The translations under genes were made by a program, and so were the position numbers. DNA of 64,000 bases, from the NCBI RefSeq assembly GCF_001761485.1, contig NC_090772.1, positions 806,001-870,000 on the forward strand, given 5' to 3'. The notes below the pieces were generated by a model that saw only the letters and a program-made list of their open reading frames with translations, did not search any database and had not been told where the DNA came from. This stretch comes from Yarrowia lipolytica. Lineage: Eukaryota; Ascomycota; Dipodascomycetes; Dipodascales. Below, piece after piece: positions 1 through 64,000 of the stretch (position 1 is its first letter; the number at the start of each line of letters is the position of its first letter).

Positions 1-562
1 GGTCGCACTTGGCTGGGATTTTGATGGGCATGGACAGGTTGGTGTCGTCTTCCATGAGGTCGTCTTCGTCCATGAGGTCGTCGTCGTCCATGGATAGAGT
101 CACGACAGAGTTGAGGTTGACGGTAGCGGCGGGGTTAGTTCCGTTGGTCGAGGGAGCCGCAGTTGCTGGACTGGCTCTCTTGAATGCAAACTTCTTGGGG
201 CCTCCTCCCGACTTCTTGAGCAGCGTGGTTCCTGTGGCGGCAGGCTTGACCCACTTGTCGCCGTCCTGGGCCAGACCCGCCATGATGAAGTCCATGACCT
301 GGGAGCCGTCCACAGCACCGAACAGAGCTCCTCCGGGCGCCAGAGCGCCGCTCAGCGTCTCCAGCAATGATGCTGGCAGAGTCACGGGCTGTGGCGACTT
401 TGTAAACACCTGGATGGAGGCGTATGTGTTTGCTGGTAGCTGGACCTGGGTGCCTATTCGTTCCAGCAGCTGGTGCGATGCGCCTTGGTTCTGGGCCATG
501 ATGTTGGCCACCAGCGCCTCGTCGGTGACCACCGAGTTGTCGAATACCAGTAGGTTAGACAT
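1..562 (-). CDS. DRE2: Fe-S cluster assembly protein Dre2 (anamorsin), N-terminal part, cut by the left edge
   Basis: The minus-strand frame opens at the ATG whose complement is CAT at 560-562 and stays open to base 1, giving 187 complete codons. The protein starts MSNLLVFDNSVVTDEALV and has an N-terminal domain resembling the degenerate methyltransferase-like domain of Dre2. A linker with KKFAFKRASP follows, then an acidic run DDDDLMDEDDLMEDD and the lead-in IPAKCD to the Cys-rich part. The Fe-S-binding C-terminus with its CxxC motifs lies outside the window. In the family, Dre2 works with the diflavin reductase Tah18 in the cytosol and intermembrane space to supply electrons for cytosolic Fe-S protein assembly. 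The call rests on the domain order and the conserved FK(K/R)AS and acidic DEDDL-type motifs. The acidic segment is encoded by a GAY-rich tract, so its length may vary between strains. Confidence 0.85.
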   Translation of the reverse strand, partial: MSNLLVFDNSVVTDEALVANIMAQNQGASHQLLERIGTQVQLPANTYASIQVFTKSPQPVTLPASLLETLSGALAPGGALFGAVDGSQVMDFIMAGLAQDGDKWVKPAATGTTLLKKSGGGPKKFAFKRASPATAAPSTNGTNPAATVNLNSVVTLSMDDDDLMDEDDLMEDDTNLSMPIKIPAKCD

Positions 563-3500
563 GTGTTGTGTGTTGCAGTAGTAGTTGAGTCGTCAAGTCT
601 CTCTTAGGACAAGAAGAATATCGCAGTGTGTTTTAACCGTTTGAACAGAGTCTCTACTTTTACCTTTTTTTTCCGTGGTTCTGCCTAATTACGCCGAACT
701 CTGTTTATCATCGTGCAGAAAGTGAAAGAGGTGAGTCAAGGCTTTGTCAGAAGAGGGGCTCGCCAGCCAATGTGAGGCGTGGGATTGCAAATGACAGCAA
801 GCACAATCGTCGATATCGGTCTCATCACGTGATCAGAGTTATACAACCGGGTTAGTCAGCGGGCCAGCCGACAGGCACTGAAGAGACGGCATAGTCACCA
901 ACAGAGTACGAGTATGAGTACAGTATGTAGCTAAAAAGTCCCCGAAGACAGTCTCATCTGGGTAAGACTTGTATAAGCTTGCCGAAAATTGCATTTTTAT
1001 GTTTTATTTTTCAGTCAGAATTTAGGAATTGAAAATTAGCTGTAGTGGATTTAGGGGAGTGTTCTCCATACAGACATGTTTGGAGCATAGTGTTACCAAC
1101 AGTCGTATGGAATCATATGGAACCTTGTAGAAGCTTTCGAGGGTTGAAAATGTCTTTGCAATCACTTTTGTCCATCAGAACCGGTTCGTTACCACCACCT
1201 GGGCTCTAGTCGGTCACTACTCTGTCCATATTCAGTGCAACCGAGGCTTGTACGTTATTGTAGAGAACCGCATTGGGAGTGTCAAATAACCACTTTTTTC
1301 CATTCCACAAGGTTCTATTTTTGGGACTTGTTGGAGGCACACCATGGATGAAGACTCATGTCTCGGGCGTGGCTGGGTTTGGAATGGGGTGATGTATGCG
1401 GCTGGAGTGCGTGCCACGATAGGAGCCGTTGGTGGGCTGCTCCAGGTGATCATCCAAAGTGCGATAGTGTTGCTGTGAAATTGGGTGGCAAATGGGTCGA
1501 ATGGATATGTATAATACGACGTTGGATAGGGTTGAGTGTATACTCGCCCGTGCTACAGGAACACTTTGTTTGGGGTGGAAAGGAGAGTACGTACAGGAAT
1601 ATGGGGAGGGTGATTATATCGTACGACTGGGACTACGACTACGATTTACGACTACGACAATAACAGGCTGTCCTATGTTGGGTTTTGTCGTTTCGACGTC
1701 CTCCGCTATCATACATCCATTTATGCCCTATAGACATGTATGAGTACATACTGTACAAGTTCAGGTAGTCTAGTAAATATCTGACATTGCGAGCCTTATA
1801 AACATTACCAAGTCGGTTGGAAGTGAGGCGAACTGGGCAGTGTGTATTTACCCTTTTTTATATATATATATAATATATTATATATATATTTTTTTTTTTT
1901 AAACGAGCACCGTTCCCGTACTCTTTGGGTTCTATTAGTCCGTGTCTCATTCTTATCATCTCCGGGTTCGACAAGATGTACGATACCATCGAAAGTGTCG
2001 CAGTTCGAATTCCAGGAAATACATGTAGTCGTCTGCGTGATCAGAAGATGGTTCGACTATACAGCTCTTGTCACACCAGCTCCGTGGAACCCTTTAGACG
2101 CTACCGTTTCAACGCCAGCCTAGGCCCAAACGTGCAGTAACGTTGAAAGCACCATAATAATGGAGTTGGTAGGCCGTCGACTTGCAGCTAACGGGAGGAT
2201 TGGGTTTTGTGGGGTAAAAACATGAGGCAGTTGATGTCTGAGGTTACTGGCCGGGTTTAAATGACAAGATGGTGACGTGGCAGGAGCCCAAGAGCGGTGG
2301 ATTTATGGTTACAACAATGGCGTTCGTTTTGCTTCTTTCTGAAACTCTGCAAGATGTGTCCTTGTACCGCCTCCAAGGTAGTTTTGGAGGTTCATGCACT
2401 CGTCATTTTTTTACAATAGCATTATAGGAGCGATGATGGAACATAGCCAAGTGGCAGTGTTGCAGTTGGACAACGACAGGTGACATATCACTGTTATGAC
2501 TGACCTCCATAGATATGACGTCACCCGCGCATTGATTCCTATGGCTCCGCCCACGCACGCACTACCCATCTGCTTCTCCGGCGACGCTATCGGAGCTCTA
2601 CCCCACACTTCGGGCTTGCTACTGTATGCATAATTATCCAAAAAACGTGGGGATGATACATGTTGGGGAGAAGTAGGCGAAGAGATGGGTCTGAAGCGTG
2701 GGGATGATATGCGTTGAGGAGAAGAAGACGAAGAGATGGGTCTGAAGCAGTCAAATCAATTGTTCAATCGGTGGCAAGTAATCGAGGGTGCAATTTAATC
2801 GGGTGGCTATTTGCTGTGCAGTGATTCCAACAACCGTGTATACACATGTCCAAGTGACACTCTACGGCTCCAACCTGTCACTACAGTGCGAGCGCGGTAC
2901 TTGTACGGTGTTCGTCCGTACTCGCCGGCCCCTGCGTAGCCTTCCCCACATTCCTCGTCAAAGAGACAGGTCCACCATGTGCGACGATACGTCTGTCGAG
3001 TCCCTTCTCGAGACGACTGCCAACAAGAGACTTGGAGGGGGCTTTGGACCACAAAGACGGTGAATTTCCCACGTGTCTTGGGGACCGATGAGATCGATTT
3101 CTGGTACTCGTACTCGTACCGTACTTGTGCCAGCGGCTCCGACTGCTACAAGGAGTATTTGCCAGTCGCTAGTCGATCTTGCTACAAGTAGTCTGATCTC
3201 ATCGGACGTAGGTAGATCTACATATGGTGCCATCTCTCTGAGACAGTCTAGGGGCACTGACGAAATGCAAAAGAATATGTCGGCAGTACACCGTGTTGGG
3301 GGATCGAATATACGAGAGACTGTGTCTGTATCACGTTGTACGTGTGCAGGGATCCCTGGTGTTAGTTGGCAAATGCTGCTATTTTTGACCTTGATAAACC
3401 ACCGCAATTCCACCACCTTCGAGACTATTCTTCTTCAGTCGGACTTTCCCCCCAAAACGCTAATAGTGTGACTCACTTGGATCATGCGAGCACCATACAG

Positions 3501-4514
3501 CCTACCTGTCCACCTGACCTGAGATGTTGCATGGACGGGACTGTCCCGCCTGTGGTGGGTGACGTGATTGCGACGACGAGCACACCACCGGCCATTCAAG
3601 CCATCAATTCGAGCGCTTGTCGTGCGACATGCCACGGTCCAATTGTGGATTCTTAATTTTGCATCTTTCGCTAAGTAGTACAAGCTACAAGCACTTTTGT
3701 GCCTTGTTTCTCTCCATCATATCATCCTTGTCAAACCATGACGCAATCGGGACAAGCAGGCTGCCCATCAGAGTTCGAGACAGCAACAAGATAACAACGG
3801 ATCGGGGCTCGAGAGAGAGTCAATGGGAGAGTCGAGAGAAGCAATTGACCATTTGTAGGAGCCACAGAGTGCAAGTTACAGTACAGTACCATTTCTTTAC
3901 CATGACATTGATAACACCATCTCCATCTCCAATTGCCTCTTCCATTGGTATGGCGTCATCTATCGCGGACGTGTTCCGTTTCTGCCGCTCTGGGCCCACA
4001 GTTGTTATGTTAGTAGACATGGCATGCACTGTTACGTAGCATTGTTGGGGTCTGTCGTCGTCGTGGTCCGACAGGCGACTGCACGGGGCCGGGGGCCGGG
4101 CGACGGCTCTCAGTGACCCCATTCCCATCTTGTGCATGGATGGTGGCGACGGCCTATGTGATAGATACAGCATCTTCTTGTCTCCGTCTCTTTCCCGCTG
4201 CTGGGCTCCCGCTCTGAAACCGCTGGAATGCTGAAATACTCAACCAACCCGACAATTACCCGCCGTGAAAATTCACCTCCATTTCCCGTTGTCATGCCCC
4301 ACACTTTTCTGGAGTCCCTCCAAATGGGGGGTCCTTGGGTTGTTTGTTTAAGATTCGCCATTTAGGCTTCCAAACCTAAACCAGAGAGCTGTTTGTGTCC
4401 ACAGAGTTTGTATGCGCGTGCACGCTCAAGTGACCTCTTATCATAGCGTTGTGCGAACCCTAAATATGACGCCGGCGTTGTCGTCTGGGCCGTCCATCCA
4501 CAGCGCCGAAACAG
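563..4514. other. Long intergenic region between DRE2 and the STF2-like gene
   Basis: About 4 kb with only short, mutually overlapping open frames (up to about 150 codons) on both strands. None has a recognisable domain or a convincing composition. It holds a CACGTG palindrome near 828-836 close to the DRE2 start, a telomere-like GGGTTAGTCA at 849-858, an AT dinucleotide and T-run tract near 1853-1902, and one CTACAAGTAG motif at 3182-3191. It presumably carries the DRE2 promoter at its left end and the STF2-like promoter at its right end. Confidence 0.7.
1853..1902. repeat. AT dinucleotide and poly-T tract
   Basis: Alternating TA runs are followed by a run of T. This is simple low-complexity DNA in the spacer; no gene overlaps it. 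Confidence 0.8.
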
Positions 4515-4523
4515 TATATAAAG
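4515..4523 (+). promoter_or_regulatory. TATA box of the STF2-like gene
   Basis: TATATAAAG lies about 115 bases upstream of the ATG at 4639. The leader between them is rich in CA and free of ATG. A strong TATA fits a stress-inducible gene of this family. Confidence 0.7.
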
Positions 4524-4638
4524 GCGGGGGCCAGGCGCCTGAAATGACTCCCCATCAGCTTTGACTCGTTCAAACAGAAACACATCCACCGCAAACACAC
4601 CCACCGCAAACACACTCCCCACCACCACTACTCCAACC

Positions 4639-4920
4639 ATGTCCCACACCAAGAACGCCCTCCCTAAGTACTTTGGCAAGCACGGCCACCAGGATCAGAA
4701 CCCCAACGAGACCAAGAAGGGAGGCCACGGAAAGGGCAACTGGGGCAAGCCCGAGGACGACATTGAGGATCTCGTCGAGTCGGGCGAGTTCAACACAGGT
4801 TACCACCGACGCCGAACCAATTCCAACGGCGTGGGCAACATCCAGCGGCCCGACTTTAACAAAATCTCGGACGACTACGAGCAGGCCATTGTCGAAGAGG
4901 AGGTCAAATACCAGTCCTAG
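4639..4920 (+). CDS. STF2: Stf2/Tma10-family hydrophilin
   Basis: A 93-residue, highly charged protein without cysteine. The core PKYFGKHG...NPNETKKGGHGKGNWGKP followed by DDIEDLVESGEF aligns by eye with yeast Stf2 and Tma10, which have PKYFSHTG...KKQGSGKGNWGKPGDEIDDLIDNGE. In S. cerevisiae these small proteins were first described as factors stabilising the F1F0-ATPase inhibitor complex or as ribosome-associated, and Stf2 protects cells against drying. The start is the ATG at 4639, because the frame upstream has no ATG and reads as leader. The conserved GKGNWGKP block is intact. Whether this copy corresponds to Stf2 or to Tma10 cannot be told by eye; the family assignment is firm. Confidence 0.85.
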   Translation: MSHTKNALPKYFGKHGHQDQNPNETKKGGHGKGNWGKPEDDIEDLVESGEFNTGYHRRRTNSNGVGNIQRPDFNKISDDYEQAIVEEEVKYQS

Positions 4921-7900
4921 AAGCATCGATAGAGCTAGGCTACGACACTGGATTCGTGGTTGATCCACAATCTATATTTATGAAATGAGTATTTATGATT
5001 ATGACTGAACTTGTACAGTATCTACTTGTAGTGCACGTAGTGGGAAACCGTACAAGACGCAATTGTGCACCTGGAGGTTGATTGACGTCTGGCGATCGAT
5101 TGGAGACCGAATGACACATTTCAACCTCAGATGCAATTGGTTTAATCTGCTCAATTGCACCATTGCACTATTACACCTTGTCTCCGACGACTTGCAACAT
5201 TCTTGCTCGGATCCACCCTCTCTATACGCTTAAACAAACATCTGTTTCAAACTTCACTCTGAAAACCCCCCAAAAAGACCCCTTGATGATACATTGAAGG
5301 CTAATATATAATTTAATGCCCTGGTCGACTCCGTTCCATGCTAATCATACCCTTTCCGTGCTCACACTAGCGTCGGTTAGTTGTCTCCGTTGTGTTGTTT
5401 GGTTCTCTGGGGGCTTTTTTAGTGTCCAATTATAGTTGGCTGTCTCTCTGCTCACAACCCAAAAAAGCACGATAAGGCATGTTTAGGTTGGAGAGATCCT
5501 GGTTGCGGGTGGTCAACAGAAGAACTCATCAACTGAAGAGTGAATATATCTAAAGTCGATAAAATGCATGGGAAGCAACAATTGACCCGTCTGTCATCGA
5601 ATTGATTGATTTTGGACCTTCCTCTTCCTCTCTGAACTCTCCGTGAAGAGACTACTTTGGACACGGTGGCCAACCCTGTCTTGCTCCCTCTTTCTCTTGT
5701 CTCCTGTCTCTCGGTCTCTCTACCAGTACAGTACTGTAGATACACTTTGCCGATACTGTACGCTCAGACAGTCCAGTAGGGTAAACTGGACCAACTCAAC
5801 TCTGATCGTCTGCCTTGTGGGTCTGCAATTGTGGCTTATCGAAGCGGTATCAGCAGGAGCTGCAGTCTATCGATCAAAAATATGTACTCGTACAGTACAT
5901 AAAGCAGTATCATACTTATCGTACGGCTGAGCAATCAAAGCAATGGTTTCAGAGCAGCTTTCTTTGTCGCAAGTGAAGCCGTTGGTAGCTTTCGGGCTCT
6001 TCCGACCCTCTCTCGTATCCCTTATCCGACCGTCTCATCCATTGCCGGCCCTATCATGCCGGTAAGATAATGACAAGACTTTGGAACGTTTAGTTATGGT
6101 ACGAGTCCACTGGAAGAACAAGCAATGGTCCATGGAGATAAATCTTTTCGCTACCAACGACTTTTGGTTCTACTACAGAAACTAGTAGTTCCATTTCTTT
6201 CCGAGTAACTCACGGACCAAGCGGGAGAAACTCATACTTGTGGTAGGAGCGATCCTGAGAGCTTGGCTCTTGACAGAGGTCAGGGGGTCCTAATTTTGGC
6301 GGCCGTAAGCCACCTTTAAGTGTATCCGCCTCAGTCTACGGTCATATTGGTGTCTGTAACATTCTCATTATCGCTCTTTTCATTCAATAGACATCTGCCA
6401 CGTCTCTTTCTGCCAGCACATGAAATAGCGCCAAGTTGTGGTTAAGTATAATGTGGGGTCCAGGCGACTGTCTTATCCGCCTGAAATGCAATTTTGAAGT
6501 GCTCGCTGAGGCATTTTGTTGGTAGCTAGTGTCTGATACTGCTACTCCGTCACTTCTTCAGCGATGCTCTGCAGCCCTCGCAGTGGGTTAGCAGAGACTC
6601 CCAGCGAGAAAGGCTCTTCGGGGGATGAATGGCGGAGGGAGGTGTAGCACACTGGCACGAATTTGGGAGAGTTGGGAGGTGTTGCGGGGGTAGGTGGACA
6701 GCTCCGTTGTTTGCCAGGCTCGGCGATGGTGATAGCGATTGGTGGGTGGATTGAGGGTCTTCGTTGAAATGTGTGCATATGAGGGTTGAGCAGGCGTCCA
6801 TGGTGGGAGGAGAATCGGAGAAGAAAAAGGCGGGAAACCGGTTCTGATTTATAGTGTCAAAAAAGGTGATGGCAATACTATTTTTCACTGAAAAGTGTGG
6901 ATGATTGGGCCACCAGTTGTGCGGCTCGGAAAAGAATTACTGAGCCGCACCAGTTTCCGGATGTCTCCAGTGGGACTTGGAGAAGGGGTGGAGAGAAATT
7001 CAAGTGATAGAGTGGATAATCGGCCCCATTTTAATTGATTTCACTTTTTTTTTCTTTGCTAAAAGTCGCCTGATATGCTGGCTTCGACCGCCATATGGTC
7101 TCACCCAATGCCTTGATGTAAGCCGCACACTGACCTACTTTAGCCGAGAGTTTGTTGTATTTAATTTTTATATTGATTTTTATTTTATTTTATTTTTGAA
7201 AATCAGCAGGGAACGGTGAATGTGGTCCTAGTCAATGGGACTATGGTATAGATTTAGTTGTGGATCTTTCGCGGTTTTGGAATATTGACTATCTGGTTCT
7301 TTAGTCTGAGCCTGCGTCTTGTCTCGTCTGGTGAATGTCCACAGCTTCCGTGGAACCCGGCAGCCTTTAACCACTCAACTCTACACTGAGTATCAGATAT
7401 TAACAGCAAAAGCGAGGAGTGTTTTCTTGGTCTGCTCCACGGTCGAGGAAAACAAATTGTGTTGTGATCATTGGTGTGTTTTCGATGAACACATCTTGCT
7501 TTTCTCAGACAGTCTCACGAATGATAAGATCTGCTGTAGTAGAATGTGCGCTGATGTAAACAGGTGATGATGAGTTGAGAGGTTCTGAATAGAGACAGTT
7601 GCAGGTGTAAGTATCCAATACTATACATCTACAACGTGAATGCTTTCTTCAGCTAAAGATTCATCTCTCAGGAAACTTTTGTGACTTCTCAAGTCGACAG
7701 CAGAAGAGCAGCGATGGGGGTCCATGAAACAAACTAATGCGAGGTTGTCTTTCTTCCGAAACAATCTCGATGCCGTACGGCACTTCTTAGTGATTTGGAG
7801 CGCATCAACACCAACTAGCCGCGTGGCAATTTCCCATGGTTTCAGAACAGTTTGATCTGATACTTGTCTTGTATCACCATTCGAGGGTGTTGCTTACCCG

Positions 7901-9051
7901 ATACGATACGATACGATTACAAAAGCCAAGAGTTTCAGTGAGCAATTGCCTGATATTTCTCTCTATGAAACACGGTGACACTCTTTATCTACACGGGTTT
8001 TGTCTCCCAAGTTCAAGTTATAAGACGCCGAAGAGTTTAGCACTCAGTAGCTAGCGGGAAAATACACACAGCCATCGTCATTATCGTTACCTGCTAGTCT
8101 ATACTTGATAAAACCGTCAATGGAAGCATTTTAACCATTTTCCTCCAGCCACATTCCTGAAAATCGTCATATTCTAGGTTGTTGTATCACCATGTCTCAG
8201 GACACGCAGCAGCTTCGTCGTGCATCGCCGACGAGAAGCAGGTGCCAATGGGGAAACTGCTGAATTGGTCTTCATTGGATGCAGTCAAGATATGGAGATG
8301 TGATAGACGGCTGAGGGGTGAACTCAGCTTGCAGGTGTTGATGATACCGCCCTAACAGTCCAGGGTTCTCAATCACCACTGCACCTGGATTTGAATGTCT
8401 GTGGACACCAGACAAAGCATTCGTATTCTGGCTGCATTTCCCGAGCCCATCTGATTACACGCAGGGAGTTGTTTGGAACTGTACCGTGGACATGATACCG
8501 CTACTGGTACTGTCCTCAAAGTTGCAGACCGTTACATCTAAAATAGGCAAGATCGCCATTGCAGTAAAAAGAGAACGCATGGAAGGGCTCAAAACCAGCA
8601 CAGAACCCCTTGATCTGCTGGATCGACCACTACCCCCTCGTGTCAAGACGCGTTTCAAGTCTCTTTCCGTGGTCCACAACCCTCTTCCGCATTGATGTAC
8701 GAGCCCTTAAGATGGAGACTAAACACACGCTTTCAGAAGTCTTCCGAGGGAGTGAGAGCGAGATACGCCTAGCTGAGCAAACAAGCTGTTAAAAATAGAT
8801 GCACCGACTTCATTTTGACGTATACTGCTCATCGCGCGTCTGTTTGTTGCCCCAGATGGCAGCTGTAGGCCCGAAACGTCCAGTTTCAGTTCATGTTTCA
8901 TCACGTCCTTCCACTTAAGGGGTAAATGACCGGAGATGATTTACACCAGAGACGCAGTAAAAGAGCGTCTAAAAACCTTGCAAGCCTAGGAAACCTTGGA
9001 AACGGAGGCAAAGCGACTAATTATAGCCATAAAGCGTGCAAACTACAGCTG
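4921..9051. other. Intergenic region between the STF2-like gene and the small secreted-protein gene
   Basis: About 4.1 kb with no supported gene. It holds one reverse CTACAAGTAG at 5022-5031 and scattered TACTCGTA-like words (for example near 5887). An 83- to 112-codon minus-strand frame at 6550-6888, rich in Ser and Pro, is the best open frame, but it resembles nothing I know. The right end is the promoter of the secreted-protein gene. Confidence 0.65.
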
Positions 9052-9060
9052 TATATAAAG
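9052..9060 (+). promoter_or_regulatory. TATA box of the small secreted-protein gene
   Basis: TATATAAAG lies about 104 bases before the ATG at 9164. The leader carries a CA/CT microsatellite near 9126-9161, typical of strongly expressed yeast genes. Confidence 0.7.
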
Positions 9061-9163
9061 ACCTTGTCCTTCCAGGATTGTAGCCTTCGCAAACTCACCT
9101 TCCAAACAGTCAATCACTAGCCATACCCACACACACACTCTCTCTCTCACACACACACGCACA

Positions 9164-9526
9164 ATGGTCTCCATCACTTCCATCGCCCTGTTGTCTTTGG
9201 CCTCTCTGTCCGTGGCCAAGCCCATCCCCAACGCTGTAGTTGACGGTGCTGACATCGAGAAGCGAGGAGTCCGAACCGTCTACGAGTGGGGCAACTATCC
9301 TACCGAGATCGGAAAGACCACCATTGCTCTTCCTTACACCCAGAAGGAGTGGGGTTGGTCCATGTCTGAGGATGGAAAGACCCAGACCGTGTGGAACGGT
9401 CACACTTACGACGTCCCCCACTACTCCACTGTGCACTGGACCTCTGAGATTGTCAAGACCAACTACCAGACCCAGCCCGTCTACTCCCAGGTCACCTACA
9501 CCAAGACCAAGACCGTCACCGACTAA
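9164..9526 (+). CDS. Small secreted protein with signal peptide and Kex2 site, family not recognised
   Basis: 120 residues. Residues 1-18 (MVSITSIALLSLASLSVA) form a clear signal peptide. A short pro-region ends in the dibasic IEKR at about residue 34, a classic Kex2 cleavage site. The mature product would then be about 86 residues starting GVRTVYEWGN. It is rich in Tyr, Trp, Thr and Lys, has no cysteine, and ends in the repetitive YTKTKTVTD. There is no GPI tail or transmembrane segment, so it should be released or held in the wall non-covalently. Codon use is strongly biased toward preferred codons (GTC, ACC, AAG, GAG), and the promoter has a good TATA box, so high expression is likely. I do not recognise the mature domain; a cell-wall or secreted orphan of the Yarrowia lineage is the most that can be said. 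Confidence 0.8.
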   Translation: MVSITSIALLSLASLSVAKPIPNAVVDGADIEKRGVRTVYEWGNYPTEIGKTTIALPYTQKEWGWSMSEDGKTQTVWNGHTYDVPHYSTVHWTSEIVKTNYQTQPVYSQVTYTKTKTVTD

Positions 9527-9863
9527 ATTCCATCAACTAGCTGGCCTAGAGCACTCCTTCGTTTCATATACCTCTTTAATTCATTCGTTTCCTACACAAA
9601 TGTAGACATGTTGCTGTATTTTCTATGACAAAGTGTGGAAACTATGTCATAGTCTTGTCTGTCTAGGTCTAGCTACTCCATTGAAACATACCATGTCAAA
9701 GCCTACCAAAAGTATCAAGTCCAATATCCAGCAACGGGCACCGCCCTACATCAAGCATACATTACTGACCTAGCCTAGATGTCTCTACTCGTGTGCTGCA
9801 GCAAAATCTCAAAATTAGTCTAAAGCGAAAGTGGTGGTGATGGGAGCATCCGACGAATCAGGG
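9527..9863. other. Convergent 3' spacer
   Basis: About 340 bases between the stop of the secreted-protein gene and the end of the SIS2-like gene. Nothing beyond AT-rich 3' ends was seen. Confidence 0.6.
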
Positions 9864-11330
9864 CTACCCGGTGAAACTGGAACTCTCGCGTAAACTAAAC
9901 TTTCGCTTCATCAGCTCATCCTGATCTGCAAGAGACAACTTGTTGATGACTTTATCCATCTCGTCCTCGTCGTAGTCGTAGTCCAGCTTGTTGAGGGCCT
10001 TTCGGGTCTGACGGCGTTCTCGTTTGGCTCTCAGGTCATCGTCATCATCTCCGTTATCGTCGTCATCGTCGTCGTCATCGTTATCATCATCATCGTCGTC
10101 GTTGTCATCGTCGTCATTGTCAACGTTGTCGAGATCGATATCGTCGCCGTTTTCGTCGTCTCCATTATCGTCATCGTCTCCGTTGTCGTCATCCTCTTCC
10201 TCCGGGTAGCCACCGAGCTTGAGCACAATCTTGTCAACAATCTCGTTCCAGTCCATCATGCCTCCCATGCCAATCTCTCCGTACGAGCCCACCACCTTTT
10301 CGACTGGTCGAAGTACCTCGATCCAGGGCATTTCCTCCTTGATAACCTTGAGATGGCGCTTGGTCACGGGTGAGTTATAGGCATACGACGTCATGGAAGG
10401 AGCCACCAGAATGGGGTACTGTGTGTTCCATGCTCGCACGACATTGGTAAGCAGGTTGTCGCAAAGGCCAATGGCGATTTTGGACAGGGTGTTTGCGGAC
10501 AGAGGACAGATGACGAGAATGTCGGCCCACCGTCTGAGCTCAATGTGCAGTACGGGGTCCGACCGGGACTTCCAGGTCGACCACTCGTCCTTGTCTCGCC
10601 ACAGAATCACGTCTGTATGGAACTCGCCGCGGCTGACAAAGTGTTCAGCCGCCGAGGTGAGCACAATCTGGATCGCCACTCGATTGCGTCCGTAAATCTC
10701 CTCCAGCTTGTTGACTATGAGACGCAGCTTGGAGGTTGACACCGACCCCGTACCGCCCAGCAGAATGTGGATCTTGCCGTCGTCCTGGGGCAACCGTGGG
10801 TCTCCCTGCTGGGTCGTGTCTTCGCCCACAGCCGTGGACTGGCGCCTTGCGATGGGAATCTCTGTGGGGGGAGGGTGGCCTCCAGCCGGGTTACTGAGGG
10901 TGCTTTCGACAATGGAGATTTGTTTGGGGGTTTGCTGGGTTGGCGAGACGGTCTGGTTGCGGCCGCTGGCAGACCCCGACCGGCTGCGGGTGTTGGCGTG
11001 CTGGTCAATGTCGTCGAGCTTGAAATGGGCGTGCACGCTGGGTTGTTTGGCGTGCTTGACCGAGGTGTCGATGATGCTGGGCTGCCGCGACCGGGGTTCG
11101 GGCAGCGCAATGTGAATCTCGTTGGCCGAGTCGCGGCTCAGCTCACGCTTGAGCTGGTCCTTGGGGTCGTCCAGCGAGTCCAGCGACGCCGCCAGGTTGC
11201 TTTTCTGCATGATGCCCTGAGGCTTGTCTCCCTGCTGCTGCGACGGGTGCTCCTTGCGGAAGTCGAGTCCCTTGTCGTCGAGAAACTTGGACGGGTGGGG
11301 CGTTTCGATTTTGAAGGTCGGTTTCGCCAT
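9864..11330 (-). CDS. SIS2: Hal3/Sis2-family flavoprotein (Ppz1 inhibitor, PPCDC-like subunit)
   Basis: 488 residues. Residues 1-185 are a low-complexity Ser/Gln-rich extension. Residues 186-375 are the flavoprotein domain, beginning KIHILLGGTGSVSTSKL, and the tail is almost all Asp/Glu/Asn. In yeast, Hal3/Sis2 and Vhs3 inhibit the phosphatase Ppz1 and also join Cab3 in a trimeric phosphopantothenoylcysteine decarboxylase for CoA synthesis, where active sites are shared between subunits. The conserved His is present (LHIELRRWADIL, His262). The PxMN position reads PSMTSYAY (Thr314), and the Cys of the substrate clamp is replaced (VGSYGEIGMGG, Tyr350). It could therefore contribute only the His half of a site. 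The acidic tail is coded by a GAY microsatellite (10024-10200). The start at 11328-11330 is the first ATG of the frame. Vhs3 is the alternative name; the family is firm. Confidence 0.9.
   Translation of the reverse strand: MAKPTFKIETPHPSKFLDDKGLDFRKEHPSQQQGDKPQGIMQKSNLAASLDSLDDPKDQLKRELSRDSANEIHIALPEPRSRQPSIIDTSVKHAKQPSVHAHFKLDDIDQHANTRSRSGSASGRNQTVSPTQQTPKQISIVESTLSNPAGGHPPPTEIPIARRQSTAVGEDTTQQGDPRLPQDDGKIHILLGGTGSVSTSKLRLIVNKLEEIYGRNRVAIQIVLTSAAEHFVSRGEFHTDVILWRDKDEWSTWKSRSDPVLHIELRRWADILVICPLSANTLSKIAIGLCDNLLTNVVRAWNTQYPILVAPSMTSYAYNSPVTKRHLKVIKEEMPWIEVLRPVEKVVGSYGEIGMGGMMDWNEIVDKIVLKLGGYPEEEDDDNGDDDDNGDDENGDDIDLDNVDNDDDDNDDDDDDNDDDDDDDDNGDDDDDLRAKRERRQTRKALNKLDYDYDEDEMDKVINKLSLADQDELMKRKFSLRESSSFTG
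10024..10200 (-). repeat. GAY trinucleotide tract coding an acidic tail
   Basis: A run of GAT/GAC codons broken by AAT and GGA codes the Asp-rich tail of the Hal3-like protein. Such tails are usual in Hal3 and Vhs3. Length differences between strains are likely. Confidence 0.85.
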
Positions 11331-12651
11331 GGTCTGTGTGTGCGTAGCGTGCGATACGACTGGCGGTGTGGTGGGGTTGTGTGTTATGACTGTGTGTGTG
11401 TGGATGGAGTTGTATGTGCTCAGGAGGATTTGATTTTCACCTGCAGGACCCGACCCAAAAAAGCAGAAGACAGGTAAACAGGCGGTCAGAGAGAAGCCGA
11501 GCTATAGTACAAGGTACAAGTGCGCTGTGGGCGCCGACGGCTGCTGTTTCTGTCCCTATATATATATATCCCCCGCCTGGGTTGTGCCCCATTTTGCCGT
11601 TCCCGCCACCGCTCCATAATATCGCTGCCCGCCTCACGGTCATGTCTGTCTCTCGCCACTTGCAGTCACTTTTTAATTAGCCTGGACTTTTTTCTCCCAC
11701 GCCAAAAAAGACTATATTGAAAAAGACTGTCCCACAGGCAAAAAAACACCGTCTGGGTCCGGGAGCGAAACTTTGCCATGGGCGGGAGGCCGAGTGACAA
11801 TCATGTGTTTGGAGAGCCGAGCACAGCCTTTTCAGGAGGAGTTTGCACAAAGCAAAAAGAAAAGGAGAAAAACCTCCTCCAAAACCCCCCCCCAAAACCC
11901 CCAAAACTGCCCCCCACGCCTCTAATCAGTACCGATCGATAATCTCTCTCCAGTTGGCGGTCCCGGACGTGGATATGTGCCTTATTGCCGCACTCGTGAC
12001 GTCATACGCCGCACCACCGACATGGTAGCCGTGTGTCTTGGCGGCTATTCGGGCGGTTCCACCGACGAGAGATACCGCTCTGGGCCACCAGGTTTCCGAA
12101 AGCGGCCAAGCTTTGGAGCCTCCGTTTTCCAAAAGTGCTTTTTTGACTCGCTTTCGATCGCATTCCACGCTTGTTTATGTTTACGTAACATCTACAGTAT
12201 GTACAATGACAGGCCTCGCTGCTTGACGTAGACATGGTACCAAGAAACCATCCAGTGCCAGCAACCGCTGTGACGTATGACCCCGGTGGCAAGATGACGT
12301 GTGGGGATCACAATAGGATCCAACATGGCTCAATCCCCATGGCAACCACTTGTACACTCTTTCTGGACGCACTGTAGCCCGTGTTTAAACCGCACTCTAT
12401 GTGAATAGGCACGAACGCGAGTGGTTGCACATCATCACAATAGAACCACGCTAACGCTGAGAATCAGCTTGTGGCGCTACTTGTTGTAGGGGTTCGATCG
12501 ATTGCACTAGAAACGACACTAGTGGTTCTAGATTGTACTAAATCTAGCTATAAGCGGGGGATCGTGTGTACATATATATGAATAGGCGGCGGAGTGTACA
12601 GGAGCGCAATAATTGTACGTGTACCGTTCCTTAATTAAATATCTATAAAGT
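11331..12651. other. Spacer holding the SIS2 promoter and the ECT1 3' end
   Basis: About 1.3 kb. A TATATATATATAT run at 11557-11569 lies about 230 bases upstream of the SIS2 start and could serve as its TATA box. A C/A-rich patch lies near 11875-11915. No supported gene. Confidence 0.6.
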
Positions 12652-14013
12652 CTACTTGGCAAACCGATCGCCCTCCTCGTCCTTGAGCTTCTTCTCGTTC
12701 TCGGCCTTCCAGCCCTTCTTTCGCTGACGCTCCTCATAGGCGTCTCTGTTTTTCAGAACACGGTCCACAATGGTTCGTGTAGACACCCCGGCAAACTCGT
12801 GAGTAGGAGCATCCTGGTAGATTCCGGCCTTCTTGGCCCAGGCGTAGGGATCCTGTCCATCAAGATCGGTCACGGGAGTAGCTCCGTGGACAATCTTGAC
12901 CACCTGGATGCCGGCCTTGGCAAGACCCTCCACAAAGCTCTCAGAAGCAATGTAGGGAGCCTGGAGCACCACAGCGTCCACGTATCGGCACTGCAGAACA
13001 CACAGGGCACGCTCCTGCAGATTCATGATGGGGTAGTTTTCGCCCTTGACCTCGTTGACAGTCTTATCGTCGTGAAGACCCACGACAATCAGAGCACCCT
13101 CCTTGGAGGCAGCAGCCCGCAGATCCTTGAGCAGCTGAATGTGGCCCATGAAGAAGAGATCAAAGGCTCCGTCCACATACCAGACCTTCTGAAGCCCCTT
13201 GTTGACCTCGGCCGAAGGAGCCACAATCTCGGCAATGGGAGCATTCGCTCCTGTGTACATGTAGACGCCAGAGTGGGCCGCCTTGGCATCGGCACCGGTG
13301 GCGTACTGCTCGAACCGCTCGAGAGCGTCGCCGTGGAGCAGGAAGTGCTTCTTGGACGTAATCTCGTCGGTGGTAACGGTGGGCAGGTGGTGGTTGGTGT
13401 TGGTGGACAGCATTCGGCCCACCAGATCGGTGGTGGAAATGTTGGGGGTTCGCTTGACCACAATGAAGCGGCCAGCGTCCTTGACGGTCTGGTAGCAGTC
13501 GTTTCCGTGCTCGTCGGTGGTGATGTCGTCTCCGTGGACCACGTACTTGCACTGGTAGTCGTCCATCACCTTGGGGTCGGTAACGTAGGGGGCCTTGAGA
13601 ATAGGTTTGGTGGACCACTTGCATCCTTCGACCGCCAGAGCTCGCTCGGGCAAATGCATCACCACGGGGCCCTTGTGCTGGGCGATATCCTCGTCCGAGT
13701 GCACTCCTACGTACAGTTCGTTGCAGAGCTGTCGAGCCTGTCTCATGGCACCGGCATGGCCTGTGTTAGTTGGAATCGAGGGGTGTATCAATTGATTGCA
13801 TCAGGTGAATCGGACCGGCCAAGTGTGGTGACAACAGTGCCAATACCAGCCCTTCGACACGTCTTTCAACACCTCCACCCTGGTGGGTGATCTGGGATAT
13901 GCAGGGGTATACCCACAGTCAGCGTTCACCCGCCGACAAGTTCACCCGTACTCACCGTGATGGGCAAAGTCGAAACAGCCATCGATCCAAATTCGGTCGT
14001 CTCGAAGAGCCAT
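12652..14013 (-). CDS. ECT1: Ethanolamine-phosphate cytidylyltransferase, two exons
   Basis: Makes CDP-ethanolamine from CTP and phosphoethanolamine, the middle step of the Kennedy pathway to phosphatidylethanolamine. Exon 1 is 14013-13956 (MALRDDRIWIDGCFDFAHH plus one base). Exon 2 is 13760-12652. The joined product is 388 residues and in frame. The N-terminal catalytic domain has HxGH as H18-H-G-H21 and the RTPNISTT signature near residue 123. The second, homologous domain starts near residue 213 (WYVDGAFDLF); its HxGH position reads FMGH (residues 223-226), so the first His is missing. A Lys/Glu-rich tail ends the protein. The intron falls inside the Gly codon of the first HxGH, so an unspliced message could not make an active enzyme. 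The longer open frame without exon 1 is not the real start, because the conserved nucleotide-binding start of the family is in exon 1. Confidence 0.93.
13761..13955 (-). other. ECT1 intron
   Basis: 195 bases on the minus strand, starting GTGAGTACGG and ending CTAACACAG, the usual compact Yarrowia branch plus acceptor. Read-through meets a stop six codons after His19. Confidence 0.92.
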
Positions 14014-15073
14014 GGTTGATTATCTGGGTCGTGCTTTGTTTTTGAGCGTCAAGAAGTTAGACACTGATCGATGAGACCGCCAGGCATAAAGTTTGCACGT
14101 GGAACGAACCATGGCCAACAGAGCAGGAGCTCAAATGGAGACACACATCCCACACGCCGAAAATACTGCCGAAAATACTGCCGAAAATACCGCCCAAATC
14201 ACCGCCCAAATCACCGCCCAAATCACCGCCCAAATCACCGCCAAATCCTGCTCAATTCCTCAAACCCGCCGCCCGAATCGACGGTAAACCCATGCTCCAA
14301 TTGGCTCGTTGTTCCATCCCAGTGCAACCATGACTCGAAAGAGTGACTCATGATTGCTGCCCTACACAAGATTGCGCTCGATTGATAGCCCTTCTAGCTA
14401 AGTACGTCCAAGTACGGGCTCTATTATCGGTACAATCATCGGCACATACATGGCGTAAAGTCAACCACCCAATGACGTCACGATCTCCAAACACCCGCCC
14501 CTCGCACGTGTTGGTATCGTATCTACATGACCGAAGGACCCACAGAGACCGGAGCTGGTATAGCGCGATTTTGCACAGCGCAATTGGCACAGTAGCCTCG
14601 GATATTCTAGAATGTTCCAGTGTCATCGGACCCCAACCACCAACTACAATTCTGAGTACTGCAATTCTGAGTAACTACAATTCTGAGTAATTGTCACTCA
14701 TATACTTGACAATTACATGGTTTTTTTTTTTTTTTTTGCATGTTTTTTTTACTACAAAATCCTTGTCCATGCTGCTTTGCACAGCCTTACAGTCGTCAAT
14801 TGAAGCTATTCCACTTGCCTAATCACTTGCATGAGACGTGGCCTCAAAATGCATAGCAAGTTAATCAACAGTATACGGATATACAGATACTACATGTACA
14901 AGTACGAGTGCAGAAAACGGAAAACACGTGGAATTAAATGCATGAATAATATTATAAGTTATATGGATGCAGAGAATGCAAATGCAAATGCGGATGCGAG
15001 GAAGGCAACGATGCAATGGGTTCGTCTAGAATGTTGTTGCTCTATATTCTATAGCTTGGCTGAACCCGCGAAA
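14014..15073. other. Spacer with ECT1 promoter
   Basis: About 1.06 kb between the ECT1 start and the end of the HD-domain gene. It holds a 12-base tandem repeat (14157-14240), a long T run (14721-14741) and a short TGAGTA-rich repeat near 14650-14690. No supported gene. Confidence 0.6.
14157..14240. repeat. 12-bp tandem repeat, seven units
   Basis: Three units close to CCGAAAATACTG are followed by four identical units CCCAAATCACCG. All share the frame CC(G/C)AAA(A)T-AC-G. It lies in the presumed ECT1 promoter, about 145-230 bases upstream of the start codon. Confidence 0.9.
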
Positions 15074-15862
15074 TTACATAATCCATCGCTCCTTGACCAC
15101 ATCGCCGATGGTCTCCAGCTCGGGCGTCTTCTCGCCCAGATCAGCAAGTGTAACCTCATCAAAGGCGTTGGTCACCATGTCACGCATGATGGCAGTTCGC
15201 TTGAGAGCAACCTCCCGGCCGGGGGCAGTCTTCATCTTCTTGTGCATATGCAAGAGCTTGGCCCCAAAGTGGGACATGGTATCCTCGTCGTCCTCGTCTC
15301 CGGTCAGAACCAATGGCCGATTCTTGGCACCGGAGTAGGCGGCAAGTCGTAGAATGCCCATGGCTCCGATGGCATCCAGTCGGTCGGCGTCCTGCACCAG
15401 GTGCAGCTCGACACACTCGTTGTGCCACTTGCCCCACTGGCCAGCCTCTCGGAGCTTCTTCTCCGTCGAGTAGCTCATGTTGTTGGCAATCTTGACCACC
15501 AGGTCCTGCTGCTCCTGAGTCAGGTCGGACTCCTGCAGACACTTCATCATGACATCCTCGCCGTTGTTGAGCTGATCCCGGTACTTGGAATCGTTCACGT
15601 CATGCAGCAGCGCCGCCACCTCGACCACCTTCTCGTCGACGGGCTGGGTCTCGGCCACCTTTCGGGCCAGAACCTTGGCCATTCGCACCACCCGGTTGAC
15701 ATGGTGCATGTCGTGGGACGGGTCAAATTGCTGCATGTGGTTAGTCACCATCTCGTGCATGGTGGCCATGGGATCCCGGGCTGTGGCAGAAAACTTGAGC
15801 TGCTGGGGCTGCTGAGGCTGAGTCTGTGTCATGGTTGTGGAGGTAGAAGTAGTTGTGCTCAT
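15074..15862 (-). CDS. HD-domain metal-dependent phosphohydrolase
   Basis: 262 residues from the ATG at 15862. The frame is open a further 27 codons to 15943, but that part is a translated CA/AAC microsatellite, so MSTTTSTST or the next ATG at 15832 is a likelier start. The HD metal-site residues are all visible: HDMHHVNRV, then LLHDVNDSKY (the HD pair), then QDADRLDAIGAMGI. This layout matches the YedJ-like HD hydrolases of bacteria and their fungal relatives, which probably act on nucleotides or other phosphomonoesters; the substrate is unknown here. No signal peptide or membrane segment is seen, so it is probably cytosolic. A TATATATAG near 16043-16051 (minus) is a fitting TATA box. Confidence 0.8.
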   Translation of the reverse strand: MSTTTSTSTTMTQTQPQQPQQLKFSATARDPMATMHEMVTNHMQQFDPSHDMHHVNRVVRMAKVLARKVAETQPVDEKVVEVAALLHDVNDSKYRDQLNNGEDVMMKCLQESDLTQEQQDLVVKIANNMSYSTEKKLREAGQWGKWHNECVELHLVQDADRLDAIGAMGILRLAAYSGAKNRPLVLTGDEDDEDTMSHFGAKLLHMHKKMKTAPGREVALKRTAIMRDMVTNAFDEVTLADLGEKTPELETIGDVVKERWIM

Positions 15863-15945
15863 TTGTGTTTGTGTTTGTGTTTGTGTTTGTGTAATGTTGG
15901 TAATGTTGGTAATGTTGGTGTGTGTAATTGTGTGTGTGTGCAATA
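15863..15945. repeat. TTTGTG / TAATGTTGG microsatellite at the 5' end of the HD gene
   Basis: Short tandem units TTTGTG, then GTAATGTTG, then GTGTGT. The sequence is open in the HD gene frame but looks like leader. Confidence 0.75.
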
Positions 15946-16042
15946 GCGCTGTAGCTTGTATCTTGCTGTATGTAGTTCTATCACTTTCGTAGATTCGTGT
16001 TTCGCTAGTTCGTTATACCTCTTTCAAGTGGGAGCCGCCACC

Positions 16043-16051
16043 CTATATATA
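16043..16051 (-). promoter_or_regulatory. TATA box of the HD-domain gene
   Basis: CTATATATAG on the minus strand, about 180-190 bases upstream of the preferred start at 15862. Confidence 0.55.
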
Positions 16052-16562
16052 GAGCAATGGGGCTGCTTTCTCCCACCGGATGTGCCGCGAGATAAGGGTC
16101 CCAACCGCACTATCTGCTGTGTCATGCTGGCGTTGTGTGCGTCTCTCATGCACTTACCACAACAAAGCATAGCTAGAAGGTTCCAATCCGGGAAACACTT
16201 GCCCAAACCTTAACTCCAAAGATAGAAGATAGTGGCAAACACAACTAAATCCGAGGAGCGAGGGAAAAAAGAAGGGGGGTCATAGGGTATGCAAATCCCG
16301 GCTATCCCAGCTCGGTCAGAGAGTTTGCTGCGTCAACGGCGTGGGCAACGTTATCGGCCTCAAAATGTGGCCCTTTGCGATCGTCATTCCACATGCCTTA
16401 GGGCCTCATACAAACCCCTCTCTCTCAGACAGACGGACACAGTCACACATGCTGACTCGCACACAACATGATTGGCCATTGTGCATACAGGAGGCATGGG
16501 TAATGAGAGGGAAAGCAAGAGAGCAGTGCACCAATTCGAGAAGAAAAGCGGGCCCAATTGCC
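16052..16562. other. Spacer between the HD gene promoter and the MON1 3' end
   Basis: About 500 bases. No supported gene and no clear element. Confidence 0.55.
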
Positions 16563-18194
16563 CTAGAAAACCGCCCCTCCAATAACAAATAGCCGCTCGC
16601 GGTGCTGGCTGACCCATTTGGCAATCGAGTGGATGGAGGCGGCTAGCGTGGCACGCGACACGTTAGGTCCCGATACACAATAGAGCTCAAAAGAGGGGGT
16701 TATCCACGCAAACCCAATGCAGGAATTACGCACCAAGTGCATAAACCTCCACCCATTGTTGGAGCCACGGGACGAGTCACTGTTCACCTGAGCATGGAGC
16801 TGGTGGTAGAACGTTAGCAGCCCGCGCTGCATGTGCGGTTCGTAGTAGTGCGTCTCGTAGGACGGCATAACATACTGCACGTGTGCTCGGCTCTTGTACA
16901 GAAAGTGCCTCACCATGGGGACCGCCACATCCACCGGCTTGAACCTACCCCTCTCCTCTGCACGTTCCAGAGCCTTGATAAGACCCTTATCTTCCATCTG
17001 CGACAGGATCTGCTGCTTGGCTTCACGCAGCTCGAAAAATGCATTCTTATCGGCGGAGATTTGAATCAGGGCAGACGACTTGCTGAAGAAGTGGATGTAG
17101 GCATAGAGGAAGCCGGTGGAGTTGAACTTGGGCAGACAAATGGGCACCCAGTGCTCTCCATCGCGGAAGGAGGTGGTGTTGAAAAGCATGCTAAACAGCA
17201 AGATAAGGTCCGGCGGATGTAGCGAGTGTTTCTTGGGACGGATAACGTTGGCGAGCTTGGAGTCAGAGACAATCAGTCCGTAGAGCAGCGAGGGCGTTCT
17301 GCAGCTGAGAAGAACACCATCAATCTCTTCTCTGATGGACTTTCGCAGGATCAGCGGCTCAAGAGCCCCCAGGAGAATTGAGGGGCTTCCGTTGACGATT
17401 TCCCGGGTCAGAGCATCCAGATAGACGTCGGTGCCCTGCAGGAGGTTTCTTAGATCGAAGTTGCTCTGGTTGGCATAGATTCGATGAATCTGGTTCTTGG
17501 TCAGCGTGCTTAGAATCTGGGTGTACAGCACGTCCAACTGGGCTCTGAGTTGGCTCTCACTCTCTCCAATTTTGGACACGGCCGCCAGGATCAGAGGTCC
17601 CTCGACCGCAACAACTACGAGGGTCTTGCCTGCTCGAAAGGACATGAGGTTGTCGCCGGACTCGTCGGCCTGGTAGGCGCTCACCACCGTCTGTAGCACG
17701 CCCAGGTAGCCGAGAATCACGTCGTCCGAGCCGTGCAGGGTGTAGATGGGTTTTCCGGCCGAGGAGAGGATGAAAAACTGTTTTTTCTTGGAGAGAAACT
17801 GCTCGACCTCGGTTCCGATGCTGGGCGGGTCCAGGGACACAAACGAGTCCGCCCTGGGGCTGCCGTAGTCGTTCAGCTGGCCCAGATTGCGCCGGTGGCC
17901 TCCCACAAGGTCCAGCTCAGGCTCGTAGTCCAGATCCGTTGTGGACGACGGCAGTTCTGTGGTTGCGAGCATTTCCTGGAGCACCTCGGCAATGTCTGGC
18001 ACGTCGTCATTGTGAGCTGGTGGCGAGCTGCTGCTGTCGTTGGTGTCGAGATTCAAGTTGCTGAGAGAGTTGGACGTGGACAGCGTGCTGTCGATGGCGA
18101 CGGTGGGGCTGCCGAGGAAGGAGTCTGTGTCGGCGTTGGGCGACGCGTGTCGGTAGATGTCCTTGATGTAGTCATCTTTTGCGCCGTCTTCCAT
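16563..18194 (-). CDS. MON1: Vacuolar fusion protein Mon1
   Basis: 543 residues from the ATG at 18194 (MEDGAKDDYIKDIYRHASP). An in-frame ATG 21 codons upstream exists but adds nothing family-like. After an acidic, Ser-rich N-terminal region of about 140 residues come the three longin/roadblock-type domains of Mon1. The first starts FLSKKKQFFILSSAGKPIYT and contains the conserved GSDDVILGYLGVLQ and FRAGKTLVVVAVEGPLIL. The middle contains LLLSCRTPSLLYGL-like sequence, and the end has the conserved HYYEPHMQ-type region and NSCIGFAWITPSFELY. In the family, Mon1 with Ccz1 forms the exchange factor that loads GTP on Rab7/Ypt7 on late endosomes, autophagosomes and vacuoles. The length is normal and no break is seen. 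Confidence 0.92.
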   Translation of the reverse strand: MEDGAKDDYIKDIYRHASPNADTDSFLGSPTVAIDSTLSTSNSLSNLNLDTNDSSSSPPAHNDDVPDIAEVLQEMLATTELPSSTTDLDYEPELDLVGGHRRNLGQLNDYGSPRADSFVSLDPPSIGTEVEQFLSKKKQFFILSSAGKPIYTLHGSDDVILGYLGVLQTVVSAYQADESGDNLMSFRAGKTLVVVAVEGPLILAAVSKIGESESQLRAQLDVLYTQILSTLTKNQIHRIYANQSNFDLRNLLQGTDVYLDALTREIVNGSPSILLGALEPLILRKSIREEIDGVLLSCRTPSLLYGLIVSDSKLANVIRPKKHSLHPPDLILLFSMLFNTTSFRDGEHWVPICLPKFNSTGFLYAYIHFFSKSSALIQISADKNAFFELREAKQQILSQMEDKGLIKALERAEERGRFKPVDVAVPMVRHFLYKSRAHVQYVMPSYETHYYEPHMQRGLLTFYHQLHAQVNSDSSRGSNNGWRFMHLVRNSCIGFAWITPSFELYCVSGPNVSRATLAASIHSIAKWVSQHRERLFVIGGAVF

Positions 18195-20181
18195 GGTGTG
18201 TTTTTGAGAGATGAATGAGAGTGGTGTGATCACGTGTGGTGCTGAAGCGTGATGCATGTAGCGTGCGTGGCGACCGAATTGGCCATGATGCTAATTAGAG
18301 ACAACTGCGCCATGATGAGTGTCTAAAGGAAGGAGCGTGGCGAGGCGAATGGACTGATGATTTGCATGTGGGTTTTATCGGGCGTCTGAAGGGATCAGAA
18401 ACAACCGGGAAACCTGGTCGTCAACCCCCGCAGTCTCAATTCTGGCATGTTCTGGTCATGAGTCCAGCTGTCTCACTACGATACTCTATTACGGTGAGCC
18501 AACTAATTGAAAGATAGTTGTTGGGCGATAGTTGGCGTTGATGTGCAACTTTAGTTAAGAGATAATGGCCTGTTGCGCGATTTGCCCAGAACTGCAACAT
18601 ACTACAAGTAGTGGAACCGTACCTACTACAAGTAGCTATCGTACGAGTAGTATACGATACAACGTTTCTTTTGCTCGTATTCTTTTGAGTTGGAGAAACA
18701 AGTCGAAAGGGTTGAGCAATATTGGTTGTGGTGCCATTGACTGTTGCATGTCTCGCAGATTCAGGCAGCGTCTCGTAGACTCTTCTAGAAGCGGTCTAGG
18801 AAGTCGGGTCGTGGTATCGCGGCGACGATCTACAGCCCGATCACATGAACTTTGGCCGAGGGATGATGTAATCGAGTATCGTGGTAGTTCAATACGTACA
18901 TGTACGATGGGTGCCTCAATTGTGCGATACTACTACAAGTGCAGCACGCTCGTGCCCGTACCCTACTTTGTCGGACGTCCCTGCTCCCTCGTTCAACATC
19001 TCAAGCTCAACAATCAGTGTTGGACACTGCAACGCTAGCAGCCGGTACGTGGCTTTAGCCCCATGCTCCATGCTCCATGCTCCATGCTCTGGGCCTATGA
19101 GCTAGCCGTTTGGCGCACATAGCATAGTGACATGTCGATCAAGTCAAAGTCGAGGTGTGGAAAACGGGCTGCGGGTCGCCAGGGGCCTCACAAGCGCCTC
19201 CACCGCAGACGCCCACCTCGTTAGCGTCCATTGCGATCGTCTCGGTACATTTGGTTACATTTTGCGACAGGTTGAAATGAATCGGCCGACGCTCGGTAGT
19301 CGGAAAGAGCCGGGACCGGCCGGCGAGCATAAACCGGACGCAGTAGGATGTCCTGCACGGGTCTTTTTGTGGGGTGTGGAGAAAGGGGTGCTTGGAGATG
19401 GAAGCCGGTAGAACCGGGCTGCTTGGGGGGATTTGGGGCCGCTGGGCTCCAAAGAGGGGTAGGCATTTCGTTGGGGTTACGTAATTGCGGCATTTGGGTC
19501 CTGCGCGCATGTCCCATTGGTCAGAATTAGTCCGGATAGGAGACTTATCAGCCAATCACAGCGCCGGATCCACCTGTAGGTTGGGTTGGGTGGGAGCACC
19601 CCTCCACAGAGTAGAGTCAAACAGCAGCAGCAACATGATAGTTGGGGGTGTGCGTGTTAAAGGAAAAAAAAAGAAGCTTGGGTTATATTCCCGCTCTATT
19701 TAGAGGTTGCGGGATAGACGCCGACGGAGGGCAATGGCGCCATGGAACCTTGCGGATATCGATACGCCGCGGCGGACTGCGTCCGAACCAGCTCCAGCAG
19801 CGTTTTTTCCGGGCCATTGAGCCGACTGCGACCCCGCCAACGTGTCTTGGCCCACGCACTCATGTCATGTTGGTGTTGGGAGGCCACTTTTTAAGTAGCA
19901 CAAGGCACCTAGCTCGCAGCAAGGTGTCCGAACCAAAGAAGCGGCTGCAGTGGTGCAAACGGGGCGGAAACGGCGGGAAAAAGCCACGGGGGCACGAATT
20001 GAGGCACGCCCTCGAATTTGAGACGAGTCACGGCCCCATTCGCCCGCGCAATGGCTCGCCAACGCCCGGTCTTTTGCACCACATCAGGTTACCCCAAGCC
20101 AAACCTTTGTGTTAAAAAGCTTAACATATTATACCGAACGTAGGTTTGGGCGGGCTTGCTCCGTCTGTCCAAGGCAACATT
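18195..20181. other. Divergent spacer between MON1 and the GAPDH gene
   Basis: About 2 kb including both promoters. It contains two CTACAAGTAG motifs 24 bases apart (18602-18611 and 18626-18635), several related TAC(A/G)AGTA words, and a four-copy CCATGCT repeat. The open frames here, such as 18565-19038, have no protein-like features. Confidence 0.65.
19061..19088. repeat. CCATGCT tandem repeat, four units
   Basis: Four perfect 7-base units in the far GAPDH promoter. Confidence 0.85.
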
Positions 20182-20189
20182 TATATAAG
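20182..20189 (+). promoter_or_regulatory. TATA box of the GAPDH gene
   Basis: TATATAAG lies 81 bases before the ATG at 20270, followed by a pyrimidine-rich TTCTTCTTCTC leader. This is the layout of a very highly expressed glycolytic gene. Confidence 0.8.
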
Positions 20190-20269
20190 GGTCTGCATCG
20201 CCGGCTCAATTGAATCTTTTTTCTTCTTCTCTTCTCTATATTCATTCTTGAATTAAACACACATCAACA

Positions 20270-21432
<1,163 letters not shown>

Positions 21433-23409
21433 CTATCCGAAGATCAAGAGCGAAGCAAGTTGTAAGTCCAGGACATGTTTCCCGCCCACGCGAGTGATTT
21501 ATAACACCTCTCTTTTTTGACACCCGCTCGCCTTGAAATTCATGTCACATAAATTATAGTCAACGACGTTTGAATAACTTGTCTTGTAGTTCGATGATGA
21601 TCATATGATTACATTAATAGTAATTACTGTATTTGATATATATACTAATTACAATAGTACATATTAGAACATACAATAGTTAGTGCCGTGAAGTGGCTTA
21701 AAATACCGCGAGTCGATTACGTAATATTATATATAATGTCAAAGTGGGGTCCCAGAGCCGAAGAAGGTGCTTTTCTTGAAGATCCCAGTGTATTGGACAA
21801 GTATATCTGTCTCTATGATTGTTTTTCCAGGTGAAAATGTTGAACAAAGTGTCTACTGGAGTTTGTAAGCGCTGGTGCGACTGGGGCCACTTTTAAAACC
21901 CGCCTTAGCAGGCTTTTTCACCGTTCCAAGACCAAGGGTAGCATCGCTACCTGCCTCATTGGTAGCTGTGGGTGGTCTCGATTGATATTCCGTGGGAACG
22001 GTGGGTTGCAGCGGCTATTGCGTCATCGGCATAGCTCAGTGTCGCCTCTTGCAAGTGTTCCCCCCGGAGTTATGATGTCTTCTGAGCTAAGAGAGGAAAT
22101 GTAACGTACTAGTTAGGGGCCTGGGTAACATCGAAGACAGAGGGCTCTAGGGAGTACAGACTACAAGTAGATGATGTTAGCCAATGCTAGTCCGAGCACC
22201 CGAGCGAGGTCTTTACAGTGGTACTCATACTTACCTCTACTTGGAGTGCCCACAGTTGCAGCGGCTCTAGCCCACCAGTTGCTTGCTTTACGTCCATTAC
22301 GGGGAACCTTTGGGAGGGGCTAAGACTATAGTCGTGGGCTATTGAGCTATGGTTTTTTGCTAGTTTCCATGGTAGTGCCTCCAAAAGGGTGGTTAAGGCG
22401 GCTGGTCCTGAAAGAGCCCTGCATATCAGATTCGAATTGCTAGCGAACACTTATTCTTGAGTTAGCCACTTCTAAAGGGTCTTTAAGAAGGCGATAAATC
22501 TGCTTCAGCCAAGGCCGTTTCCATTTACGGATGGATATAGCGCCGTGGATAACATGTCTGATTAAGCTCTGGCAACAATGACTTTTCGGACTGTAGAGTT
22601 CAATCTTGGCCGCATAAGCTTGCAGCTGTACTGCGGACTCGGATGGCTACATGGTGATCTTTTGGCCTTTGGAATCTGTCTACCAAGCCATCTTCGCCGG
22701 TCGACAATGACTGGTTTCTGTGAAGTACCGTCTATAAAAGCACGGTCTATAAAAGTAAGGGTCCATTATCGTCTCTTCTAAAAGCATGTAACAGGATTTT
22801 AGTGCGATCAATAGAGCAAACTAGCTATTAATACGAGAGAATTTTGTACGACGTTATGACGGGGGCGGGACTCTCCAAAACCGGACATGCCGACATGATG
22901 CAATGCAGGCCGCTTCAGGAATGAAATGCGCCAGGGTGAATGCCTGCTTGGCCCTTTCGATCGGCAACCAAAGAGCCGATTCATGTAGACCCTCAACAGG
23001 CTCGCTAACATTTTAGGGTGGTTGAACAAGGCAACGAGACCTGAACCACGAAAGCCTAACCTCCAGTATATCTAGTGTTGCGCTATGAGTCCTTGTCCTT
23101 GTCCGTTTGTAGTTTGAGGCACGAGTGGACTTGATCTCTTTGACATATCGCTGTCCCGAGTCCAGCGCCTTTGGTTGGAGTGACCTCGTATCACGCACCA
23201 ATACGAGCAAATCTGTGGGTATCATGCAGGGTGACAAACATTGCTCCGCACCTGTGCAGTGTCGAGATGTCATTAAGCTCGCTGCACGGGTGCAGCTAGA
23301 CCATTGTATAGGACCCCGACATGTTCTTTGTTGGCGCGGTGCAATGCAACAGACAAGCGAGGCATGTACAGCGAAAGGGTCTTTGTTCATGTCCATATGA
23401 TGGTAGTTG
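21433..23409. other. Spacer upstream of the giant surface-protein gene
   Basis: About 2 kb with no supported gene. The left end is an AT-rich 3' region of GAPDH. One CTACAAGTAG lies at 22161-22170. The right end is the promoter of the giant gene. Confidence 0.65.
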
Positions 23410-23416
23410 TATATAG
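23410..23416 (+). promoter_or_regulatory. Possible TATA box of the giant gene
   Basis: TATATAG lies 121-127 bases before the ATG at 23537. No better candidate lies closer. Confidence 0.45.
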
Positions 23417-23536
23417 TCTTGGAGCGTGCAGTCTTTGGACGTCACCCGGAAATTTCTCGATTTATCTGGTGAGAAGAGCTGAAACAGACGAAAACCGCCC
23501 AAACGACCGCCAAACTAACACAGACTGATTTCCACG

Positions 23537-26500
23537 ATGAGAAGTTTGCTCTTATCGGCTATTTGGGCGCTGGGCAGGCTTGCCTCGGCGCTCCAGCAAG
23601 CCCCAGACGAGTGTATTTCTCGCCAACTTTTTTCAATCCCTGGTTGCAACTTAGCTTGCAACTCCCTAATTTCCGACGGCAACGACAGTGCTCTTGAGGA
23701 GGTATGTATTAGAACCAATGGCGACAGGTGACAAAGATGACTAACACAGTGCTTGCAGTGCCTTTCCCTGTTTGATTTGGACCAGGCTTATGTTCGTTAC
23801 ATTCGTGACAAGAACCTACCCTTGACTCCTATTGTGCCCGTTTGCGATGCTCTGACCGACCAAGTCGAATACTTGCTCACAGCCCACATGGCTGCCCGCC
23901 AGCAAGCGCGATTCAACGGTCCAATGGATACCAGTGCCATGACCGCCTCTGCTATTGCCCCCGTGGGGTTTGAGGTGAGATTGAGGGAGCCCACACCCAC
24001 GGCTCCCACACTGAGAAGACGAGATATTCCCGAGGAGTACTCTGTTTCTTGTCAGCCGGACACTACCACCACCTCCTGCTACAACTTCAACAACGGACTC
24101 ACCAAGGACCAGTGCTCCACCATCTGTACCAACATCGGTAAGGACTCCCTGAAGAAGTGTCCGATCATCATTTCTAAACAGGACTGTTGGTGTACGTACT
24201 TCAGCGACAATGCGCAGAATATTGCCGATTGTGTCCAGTGTCTCGGTCTCTACTCTGACAACTTCCTCCTGCTTTATCCCCTTGTGCTGTCCAACTACGA
24301 CAAGTGTGGCTATGCAACAACTGCCAGCACAGTATGCGAAACCTCAACCCTGGCCGGTCCCTGTTCGTCCAATCTCATCAGCAGATACACCAAGTATCTA
24401 TCTGGAACTTCTCCCACAGAAGTGGCTATGGTCGACGACGCAGGACTCCCATTTATCGAGAAGGTTGTGGTTCCTGAAACCGTCACAGGAAACAGAGAGG
24501 GTCTCTCCACACTGACAGATTCCGGAGGTCATGCTACTGGACTGGTGGTTGTGGTTCAAAACCCAGACTACAAGGTGTCCTGTGAACCAGACATCTCCAC
24601 CACTACGTGTTATCCTATCAACCCTGGTTTGACAAAGGACGACTGTACAAAGAAGTGTAACAATGTTGGACTTTCCAGCGCTCTGTGCGTTGCCAATCTA
24701 GGAATTGGAAATTGTTGGTGTGACTCCTTTGATAAGAACGCACAGGATGTTGCCGATTGTGTACAGTGTCTCAGTCTTTACACCGACAACTTCCTAGCAG
24801 TTTACCCTTTGGTGCTTGGTCAGATTGAAAAGTGTAAGAGGGCTACTACTGCAAGTACCACTTGTCACCCTACTGTGCTTGAGGGTGAATGCACTTCCAC
24901 TCTTATCACCACTTACACTTCTATCATTCCCGGCCCCTCGCCTCATGTGACTACTACGGTTGACGCCACTGGAAACCCCTACGTCGAGAAGGTTGTCATT
25001 CCCGAAACCATTACCGGTGCTCGAACTGGACTTTCGACCATGAGTGACGCTGATGGAGAGGCCACAGGACTGGCGGTCATCGTCCACAACCCAGATTACT
25101 ACTACACGTGTGAGCCTGACACTTCTACCCAGAGTTGCGGCGTCAATTCTTCTGGACTCACGTTCGACTTTTGTTTCAACGCCTGTCTCAAGATTGGCCA
25201 GGGAACTATCAAATGTCTGCTTCAGCTCCAAACGTGTTGGTGTGACTTCTTCACTGCCAACGCCAAAAACGTGGCCGATTGCATCCAGTGTCTGAGTATC
25301 TTCACCATTGACCTGCAGGCTTTCCCCGACCTGTTGTCAAACATTGGTGCTTGTGGTTTCAAGACTACAGCCACCACCGAATGCTTCAGCTCCACAATTT
25401 ACGGCATGTGTCAATCCACTCCTATCCCCCAGTACACTTCTTTCGTAACTGGCGCCACGTCTGGAGGTGCAACCGTGATTGATGAGAATGGAAGACCTTT
25501 CCTAGAGGAGACCATCGTTCCCCAGACTATCACCGGACTGAAACCAGGCACATCCACCATGAGAGATGACAACGGGGTTCCTACTGGCCTTGTCATCACT
25601 TCGGTGCCTGAGTGGTCTGAATACTGTGAGCCAGATACCACGACCGAGATCTGCCACATTGTGGACCGTGGATACAAAGGTCTCGACTGTAACAATGCTT
25701 GTCAGGCTCTTGTTAGTGGCATAGGCAAATGTCCTGTTGCTGGAGACTGTTGGTGCAATTTCTTCGCGGATAATGCCCAGAACGTCGATGACTGTCGTCA
25801 ATGCAGAGCTCTGAATCCTGACAACCTGTTACAAAAGGTCCCAGTTGTAATGTCCAACATGGAAAGCTGTGGACTGCCTACTACCGCCAGTTCTTCGTGC
25901 GTTACATCCACCGTGAAGGGAGCCTGTACTTCGCTGTCAGTTCCACCTGTCAAGCCTGAGATTGTGACCGGTTCGGTCCCGGGATTCTCTGTGTCCACAG
26001 ACTCTCTTGGAGACCCTCACGTCATCCAGACACTGGTACCTTCTACTGTTACAGGCGCCACTGCAGGAACTTCTAGTATTCTGAACAGCGATGGAGATGT
26101 CACGGGAGTGGTTGTGACTACTACAGTTCCTTTTGTACCCGACACTGTGATCACTGGAGCGGTTCCTGGATCCACCACTTTGGTCGATGAGGATGGAAAC
26201 AGTCACGTCATTGAAACCATTGTTCCCACTACTGTAAGTGGAGATACTCCCGGAACATCCTCTATTCTCGACGATGATGGTATTGTTACAGCAGTCATTG
26301 TTACCGAGACCCCACAATCGGGCTCTGGAGCAGGTGATGAAGTGGATACCATTGTTGCGACTGGGTCTGAGCCTGGCACCCTGACAACTGTTGATGAGAA
26401 CGGCAGCACCCACGTGATTGAGACTCTGGTTCCTTCCACAGTCTCTGGCGAGACTGCTGGTACTTCAAGTCTTACTAACAGTGACGGAGTCGTCACTGGA

Positions 26501-29500
26501 ATTGAGGTGACTGAGACTGGTGCTCAGACTCCAACTCCGACTCCCGACGTTATTACCACTGGCTCCATTCCTGGTACGTCTACATCTGTTGATGAAAACG
26601 GCAGCACTCACGTGATCGAGACCCTGGTTCCTACTACAATCTCTGGCGAGACTGCTGGTACCTCAAGTCTTACCAACAGTGATGGAGTTGTCACTGGAAT
26701 CGAAGTCACCGAGACTGGACCTAAGATTCCAACTCAAACTCCCGATGTTGTCACTACTGGCTCCATTCCCGGTACTTCGACGTCGGTCGATGAGAATGGT
26801 AGCACTCACGTGGTTGAGACCCTGGTTCCGACTACAGTCTCTGGTGAGACTGCTGGTACTTCAAGTCTTACTAACAGTGACGGAGTTGTCACTGGAATTG
26901 AGGTGACTGAGACTGGACCTCTGACAGGACCTCAGACTCCAACTCAGACACCTGATGTTGTAACCACTGGCTCCATTCCCGGCACTTCAACATCTGTTGA
27001 CGAGAATGGCAGCACTCACGTCATCGAGACCCTAGTCCCCTCGACAGTCTCTGGAGAGACTGCTGGTACCTCAAGTCTTACCAACAGTGAAGGAGTTGTC
27101 ACCGGAATCGAAGTCACCGAAACTGGACCTCTGACTCCTACTAAGACTCCCGATGTCGTCACCACTGGCTCTATTCCCGGCACTTCGACATCTGTTGACG
27201 AGAACGGCAGCACTCACGTCATCGAGACCCTGGTTCCTTCCACCGTGTCTGGTGAGACTGCTGGTACTTCAACTCTTACTAATAGTGACGGAGTTGTCAC
27301 TGGAATTGAGGTGACTGAGACTGGTCCTCTGGCTCCAACCGAGACTCCCGATGTCCTCACCACTGGCTCTATTCCTGGTACTTCGACATCTGTCGACGAG
27401 AATGGAAGCACTCACATCATCGAGACTCTTGTCCCCACGACAGTCTCCGGCGAGACTGCTGGTACTTCAACTCTCACCAACAGTGACGGTGTTGTCACAG
27501 GAATCGAAGTCACCGAGACTGGACCTCTGACTCCAACTCAGACTCCCGATGTTGTCACCACTGGCTCCATTCCCGGCACTTCGACATCTGTCGACGAGAA
27601 TGGAAGCACTCACGTGATTGAGACTCTGGTCCCCTCAACAGTCTCCGGCGAGACTGCTGGCACCTCAACTCTTACCAATAGTGACGGAGTTGTTACCGGA
27701 GTTGAAGTCACCCAGACTGGACCTGTGACTCCTACTAAGACTCCCGATGTCGTCACCACTGGTTCTATTCCCGGCACTTCGACATCTGTTGACGAGAACG
27801 GCAGCACTCACATCATCGAAACTCTTGTCCCCACGACAGTCTCCGGCGAGACTGCTGGTACTTCAACTCTCACCAACAGTGACGGAATCGTCACTGGAAT
27901 TGAGGTGACTGAGACTGGACCTCTGACTCCAACTCAGACTCCCGATGTTGTCACCACTGGCTCCATTCCCGGCACCTCGACATCTGTCGACGAGAATGGA
28001 AGCACTCACGTGATTGAGACCCTGGTTCCTTCTACAGTCTCAGGAGGGACTGCTGGTACTTCAAGTCTTACCAACAGTGACGGAGTTGTCACCGGAATTG
28101 AGGTGACTGAGACTGGACCTAAGACTCCAACTCAGACTCCCGATGTTGTCACTACTGGCTCCATTCCTGGTACTTCGACATCTGTTGACGAGAATGGAAG
28201 CACTCACGTCATCGAGACCCTAGTTCCCTCAACAGTCTCTGGCGAGACTGCTGGTACTTCAAGTCTTACCAACAGTGACGGAGTTGTCACCGGAATCGAA
28301 GTCACCGAAACCGGTCCTCTGACTCCAACACAGACTCCCGACGTTATCACCACTGGCTCTATTCCTGGTACTTCGACATCTGTCGATGAGAATGGAAGCA
28401 CTCACGTGATTGAGACCCTGGTTCCTACTACAGTCTCAGGAGAGACTGCTGGTACTTCAAGTCTTACCAACAGTGACGGAGTTGTCACTGGAATTGAGGT
28501 GACTGAGACTGGACCTCTGACAGGATCTCAGACTCCAACCCAGACTCCTGACATCATAACTACTGGATCTGTACCCGGTACATCGACATCTGTTGACGAG
28601 AATGGCAGCACCCACGTGATCGAGACTCTGGTTCCCTCAACTGTCTCTGGCGAGACTGCTGGAACTTCCAGCCTCACCAACAGTGACGGAATCGTCACTG
28701 GAGTTGAAGTGACTGAAACTGGACCTCTGACAGGATCTCAGACTCCAACCCAGACTCCTGACATCATAACTACTGGATCTGTACCCGGTACATCGACATC
28801 TGTTGACGAGAACGGCAGCACTCACGTGATCGAGACCCTGGTTCCTTCAACAGTCTCCGGCGAGACTGCTGGCACCTCAACTCTTACCAACAGTGACGAA
28901 GTTGTTACCGGAGTTGAAGTCACCCAGACTGGACCTGTGACTCCAACTCAGACCCCCGATGTCGTCACCACTGGACCCGTACCTGGTACATCGACATCTG
29001 TTGACGAGAATGGCAGCACTCACGTGATCGAGACCCTTGTCCCTACAACAGTCTCTGGCGAGACTGCTGGTACTTCAAGTCTTACCAACAGTGACGGAGT
29101 TGTCACTGGAATTGAGGTGACTGAGACTGGTCCTCTGGCACCAACTCAGACTCCGGACGTTGTCACCACTGGACCTGTTCCCGGCACATCGACATCTGTT
29201 GACGAGAATGGAAGCACCCACGTGATTGAGACCCTGGTTCCTTCAACAGTCTCTGGCGAGACTGCTGGTACTTCAAGTCTTACCAACAGTGACGGAATCG
29301 TCACTGGAATTGAGGTGACTGAGACTGGATCTCAGACTCCAACCCAGACTCCTGACATCATCACTACTGGATCTGTACCCGGTACATCGACATCTGTTGA
29401 CGAGAATGGAAGCACCCACGTGATCGAGACTCTGGTCCCCTCAACAGTCTCCGGCGAGACTGCTGGCACCTCAACTCTTACCAACAGTGACGAAGTTGTT

Positions 29501-32500
29501 ACCGGAGTTGAAGTCACCCAGACTGGACCTGTGACTCCAACTCAGACCCCCGATGTCGTCACCACTGGACCCGTACCTGGTACATCGACATCTGTTGACG
29601 AGAATGGCAGCACTCACGTGATCGAGACCCTTGTCCCTACAACAGTCTCTGGCGAGACTGCTGGTACTTCAAGTCTTACCAACAGTGACGGAGTTGTCAC
29701 TGGAATTGAGGTGACTGAGACTGGTCCTCTGGCACCAACTCAGACTCCGGACGTTGTCACCACTGGACCTGTTCCCGGCACATCGACATCTGTTGACGAG
29801 AATGGAAGCACCCACGTGATTGAGACCCTGGTTCCTTCAACAGTCTCTGGCGAGACTGCTGGTACTTCAAGTCTTACCAACAGTGACGGAATCGTCACTG
29901 GAATTGAGGTGACTGAGACTGGATCTCAGACTCCAACCCAGACTCCTGACATCATCACTACTGGATCTGTACCCGGTACATCGACATCTGTTGACGAGAA
30001 TGGAAGCACCCACGTGATCGAGACTCTGGTCCCCTCAACAGTCTCCGGCGAGACTGCTGGCACCTCAACTCTTACCAACAGTGACGAAGTTGTTACCGGA
30101 GTTGAAGTCACCCAGACTGGACCTGTGACTCCAACTCAGACCCCCGATGTCGTCACCACTGGACCCGTACCTGGTACATCGACATCTGTTGACGAGAATG
30201 GCAGCACTCACGTGATCGAGACCCTTGTCCCTACAACAGTCTCTGGCGAGACTGCTGGTACTTCAAGTCTTACCAACAGTGACGGAGTTGTCACTGGAAT
30301 TGAGGTGACTGAGACTGGTCCTCTGGCACCAACTCAGACTCCCAATGTCGTCACCACTGGCTCTGTACCTGGTACATCGACATCTGTTGACGAGAATGGC
30401 AGCACCCACGTGATCGAGACCCTGGTCCCCTCAACAGTCTCCGGAGAGACAGCTGGCACCTCTAGTTTGACAAACAGCGACGGAATCGTCACTGGAGTTG
30501 AAGTGACTGAGACTGGTCCTCTGACTGGATCTCAGACCCGCGACGTTGTTGTCACGACCGGTTCCATTCCTGGTACATCAACATCAGTTGACGAGAACGG
30601 CAGCACTCACGTGATCGAGACTCTGGTTCCCTCAACAGTGTCTGGCGAGACTGCTGGTACTTCAACTCTTACTAACAGTGACGGAGTCGTCACTGGAATT
30701 GAGGTGACTCAGACTGGTCCTCTGGCACCAACTCAGACTCCCGACGTTATCACCACTGGCTCCATTCCCGGCACATCAACATCTGTCGACGAGAATGGCA
30801 GCACTCACGTCGTCGAGACCCTGGTTCCTTCGACTGTTTCTGGCGAGTCTGCTGGTACTTCAAGTCTTACTAACAGTGACGGAATCGTCACCGGAGTTGA
30901 AGTCACTGAGACTGGACCTCTGACTGCACCTCAGACTCCCGATGTCATCACCACTGGCTCTGTACCTGGCACTTCGACATCTGTCGATGAGAATGGAAGC
31001 ACTCACGTCATAGAAACCCTGGTTCCTACTACAGTCTCCGGCGAGACTGCTGGTACTTCAAGTCTTACCAACAGTGACGGAATCGTCACTGGAATCGAAG
31101 TCACAGAAACCGGTCCTCTGGCTCCTACTCAGACTCCCGATGTCGTCACCACTGGATCTATTCCCGGCACTTCGACGTCTGTCGACGAGAATGGAAGCAC
31201 CCACGTGATCGAGACCCTGGTTCCTTCTACAGTCTCTGGTGAGACTGCTGGTACTTTAAGTCTTACTAACAGTGACGGAGTTGTCACTGGAATTGAGGTG
31301 ACTGAGACTGGTCCTCTGGGACCAACTCAGACTCCCGACGTTATCACCACTGGCTCTATTCCCGGCACTTCGACATCTGTCGACGAGAATGGAAGCACTC
31401 ACGTGATTGAGACCCTGGTTCCTACTACAATCTCTGGCGAGACTGCTGGTACTTCAAGTCTTACTAACGGTGACGGAATCGTCACTGGAGTTGAGGTGAC
31501 TGAGACTGGTCCTCTGACAGGATCTCAGACTCCGACCCAGACTCCTGACATCATAACTACTGGTTCTATTCCCGGCACTTCGACATCTGTTGACGAGAAC
31601 GGCAGCACTCACATCATCGAAACTCTTGTCCCCACGACAGTCTCCGGCGAGACTGCTGGTACTTCAACTCTCACCAACAGTGACGGAATCGTCACTGGAA
31701 TTGAGGTGACTGAGACTGGACCTCTGACTCCAACTCAGACTCCCGATGTTGTCACCACTGGCTCCATTCCCGGCACCTCGACATCTGTCGACGAGAATGG
31801 AAGCACCCACGTGATCGAGACCCTGGTCCCCTCAACAGTGTCCGGAGAGACAGCTGGCACCTCTAGTTTGACAAACAGCGACGGAATCGTCACTGGAGTT
31901 GAGGTCACCGAAACTGGACCTGTGACTCCTACTCAGACTCCCGACGTTATCACCACTGGACCTGTACCCGGAACATCAACATCTGTCGATGAGAACGGTA
32001 GTACTCACGTGATCGAGACCCTGGTTCCTACTACAGTCTCTGGTGAGACTGCTGGTACTTCAAGTCTTACCAACAGTGACGGAATCGTCACTGGAATTGA
32101 GGTGACTGAGACTGGACCTTTGGCTCCAACCGAGACTCCAGACGTCATCACCACTGGTTCCATTCCCGGCACTTCGACATCTGTCGACGAGAATGGAAGC
32201 ACCCACGTGATTGAGACCCTGGTTCCTACTACAGTCTCCGGTGAGACTGCTGGTACCTCAAGTCTTACCAACAGTGACGGAATCGTCACTGGAATTGAAG
32301 TCACCAAAACCGGTCCTCTGACTCCAACACAGACTCCCGATGTCCTCACCACTGGCTCTATTCCAGGTACTTCCACATCTGTCGACGAGAATGGAAGCAC
32401 TCACATCATCGAGACTCTGGTTCCTACTACAGTCTCCGGCGAGACTGCTGGCACGTCTAGTTTAACAAACTCAGATGGAATCGTCACAGGAATCGAAGTC

Positions 32501-35500
32501 ACCGAGACTGGACCTCTGACTCCAACACAGACTCCCGATGTCGTGACCACTGGCTCTATTCCTGGTACTTCGACGTCGGTCGATGAAAATGGTAGCACTC
32601 ACGTGGTTGAGACCCTGGTTCCGACTACAGTCTCTGGTGAGACTGCTGGTACTTCAAGTCTTACTAACAGTGACGGAGTTGTCACTGGAATTGAGGTGAC
32701 TGAGACTGGTCCTCAAACTCCAACTCAGACTCCCGATGTCGTCACCACAGGCTCTATTCCTGGTACTTCGACATCTGTTGACGAGAATGGCAGCACCCAC
32801 GTGATCGAGACTCTGGTTCCCTCAACTGTCTCTGGCGAGACTGCTGGAACTTCCAGCCTCACCAACAGTGACGGAATCGTCACTGGAGTTGAAGTGACTG
32901 AGACTGGACCTCTGGCACCAACTCAGACTCCTGACATCATCACCACTGGATCTGTACCCGGTACATCGACATCTGTTGACGAGAATGGCAGCACCCACGT
33001 GATCGAGACCCTGGTTCCTACTACAGTCTCTGGCGAGACTGCTGGTACTTCAAGTCTTACCAACAGTGATGGAGTTGTCACCGGAGTTGAAGTCACCCAG
33101 ACTGGGCCTGTGACTCCTACTCAGACTCCCGACGTTATCACCACTGGACCTGTACCCGGCACATCAACATCTGTTGATGAGAACGGTAGTACTCACGTCA
33201 TCGAGACCCTGGTTCCTTCAACAGTCTCTGGCGAGACTGCTGGTACTTCAAGTCTTACCAACAGTGACGGAATCGTCACTGGAGTTGAAGTGACTGAAAC
33301 TGGACCTCTGACAGGATCTCAGACTCCAACCCAGACTCCTGACATCATAACTACTGGATCTGTACCCGGTACATCGACATCTGTTGACGAGAATGGCAGC
33401 ACCCACGTGATCGAGACCCTGGTCCCTACAACAGTCTCTGGCGAGACTGCTGGTACTTCAAGTCTTACCAACAGTGACGGAATCGTCACTGGAGTTGAAG
33501 TGACTGAGACTGGACCTCTGACAGGATCTCAGACTCCAACCCAGACTCCTGACATCATCACTACTGGATCTGTACCCGGTACATCGACATCTGTTGACGA
33601 GAACGGCAGCACCCACGTGATCGAGACCCTGGTCCCCTCAACTGTCTCTGGAGCGACTGCTGGTACTTCAAGTCTTACTAACAGTGACGGAGTCGTCACT
33701 GGAGTTAAAGTGACTGAGACTGGACCTCTGACAGGATCTCAGACTCCAACCCAGACTCCTGACATCATCACTACTGGACCTGTACCCGGTACATCGACAT
33801 CTGTTGACGAGAACGGCAGCACCCACGTGATCGAGACCCTGGTCCCCTCAACTGTCTCTGGAGAGACTGCTGGTACCTCAAGTCTTACCAACAGTGACGG
33901 AGTTGTCACCGGAGTTGAAGTCACCCAGACTGGACCTCTGACTCCTACTCAGACTCCCGACGTTATCACCACTGGACCTGTACCCGGCACTTCGACGTCT
34001 GTTGACGAGAACGGCAGCACCCACGTGATTGAGACCCTGGTTCCTACTACAGTCTCTGGAGAGACTGCTGGTACTTCAAGTCTTACCAACAGTGACGGAG
34101 TTGTCACCGGAGTTGAAGTCACCCAGACTGGACCTCTGACTCCTACTCAGACTCCCGACGTTATCACCACTGGACCTGTTCCCGGCACATCGACATCTGT
34201 TGACGAGAACGGCAGCACCCACGTGATCGAGACCCTGGTCCCCTCAACAGTCTCCGGAGAGACTGCTGGCACGTCTAGTTTGACAAACAGCGACGGAATC
34301 GTCACTGGAGTTGAAGTCACCCAGACTGGACCTCTGGCAACTCAGACTCCCGACGTTATCACCACTGGACCGGTACCCGGCACATCAACATCTGTCGATG
34401 AGAATGGAAGCACTCACGTGATCGAGACCCTGGTCCCCTCAACAGTCTCCGGCGAGACTGCTGGCACCTCAACTCTTACCAACAGTGACGGAGTTGTTAC
34501 CGGAGTTGAAGTCACCCAGACTGGACCTCTGACTCCAACTCAGACCCCCGATGTCGTCACCACTGGACCTGTTCCCGGCACATCAACATCTGTGGACGAG
34601 AATGGCAGCACCCACGTGATCGAGACCCTGGTTCCTACTACAGTCTCTGGCGAGACTGCTGGTACTTCAAGTCTTACCAACAGTGACGGAGTCGTCACTG
34701 GAATTGAAGTCACAGAAACCGGTCCTCTGGCTCCTACTCAGACTCCCGATGTCGTCACCACTGGCTCTATTCCCGGCACATCAACATCTGTCGATGAGAA
34801 CGGTAGTACTCACGTCATCGAGACCCTGGTTCCTACTACAGTCTCTGGTGAGACTGCTGGTACTTCAAGTCTTACCAACAGTGACGGAATCGTCACTGGA
34901 ATTGAGGTGACTGAGACTGGACCTTTGGCTCCAACCGAGACTCCAGACGTCATCACCACTGGTTCCATTCCCGGCACTTCGACATCTGTCGACGAGAATG
35001 GAAGCACCCACGTGATCGAGACCCTGGTCCCCTCAACAGTCTCCGGAGAGACTGCTGGCACGTCTAGTTTGACAAACAGCGACGGAATCGTCACTGGAGT
35101 TGAAGTCACCCAGACTGGACCTCTGACTCCAACTCAGACTCCCGACGTTGTCACCACTGGACCTGTACCCGGAACATCAACATTTGTCGATGAGAACGGT
35201 AGTACTCACGTCATCGAGACCCTGGTTCCTTCCACTGTTTCTGGCGAGACTGCTGGTACCTCAAGTCTCACCAATAGCGATGGAATTGTTACCGGAATTG
35301 AAGTCACTGAGACTAACCCTCAGACTCCCGACGTCGTTACCACTGGTCCCATTCCTGGTAGATCGACATCTGTTGACGAGAATGGTAGCACACACGTGAT
35401 CGAGACTCTTGTTCCTTCGACACTTTCTGGCGAGACCGCTGGTACGTTAACTCTCACCAACGGCGACGGCGTTGTCACTGGAGTTGTTGTCACTGTAGCA

Positions 35501-38500
35501 TCCACACCCGTGAAACCGGACGTGGTTGAGACTGGTCCTGTGGCTGGCACATCAACTATTGACGATGGTAATGGACACACCAGTGTGGTTGTGACTCTGG
35601 TACCTTCCACCACCTTCGGCGATGTGCCTGGCACCTCAAGTCTTACCAACAGTGACGGAATCGTCACTGGAGTTGTCGTTACTGATACCATGGACCACAC
35701 ACCTGACATTGTAACCACTGGATCTGTTCCCGGCTTCGCCACGTCTGTTGATGTTGATGGTAGTACCCACTATGTCCTGACTGTGGTTCCATCGACAGTC
35801 ACTGGTGATACACCTGGTACTCTGAGTGTTCCTGATGATCGAGGCGTTATCACTGGCGTAGTTGTCACTGTGACGCCAACCAAGCCTGATTTTGTGACTA
35901 CCGGCTCTATTCCTGGTACTTCAACATCTATCGATGGTGAAGGAAGTACCCATTTGATTGTCACTTTGGTTCCTTCGACTGTTTCAGGCGAAACCGCTGG
36001 TACCTCGAGTCTGACAAACAGTGATGGAATTGTGACTGGAATCGAAGTCACCCAAACCACTGCACAGACTCCTGACATTGTTACTACTGGATCTGTTCCC
36101 GGCACCACGACATCCACCGATGACGTTGGAGGCTCGCATGTGATTGTTACCGTTGTCCCTAAGACCGTGACAGGAGATACCGCCGGAACTTCAAGCCTCA
36201 CCAATTCGGATGGTGTTATCACTGGTGTCGAGGTTACAGAGACCTCCAGCCACAAGCCCGACGTTGTAACGACAGGACCTGTTGCTGGCACCACCACGTA
36301 CACAGATGTTGACGGCAACACCCAGATCATTGCTACCGTCGTACCCAGTACGCTGACCGGCGATGTTCCGGGTACTTCTAGCGTCACCAACTCGGACGGC
36401 ATTGTGACAGGCGTCGAAGTCACCGAAACCTCTCCTGTGAAACCTGACTATGTCACGACTGGTTCCGTCCCTGGAACCTCCACTTCTCGAGACGACGATG
36501 GCAACACACATGTGATTGTGACTGTCGTACCTAGCACCACGTTTGGAGATGTTCCTGGAACATCCAGTCTCACAAACTCCGACGGTGTCGTCACCGGCGT
36601 GGAGGTTACTCAAACCACTGACCATAAGCCCGATGTCGTCACCACTGGATCTGAACCTGGTTTCTCTACCTCCGTTGACGACGACGGCAGCACTCATTAT
36701 GTTCTCACTGTCGTTCCATCTACCGTCACCGGTGATACGCCCGGAACTACAAGCCTGACCAACAGCGATGGCGTTGTCACCGGAGTTGAAGTCACTCAAT
36801 CATCTCGACATACCCCCGATCTTGTGACCACTGGCGAATCAGCAGGAACCACAACTTTCACAGACGACAACCATAACACTCACGTGGTTGTTACGGTTGT
36901 TCCCAGTACTGTAACAGGCGATGTTGCCGGAACCTCTAGTATTGTCGACGATGATGGAGTTGTGACGGGAGTTGTGATTACTAAGACGACAGAACCTTAT
37001 GCCATCACTACTGGACCCGTGCCTGGAATTTCAACCTCGACTGATAGCGATGGAAACACTCATTATATTGAAACCCTGGTGCCTACAACACTCACTGGAG
37101 ACGTTGCAGGCACGACAAGTCTCACCGACAGCGACGGACATGTCACCCAAGTCCTAGTCACCGAGACACCTACCGGTGGATCTGGCCTAGGAGGAGATCA
37201 ACCAACATCTGTGGTTACGGGCCCTACTGCGGGTACTGTCACCACTATTGATGAGGCAGGAAGCACTCACTACGAAGTCACAGTTGTCCCCACTACTGTG
37301 ACTGGCAGTGTTCCTGGAACCTTGAGTATTCCCAATGACAATGGAGTTATCACCGGCGTGATCGTGACTGTGACACCTACAAAGCCCGATATCGTTACTA
37401 CGGGATCTGTGGCAGGTACTACCACTGTCGATGATGGTAATGGACAAACAAGTGTTATCGTTACACTTGTGCCCTCTACGACTTTCGGTGATATTCCTGG
37501 CACATCCAGTTTTGTGGATGATGACGGAATCGTTACTGGAGTTGTGGTTACTGAAACTATGGATCATACACCCGACGTTGTGACCACTGGTTCAGTACCT
37601 GGATTCGCTACGTCTGTTGACGTAGATGGATCTACCCACTATGTTCTCACTGTTGTTCCTTCCACTGTCACCGGTGATACACCTGGCACTCTGAGTGTAC
37701 CTGATGATCGAGGAGTTATTACTGGCGTTGTTGTCACCGTGACACCAGCGAAACCTGATGTTGTCGAGACCGGTCCTGTGGCCGGTACGTCAACTGTTGA
37801 CGACGGTAATGGACACACAAGCGTTGTTGTAACAGTTGTTCCTTCAACAGCCACCGGTGATGTCCCCGGTACATCCAGCATCCTTGATGATGATGGAATC
37901 GTCACTGGAGTTGTTGTAACCGTGACTCCCACACCTGTGAAACCCGACGTGGTTGAGACTGGTCCTGTGGCAGGCACATCAACTATCGACGATGGTAATG
38001 GACATACAAGTGTCATTGTGACTCTGGTACCCTCCACCACCTTCGGTGATGTGCCTGGCACCTCGAGTCTTACCAACAGTGATGGAATCGTCACTGGAGT
38101 TGTGGTTACCGATACCATGGATCATACACCCGACGTTGTTACCACTGGATCGGTTCCTGGATTCGCTACGTCTGTTGATGTAGATGGATCTACCCACTAT
38201 GTCCTGACTGTGGTTCCTTCCACTGTCACCGGCGATACACCAGGCACTCTGAGTGTACCTGATGATCGAGGAGTTGTCACTGGCGTTGTTGTCACCGTGA
38301 CACCAGCGAAGCCAGACGTTGTTGAGACTGGTCCTGTTCCTGGTACGACCACTATTGACGACGGTAATGGACACACAAGCGTTGTTGTAACAGTTGTTCC
38401 TTCAACAGCCACTGGTGATGTCCCCGGTACATCCAGCATCCTTGATGATGATGGAATCGTCACTGGAGTTGTTGTAACCGTGACTCCCACACCTGTGAAA

Positions 38501-41500
38501 CCCGACGTGGTTGAGACTGGTCCTGTGGCAGGCACATCAACTATCGACGATGGTAATGGACATACAAGTGTCATTGTGACTCTGGTACCCTCCACCACCT
38601 TCGGTGATGTGCCTGGCACCTCAAGCCTTACCAACAGTGACGGAATCGTCACTGGAGTTGTGGTTACCGATACCATGGACCATACACCCGACGTTGTGAC
38701 CACTGGATCGGTTCCTGGATTCGCTACATCTGTTGATGTAGATGGATCTACCCACTATGTCCTGACTGTGGTTCCTTCCACTGTCACCGGCGATACACCA
38801 GGCACTCTGAGTGTACCTGATGATCGAGGAGTTGTCACTGGAGTTGTTGTCACCGTGACACCCACGCCCGTGAAACCTGATGTTGTCGAGACTGGTCCTG
38901 TGGCCGGTACGTCAACTGTTGATGATGGCAATGGACATACAAGCGTCATTGTGACTCTTGTTCCTTCTACTGCCACTGGTGATGTCCCCGGTACCTCAAG
39001 TCTTACCAACAGTGACGGAATCGTCACCGGAGTTGTGGTCACCGTGACACCCACGCCCGTGAAACCTGATGTTGTCGAGACTGGTCCTGTGGCCGGTACG
39101 TCAACTATAGACGATGGTAATGGACACACCAGTGTCATTGTGACTCTGGTACCCTCCACCACCTTCGGTGATGTCCCTGGCACCTCAAGTCTCACCAACA
39201 GTGACGGAATCGTCACTGAAGTTGTGGTTACCGATACCATGGATCATACACCCGATGTTGTTACCACTGGATCTGTTCCTGGATTCGCTACATCTGTTGA
39301 TGTAGATGGATCTACCCACTACGTCCTAACCGTGGTTCCTTCCACTGTCACCGGTGATACACCTGGTACCCTGAGTGTACCTGATGATCGAGGAGTTGTC
39401 ACTGGCGTTGTTGTCACCGTGACACCAGCGAAGCCAGACGTTGTTGAGACTGGTCCTGTTCCTGGTACGACCACTATTGACGACGGTAATGGACACACAA
39501 GCGTTGTTGTAACAGTTGTTCCTTCAACAGCCACTGGAGACGTTCCTGGTACATCTAGCATTCTTGATGATGATGGAATCGTTACTGGAGTTGTCGTCAC
39601 TGTGACGCCGACGCCCGTGAAGCCTGATGTCGTCGAGACTGGTCCTGTGGCAGGCACGTCAACTATCGACGACGGTAATGGACACACCAGTGTCATTGTG
39701 ACTCTGGTACCCTCCACCACCTTCGGTGATGTGCCTGGCACCTCGAGTCTTACCAACAGTGACGGAATCGTCACTGGAGTTGTGGTTACTGAAACTATGG
39801 ATCATACACCCGACGTTGTGACCACTGGTTCAGTACCTGGATTCGCTACGTCTGTTGACGTAGATGGATCTACCCACTATGTCCTGACTGTGGTTCCTTC
39901 CACTGTCACCGGCGATACACCAGGCACTCTGAGTGTACCTGATGATCGAGGAGTTATTACTGGCGTTGTTGTCACCGTGACACCAGCGAAACCTGATGTT
40001 GTCGAGACCGGTCCTGTGGCCGGTACGTCAACTGTTGATGATGGCAATGGACATACAAGCGTCATTGTGACTCTTGTTCCTTCTACTGCCACTGGTGATG
40101 TACCCGGTACCTCGAGTCTAACCAACAGTGACGGAATCGTCACTGGAGTTGTTGTCACCTTGACACCCACACCCGTGAAGCCTGATGTTGTCGAGACTGG
40201 CTCCGTACCTGGTACGACCACTATCGACGATGGTAATGGACATACAAGTGTCATTGTGACTCTGGTACCCTCCACCACCTTCGGTGATGTGCCCGGCACC
40301 TCAAGCCTTACCAACAGTGATGGAATCGTCACTGGAGTTGTGGTTACCGATACCATGGACCATACACCCGACGTTGTTACCACTGGATCGGTTCCTGGAT
40401 TCGCTACATCTGTTGACGTAGATGGATCTACGCACTATGTGCTTACTGTTGTTCCTTCCACTGTCACCGGTGATACACCTGGTACCCTGAGTGTACCTGA
40501 TGATCGAGGAGTTGTTACTGGCGTGGTTGTGACCGTTACACCCACGCCCGTGAAACCCGACGTTGTCGAGACAGGCCCCGTGGCAGGCACGTCAACCATC
40601 GACGATGGTAATGGACATACAAGCGTTGTTGTGACTCTTGTTCCCTCCACCACCTTCGGTGATGTCCCTGGCACCTCAAGTCTCACCAACAGTGACGGAA
40701 TCGTCACTGGAGTTGTGGTTACCGATACCATGGATCATACACCCGACGTTGTGACCACTGGATCGGTTCCTGGATTTGCTACGTCTGTTGATGTAGATGG
40801 ATCTACCCACTATGTTCTCACTGTTGTTCCTTCCACTGTCACTGGAGACACACCTGGTACCCTGAGTGTTCCTGATGATCGAGGAGTTGTTACTGGCGTG
40901 GTTGTGACCGTTACACCCACGCCCGTGAAGCCTGATGTTGTCGTGACTGGATCTGTTCCTGGTACAACCACTATCGACGATGGTAATGGACATACCAGCG
41001 TCATTGTGACTCTTGTTCCTTCTACTGCCACTGGTGATGTCCCCGGTACCTCGAGTCTTACCAACAGTGACGGAATCGTCACCGGAGTTGTGGTCACCGT
41101 GACACCCACACCCGTGAAGCCTGATGTTGTCGAGACTGGTCCTGTGGCCGGTACGTCAACTATAGACGATGGTAATGGACACACCAGTGTCATTGTGACT
41201 CTGGTACCTTCCACCACCTTCGGTGATGTGCCCGGCACCTCGAGTCTTACCAACAGTGACGGAATCGTCACTGGAGTTGTGGTCACTGATACTATGGATC
41301 ATACACCCGATGTTGTTACCACTGGATCTGTTCCTGGATTCGCTACATCTGTTGATGTAGATGGATCTACCCACTATGTCCTAACCGTGGTTCCTTCCAC
41401 TGTCACCGGCGATACACCAGGCACTCTGAGTATACCCGATGATCGAGGCGTTGTCACTGGTGTAATTGTAACTGTGGCACCTTCACCGAAGCCAAGTGTT

Positions 41501-43504
41501 ACTACTGGACCTGTGGCCGGTTCGACCACAATTGGTGATGACAACGGACAGTCCCATGTTGTCGTGACTGTCGTGCCGACGACAGTCACTGGTGATGTCG
41601 CTGGCACTTCAAGTGTGCAGAATGGCGATGGAGTCGTCACAGGCGTCATCGTTACAGATACCTCGCAGGGCGGAGGTAACCAAGGAGGAGGCTTAGGAGG
41701 AGAAGAGGAAACGGATGTTGTGACTGGCTCCCTACCTGGCACCGTCACCACCAAGAACGACGCAGGAAGCACCTTCTATGTAGTTACAGTGGTACCATCT
41801 ACCGTAACAGGTGAATCTCCTGGCACGTCCAGCCTCTCCAACACTCATGGCGATGTGACAGCAGTTATTGTTACTGTGACATCATCTGTGAAGCCCGATG
41901 TCGTAACGACAGGCCCTATTCCGGGTACAACAACCATCGACGACGGAGATGGAAGTTCTCGAGTTGTCGTCACCGTAATTCCCACGACGGCGAGTGGTGA
42001 CACTCCCGGTACGTCGAGTGTCACAAACGATGATGGCGTCGTCACTGGCGTCATAGTCACCCAGACCTCTGCGCCATCGCTTCCCACTTTCACCACTGGT
42101 TCGACTGCTGGAACTTCAACGTCAACAGACGACTCAGGAAACACCCACATTATTGTGACTGTGGTTCCCAGTACCGTGACGGGTATCGTTCCTGGCACAT
42201 CAACTTTGGCCGATGATAGTGGCGTTGTCACTGGTGTAATCGTTACCACGGCTTCCTCCATCTTCCAGCCCGACGTTGTGGTCACAGGTTCCACTCCTGG
42301 CGTGTCTGTCTCTACCAATCCTCAAGGCAGCACTGTAATCATCGAAACCTTAGTGCCAACGACAGTAACGGGAGACGAGGAAGGAACATCAAGCCTTACC
42401 AACAGCAACGGAGTTGTTACGGATGTTATTGTCACAGTGCTACCAACAGTTACGACAACAGAATCTGGATCCGGTTTTGGCGACGAAGGCGATGGAGCAG
42501 GAACAACAGTAGTGACTGGCTCCTCAGCAGGTACCTCCACGTTGACAGACGGAGGTGTCTCGCGTGTGATTGTCACAGTGGTACCAACAACCTTGTCTGG
42601 TCCTGTTGGCGGCACCTCGACTCTCGTGGATAACAATGGCGTTCCAACAGGCGTCGAAGTAACCGTCGGTCCTCTGACAACCGGTTCTGGATCTGGTTCG
42701 TTCCCTGACTCGGAACATGGAGACTCTCAAGGTGTTCGAACACTGACAGACTCGCGTGGTTCTTCTTTTGTCATCCAGACATCAGATCAGACTACTACAG
42801 TTGGACCGACCCCTGGTACGTCAGTTATGACCGACAGCAATGGAGTCCCCACTGGCGTTGTGGTCACTGTTCTGCCCTCAAGAAGCAGTCCATTTAACCC
42901 CATTGGAGGCGACGCGTCGTCACTTTCCGTTTCATACCGAACCAGCACAGTTTCTCCTCTCGAAACTGCTGGACATGGTAGCGGCTTTGGATCCAACGAT
43001 GGCTCTTCAGATTCTGGATTCGGACAGCCTGACTCAGGAAGTGGAGGAAACGGAGGAAACGGAGGAAACGGAGGAAACGGAGGAAACGGAGGAAACGGAG
43101 GAAACGGAGGAAACGGAGGAAACGGAGGAAACGGAGAAAGCGGAGGATCTGGACACGGTAACACAGGCTCAGACTCTGGAGTTGGCGGTGTTAATGGACA
43201 AGGCGGAACTGGACAAGGTGGGGCTGGCTCTCACCCCGATTCTGGTTCCAATGGCGGAAATGGGGAATCTGGATTCGGAGGAGCAGGCTCTGGCTCGAAC
43301 CCAGACTCTGGCTCTCAACAAGGTGTTGGCGGAGGCGGCAGTGGAAATGGTGCAGGATTCGGATCCGACGGAAGCCAGGAGACACCTGCGTTGTACTCCA
43401 GCTCTGGTTCAGGTCCTCTCCAGGCCAACAATGCTCGCGGTCTCAAGCCCCATCAAGGCTTTGTTCTGGGCTCACTGATGGCATTCGTCTTGCTTGTCAT
43501 GTAA
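23537..43504 (+). CDS. Giant repeat-built, probably GPI-anchored cell-surface protein (adhesin-like), about 6639 residues
   Basis: Exon 1 (23537-23701) codes 55 residues starting with signal peptide MRSLLLSAIWALGRLASA. After a 48-base intron, exon 2 runs 23750-43504 without a stop, for 6584 more residues. Order of parts: a partial Cys-rich module (about 25-90); four full Cys-rich modules spaced about 175 residues apart, starting near 156, 332, 508 and 680, each with PDT...C, CWC and DCxxC; about 87 tandem units of 61-66 residues from about 792 to 6430; a Gly/Asn/Ser-rich stretch with about ten GGN units; and the GPI-type end ANNARG...FVLGSLMAFVLLVM. I see no Cys after about residue 790. Thr/Ser-rich units fit an O-glycosylated wall stalk. 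By analogy with flocculins and Als proteins the Cys-rich head would bind and the array would display it; that is inference. The acceptor choice is supported by the join LEE-CLQCLSL, which matches DCVQCLSL in the later modules. No family name is assigned. Confidence 0.9.
23702..23749 (+). other. Intron of the giant gene
   Basis: 48 bases, GTATGTATT to CTAACACAG. A second AG nine bases on (TTGCAG, ending 23758) is also in frame and would drop the residues CLQ. The first fits the Cys pattern better. Confidence 0.85.
24041..25957 (+). repeat. Four Cys-rich modules of the giant protein
   Basis: Four modules of about 172-176 residues start near 24041, 24570, 25100 and 25617. Each has an N-terminal Cys-rich part (C-x-PDT, C-x3-C, CWC, DC-x2-C and later cysteines). 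In the first three this is followed by one repeat-like unit of the form VDxxGxPxxExxVPxTxTG...GLSTxxDxxGxxTGLxV. In the fourth module that unit is the first unit of the long array. I do not recognise the Cys-rich part; it is not a WSC or CFEM pattern as far as I can tell by eye. Confidence 0.85.
28855..30333 (+). repeat. 594-bp higher-order repeat inside the array
   Basis: A block of three units is repeated almost letter for letter from about 28855, 29449 and 30043, the last copy ending near 30333. The shared markers are TNSDEVVTG and the linker GSQTPTQTP. The near identity points to recent unequal exchange or gene conversion. Confidence 0.85.
37560..41490 (+). repeat. 558-bp higher-order repeat, type II part of the array
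   Basis: Three unit forms of 62, 61 and 63 codons rotate; for example the ACCATGGA(T/C)CATACACCC word recurs at about 38113 and 38671, 558 bases apart. Some turns lack one form or carry an extra one, so the order is not perfectly regular. Confidence 0.8.
43043..43133 (+). repeat. GGAGGAAAC nonamer repeat
   Basis: About ten copies of a 9-base unit code Gly-Gly-Asn near the end of the giant protein, just before the Gly/Ser-rich spacer and GPI-type tail. Confidence 0.9.
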
Positions 43505-43514
43505 GCCATGTATG

Positions 43515-43625
43515 GATTTTGCGAAGGATTTTGTGTGGTGGGTTGATGAAGATTTATGCGAAGGACTTTTTTGTGGAGAGGTTGATGAAGATTTTGCGAA
43601 GGATTTTGTGATGAATGTGTTGAAT
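43515..43625 (+). repeat. Three-copy 36-39-bp repeat in the 3' tail of the giant gene
   Basis: Copies at 43515-43550, 43551-43589 and 43590-43625 share GATTT(T)GCGAAGGA(T/C)TTT...GTTGATGAA. Spacing is 36 and 39 bases, both multiples of three, and the sequence is open from an ATG at 43512 to a TAA at 43647-43649. Confidence 0.8.
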
Positions 43626-44289
43626 ATTGAATATGATTTTATTGTGTAAAACCAGAGTGTAGATGGTAGGTGGAGTTGAAAGAAAAGGCACAACTGTAGA
43701 TGTTGAAAAGCAAGACTTTATGGCACTGCAGCGGAGAACAAGTCGGCATGCCGGCCGTCATCGCATGTGAGTGCCGGCATGAGCAGGTCAGGGGCCATGG
43801 ACAAGTTCGAAAAGTTGGAGACAACAGCAACCTTCCCAGACGATTATCACGGAAGTCGCAGTTACGGCTGCGTCGGCCAACACTCACTAATAATACCGGT
43901 ACATTGGTCAGTGGGTGATCTGTATATGAATTGTGTTCTGACAATGTTGAGCATTAACCGTTGGATATTGTCGAGGCCATGGATACGTGTGATTGTGACT
44001 GTGATTGCGATTGTGTTGGTCTTTTTTCGAGACGGGCTGCCGAAAAAAAATGAATGAAACAAAACACATGTGCTGTAGCTGCTGTCCAAGTGACCGAGAG
44101 GTATATGATTATGATTATGCTGAAAATGATTTTATTTTTATTTTAAAATGCTTCTTTTTTTATAATTCATTTTTCCCATTCAACATCTCTTCGACCACCC
44201 CAGCAGAAACCGCACGCCATCAGAAAAATGAAGATGTCGTCAGTGTCAGGATAGATTTTAGAAGTATTTTCTGAAGTACAAGTAGCTGA

Positions 44290-44397
44290 ACAAAAATAAA
44301 TAGTATATGCAGAAAAAAAAATAGTAATAATAAATAAAAATAAATAATAATATAATAATAATTAATAATAAATTAATAATGAACAAAAAAAATAAAC
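44290..44397. repeat. AT-rich AAT/AATAA tract
   Basis: About 100 bases of almost pure A and T built of AAT and AATAA words. It could be part of an origin or simply low complexity; nothing more is shown. Confidence 0.7.
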
Positions 44398-45792
44398 CCG
44401 GCAGCAATAGCATTTCGGCGAAATTGGCATTCTCCAAAGTCGTGGAAATGCTCCTAAGTCACTGTGAACCAATTGCAACCGTACGCCCACCGAACAACAA
44501 GGAACCACCGCAGCCTTTTCTTAAACATGTGATTTGTCATTGCGAAAACCTCGGCCGGCCTTTACTGAATATCTACACCGCCAAGATATATTAAAAAAAG
44601 TTTTGTCAGCAGTTGTTCTTTTTTGAGACCGGCTTGGCGAATCTAGACTGGGGATATAATCCGGCAGCGTTTTGGCATTCGTTGTTTGTCGAGTAAAAGA
44701 GGCTGAAGCGGCTCGATGCACTAGACGACCGTATCTTGTACGTGGTCGTACCGGGCAGTACGCCCTACTCGTGGCACTCGTACTTCTCAACGGTTCGAGC
44801 TGATGCGCAATGTCTTGACAAGTAGCTACTGTACGTACAAGTGGAAAGCCAAGAGACTACTTGTAGGGTCTGAGACGGCTTTCGACGAAACACCGAGATG
44901 GACGTGTGTTTCACCCTCTTGGGCTCCCACATCCACAGCTGTCTGATGGCGGACCGTTATTCTGTCGCCGTGGAACTTCGGAATTGGCAACAGAATGTCG
45001 TATTTTTTTGGGAAATAAACTCCGGGGCTCTACACTCCCCACAAGAAGCGACTTGCTGATTTCAATGGTTGTCTTGTGTGGGGGAGGAGAGAGACACTAC
45101 TGTATGCACTTGTATTAACCGCTTCTTTTATGCTTCAAGTCAAGACGAGACACGCGTGCCAAGAATGGACCGCTGTCTGCTCGGGGGTTACCAACATATG
45201 AAAATGGCCCGGCGGTTTATCCGCACACGCTTTTCTTTCGCCCACACGGATTCTGGCCACCATTTTCCCTCCAACTTGTCTCGTCGGCCTCGTGCATAAA
45301 GTTTTGCCCCTCCTGAAATTTGAGACTAACTTTTCAGTATTTTTCCGTGCTCCACTTGACGTCGAGACAGAGAAAGACAAGGAGACAACCTTTCAAAAGC
45401 AGGTTGATGTGGGTCCTGAAGATGCGTCCTGCCCAACCACCCCCGTGCATAGCTCAGGTCTTGTTCGGCGACCGGGGTAGGTGCATCAGAACAAGAAACC
45501 AGCTGGAGCGGATTAACCAAACAAGGGGTACATAGATTGATGTGCGGGGAGCTCGCTTATGGCTAATTTTTTTTTTCTTTTCTTCCAGATTTAATCCGGG
45601 GTTTGATCAAGTATACGGCATCAGACGTCTCGCCAGGACCGCTTGGGTCTTGTCATGACTCGCTTCTGGGACCCGTGACACCCCCTCCCCACGTAACACT
45701 AGTGCGCTCCCTTAGCACGGCTGAAGACGATCGCTGCACCCACACGGCACGGCTGCGCGACTACTCCTCAAAAAGGTTGGGCAGTCTCAGAC

Positions 45793-45815
45793 GAGAGAGA
45801 GAGAGAGAGAGAGAG
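45793..45815. repeat. GA dinucleotide run
   Basis: About eleven GA units in the distal YHT1 promoter. Confidence 0.85.
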
Positions 45816-46295
45816 CAAGAGGAAGCGTAGAATTTGCCTTTGGCCAACTCTTTGGACCGCGCCAACCCGCAGATGCAGTTGGTGACGGTTGGCCAAAGTT
45901 TCTCGCGACATTTACCGGCCACTACTGTACCGTGTCAAAGCCGTCTGTACATGGAAGAAGCCCCACGCGTGGAACCGGAACAAGATGTAGAGCTAGACAT
46001 CAGTCAACTACAAGTAGGAGATGGTGAACCTCTTGTAAGCATAACTCTCCACCGCAACTATAGGTAAGACAGTGCCGCGCCATGCGAGTTTATTCCGCCC
46101 GGGTAGAAGGACCCATAACCCCCGAGGTAGGTCAAAGACCGGGGAGGGTGGTGCGAGCGTTTGCCAAACAAGAAACCTGGGGAAGGTTTGGCGCCCACCG
46201 TCAACTCTTTGTTTTGGTGACACATGAGAGCAGCAGCTAAGCTCTCTTGGGGAATGATGGCCAAAAGCATACTGGTTTCATTATTCTCGTGTGTG

Positions 46296-46304
46296 TATAT
46301 ATAG
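46296..46304 (+). promoter_or_regulatory. TATA box of YHT1
   Basis: TATATATAG lies 48-56 bases before the ATG at 46352. The closeness means the leader is short and that the longer open frame starting at 46247 would be upstream of the transcript. Confidence 0.7.
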
Positions 46305-46351
46305 AGACTAGTAGTTGCCACCTGAAACACGACATTGATTCACTACTAACC

Positions 46352-47899
46352 ATGGGACTCGCTAACATCATCAACCGTGGAGAAAAGCCCGAGGGCTCGG
46401 CCTTCATGGCGGCCTTTGTGGCCGTGTTTGTCGCGTTTGGAGGTATTCTGTTTGGATACGACACTGGAACCATTTCCGGCGTCATGGCCATGCCATTCGT
46501 CAAGAAGACCTTTACAGATGACGGCCTGGAGTTCACTTCTGAGCAGACCTCGCTCATCACTTCCATTCTTTCTGCAGGCACCTTCACTGGAGCCATTTCT
46601 GCTCCCTGGGCCTCTGATACTCTGGGAAGACGACTGGGTCTGATCCTCTTCTGTGTCGTCTTCTCTGTTGGCGCTATTCTTCAGACTGCTGCCACCGGCC
46701 GAACGCTTTTGATTGTCGGACGAGTTGTTGCTGGTCTTGGTGTTGGTGGAGTCTCTTCCATCGTTCCTCTTTACCAGTCTGAGGTTGCCCCCAAGTGGAT
46801 CCGAGGTGCCGTTGTCTCCATCTACCAGTTTGCCATCACCATTGGTCTTCTGCTGGCTGCCATTGTCAACAACGCAACCAAAAACAAAGACAACAGTGCT
46901 TCCTACCGAATTCCTCTCGGCCTTCAGCTTCTGTGGGCCGTCATCCTGAGTGGAGGTCTCATCCTGCTACCGGAGACTCCTCGATTCTGGATCAAGAAGG
47001 GCGAGTACGACAAGGCCGCCGATTCCCTGCGACGACTACGACGACTTCCTGTTGAGCACGAGGCTGTACAGAAGGAGCTCCTGGAGATCCAATCTTCTCA
47101 CGACCACGAGATGCAGATCGGTAGCGCCACCTGGGCCGCCTGCTTCTCCCCCAAGGGGTCCCAGCTGAAGCGAATGCTGACCGGTATTGCCATTCAGGCC
47201 CTGCAGCAGCTCACCGGTATCAACTTCATCTTCTACTACGGAACCGAGTTCTTCAAGAAGTCCAACATCTCCAACCCCTTCCTCATCCAGATGATCACCA
47301 ACATTGTCAACGTGGTTATGACCATCCCCGGTATCATGTTTGTTGATCGAGTCGGACGACGAAAGCTGCTGTTGATCGGAGCTATCGTCATGTGCTCTTC
47401 CGAGTTTATCGTGGCGGCTGTTGGTACTGCCATTGATAACGAGACCTCCTCAAAGGTTCTGATTGCCTTCACTTGTACCTTCATTGCCGGTTTCGCCGCC
47501 ACCTGGGGTCCTATTGCCTGGGTTGTCATTGGAGAGATTTTCCCTCTACGAATCCGAGCCAAGGGTGTTGCTCTATGCGCCGCCTCCAACTGGCTTTTCA
47601 ACTTTGCCATTGCCTTTGCAACCCCCTACCTCGTCGACGAGGCCCCTGGATCGGCCGGTCTCAAGACCAAGGTCTTCTTCATCTGGGGAGGCTGCAACTT
47701 CCTGTGCATCGCCTTCACTTACTTCTTCATCTACGAGACCAAGGGTCTTACTCTGGAGGAGGTGGACCAGATGTACGCCGAGATCAAGATTGCTTCTCGA
47801 TCCCACCAGTTTGTGCCTACCACTCGAGTCGCTGCTTACGACGAGCACGCTTCTGACGACAAGAAGGACGGACAGCACGTCTACATTGAGTCTGTCTAG
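46352..47899 (+). CDS. YHT1: Hexose transporter of the sugar porter family (Yht1)
   Basis: 515 residues from MGLANIINRGEKPEG. The frame is open 35 codons upstream, but that part contains the TATA box. It is a twelve-helix major facilitator protein of the plasma membrane that carries glucose and related hexoses. Signatures in order: GGILFGYDTGTISG in helix 1; DTLGRRLG between helices 2 and 3; GRVVAGLGVGGVSSIVPLYQSE; PETPRFWIKKG at the end of the first half; QQLTGINFIFYYG in helix 7; DRVGRRKLL; WGPIAWVVIGEIFPLRIRAKG; and YETKGLTLEEVDQMY after helix 12. These are all standard sugar porter motifs, and QQLTGINFI-like helix 7 favours glucose and fructose. Both termini are cytosolic and short. Codon bias is high, so expression should be strong. 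The name Yht1 rests on the neighbourhood and on memory of the species; the family is certain. Confidence 0.93.
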   Translation: MGLANIINRGEKPEGSAFMAAFVAVFVAFGGILFGYDTGTISGVMAMPFVKKTFTDDGLEFTSEQTSLITSILSAGTFTGAISAPWASDTLGRRLGLILFCVVFSVGAILQTAATGRTLLIVGRVVAGLGVGGVSSIVPLYQSEVAPKWIRGAVVSIYQFAITIGLLLAAIVNNATKNKDNSASYRIPLGLQLLWAVILSGGLILLPETPRFWIKKGEYDKAADSLRRLRRLPVEHEAVQKELLEIQSSHDHEMQIGSATWAACFSPKGSQLKRMLTGIAIQALQQLTGINFIFYYGTEFFKKSNISNPFLIQMITNIVNVVMTIPGIMFVDRVGRRKLLLIGAIVMCSSEFIVAAVGTAIDNETSSKVLIAFTCTFIAGFAATWGPIAWVVIGEIFPLRIRAKGVALCAASNWLFNFAIAFATPYLVDEAPGSAGLKTKVFFIWGGCNFLCIAFTYFFIYETKGLTLEEVDQMYAEIKIASRSHQFVPTTRVAAYDEHASDDKKDGQHVYIESV

Positions 47900-48027
47900 A
47901 CATTGCAACAACACTATAATGCCCTACGAACGAATAATTTAATCACTAATTTATATTCAGAAGATGATATACTTGTGCGATGGTATATTGAGGCGTGCGG
48001 TAATGTGTAAGAACTTTTGACAGGAAA

Positions 48028-48290
48028 CCATTAGTTGGACAGCTGGATATTGGGCTGAGCTTCGAATCGCCGAATACCACCAACTCTCGGAATCAAAGAC
48101 TCCACTTTACCTGGCCCGGTCTTCTTGATACTCCGGCCGGTGTCTAGACTCCTCGGATCCAGAGGGCGTTCGATGAGTTGCCCAGCTCAGGGCTAGGACC
48201 CAGTTCCTGGAAGCTCCCAGATCCTCCTCCAGCTCCACGAGGGTGGTTTGGATCAGAGGACATCTGGAACGGCAGGTGGTAGTTTCTGCA
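48028..48290 (-). other. Possible short or broken protein-coding segment
   Basis: Two adjoining minus-strand frames read like protein rather than spacer. The first gives YHLPFQMSSDPNHPRGAG... and continues GSFQELGPSPELG before ending at a stop at 48147-48149. The second, shifted by one base and open over the overlap, reads LIERPLDPRSLDTGRSIKK, then TGPGKVESLIPRVGGIRRFE, and ends at TAA near 48031. Composition and codons resemble coding DNA. I do not recognise a family, and no clear ATG plus splice signals joins them. It could be a small spliced gene, a decayed gene or chance. Confidence 0.25.
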
Positions 48291-48653
48291 TAGAATGAGT
48301 GCGTTTACATTCTAGGATGTTATTGGTATCAACAGTTATTCAAGGGCTCTGTTTACAATGTCAAAATCTGGATGGTGAAGAACTGGATACTTCGTGTCCC
48401 ACATGTACAAGGAATAGCTGTCAAGATCTGAAACGAAGGGAATCGGCCGCCATCAAGCCAATATTCTCTTACCAAGTACAACGGCTCGACCATGAGACTG
48501 TAATGTGGTAAGAGACGTTTGAAGTAGAAACGAAATTTGAAAAATCCGTTTAAACTATTCTTTTTGTCAATTCCCAAAAAAATATAAAAATACCACCATC
48601 CTTGGAACACCAAACCCCCCCTCCAAAAAAAAAAAAAAAAACACACAAAATAT

Positions 48654-48686
48654 CCCCCACTTGTCCCCCACTTGTCCCCCACATGT
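48654..48686. repeat. CCCCCACTTGT tandem repeat, three units
   Basis: Two perfect 11-base units and one with a single change lie about 150-180 bases upstream of the next gene's start. Confidence 0.85.
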
Positions 48687-48834
48687 CCTCCTCCACCAAT
48701 GGAAATTGCTCATTTTCCCCTCATCCGCACCTGCTTCAACATCACCGAATTAAGGTTTCAAAATAAGCGCCCGAAAGTGATGGTGAAGGTAAAAAAAAAT
48801 CGATTCTGACTCACCTCCACAAACCACTACGACC

Positions 48835-50460
48835 ATGATGCAATCTGCCGGTAAACGATTGGTGTCCCGGGTTGCCCTGCGGGGTGCTCGACACTCCATT
48901 GCCAAGAGCGCCACCCAGCTCTCTGCCAAGCCCCTGGCTCTGGCTAAGGCTGTACCTTCCGCTCGATCTGTTCACACCACTGCTCCTGCTCTTCAGGTCA
49001 AGCAGACTGCCGAGTGGTACAGGACTGAGACCCGAGGCGACTATGCTCGACTCAGCGAGGCCGACATTGAGCATTTCAAGACCATTCTGCCCGAAAACGG
49101 TCTGGTGACCGACGTAGAGGACATTGAGATGTTCAACACTGACTGGATGCGAAAGTTCCGTGGACAGACTCAGCTGGTGCTCAAGCCTACTTCTGCCGAG
49201 CAGGTGTCCAAGATTCTGTCGTACTGCAACGACAAGAAACTGGCGGTGGTGCCCCAGGGAGGAAACACCGGTCTGGTGGGTGGATCTGTGCCTCTGTACG
49301 ATGAGATCATCCTGTCGCTTAGCAACATGAACAAGGTACGGTCCTTTGACAATGTTTCTGGAATCCTTGTTGCTGATGCTGGCGTCATTCTCGAGGCTGC
49401 AGACATGTATCTGGCCGAACAGGGCTTCATGTTCCCTCTGGATCTGGGAGCCAAAGGCTCGTGTCACATTGGAGGAAACGTGGCCACCAACGCCGGAGGT
49501 CTGCGTCTTCTGCGATACGGCTCTCTTCACGGCTCCGTCCTCGGTCTCGAGGTTGTGCTTGCCAACGGAAAGGTTGTCAACATGCTGTCCAAGCTGCGAA
49601 AGGACAACACTGGCTACGATCTCAAGCAGCTCTTCATTGGCTCCGAGGGTACTCTTGGTGTGATTACCGCCGTCTCTATTCTGTGTCCCCAGCGACCTGC
49701 TGCCAAGAATGTGGCATACCTGGCCGTTGAATCGTACGAGAAGGTCCAGCAGGCCTTCATTGCCGCCAAGAAGGATCTCGGTGAGATTCTGTCTGCGTTT
49801 GAGCTCATGGACGGCCGATCTCAGGGCTGGGTCCAGCAGCATTGCGACCTGACCCGACCGGTCGACACTGAGAGCCCCTTCTTCATTCTCATTGAGACCG
49901 CCGGCTCCAACAAGGAGCATGATGATGCCAAGCTCGAGGCTTTCCTGGAGGACGTGATGGAGCAGGAGATTGTCTGCGACGGAGTGGTTGCCAGCGACGA
50001 GACTCAGTTCCAGAACCTGTGGGCATGGAGAGAGCGAATTACCGAGGTCATTGGCAAGGAGGGTGGTGTCTACAAGTACGACATTTCTATTCCTCTGCCC
50101 CAGCTGTACAACATTGTCGACGACCTGCGAGCCGTTTTCGAGAGCAAGGACATGATCTCCAAGACGGACGCATCCAAGCCCGTGGTTGATGTCATTGGTT
50201 ACGGCCATGTTGGAGACGGTAACCTGCATTTGAACATTATGACTCGAGAGTACTCTGAGCGAATTTCTCAGGTCCTCGAGCCCTGGATCTACGAGTGGGT
50301 ATCCAAGGTCCACGGCTCCATCTCTGCCGAGCACGGTCTTGGTCTCATCAAGAAGCATTTCATCCAGTACTCCAAGGACGAGGACAATGTCTATCTGATG
50401 AAGCAGCTCAAGAACGCCTATGACCCTAACCACATTCTCAACCCCTACAAGTACATTTAA
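48835..50460 (+). CDS. DLD2: Mitochondrial FAD-linked D-2-hydroxyacid dehydrogenase (D-lactate / D-2-hydroxyglutarate type)
   Basis: 541 residues; two ATGs stand side by side at 48835 and 48838. Residues 1-50 are Arg/Ser/Ala-rich without acids, a good mitochondrial presequence. The PCMH-type FAD domain has [19 protein letters not shown] and the following [11 protein letters not shown]...[16 protein letters not shown]. The C-terminal FAD-oxidase domain has [13 protein letters not shown], whose histidines serve the metal and substrate site, and [15 protein letters not shown]. The layout and length match yeast Dld2 and human D2HGDH, matrix flavoproteins oxidising D-2-hydroxyglutarate and D-lactate. 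Dld1 is a more distant relative; by eye the [20 protein letters not shown] start is Dld2/Dld3-like, and the presequence argues against cytosolic Dld3. The antisense open frame of similar length is a mirror effect of codon bias. Confidence 0.92.
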
Positions 50461-52508
50461 GTACATACGGGTATTTTGGGAAGACACATAATAATGGATA
50501 CAAAGAGGTGACTCTATGACCGTTCATACAGTACATACTAGGTGGTGGCACTAAATCGAGGGGTACACCAGATACGTTGATAAGACGTTTTGTCGTAGCG
50601 CTGACTAGTCAGGGGAAGGTCAGGAGATCATGGTGAGGTGATATATATGGGATTCAGGTGATCGCGTACGTGTTTGGTATGTGTATTGTGTTCATATGAC
50701 CAAGCCGAGAGTACTTGTACGTGATGTAAGCAGTTTCGGATGCATTCCAAGCTCATTGTGAATACCTTCGGTGGTTTGTTTACCTTTTTGTTGCTTAGTC
50801 AAGTGACGTCAGCGTGGAGCTTGAGGTCCGCTTTTGGACCGTTTTTGGCGCTCATTTCCAACGGCATCGTATCGCCAACACAGTAAAGATAGCAATAGCA
50901 ACATTTCGATCGCCGCAGATCTTTTTGTGGGGTGAGCTGTTTTGTTTTATAGTCTCAAGTGAGTTTTGGCGACTGTCAGAGAAAGGTTTTATTTTATTTT
51001 ATATTCTTATTTTTATATTCTTATTTTTATATTCTAAATTTTTATATTTTTGTTGTTTGGTTCTTATATTTCTCCATACACCAACCAAAACAGCTCGCAG
51101 ACTCGTTACGCCCCACGGTCCGGCCCTGTTTCCCGTGTCGCACAAATGCAGCCAGCCGCCACGTCCGTGTCTCACATTTATTATCAACATCTCTCTTTGT
51201 AGCCGGTCATATGGCCATCGCGTTTAGCCCCGCTTGCGCGTAAAGTACGCCAAACCGATGCGTGCTAAGCTCAGGGTTTGTGGGGTGTATAAAAGAGAAA
51301 AGGGCCCGAAAATAGGAGGCTGCTGGGGACAAAGAGACGCGGTATCGCCCACAATGGGCTCTTTGTGGACCACCCTGGTTCGGAGAATACAGCCATCATG
51401 TGGCGCAATCTGTTGACACTGGGTTAAGGGCCTGTTAGCGCCGCATTTGGAGCCCTGTTTTGGAAGTGGTCTAACTTGTGCATTTGGCTGGGTGGAAATC
51501 GGAAGGTTGAGACATTTGGGGGTGTTGACGCCATCGCATTGGAGACCAAGCCCAAGAGTGATGACTAATGCCAATAAACAAAAGACTCCTCCTCCAACAG
51601 CAATCATTTGTCCATAATAAAGCAACCTACAGCCTCAGTGCCCGTGCTGTATCGGAATCGTACGTACATAATCGCACACCCTTTTGGTCAGCCCCACCTA
51701 CAAGTAGGCTAACTTTTACAACTTTTACAACTTTTACTGGTACGGACCGGGATACGTGCACCCCAGTAGCTCCGTTTCACACTGCGCCGTCAAGACGAGT
51801 TATTAAGTACCCGCCTTCCGTCTTGTTTAGCCCCACAATCCCCGTACAGCACATCCGCCCGTCTCTTCCGAGGCTCCTTCCCCTTGCCTAAACAATGCAC
51901 TCTGATTAAGCAAGCTAATCGTGCCAGTATCGCCAAAATAGCAAAGAGCAAAGCAAACAGGATGTGAAAAACAAGCCGAAAAGAGACGAGCAATTGAGAC
52001 GCAAAAGAAGCGGAATGAGCAACTTTTTCTCCCTGAACTCGACCAATAGCCGACAAGACCAAAAACTCGTGCTACCCTGGCCAAACACTAGCTTGCGGTA
52101 TTTCGCCATAGACCAGCTGTAACATACTTACAGTGCGTGCACATGAGGCGGACAACAAAAGTAACCACCCCAATGGTCTGATGATGAATCCATAAACAAG
52201 TGCGGTAGATGCTGCCTGCTCTATCGAGACACTGAACTTTTAGTTTCAAATGCGTCGCCTAGGAGGGTGAAGAGTACTCGTGCTCGTACACTCTGCTATA
52301 CCGGCTTCCACACACAGCACTGCCTACACTGCTCAAACTACTTGTAGTGGGTATAATGTATTATTGTCAGTACTTTTATATCAGTGTTCTTTTGATGTCT
52401 CTGGACCGCTGCAGGATCTCAGAAGACACTGAAGGACAACCATCAAGGCTGCCCCACAGAAACCTGTGTGGAAATTGATCAATCGAAGCAAGTGTCTCTG
52501 GATGCACA
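50461..52508. other. Convergent spacer between the DLD2-type gene and MIH1
   Basis: About 2 kb. It contains AT-rich direct repeats of TTCTTATTTTTATA (about 51000-51050), a three-copy AACTTTTAC repeat (51711-51737), and CTACAAGTAG at 51698-51707 and 52338-52347. A GTATAAAAG word near 51286-51296 resembles a TATA box but precedes no supported gene. A minus-strand frame at 51224-51607 starts with a hydrophobic stretch (MIAVGGGVFCLLALVITLG) but otherwise looks non-coding. Confidence 0.6.
51711..51737. repeat. AACTTTTAC tandem repeat, three units
   Basis: Three perfect 9-base units four bases downstream of a CTACAAGTAG motif. Confidence 0.85.
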
Positions 52509-54523
52509 TCATCGCCACAGCTGGCAACTCACCACCCGCTTGGGTCGATGATAGTCTACGTTTTCGCTCAGCGAACGAGACAACCCAACCGGCGAACAGA
52601 TGACGCCCTGCTGCTTGTTGATGGAGCTTTCGCTTCGTAGCTTCATGTGACGCCGGAATCGGCCCATCTCTCTCTCACAGGTGCTCTTATGCATGGAATC
52701 GTTCATTTCGACGTATTGGGGAGGGTAGCACCGTGTATGGAACTGCTCGAAAAAGTGGTTGTAGCCGCCCTGCAGAATCACCACGTCGGGAAAGTTCAGG
52801 TGCGGGTAGTTAGTCATGTTGAGCCGACGGTCTCGGTTTCTCAGATGCATGGCCATTCGCGGGCCTCGGTGAGCAGAGTACTCGCAGTGGAAGATCAACA
52901 GAGTACGTTTCCGGGAGTCTCCGCCCCGCTTGCCGGGCCGCATCATGTTGTTGCAGTTGTTGCCGAGAATGCCCTCCTCGTTGGACAGCAGCTCCTCCAG
53001 TCGATCCTTGGAGTTGATGTTAATGGCGCCGTCAATGTGGCCGCCATCATACTCGTACTCGAACCGGCAGTCAATCACAACGTGGCGATCGTAGTAATGC
53101 GAATAGTGACCGTCCAGAATCTGGACCAGAGTCTCTCGCTTGATGCGTCGGAAGGGATCGCCCTCGACGGAAAACGACTCCAGAGTGCAGTCAGCGGACA
53201 CAAGAAAGGAGTCCACGTTGTTATTAACGTCGGGCGACAGCGAAAGGCGTCGAACCATCTCCTTCTCCTCGTCCAGCTCCTCCTGCATAAGCTCCTTGGG
53301 GTCCTGGAACATGGAGTGGGTTCGTCGGGGCCGCTTGAACTTGGCAGCAAATGGCGTGGACGACGAGTTGTATGACCGCTTGCATAGCGGGTTGAGAGAG
53401 GGCCGTACCGGCCGCGCTGACGGCGTATCGTTAATGTCGTCAGCGGTGACATCTGCTGCGGCAACAGCACCCGCACTCTCGTCTGCCGCGCCGCCGAGCG
53501 TAAAGCCGTTAAAGTTCAGACTATGTGTGTTGGAGTGGCTGGTGCTTCCTCCCAAACGGAAGTTCTGAGACAAGCTACCAAGGCCATCCTCGTCTGTGTC
53601 CATGCTGCTGTCGGCCTCATTCATGGAGTGTGTGAAGCGGGTGTTGGCAGGCGAGTCCAGCTCAAGCGAGAAACGGAACGGCTTACGTAAGCTACCTTCC
53701 TCGTCAATGGGGTCGAACGAAACGCCGGCGCTGGTGAGCCGCAGACTGCTGGTGCTGCGGTTGTTCTTTCGTAGCCGGTGCATCTGGATGCTGCTGGTGC
53801 TGGTGTTACTGCTGGTGTTACTGCTGGTGCTACTGCCAAAGGTGGTGCTACCGTCCGAGCCAGCGGACAGCGGCGACATGGGCTCCATCATGCTCATTGA
53901 CTTCTTCATGGGGACTCCACATGGCGTCGAGGAGTCGTTTGGGGGAGGGAGGTTGAGAAATGCAGGGGTTTTGGCGGTGAATAGCGAGCGTCTTGGAGTG
54001 GGCAAGGTGGGTCTGCGTTAGTGGTGATAATTAACTGCACGCTGTCTGCGTGTGCGTGTCCCATGTAAACGGAAGTCTACAGTGGTGAGAAAAGAAAAAG
54101 GGCTTAACTGGGGGAGACAGTCTGGTGCTTGATGTCATGAGTAAAGTCCAGCTGATTCCCAATGGTATTCTGTGTTGACATTGTTACAGCAACGTGGTAA
54201 CGATAACGATTCACAGAACCCCCGCTTGTCAGCGCATTGTGACTTGGCTGGAAATGCTCAGGTTCATACAGTCTGCAACACATGGTGGGAACTCATGATG
54301 GGGACTCATGATGGGACATGTGCTCAGAATCAGAGCGATTTGATCACCATCATCCCCATTAACCCCGCCTATCCCTCTCCTGGTTTCATACTCACGTCTC
54401 GATATGAACGGCGGCAGCGGTGAGATCTCCCGCCATGCAGGCCGGCGAAACCAGCTTGCGCTTGTAGGACGGCGAGTCGTCAAACATGTGCCGTCGTGAC
54501 AGTGGACTAGTCACACTTTGCAT
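52509..54523 (-). CDS. MIH1: Cdc25/Mih1-type M-phase inducer phosphatase, two coding exons
   Basis: Dual-specificity phosphatase that removes the inhibitory tyrosine phosphate from Cdk1 at mitotic entry. The catalytic loop HCEYSAHR (plus positions 52866-52889, His418-Arg425) and the rhodanese-like fold before it (VVIDCRFEYEYDGGHIDGAINI) are the Cdc25 signature. PDVVILQGGYNHFFEQF follows. The large second frame has no ATG at its start. A CTAACGCAG acceptor at 54013-54021 joins it to an upstream exon (54523-54396) that begins MQSVTSPLSRRHMFDDSPS and ends at GTGAGTATG. The joined reading, ...HIETPTLPTPRRSLF, is in frame and gives 543 residues. A further acceptor, CTAACACAG, lies directly before the ATG, so the leader probably has its own intron. 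The N-terminal half is Ser/Thr-Pro-rich, as expected for a Cdk- and checkpoint-regulated protein. A later ATG, at MFDDSPS, is the alternative start. Confidence 0.9.
54013..54395 (-). other. MIH1 coding intron
   Basis: 383 bases on the minus strand, GTGAGTATG to CTAACGCAG. It splits the Thr codon of HIE-T-PTLP. Confidence 0.85.
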
Positions 54524-54524
54524 C

Positions 54525-54908
54525 CTGTGTTAGTGTGGATAGGAGATCAAGTTTGTGAGCTGGTTTCCTCTGGCGCATGTTTGCCTTTTGCCCATTAGAA
54601 TTAGACTTGGTTGTTGGGCCAACCACATATTGGCAATGTCGAGTACAACTGGTGCAGCGGTTGGAGACGTTGTGTGAGACATGGCGTAGCAGGTAGGAGC
54701 TGTAGCAGGCACGCGTGCTCGCAGCGGTTCTTCGGACCCATTGCATGGTCAGAGATCATGTCACCGACCAGTAACCATTGACCATGCTAACTCGACAAGA
54801 CCATAGCTAACCCATGACCACCCCGACAAGACTATGCGGACCGCGAGGAGATCATGACCAACCTCAATCGCCCTCGCTCGCCTTCACCTCACCCTGATCC
54901 TCACTCAC
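54525..54908 (-). other. Probable 5' leader intron of MIH1
   Basis: The acceptor CTAACACAG (54525-54533) sits one base before the MIH1 ATG. Two donors lie upstream: GTGAGTGAGG starting at 54908, and GTGAGTATAAG starting at 54965. With either donor the frame has a stop just before the ATG, so the start at 54523 does not change. Which donor is used cannot be told. Confidence 0.6.
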
Positions 54909-54965
54909 CTTTTCCTGATCAATCAGTCAGTCAACCTCGATAGCGGCCGGCAGCCTCTTATACTC

Positions 54966-57900
54966 ACGTCTAGGTTTGTAAACAATGGCGGCCAGCCCTG
55001 TGTGATTGCTAGACCCTGACAAAGAGACTGTAAAGTTTTGGACCGTCAAGTCTACACCATTGTATTTGGTGGAGACAATAAAACTATTGTAAACATGGGT
55101 GACAAGGGAACCACACTTGGCCACAGGTCGGTCATTGTATTCAAATAATAATAAAAACGGAAAAGACAAAAAATGGGGAAAATGGGAAAATAGAAAAGAC
55201 AAAAAAATAGGCCGTTTTCACTGTTCAGATTTTCGCCTCAGTAGAGTCGCGGGTAGGAGAAACAGGACCAAGTCTGACGCTGATGAGCGGGAATCATGCA
55301 TTTTTTTCCAACCAATAACCCCCAAACACACTGCTTAGCCGGCACCAAAATGCCCCTTGCAACACGCCCACCAACTCGTGTCACGCCAAACACAAGCTCG
55401 GTACACGGTCTGTGCACGTTGCCAAAAAAAAATCAAAAAAATGTAAAATCTACAGTACGACTACGTAGGCTACTCGCACCCTAAGCCCGTCCCTAACCCT
55501 ACCCTGTAATCTCCCACTTCCCCCATACCCTAATCCATATTTACACTCTCGTTTTCTCTAATCTGTATGTGCTTGTTCGACTGCCTGTCTGACGCATCTT
55601 GTGCATCAACTGTCGAGATATGAGCAAGCGGGGCGCTGTATTTCGTGTGGCAGACGCGGCACGCATGTTCCTGAGTCAACTAGTATAACACCTACTAGTA
55701 ACACACATTTTAGTGAATATGTGATCTCGCATGCATCAAGCGTCTACATCCAGTCCCTGATACCCTTCCCCCCACTCTACCCCATACATCACGCGTTGCT
55801 GTGGAATTTGCCTCGCGAGACTTGCTGCACCACAGCTGCAGCTGCATCTCACCGGTTTCCGAAAAGAGCTGGAGATGGGTGCAGAGATGATCTGCAACTA
55901 GTGATGATGATTGAGGGGTTTTTCATAGCCACAGGTGCACCAAAGCGGCACAGGGTGGTGGTACAGATATCACACTGTACCAAAAGCAACACGAAAAGTG
56001 ATGCGTCTGGTTGCAGCTTGCTAGCCCTGCATCCACGGAATACATGGCGCGAGGCCCACCCGCTACAAATCTCGCAATTATCGTCAGCTCGCAGAGGGCC
56101 CAAATCCGCCTAGTCAGTTTTTGTACAGCGTCGGCTCACTACGTCACAACGGCTACAGTGTGTCATGGTTTGATAGTTTCGATCTTGTTGTGCACACAAT
56201 GCCAATGTAAAAGACTAACCCAAATACTATAAAAAAGGCTATCCATGAATACCAGATGGGAATAGAACCCCTAACCCTAGCAATATTCCTGCATCATACA
56301 CTGTATGGTGCCGTCGATTAGGTGAGGATGCCAACCGAATCAGCATTCCGGTGTACAAAGGGCAGCTGGATTGATAGAGGGAATACGCAAAACTAGGGGA
56401 AATGCAAAACTATGAAAAGAATAATAAAAAAAAATACCTAAAATAGGTAAATATCGAAAAATAGGGGAAAAATCCGGAAACTATGGGAAAATACACCAAT
56501 CTACTGTCGCCAGACTTTGTACGGTGAATCAGTCGGCGATTCCTACCTTCCGTCATACCGCGCCATATCGACTCTATCACGTAGCCGCCACAATTGACTT
56601 CTCCGAATCCATCAGTTTGACCGATGGACGCTGTAACGTTGTGATAATTTGATATAATATACTAATATACTGGACATGAGGAGAGCGTGACGCCTCACCT
56701 ACGGCCCTAGTCTGTAACACGTTGTCCCAGAATATCGGGAAATCCGGCGATCAAAATAATTAAATATTGGATCAAGTCGTTCTTAGCGACCCGGCCATGT
56801 ATCGTACGGTACACTGCTATCGTACAGTGTACACTCTTCCATTGACGAACCCCCCTGACATGGTATGTCAAAACAAGCCCGTGGGGTCTAACCTGACTCG
56901 ACGGACCGACCCTCCCACCGTGTCTAACGCTCCCCCAACCATACACACGTGCCATACGGAGGTGTTGCTGCAGTAACGGTTGTCCGGAACCGGTGCGCCG
57001 ACAGGCACCGATCATCTGGTTGGTGCGTCTGGCTGCTTCTGGAATGCCCGACGGAGTATTCTTGTGGGGAGGTGGTTAGGTAATCGTTCGGGTTGTCATA
57101 ACAACGCATGTTTGGTGCCACATGGTGGGCTGTCCAACTATTTGTGGGCGGCTGGGTGGACGGTACACTAGAGGAGATAATAAAAGGGGTTGTGCAAATA
57201 AACCAGCTGTGTTGTGGCAGGGGGGGCTTCGCCTTTTTCTTTGGCACCTGTGACAGATGTGGGAATGTCGGTGGAGTGCCGACTGCATATTGAACAACAA
57301 ATCAACAAAAAAGCAAAGACAAACAAATGGAAGACCCCCCAAAAAAATATGTGCACACACCCAGGCTGCGGTAGGGCATGGTCGTGGCAGCGATCAAAGA
57401 GGTGTCAGGACCCAAATGGATCTAGCCCGTGCAGATTAGGGCCCAATTATGGCGCTAATCCTCCGACAGACTTTTTCCAGCCGCCGTCGATAGTGTCGGA
57501 ACATGTCACTTTTCGGAGACAGATTTTGTCACCAAAGGCCCAAATCGACCCCGAAAACTCCAAACAGGTGAATCCACGTCTTCTTGGCAACATCCTGATA
57601 CATTTGTGGCAATTTGTCTTCTTTTAAATGTGTATTAGTTCGGAAGGGAGTTGGTTAGGTTCCCAATATGGATAACGGTAGGGCAGAAACTAAAAGACAA
57701 CAAATACAACAAGCGGATATAGATAATAAGTGGAGCTGTGCTGATATATTTTTTCTGGAGATGAAACGGGGACATACCCGACTGTTCCCTGAGGCATTGC
57801 TGTGGCACTGCTGTGGCAATTGCCGGGACAAGTTGTTTTCGCCGCTTCCATGTGACCTGAAAAAAAAGAATACCGAATCGGACTGTTGTGGGACAAAAGA

Positions 57901-60900
57901 TCCGATATTGGAGAGATAACACCAAACGGCATAAAAAAACGGCAATTACTGGAGTAATTCACCTTTTTCAATCGGTTCACACACTTCAATTGCAACCAAT
58001 TACATCATTGACACTACTGCTAACGTCTCACTGAGACATGCCCTCCAATCTCAGCTGATCCTGGCACTGTACGACGCCCGCCTGATCCCAAGCCATCTCT
58101 TCCACAAGTAGGGATAAAACAGACCCAAAGAGGCGTAATAGGGGGCCATATTTCTCCTTGGAGTATCTCTCTTACCTCCTCAAGCCTTCATACTCGTACA
58201 CCTGTACCCCTCATAATACTAGCGGTACTCGAGCTCCTGCCCGGACCGCTTAGTCAGCTCAGCCTTGTCATACGGCCAATCAAATCAAACCATAAGCCGA
58301 AATTGAATTCTAATATTAGCCCTGGTAGTTATTTTCCCGTCCTCTCGTCTCACACAGACCAATATCGCCTACAGTTCGCTTGTTTCACCTGCTGACAGGT
58401 ACCCGAGTTTCCGGGCGCTTAGTTTGCAACTGGCGCTCTGTGAGGTGGTCCAGTACAGTCCCGTCGGTTCCATAGCATATGCTGGCACTGTACGTGAACA
58501 TTTTCAGTTGATTTTTTGCATGTTTCACGCGTACTTGGTTTTGCGCGTCTTTTTTCGCGACACCGCGTATAGAGTTCAGATAAACTTCACCACTTCAGGG
58601 GTATACAGGCACTACATACAGGACCTATTGATTCTTTGAAGCCTCCAAGAGGTTTGTCTGGGTCCAGATTGTTTGGTTTTTTTTGTTGTTTTTTGTTGTT
58701 TTTTTCATTCCATTTCCCATTTTGTCGTCTTGTCGTTTCTGCGTCTCCCGCGTCGGCCACTGTCCCCCTTGCTCAATACGTCGCACTGTACGGGCACTAA
58801 AAGTTTTGGGTTAAATGAGAGTGAAGACTTTGCTGCATAGGCCGGTTACTACGTACGTGCAAGATGGATATTGAGGGTCAGCTACAATGCACAATGTGTG
58901 TCTCGTATGTGTGACATTGTTTTTTTCTTTTTAGTGTCGCACAGACCCCGTACGATACGAGTTCCGGCAGGCTGCAACAATTGCTCTAGGTACCGGGAGC
59001 CAGATCCATCTTGGTGCGAGTACGCGTGGGTGACTGTTGGCGCTATTAATACCACTGCCCGGAGTTATATCCTTTAAACCGGATCTACCTCTTAGAACAC
59101 ATGTCCATGTGCACAAACGAGGCGTAGTTCGTACGGTGTCGTCTTTTTTTGAAGCAAAAACCAGTCTGTATGGAGGTAGCGTTGGTGAGCAAATCGGACG
59201 TAGGGTTCGCAGACCCATTTCTCTCCAAAATCCAAGTGCAGTGACGCACATGGGCTGTCTTACAAGCTGCTAAAAATACAGAATCCCAGGCTGAAACCGT
59301 TGTACAGGAGGTTTGAGGGTTTTTTGGGCACTGTGGGGAGCGCCCCGGCTCGTGGATGTGGAGTCTTCTAAAAATACACACCTGATGGTGTGTGAATAGG
59401 ACCTTGACCCACTTTAGACCGTGGACCCCACGGGTCCCGGTATCACGTGACCGTCGGATTAGAAGACGGGCTTATAAATACTTTTGCTGCATGGAGTAAT
59501 CGAGAGCAAGTAATATTGAACAATCTTTTACAATTCGATATAAATAGCTCCATATTTGTTGTCAATTTTTTAATATTCTACCAGAGATGGAGACCCCCAC
59601 AAATATCCAATTGTCATCAGCTATTGTCTCTGTGGACCCCCGAAAAAGTTCGAATTAGCCGCTTTGCGCTATTTGCATAACCATCCTCCAAGGTGCAAGC
59701 CCTGGCGGCGACGATAATACTGCCGACAGTTCGAATCTGTGCCCCGCCGCGTGCAGATCGGTCATCTGATGGTCTATATTTGTCGTTCCAGAAGAGACCG
59801 GGCCCTCTGCCATCTTCATGGAGATGAACTTTCAACCCGGACGGGGTTTAATGCTTAGTGAATCGGGCAGGTTATTCTTCTCCTTAGCATGATATTGACA
59901 AGCAGAGAACTGCTGTAATGTTTGCAAGGGTGGACGCGTGTTCAAAATCACTCTCTTCATCCACGTTTGTGCTGAGTATCGGATACGGCTGAGGATCGAC
60001 AAGACTAGCCCACGTTCATAAGAGATACAATAGTGCCAGTTATAGATGAGGCCTTTACGCTTGTTTATATGTCTTTTAACAACGCAAACCAAAAGCCTCC
60101 ACCTAAGTGAGCATTCCTACAGCCCAATAAACTACCGTTAGCGAGCGCATAGCGGACTGTTAGTGTCCCTGCTGAATACGGTCGACAGGGTGCTGTTTTG
60201 GTTGCTGTGGGCCAGCTACAGTAATTCAGAGGAATGTCAAAGGTTCATCATGTTCAACCGGCAAGTCTCAGTGTGTGAGACACCGATGCGACTTATTATT
60301 ATGGCTCCTTCCTTCTCTTCATCACCGACTGTACTTATGTACTTATAACACGCACACTACCCCATGGGCCCGTTGGCACCTACAGCAACAGCAGTTGATG
60401 GCATTTCGCGATCTAACCCGGTCAAGAAATCGGGCCTTGCTAAAAGTACTGTGCCGAAACTTCAGAGGCATAACATCTTTGAGCCGGCACCATACGTTTC
60501 TACTCGTACTGCATGCTAACCAAGAGGTAAATGACTTTGTCTATACCGAGAACAAAACCGACTGTGGGTCCTGGAAGACATGAAGCCCCAAGAGGTTCAA
60601 ATTGGGGGGGTCCACAGAAATCACATGCAGTGTCCCTCGGTTTCTAAAACACGGCTCACGGCGTATCGTCTCCATTTGACTGCCCTGCCGACCTGGCATA
60701 GTGCATGTGTGGAATGCACAAGATGTTGATACGCAGAAAAAGAAACGACAGGCAAAAAGTAAATCAGTGAGGAAAAAGCAACCAGTTAGTTTCCATCCAG
60801 GAATGGAGTTGTCAAAGTGATACAGATGGACATTAAGCAGCATGTCCAATCCGCATGTTTGGTTGCTTCATATCAAAGACTGCTATGTCAATATGTCAAC

Positions 60901-62881
60901 AGATGGTTGCAAAATGGTTGCTTGACGTGTTCGCATGAGCTACCTTGTGTTGTGGCTGGAAAAATGGGGTTTGGTTCACAGTTTTCAACTCCATATACTC
61001 ACCATTGCCCACATTTCTTCTCTCATCATAGCGTCACACCCAGAAGTCCTCGCAAACACCTCCACTCTGGTGTACCGTGGACTAACTTGGAGTCTAGAAG
61101 ATCTTGGCGGAGGAAGAATAATCACTCATTTATCATGTTCCTCTTAAACCTTTGCATGTATTCCTCCACGGCTTCTATCATAACTGTTGGTTACTAGTAC
61201 ATACGATTACGGTATAAAACCACGGAAGTGATGATAATATAGCTCCAATCAATAGATAATGGAGAACTTTGTGGATCCGTTCAAAATTAGCCCCAGTCAG
61301 TACCGATTCATATAGCTTCCATACTACCAGAGCCTTCTCAAGTACACTCTCCCCTTGTAGTTCTCCTGTGAGAACCATAGTTGGTATTCATGCTCAAACA
61401 AGTTCTCTAAGAGTGTCTGAAATGTCTGAATTGCTGTAAAAGTTGCTGTAAAAGTTGCTGTAAAAGTTGCTGTAAAAGTTGCTTTTTTATGAGATACAAG
61501 TGCTCTCTTTGGGCCTATACTCATACAAACAAAACGAGAGGTTGCAGGTTAGATTTTACAGGTGGGCAAACTCGAGCTGTTAATGGAGAGTTGAAGATGC
61601 GGTTTACGAGGGTATTCTGATCCGGACATCAGGTTTCATATGTATTCTGATCTTGAAATCAGGTTTCATCTTTAGATAGCTTGGAGTACCTGCTCTTATA
61701 TATTTCGACAGGTTGAGATCCTCCTACTTTGAAAGAACCCCAACATGGAGCCCATTTCCTCCAAGTAAGAGAGTATCTCTTTATCAGACTTGTCTACACT
61801 TACAAAAACCGATTCTCAAAGTCTGGAAGGTCCTCTCTCGTACCACCGACCACCCAATCGTGTTTTGAAGATATGATACAGATCGACCTCTCCAAGCATT
61901 ATGTCGAGCTGACGAGGAAGGATTTACTATTAAACACGGCGGTAAAAAGCGGTTCTTCTGGAGATATCCTCCATTGCAACAAGTAATGTCACTACTTGTA
62001 GCTACAAGGGTCATGTCTACACTGTACACTACCGAAATGTCCCCGAAAGAGACCAACATTATGACGGAACGACCGGAGAAAAGCGGTCGGCTGCCCTGAT
62101 AGAAAAGAGCTTCCCACCAAGAGGTTTACTACTGTACTAGAAAGCATCTTCCAGGTCAATGGGCGAGGTTGGAGATAGAAACCCCCGAACACGTCGAAAC
62201 ATCTCAGCATCTGTACATCGTCGAGCAGATCAACTTCTATAGGACGTAGTAGCGGAAGATATACAAAAGGGGATTCAATAAGTTTCTGAAAATCAACAGT
62301 ACCAAAACTACTGCTGCGGAATGTGAGACACTGGCAAGAACCTATGACTTAGATCGCGTTGGAGGAAGCAGAGAACACTACGAAACGAGAGACAAGACAT
62401 TGATCTGGCCCAACCCCTCAGAAGATGAAAGATCAACATGAACTAAGCAAGAAAAGATGTATCAGACACTTATGATATCAGAATAAAGCAAGGGACGAAA
62501 ACAGGATGAACGTCCAGATGATCCCAATGATCGACTCTACGAAACGGAACTCTGGCCGCTCTCACATTGTTAAAACATGACAATCAACTTTTGTGCGCTC
62601 CTCTAATTAATACATCAATGTCCTCAATGCTTTCCGACTTTTGTTTCTTCTGTAATTTCCCTGTTTTGATACCGACAGAGATACCTACAGTTGTTACAAA
62701 AATTAAAACGGATCATAAAAGACGAAATATTAACCTAAATCCAAAGCAAATTCCTAATTCTATTATAATAGACAGCAAGACAGCTCATCCACGTCTTGAA
62801 TCGCTCTATTTCCCAAAAAATTGAAAATGACGCATTTTGGATATTCATGGCAAGCTTTCCTAAAGCCGTCAAGAATATCTT
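54966..62881. other. Long region without a convincing protein gene
   Basis: About 8 kb between MIH1 and the tRNA-Ala gene. Open frames are short and overlap each other on both strands. Seen here: a C/A-rich stretch with CCCTAACCCTACCC near 55490-55510; AT-rich GGGGAAAA/ATAGG words (56395-56490); an imperfect inverted repeat (59629-59641 and 60606-60618); a 12-base tandem repeat (61431-61484); a CTACAAGTAG at 61992-62001; and a purine-rich stretch (about 61850-62560) that reads like decayed coding sequence of unknown origin. Confidence 0.6.
61431..61484. repeat. TTGCTGTAAAAG tandem repeat, about 4.4 units
   Basis: Four perfect 12-base units and a partial fifth that runs into TTTTTT. Confidence 0.9.
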
Positions 62882-62955
62882 GGGCGTCTGGTGTAGTTGG
62901 TTATCACATGCGCTTAGCATGCGCGAGGTCCCCGGTTCGATTCCGGTGTCGTCCA
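62882..62955 (+). tRNA. tRNA-Ala(AGC)
   Basis: 74 bases without CCA and without an intron. The acceptor arms GGGCGTC and GTCGTCC pair with the G3-U70 wobble that marks alanine tRNAs, and with the U6-U67 mismatch also seen in yeast tRNA-Ala. The anticodon stem TGCGC/GCGCG encloses TTAGCAT with anticodon AGC. The T arm is CCCCGGTTCGATTCCGGTG. The A box is TGGTGTAGTTGG and the B box is GGTTCGATTCC. A TTTTT run follows at 62958-62962 as the Pol III stop. No 5S rRNA gene is attached downstream, unlike some tRNA genes of this species. Confidence 0.96.
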
Positions 62956-62957
62956 TC

Positions 62958-62962
62958 TTTTT
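62958..62962 (+). terminator. Pol III terminator of the tRNA-Ala gene
   Basis: Five T residues three bases after the discriminator base of the tRNA. Confidence 0.8.
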
Positions 62963-63134
62963 GCAAAAGATGAATATTCATGTTTGAGAAGTTTTTGCTA
63001 TAACTATCCATTCGTTCACCGTAACAGCATTGTCTTAATCATGCCTTACACGCGATACCGGCTATATATCACAGTCGTTTTCATACACAATCAAATATTA
63101 TTATAATGGTTATAACTTATCAACACCAATCCCT

Positions 63135-64000
63135 CTACATGATAATCTCGGGCTTCTCAATGTTGCCGGAGATGGTCTTGTGGGGCAGAACTCGGCCACC
63201 GTTAACGTAAACCTCGTCCTTGACCTCCACATCGTCTCCAAAGACGGAAACGTTCTCGATTCGAGCCCATCGGCCGACACGTCCGTTCCAGCCAATGATG
63301 GAGTTCTTGACGAATGCATGGGGCTTGATGGTAGAGTTGGCGAGAACGACACATCGAGAGAGTCGAGCACCCTCTCCGATGACGGCGCCAGGTCCAATCA
63401 CAACGTTGGGGCCAATCTTAGCCTGGGGAGAGATCTTGGCAGTAGGGTCGACCAGAACGTTTCCACCGGTGACGTAGGGTTCGGAAGTGGGGACCAGAGC
63501 CTCGGGGTTCTTCTTGGACAAAGAAGACAGGTAAAGACAAGTTCCGGAGAGGAAGTCCTTGGGCTGTCCAACATCCATCCAGTAGCCCTCCAAGTCAAAG
63601 GAGTACAGAGACTCTCGGGCAGCCAGCTGGGGGAAAGTCTCCTTCTCAATGGAGGTGGGTCGCAGATCGATGAGATCGACAACGGAGGGGTTGAGAATGT
63701 AAATGCCGGCGTTGATTCGGTTGCCGACGAACTCGACGGGCTTCTCGACGAATCGGTCAATCTTGGAGGTGCCCTGCTTGTGGACAATGACACCGTACTT
63801 GGAGGGCTCCTCGACCTTTGTGGCAACGATGGTGGCCTCGGCATTGTTCTTCTTGTGGAACTCGGCGAGCTCGGCGAAGGGGTAGTCGCAGATAACGTCG
63901 GAATTGAGAACAAAGAAGGGGGTATCGTCCTTGCACAGAATCTCCTCGGCCAGCTTGAGGGGTCCAGCAGTTCCGAGAGGCTCGGTCTCGACGGAGAAGG
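63135..64000 (-). CDS. PSA1: Mannose-1-phosphate guanylyltransferase (GDP-mannose pyrophosphorylase), C-terminal part, cut by the right edge
   Basis: Makes GDP-mannose from mannose-1-phosphate and GTP in the cytosol, feeding all glycosylation, GPI anchors and wall mannan. The minus-strand frame is open from base 64000 to the stop at 63135-63137, giving 287 residues. The visible part starts [19 protein letters not shown]. It includes [14 protein letters not shown] (metal and nucleotide site), [19 protein letters not shown], and [15 protein letters not shown]. It ends with a left-handed beta-helix of hexapeptide units ([20 protein letters not shown] onward) and the tail [12 protein letters not shown]. 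The nucleotide-binding N-terminus with the GGxGTRLRPLT motif lies beyond the right edge. Codon bias is strong, as expected for an abundant enzyme. Confidence 0.95.

Follow-up and report, generated by a model that had tools for sequence, protein, structure and literature searches.

The genome of the yeast Yarrowia lipolytica contains a reading frame of almost 20 kb, which raises the question of what kind of protein it encodes and whether selection on that protein has kept it open. The window analyzed was a stretch of 64,000 nucleotides (assembly GCF_001761485.1, contig NC_090772.1, positions 806,001 to 870,000), and all coordinates below refer to it. The published primers and probe for Y. lipolytica GAPDH have exact matches in the window, which supports a Yarrowia origin, from Y. 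lipolytica or something extremely close. A two-exon gene was found at 23537-43504 on the plus strand, with a spliced coding sequence of 19920 nt that specifies 6639 residues (about 657 kDa before glycans) and contains no internal stop, bearing out the single long open frame proposed in the initial annotation:

23537..23701 (+), exon 1: encodes a start resembling a signal peptide (about residues 1-18, by eye) and the opening half of a degenerate Cys module
23702..23749 (+), intron of 48 nt: GTATGT donor, CTAACACAG end, supported by junction homology
23750..43504 (+), exon 2: open up to the TAA stop at 43502-43504

Two observations support the splice at 23702-23749: exon 1 opens with a signal-peptide-like stretch, and the sequence spanning the junction has counterparts in two head modules. 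Exon 1 ends in EE and exon 2 opens with CLQCLSLF, aligning with ADCVQCLSLY in head module 2 and ADCIQCLSIF in head module 3 (Z 4.6 and 5.1, each above the best of 500 shuffles). Comparison with modules 1 and 4 gave Z 2.3 each, which is not significant, the best shuffles scoring higher. An intron-less model was disfavored because its frame lacks a signal-peptide-like start, and the second AG (23758) was disfavored as acceptor because the C-x2-C motif common to the other modules would be lost. A signal-peptide-like start and a GPI-type C-terminus both look present as judged by eye, in keeping with the secreted architecture proposed earlier, and we infer that the predicted protein would be secreted and GPI anchored. 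Both the gene model and the modular anatomy are read from the sequence. In the 1 kb upstream, GCCAAG occurred twice on the minus strand and CCCCT was absent; these motifs were given no weight. The guessed locus tags YALI0C06380, 06391, 06402, and 06413 (between YALI0C06369 and YALI0C06424) did not appear in any of the papers returned by a literature search.

The Cys-rich head noted in the initial annotation is present and can be refined to a series of four 12-Cys modules, with one repeat dyad between each module and the next and dyad 4 following the last; a further, partial module spans the intron:

24050..24364 (+), Cys module 1, 12 Cys, residues 156-260
24404..24568 (+), dyad 1, by motif search
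24581..24892 (+), Cys module 2, 12 Cys, residues 333-436
24932..25096 (+), dyad 2, by motif search
25109..25411 (+), Cys module 3, 12 Cys, residues 509-609
25451..25615 (+), dyad 3, by motif search
25625..25927 (+), Cys module 4, 12 Cys, residues 681-781

The CFEM consensus consists of eight Cys in fixed order and spacing. The inner eight of the twelve Cys follow the same order in all four modules, as C-x3-C-x9/10-C-x5..8-C-x-C-x12-C-x2-C-x20/21-C. Five of the seven spacings fit CFEM in every module, but the last two, x2 and x20/21, lie outside the consensus, and the modules differ further in having four extra Cys and no Pfam match. Asp directly precedes CxC in only two of the four. The predicted structure of the module is helical, with helices in blocks of pLDDT 76-90.

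Each dyad consists of two halves that are related to each other, one of 28 and one of about 27 residues. Ninety dyads were counted, 89 by motif and one, degenerate, by eye (about residues 6379-6431). The 87 contiguous dyads and the 85.0% of the protein that they occupy (residues 796-6440) agree with the figures proposed earlier, about 87 units and about 85 per cent:

25970..42877 (+), uninterrupted array of 87 units, dyads 4-90, of which dyad 90 is degenerate and was placed by eye
26363..35533 (+), block 1 (dyads 6-51), with most dyads spaced at 66 aa (198 nt)
28847..30342 (+), part of block 1 where a unit of 3 dyads (594 nt) recurs in tandem, 693 nt repeating exactly at offset 594 and 308 nt at offset 1188
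35534..37402 (+), dyads 52-61 between the two blocks, most of them divergent, without sequon
37403..41506 (+), block 2 (dyads 62-83), in which a larger period spans 3 dyads (about 186-188 aa), with VVVTVT and VIVTLV runs and without sequon
41507..42877 (+), divergent C-terminal dyads 84-90 (dyad 90 by eye)
43043..43147 (+), GGN-coding minisatellite, 9 nt x 11.7, in a Gly/Ser-rich tail
43418..43501 (+), GPI-type C-terminus by eye, with a short polar spacer and a hydrophobic end in the final 28 residues

Megasatellites are large in-frame tandem repeats in fungal genes, such as the wall genes of Candida glabrata. Block 1 fits this description, being a long-motif tandem repeat (198 nt x 45.6 copies, score 10754) that runs in frame through a coding gene. 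Ser and Thr make up 34% of the array, Cys and Trp are absent, and Lys and Arg together number only 48 in 5645 residues, so standard tryptic proteomics would tend to miss it. A beta-strand pattern appeared in both predicted models, of which the 3-dyad model was weak (pLDDT 53).

The initial annotation had argued for selection on the protein from the openness of the repeats. Openness alone is no test, because a young amplification would give an open frame too, but comparison between units supports the claim. Among 990 pairs of block 1 dyads 6-50, pN was 0.041 and pS 0.414 (corrected ratio about 0.07), with pN below pS in a fraction of 0.994 of the pairs. Extra allele states at codon positions 1, 2, and 3 numbered 18, 10, and 83 in these 45 dyads. 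In block 2, dyads assigned by eye to three types (7, 8, and 6 members, with dyad 62 left out) gave 4/1/28, 4/0/37, and 11/2/41, respectively. The low pN against high pS indicates that the protein sequence of the repeats is held by purifying selection; the block 1 ratio and the third-position excess rule out a young amplification left open by chance.

The stalk falls into two zones with a sharp boundary, sequon-bearing block 1 and beta-branched block 2. An N-x-S/T sequon was present in 46/46 block 1 dyads versus 0/43 of the other scanned dyads, and the predicted sites are presumably N-glycosylated. Beta-branched runs in block 1 were far below expectation (4 versus a mean of 37.5 in 200 shuffles), and those in block 2 exceeded it (36 versus a mean of 23.3 and a maximum of 32 in 200 shuffles). 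The net charge of block 1 is -348 over 3030 residues.

To search for known domains, we ran Pfam hmmscan up to E 10 on residues 56-900, 860-1400, 3900-4700, and 6200-6639, on the four head super-units, and on 20 single dyads. Within the scanned parts, no PA14, GLEYA, or Flo11 domain, flocculin repeat (PF00624, PF13928), Als Ig-like N-terminal domain, Als repeat, or Hyphal_reg_CWP (Hyr/Iff/Hil family) was listed, and CFEM (PF05730) was likewise absent from the matches for head residues 56-900 and for the four super-units. The adhesin that the initial annotation proposed, alongside an extended wall fibre, was not borne out by any known adhesin domain or repeat family in these parts. Noda_Vmethyltr (E 2.4e-8, above its cut-off) and Importin_rep_5 (E 2.2e-5, below its cut-off) matched the array and were rejected as repeat summation, since no single stretch passes alone. 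The remaining Pfam matches in the scanned parts had E 0.02 or worse, and NCBIfam matches had E 0.00097 or worse, far below their cut-offs; both the Cys module and the repeat are sequences that Pfam did not recognize. PDB profile matches (best E 0.16 and 0.26), mostly to small Cys-rich venom proteins, were attributed to chance similarity of cysteine pattern, and single-sequence PDB searches (best E 0.075 and 1.3) yielded nothing credible. A fold search with the module model gave no credible structure among the 50 listed of 122 matches. No relative was confirmed in plasmids for array residues 860-1400, in phages, viral contigs, and prokaryote genomes for dyads 54-56, or in viral contigs for head super-unit 2. 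All of these collections are non-fungal and silent on fungi, and the contig searches, each run with one protein, reach close relatives only. Comparison with the rest of the window gave nothing but weak matches, the best (E 0.02) involving the low-complexity tail.

The architecture of GPI-anchored yeast adhesins is outlined in passages of PMC6023273 and PMC8621652; well-characterized Saccharomycotina adhesins are there often GPI mannoproteins of 600-2500 residues, many of which combine a binding domain at the N-terminus with Ser/Thr repeats and a stalk (PMC6023273). The 6639-residue protein resembles Flo, Als, and Hyr/Hil-type adhesins in its signal-peptide-like start, N-terminal head, Thr/Ser-rich tandem repeats, and GPI-type end, but differs in having several copies of the head module, with stalk repeats set between them. 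The Y. lipolytica adhesin-like genes YALI0C23452, YALI0F19030, and YALI0C11165, described in passages of PMC8265631 and PMC9769893 as GPI-type, repeat-containing, and regulated in filamentation, are comparable but lie at other loci; those passages do not mention the present gene, and the SSTGGADA and NGNGSDGS repeats ascribed to C11165 are unlike its dyads.

The open 6639-residue frame, the head-to-tail architecture, the between-unit selection, the array composition, the beta pattern, and the likeness to adhesins point to a Y. lipolytica glycoprotein that would form a GPI-anchored cell-wall stalk displaying Cys modules, as an adhesin or wall coat, with a probability of roughly 0.6. The GPI end would anchor the C-terminus, first in the membrane and later in the wall, and the 87 beta-rich Thr/Val dyads would form a very long stalk, with block 2 near the wall, block 1, acidic and with one N-glycan site per dyad, distal to it, and the four 12-Cys modules at the far N-terminal tip. 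The modules would most likely be presented outside the wall, where they could meet cells, surfaces, or hydrophobic substrate; we infer that the protein may be expressed, its stalk extended, and its modules displayed, possibly for adhesion. Counted against this explanation are the lack of an adhesin domain, PDB, or fold match in the parts searched and the codon usage. The strong codon bias of the neighboring GAPDH gene is not shared (for example, Thr ACC 0.25 in block 1 versus 0.86; Gly GGA 0.47 versus 0.03), so that high expression is not suggested.

A protective or anti-adhesive coat fits the same anatomy as an adhesin. In a mucin-like coat, the mass of the glycosylated acidic stalk would matter through hydration, charge, and spacing, and the Cys modules would only cap or cross-link. 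The charge of block 1, its sequon in every dyad, its paucity of beta-branched runs, and the lack of a recognized binding domain in the scanned parts agree with such a coat, but four related 12-Cys tip modules are hard to explain if bulk alone matters, and block 2 is enriched in beta-branched runs; we consider it possible but rather unlikely.

Much less probable is a CFEM-like device capturing heme or iron on a stalk. The Cys order and the helical model are in line with it, but PF05730 was not listed in the head scans, two of the seven spacings deviate, the Asp before CxC is confined to half of the modules, and no CFEM structure was among the 50 listed fold matches. We give slightly less credence still to an array length that is partly an assembly artefact with a wrong copy number, or to a decaying gene: the exact 693-nt repeat is of a sort whose copies assemblers may count wrongly, but most units otherwise differ from one another (the 45 block 1 dyads have 40 distinct nucleotide cores), no stop or frameshift interrupts the 6639 codons, and the between-unit ratio is far below 1.

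A more novel and rather unlikely reading is a fibre of two functional zones. The wall-near beta-branched dyads might cluster laterally as a cross-beta-like foot, and the distal N-glycosylated segment might avoid aggregation and place a 12-Cys module of undescribed kind hundreds of nanometres away. With the units held by selection while silent sites drift, DNA identity would fall and unequal exchange would slow, so that fibre length itself may be kept.

If expressed, the polypeptide of about 657 kDa would lie well beyond the 600-2500 residues given for well-characterized yeast adhesins in PMC6023273. The host is an industrial yeast with good genetics, and the sharp zone boundary and the selection signal make it possible to test directly how cell contact, for example with oil droplets, would be governed by the length of the stalk and the chemistry of its zones.

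Joining the longest open frame listed in the window (23753–43504, open from 23741) through a 48-nt intron to an upstream exon (23537–23701) yielded a giant predicted protein of 6639 residues, whose signal-peptide-like start comes from exon 1. The spliced translation contained zero stops, confirming the length proposed in the initial annotation. The intron ends in CTAACACAG, which we take to be Yarrowia-like, and is spanned by an additional degenerate Cys module. The splice-junction residues EE|CLQCLSLF resembled ADCVQCLSLY and ADCIQCLSIF of modules 2 and 3 of the Cys-rich head (Z 4.6 and 5.1, respectively), and the comparison with modules 1 and 4 was not significant (Z 2.3, the best shuffles scoring above this).

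The published GAPDH primer pair and probe of Y. lipolytica (YALI0C06369g; PMC8834811) matched the window exactly, the forward primer at 20496, the probe at 20519, and the reverse primer at 20547 (69 bases, 0 mismatches). Downstream of the giant gene, at 46247, is a sugar transporter gene (Pfam Sugar_tr, E 3.9e-135), and the right end of the window holds a GMPPB-like gene (Pfam GMPPB_C, E 4.5e-35); these positions agree with YHT1 being YALI0C06424 and PSA1 being YALI0C06490. These primer matches and neighboring genes place the giant gene after YALI0C06369 and, most likely, before YALI0C06424. Its codon usage was without the strong bias found in the neighboring GAPDH, and therefore gave no pointer to high expression. 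Other features of the window were:
10035–10131: acidic codon repeat (GTCATC on the plus strand, Asp-rich on the minus strand), in a flavoprotein gene close to its C-terminal end (Pfam Flavoprotein, E 3.4e-27); acidic tails of this kind are reminiscent of Hal3/Sis2
15862–15919: perfect (TTTGTG)5 adjoining perfect (GTAATGTTG)3
35770–42318, minus strand: nine antisense open frames of 151–217 codons, a recurring ladder across the later array, probably a by-product of the repeat and no indication of genes
43515–43623: 38-bp tandem repeat (about 2.6–2.9 copies), beginning 11 bases past the giant-gene stop codon, presumably within its 3′ UTR
44292–44395: AT-rich tandem repeats beyond the 3′ end of the giant gene

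The repeat unit is a dyad consisting of half A (28 residues) and half B (about 27 residues), which are mutually related (hhalign probability 93.5, E 2.2e-7 for a single comparison, 24 columns). Motif-based searching located 89 dyads, 88 of them with a G-to-G distance of 28, and bore out the earlier count of about 87 array units; the array share of 85% of the protein was likewise correct. Dyad pitch was mostly 66 aa in block 1 (dyads 6–51) and 61–63 aa further on. Exchange in three-dyad units appears in both blocks, as suggested by the three-dyad period of block 2 (dyads 62–83; identity averages 0.846 and 0.822 at lags 3 and 6, and 0.633 at lag 1) and a 594-nt (three-dyad) tandem copy in block 1, exact across 693 nt. 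Greater distance went with slightly lower identity in block 1 (Mantel r −0.147, p 0.002), and no such relation was seen in block 2 (r 0.049, p 0.40); together with exact copies far apart in the array (248 nt at offset 3801), this is the pattern expected from block-wide conversion or unequal exchange. The AlphaFold model of three dyads was poor (pLDDT 53, pTM 0.30), and the sole feature used was its predicted pattern of three strands per half.

Selection was gauged by unit-against-unit comparison, as distinct from comparison between species, which gave pS 0.414, pN 0.041, and a ratio of corrected means of 0.070 for dyads 6–50 (45 units, 990 pairs), 0.552, 0.185, and 0.214 for block 2 (22 units, 231 pairs), and 0.603, 0.214, and 0.206 over the full set of 88 scored dyads (3828 pairs; dyads 89 and 90 omitted). 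Because dyad pairs are not independent, extra allele states were also counted per codon position, giving 18/10/83 at positions 1/2/3 in block 1 (binomial p 5e-19) and a third-position excess in three block 2 types, sorted by eye with dyad 62 omitted (p 1.5e-9, 4.7e-14, and 1.8e-10). Gene conversion should act equally on silent and replacement sites. The repeat set is old at both ends: identity to the closest other dyad was 0.55–0.67 for dyads 1–5 and 0.63–0.68 for dyads 84–88, compared with 0.80–1.00 for dyads 6–51 and 0.79–0.98 for dyads 62–83; dyads 54–61 were likewise divergent (0.64–0.77).

The two blocks form distinct zones of the array. The N-x-S/T sequon was present in 46/46 dyads of block 1 versus 0/43 of the remaining motif-found dyads, and the two others among the 48 in the whole protein sit in the head. 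Block 1 had 4 stretches of at least five V/I/T/F/Y/W/L/M residues, where 200 shuffles averaged 37.5; block 2 had 36, where 200 shuffles averaged 23.3 and reached 32 at most. There were 12 such stretches in the middle dyads (52–61) and 11 in the C-terminal flank; the count is not an aggregation predictor. Net charge was −348 in block 1 (3030 residues) and −132 in block 2 (1369 residues).

The four head modules share a cysteine spacing of 8-11-3-9/10-5..8-1-12-2-20/21-9-8. A single dyad separates each of modules 1–3 from the next module, and module 4 runs into dyad 4 and the array. AlphaFold, supplied with a 24-row alignment built from the window's own copies, predicted the Cys module of the head unit to be helical and its dyad to be rich in beta structure (mean pLDDT 78, pTM 0.44; the remaining four of five models scored 50–61). 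Foldseek comparison of this model with the PDB gave E 0.21 as the best of 122 matches, and a Pfam scan covering residues 56–900, thus starting after the 55 exon 1 residues, and the four head super-units found nothing credible.

Searches confirmed no relatives of one head and one array stretch among viral contigs, of one array stretch among prokaryote genomes and phages, or of another array stretch among plasmids. No adhesin family was recognized in the scanned parts of the giant protein, whose architecture looks like that of yeast GPI adhesins as given in PMC6023273 and PMC8621652. The main rival reading is a protective coat. We favor, from the sequence, a stalk that would put the Cys modules on display, with an array that would measure about 260 nm at an assumed 3 nm per folded dyad.
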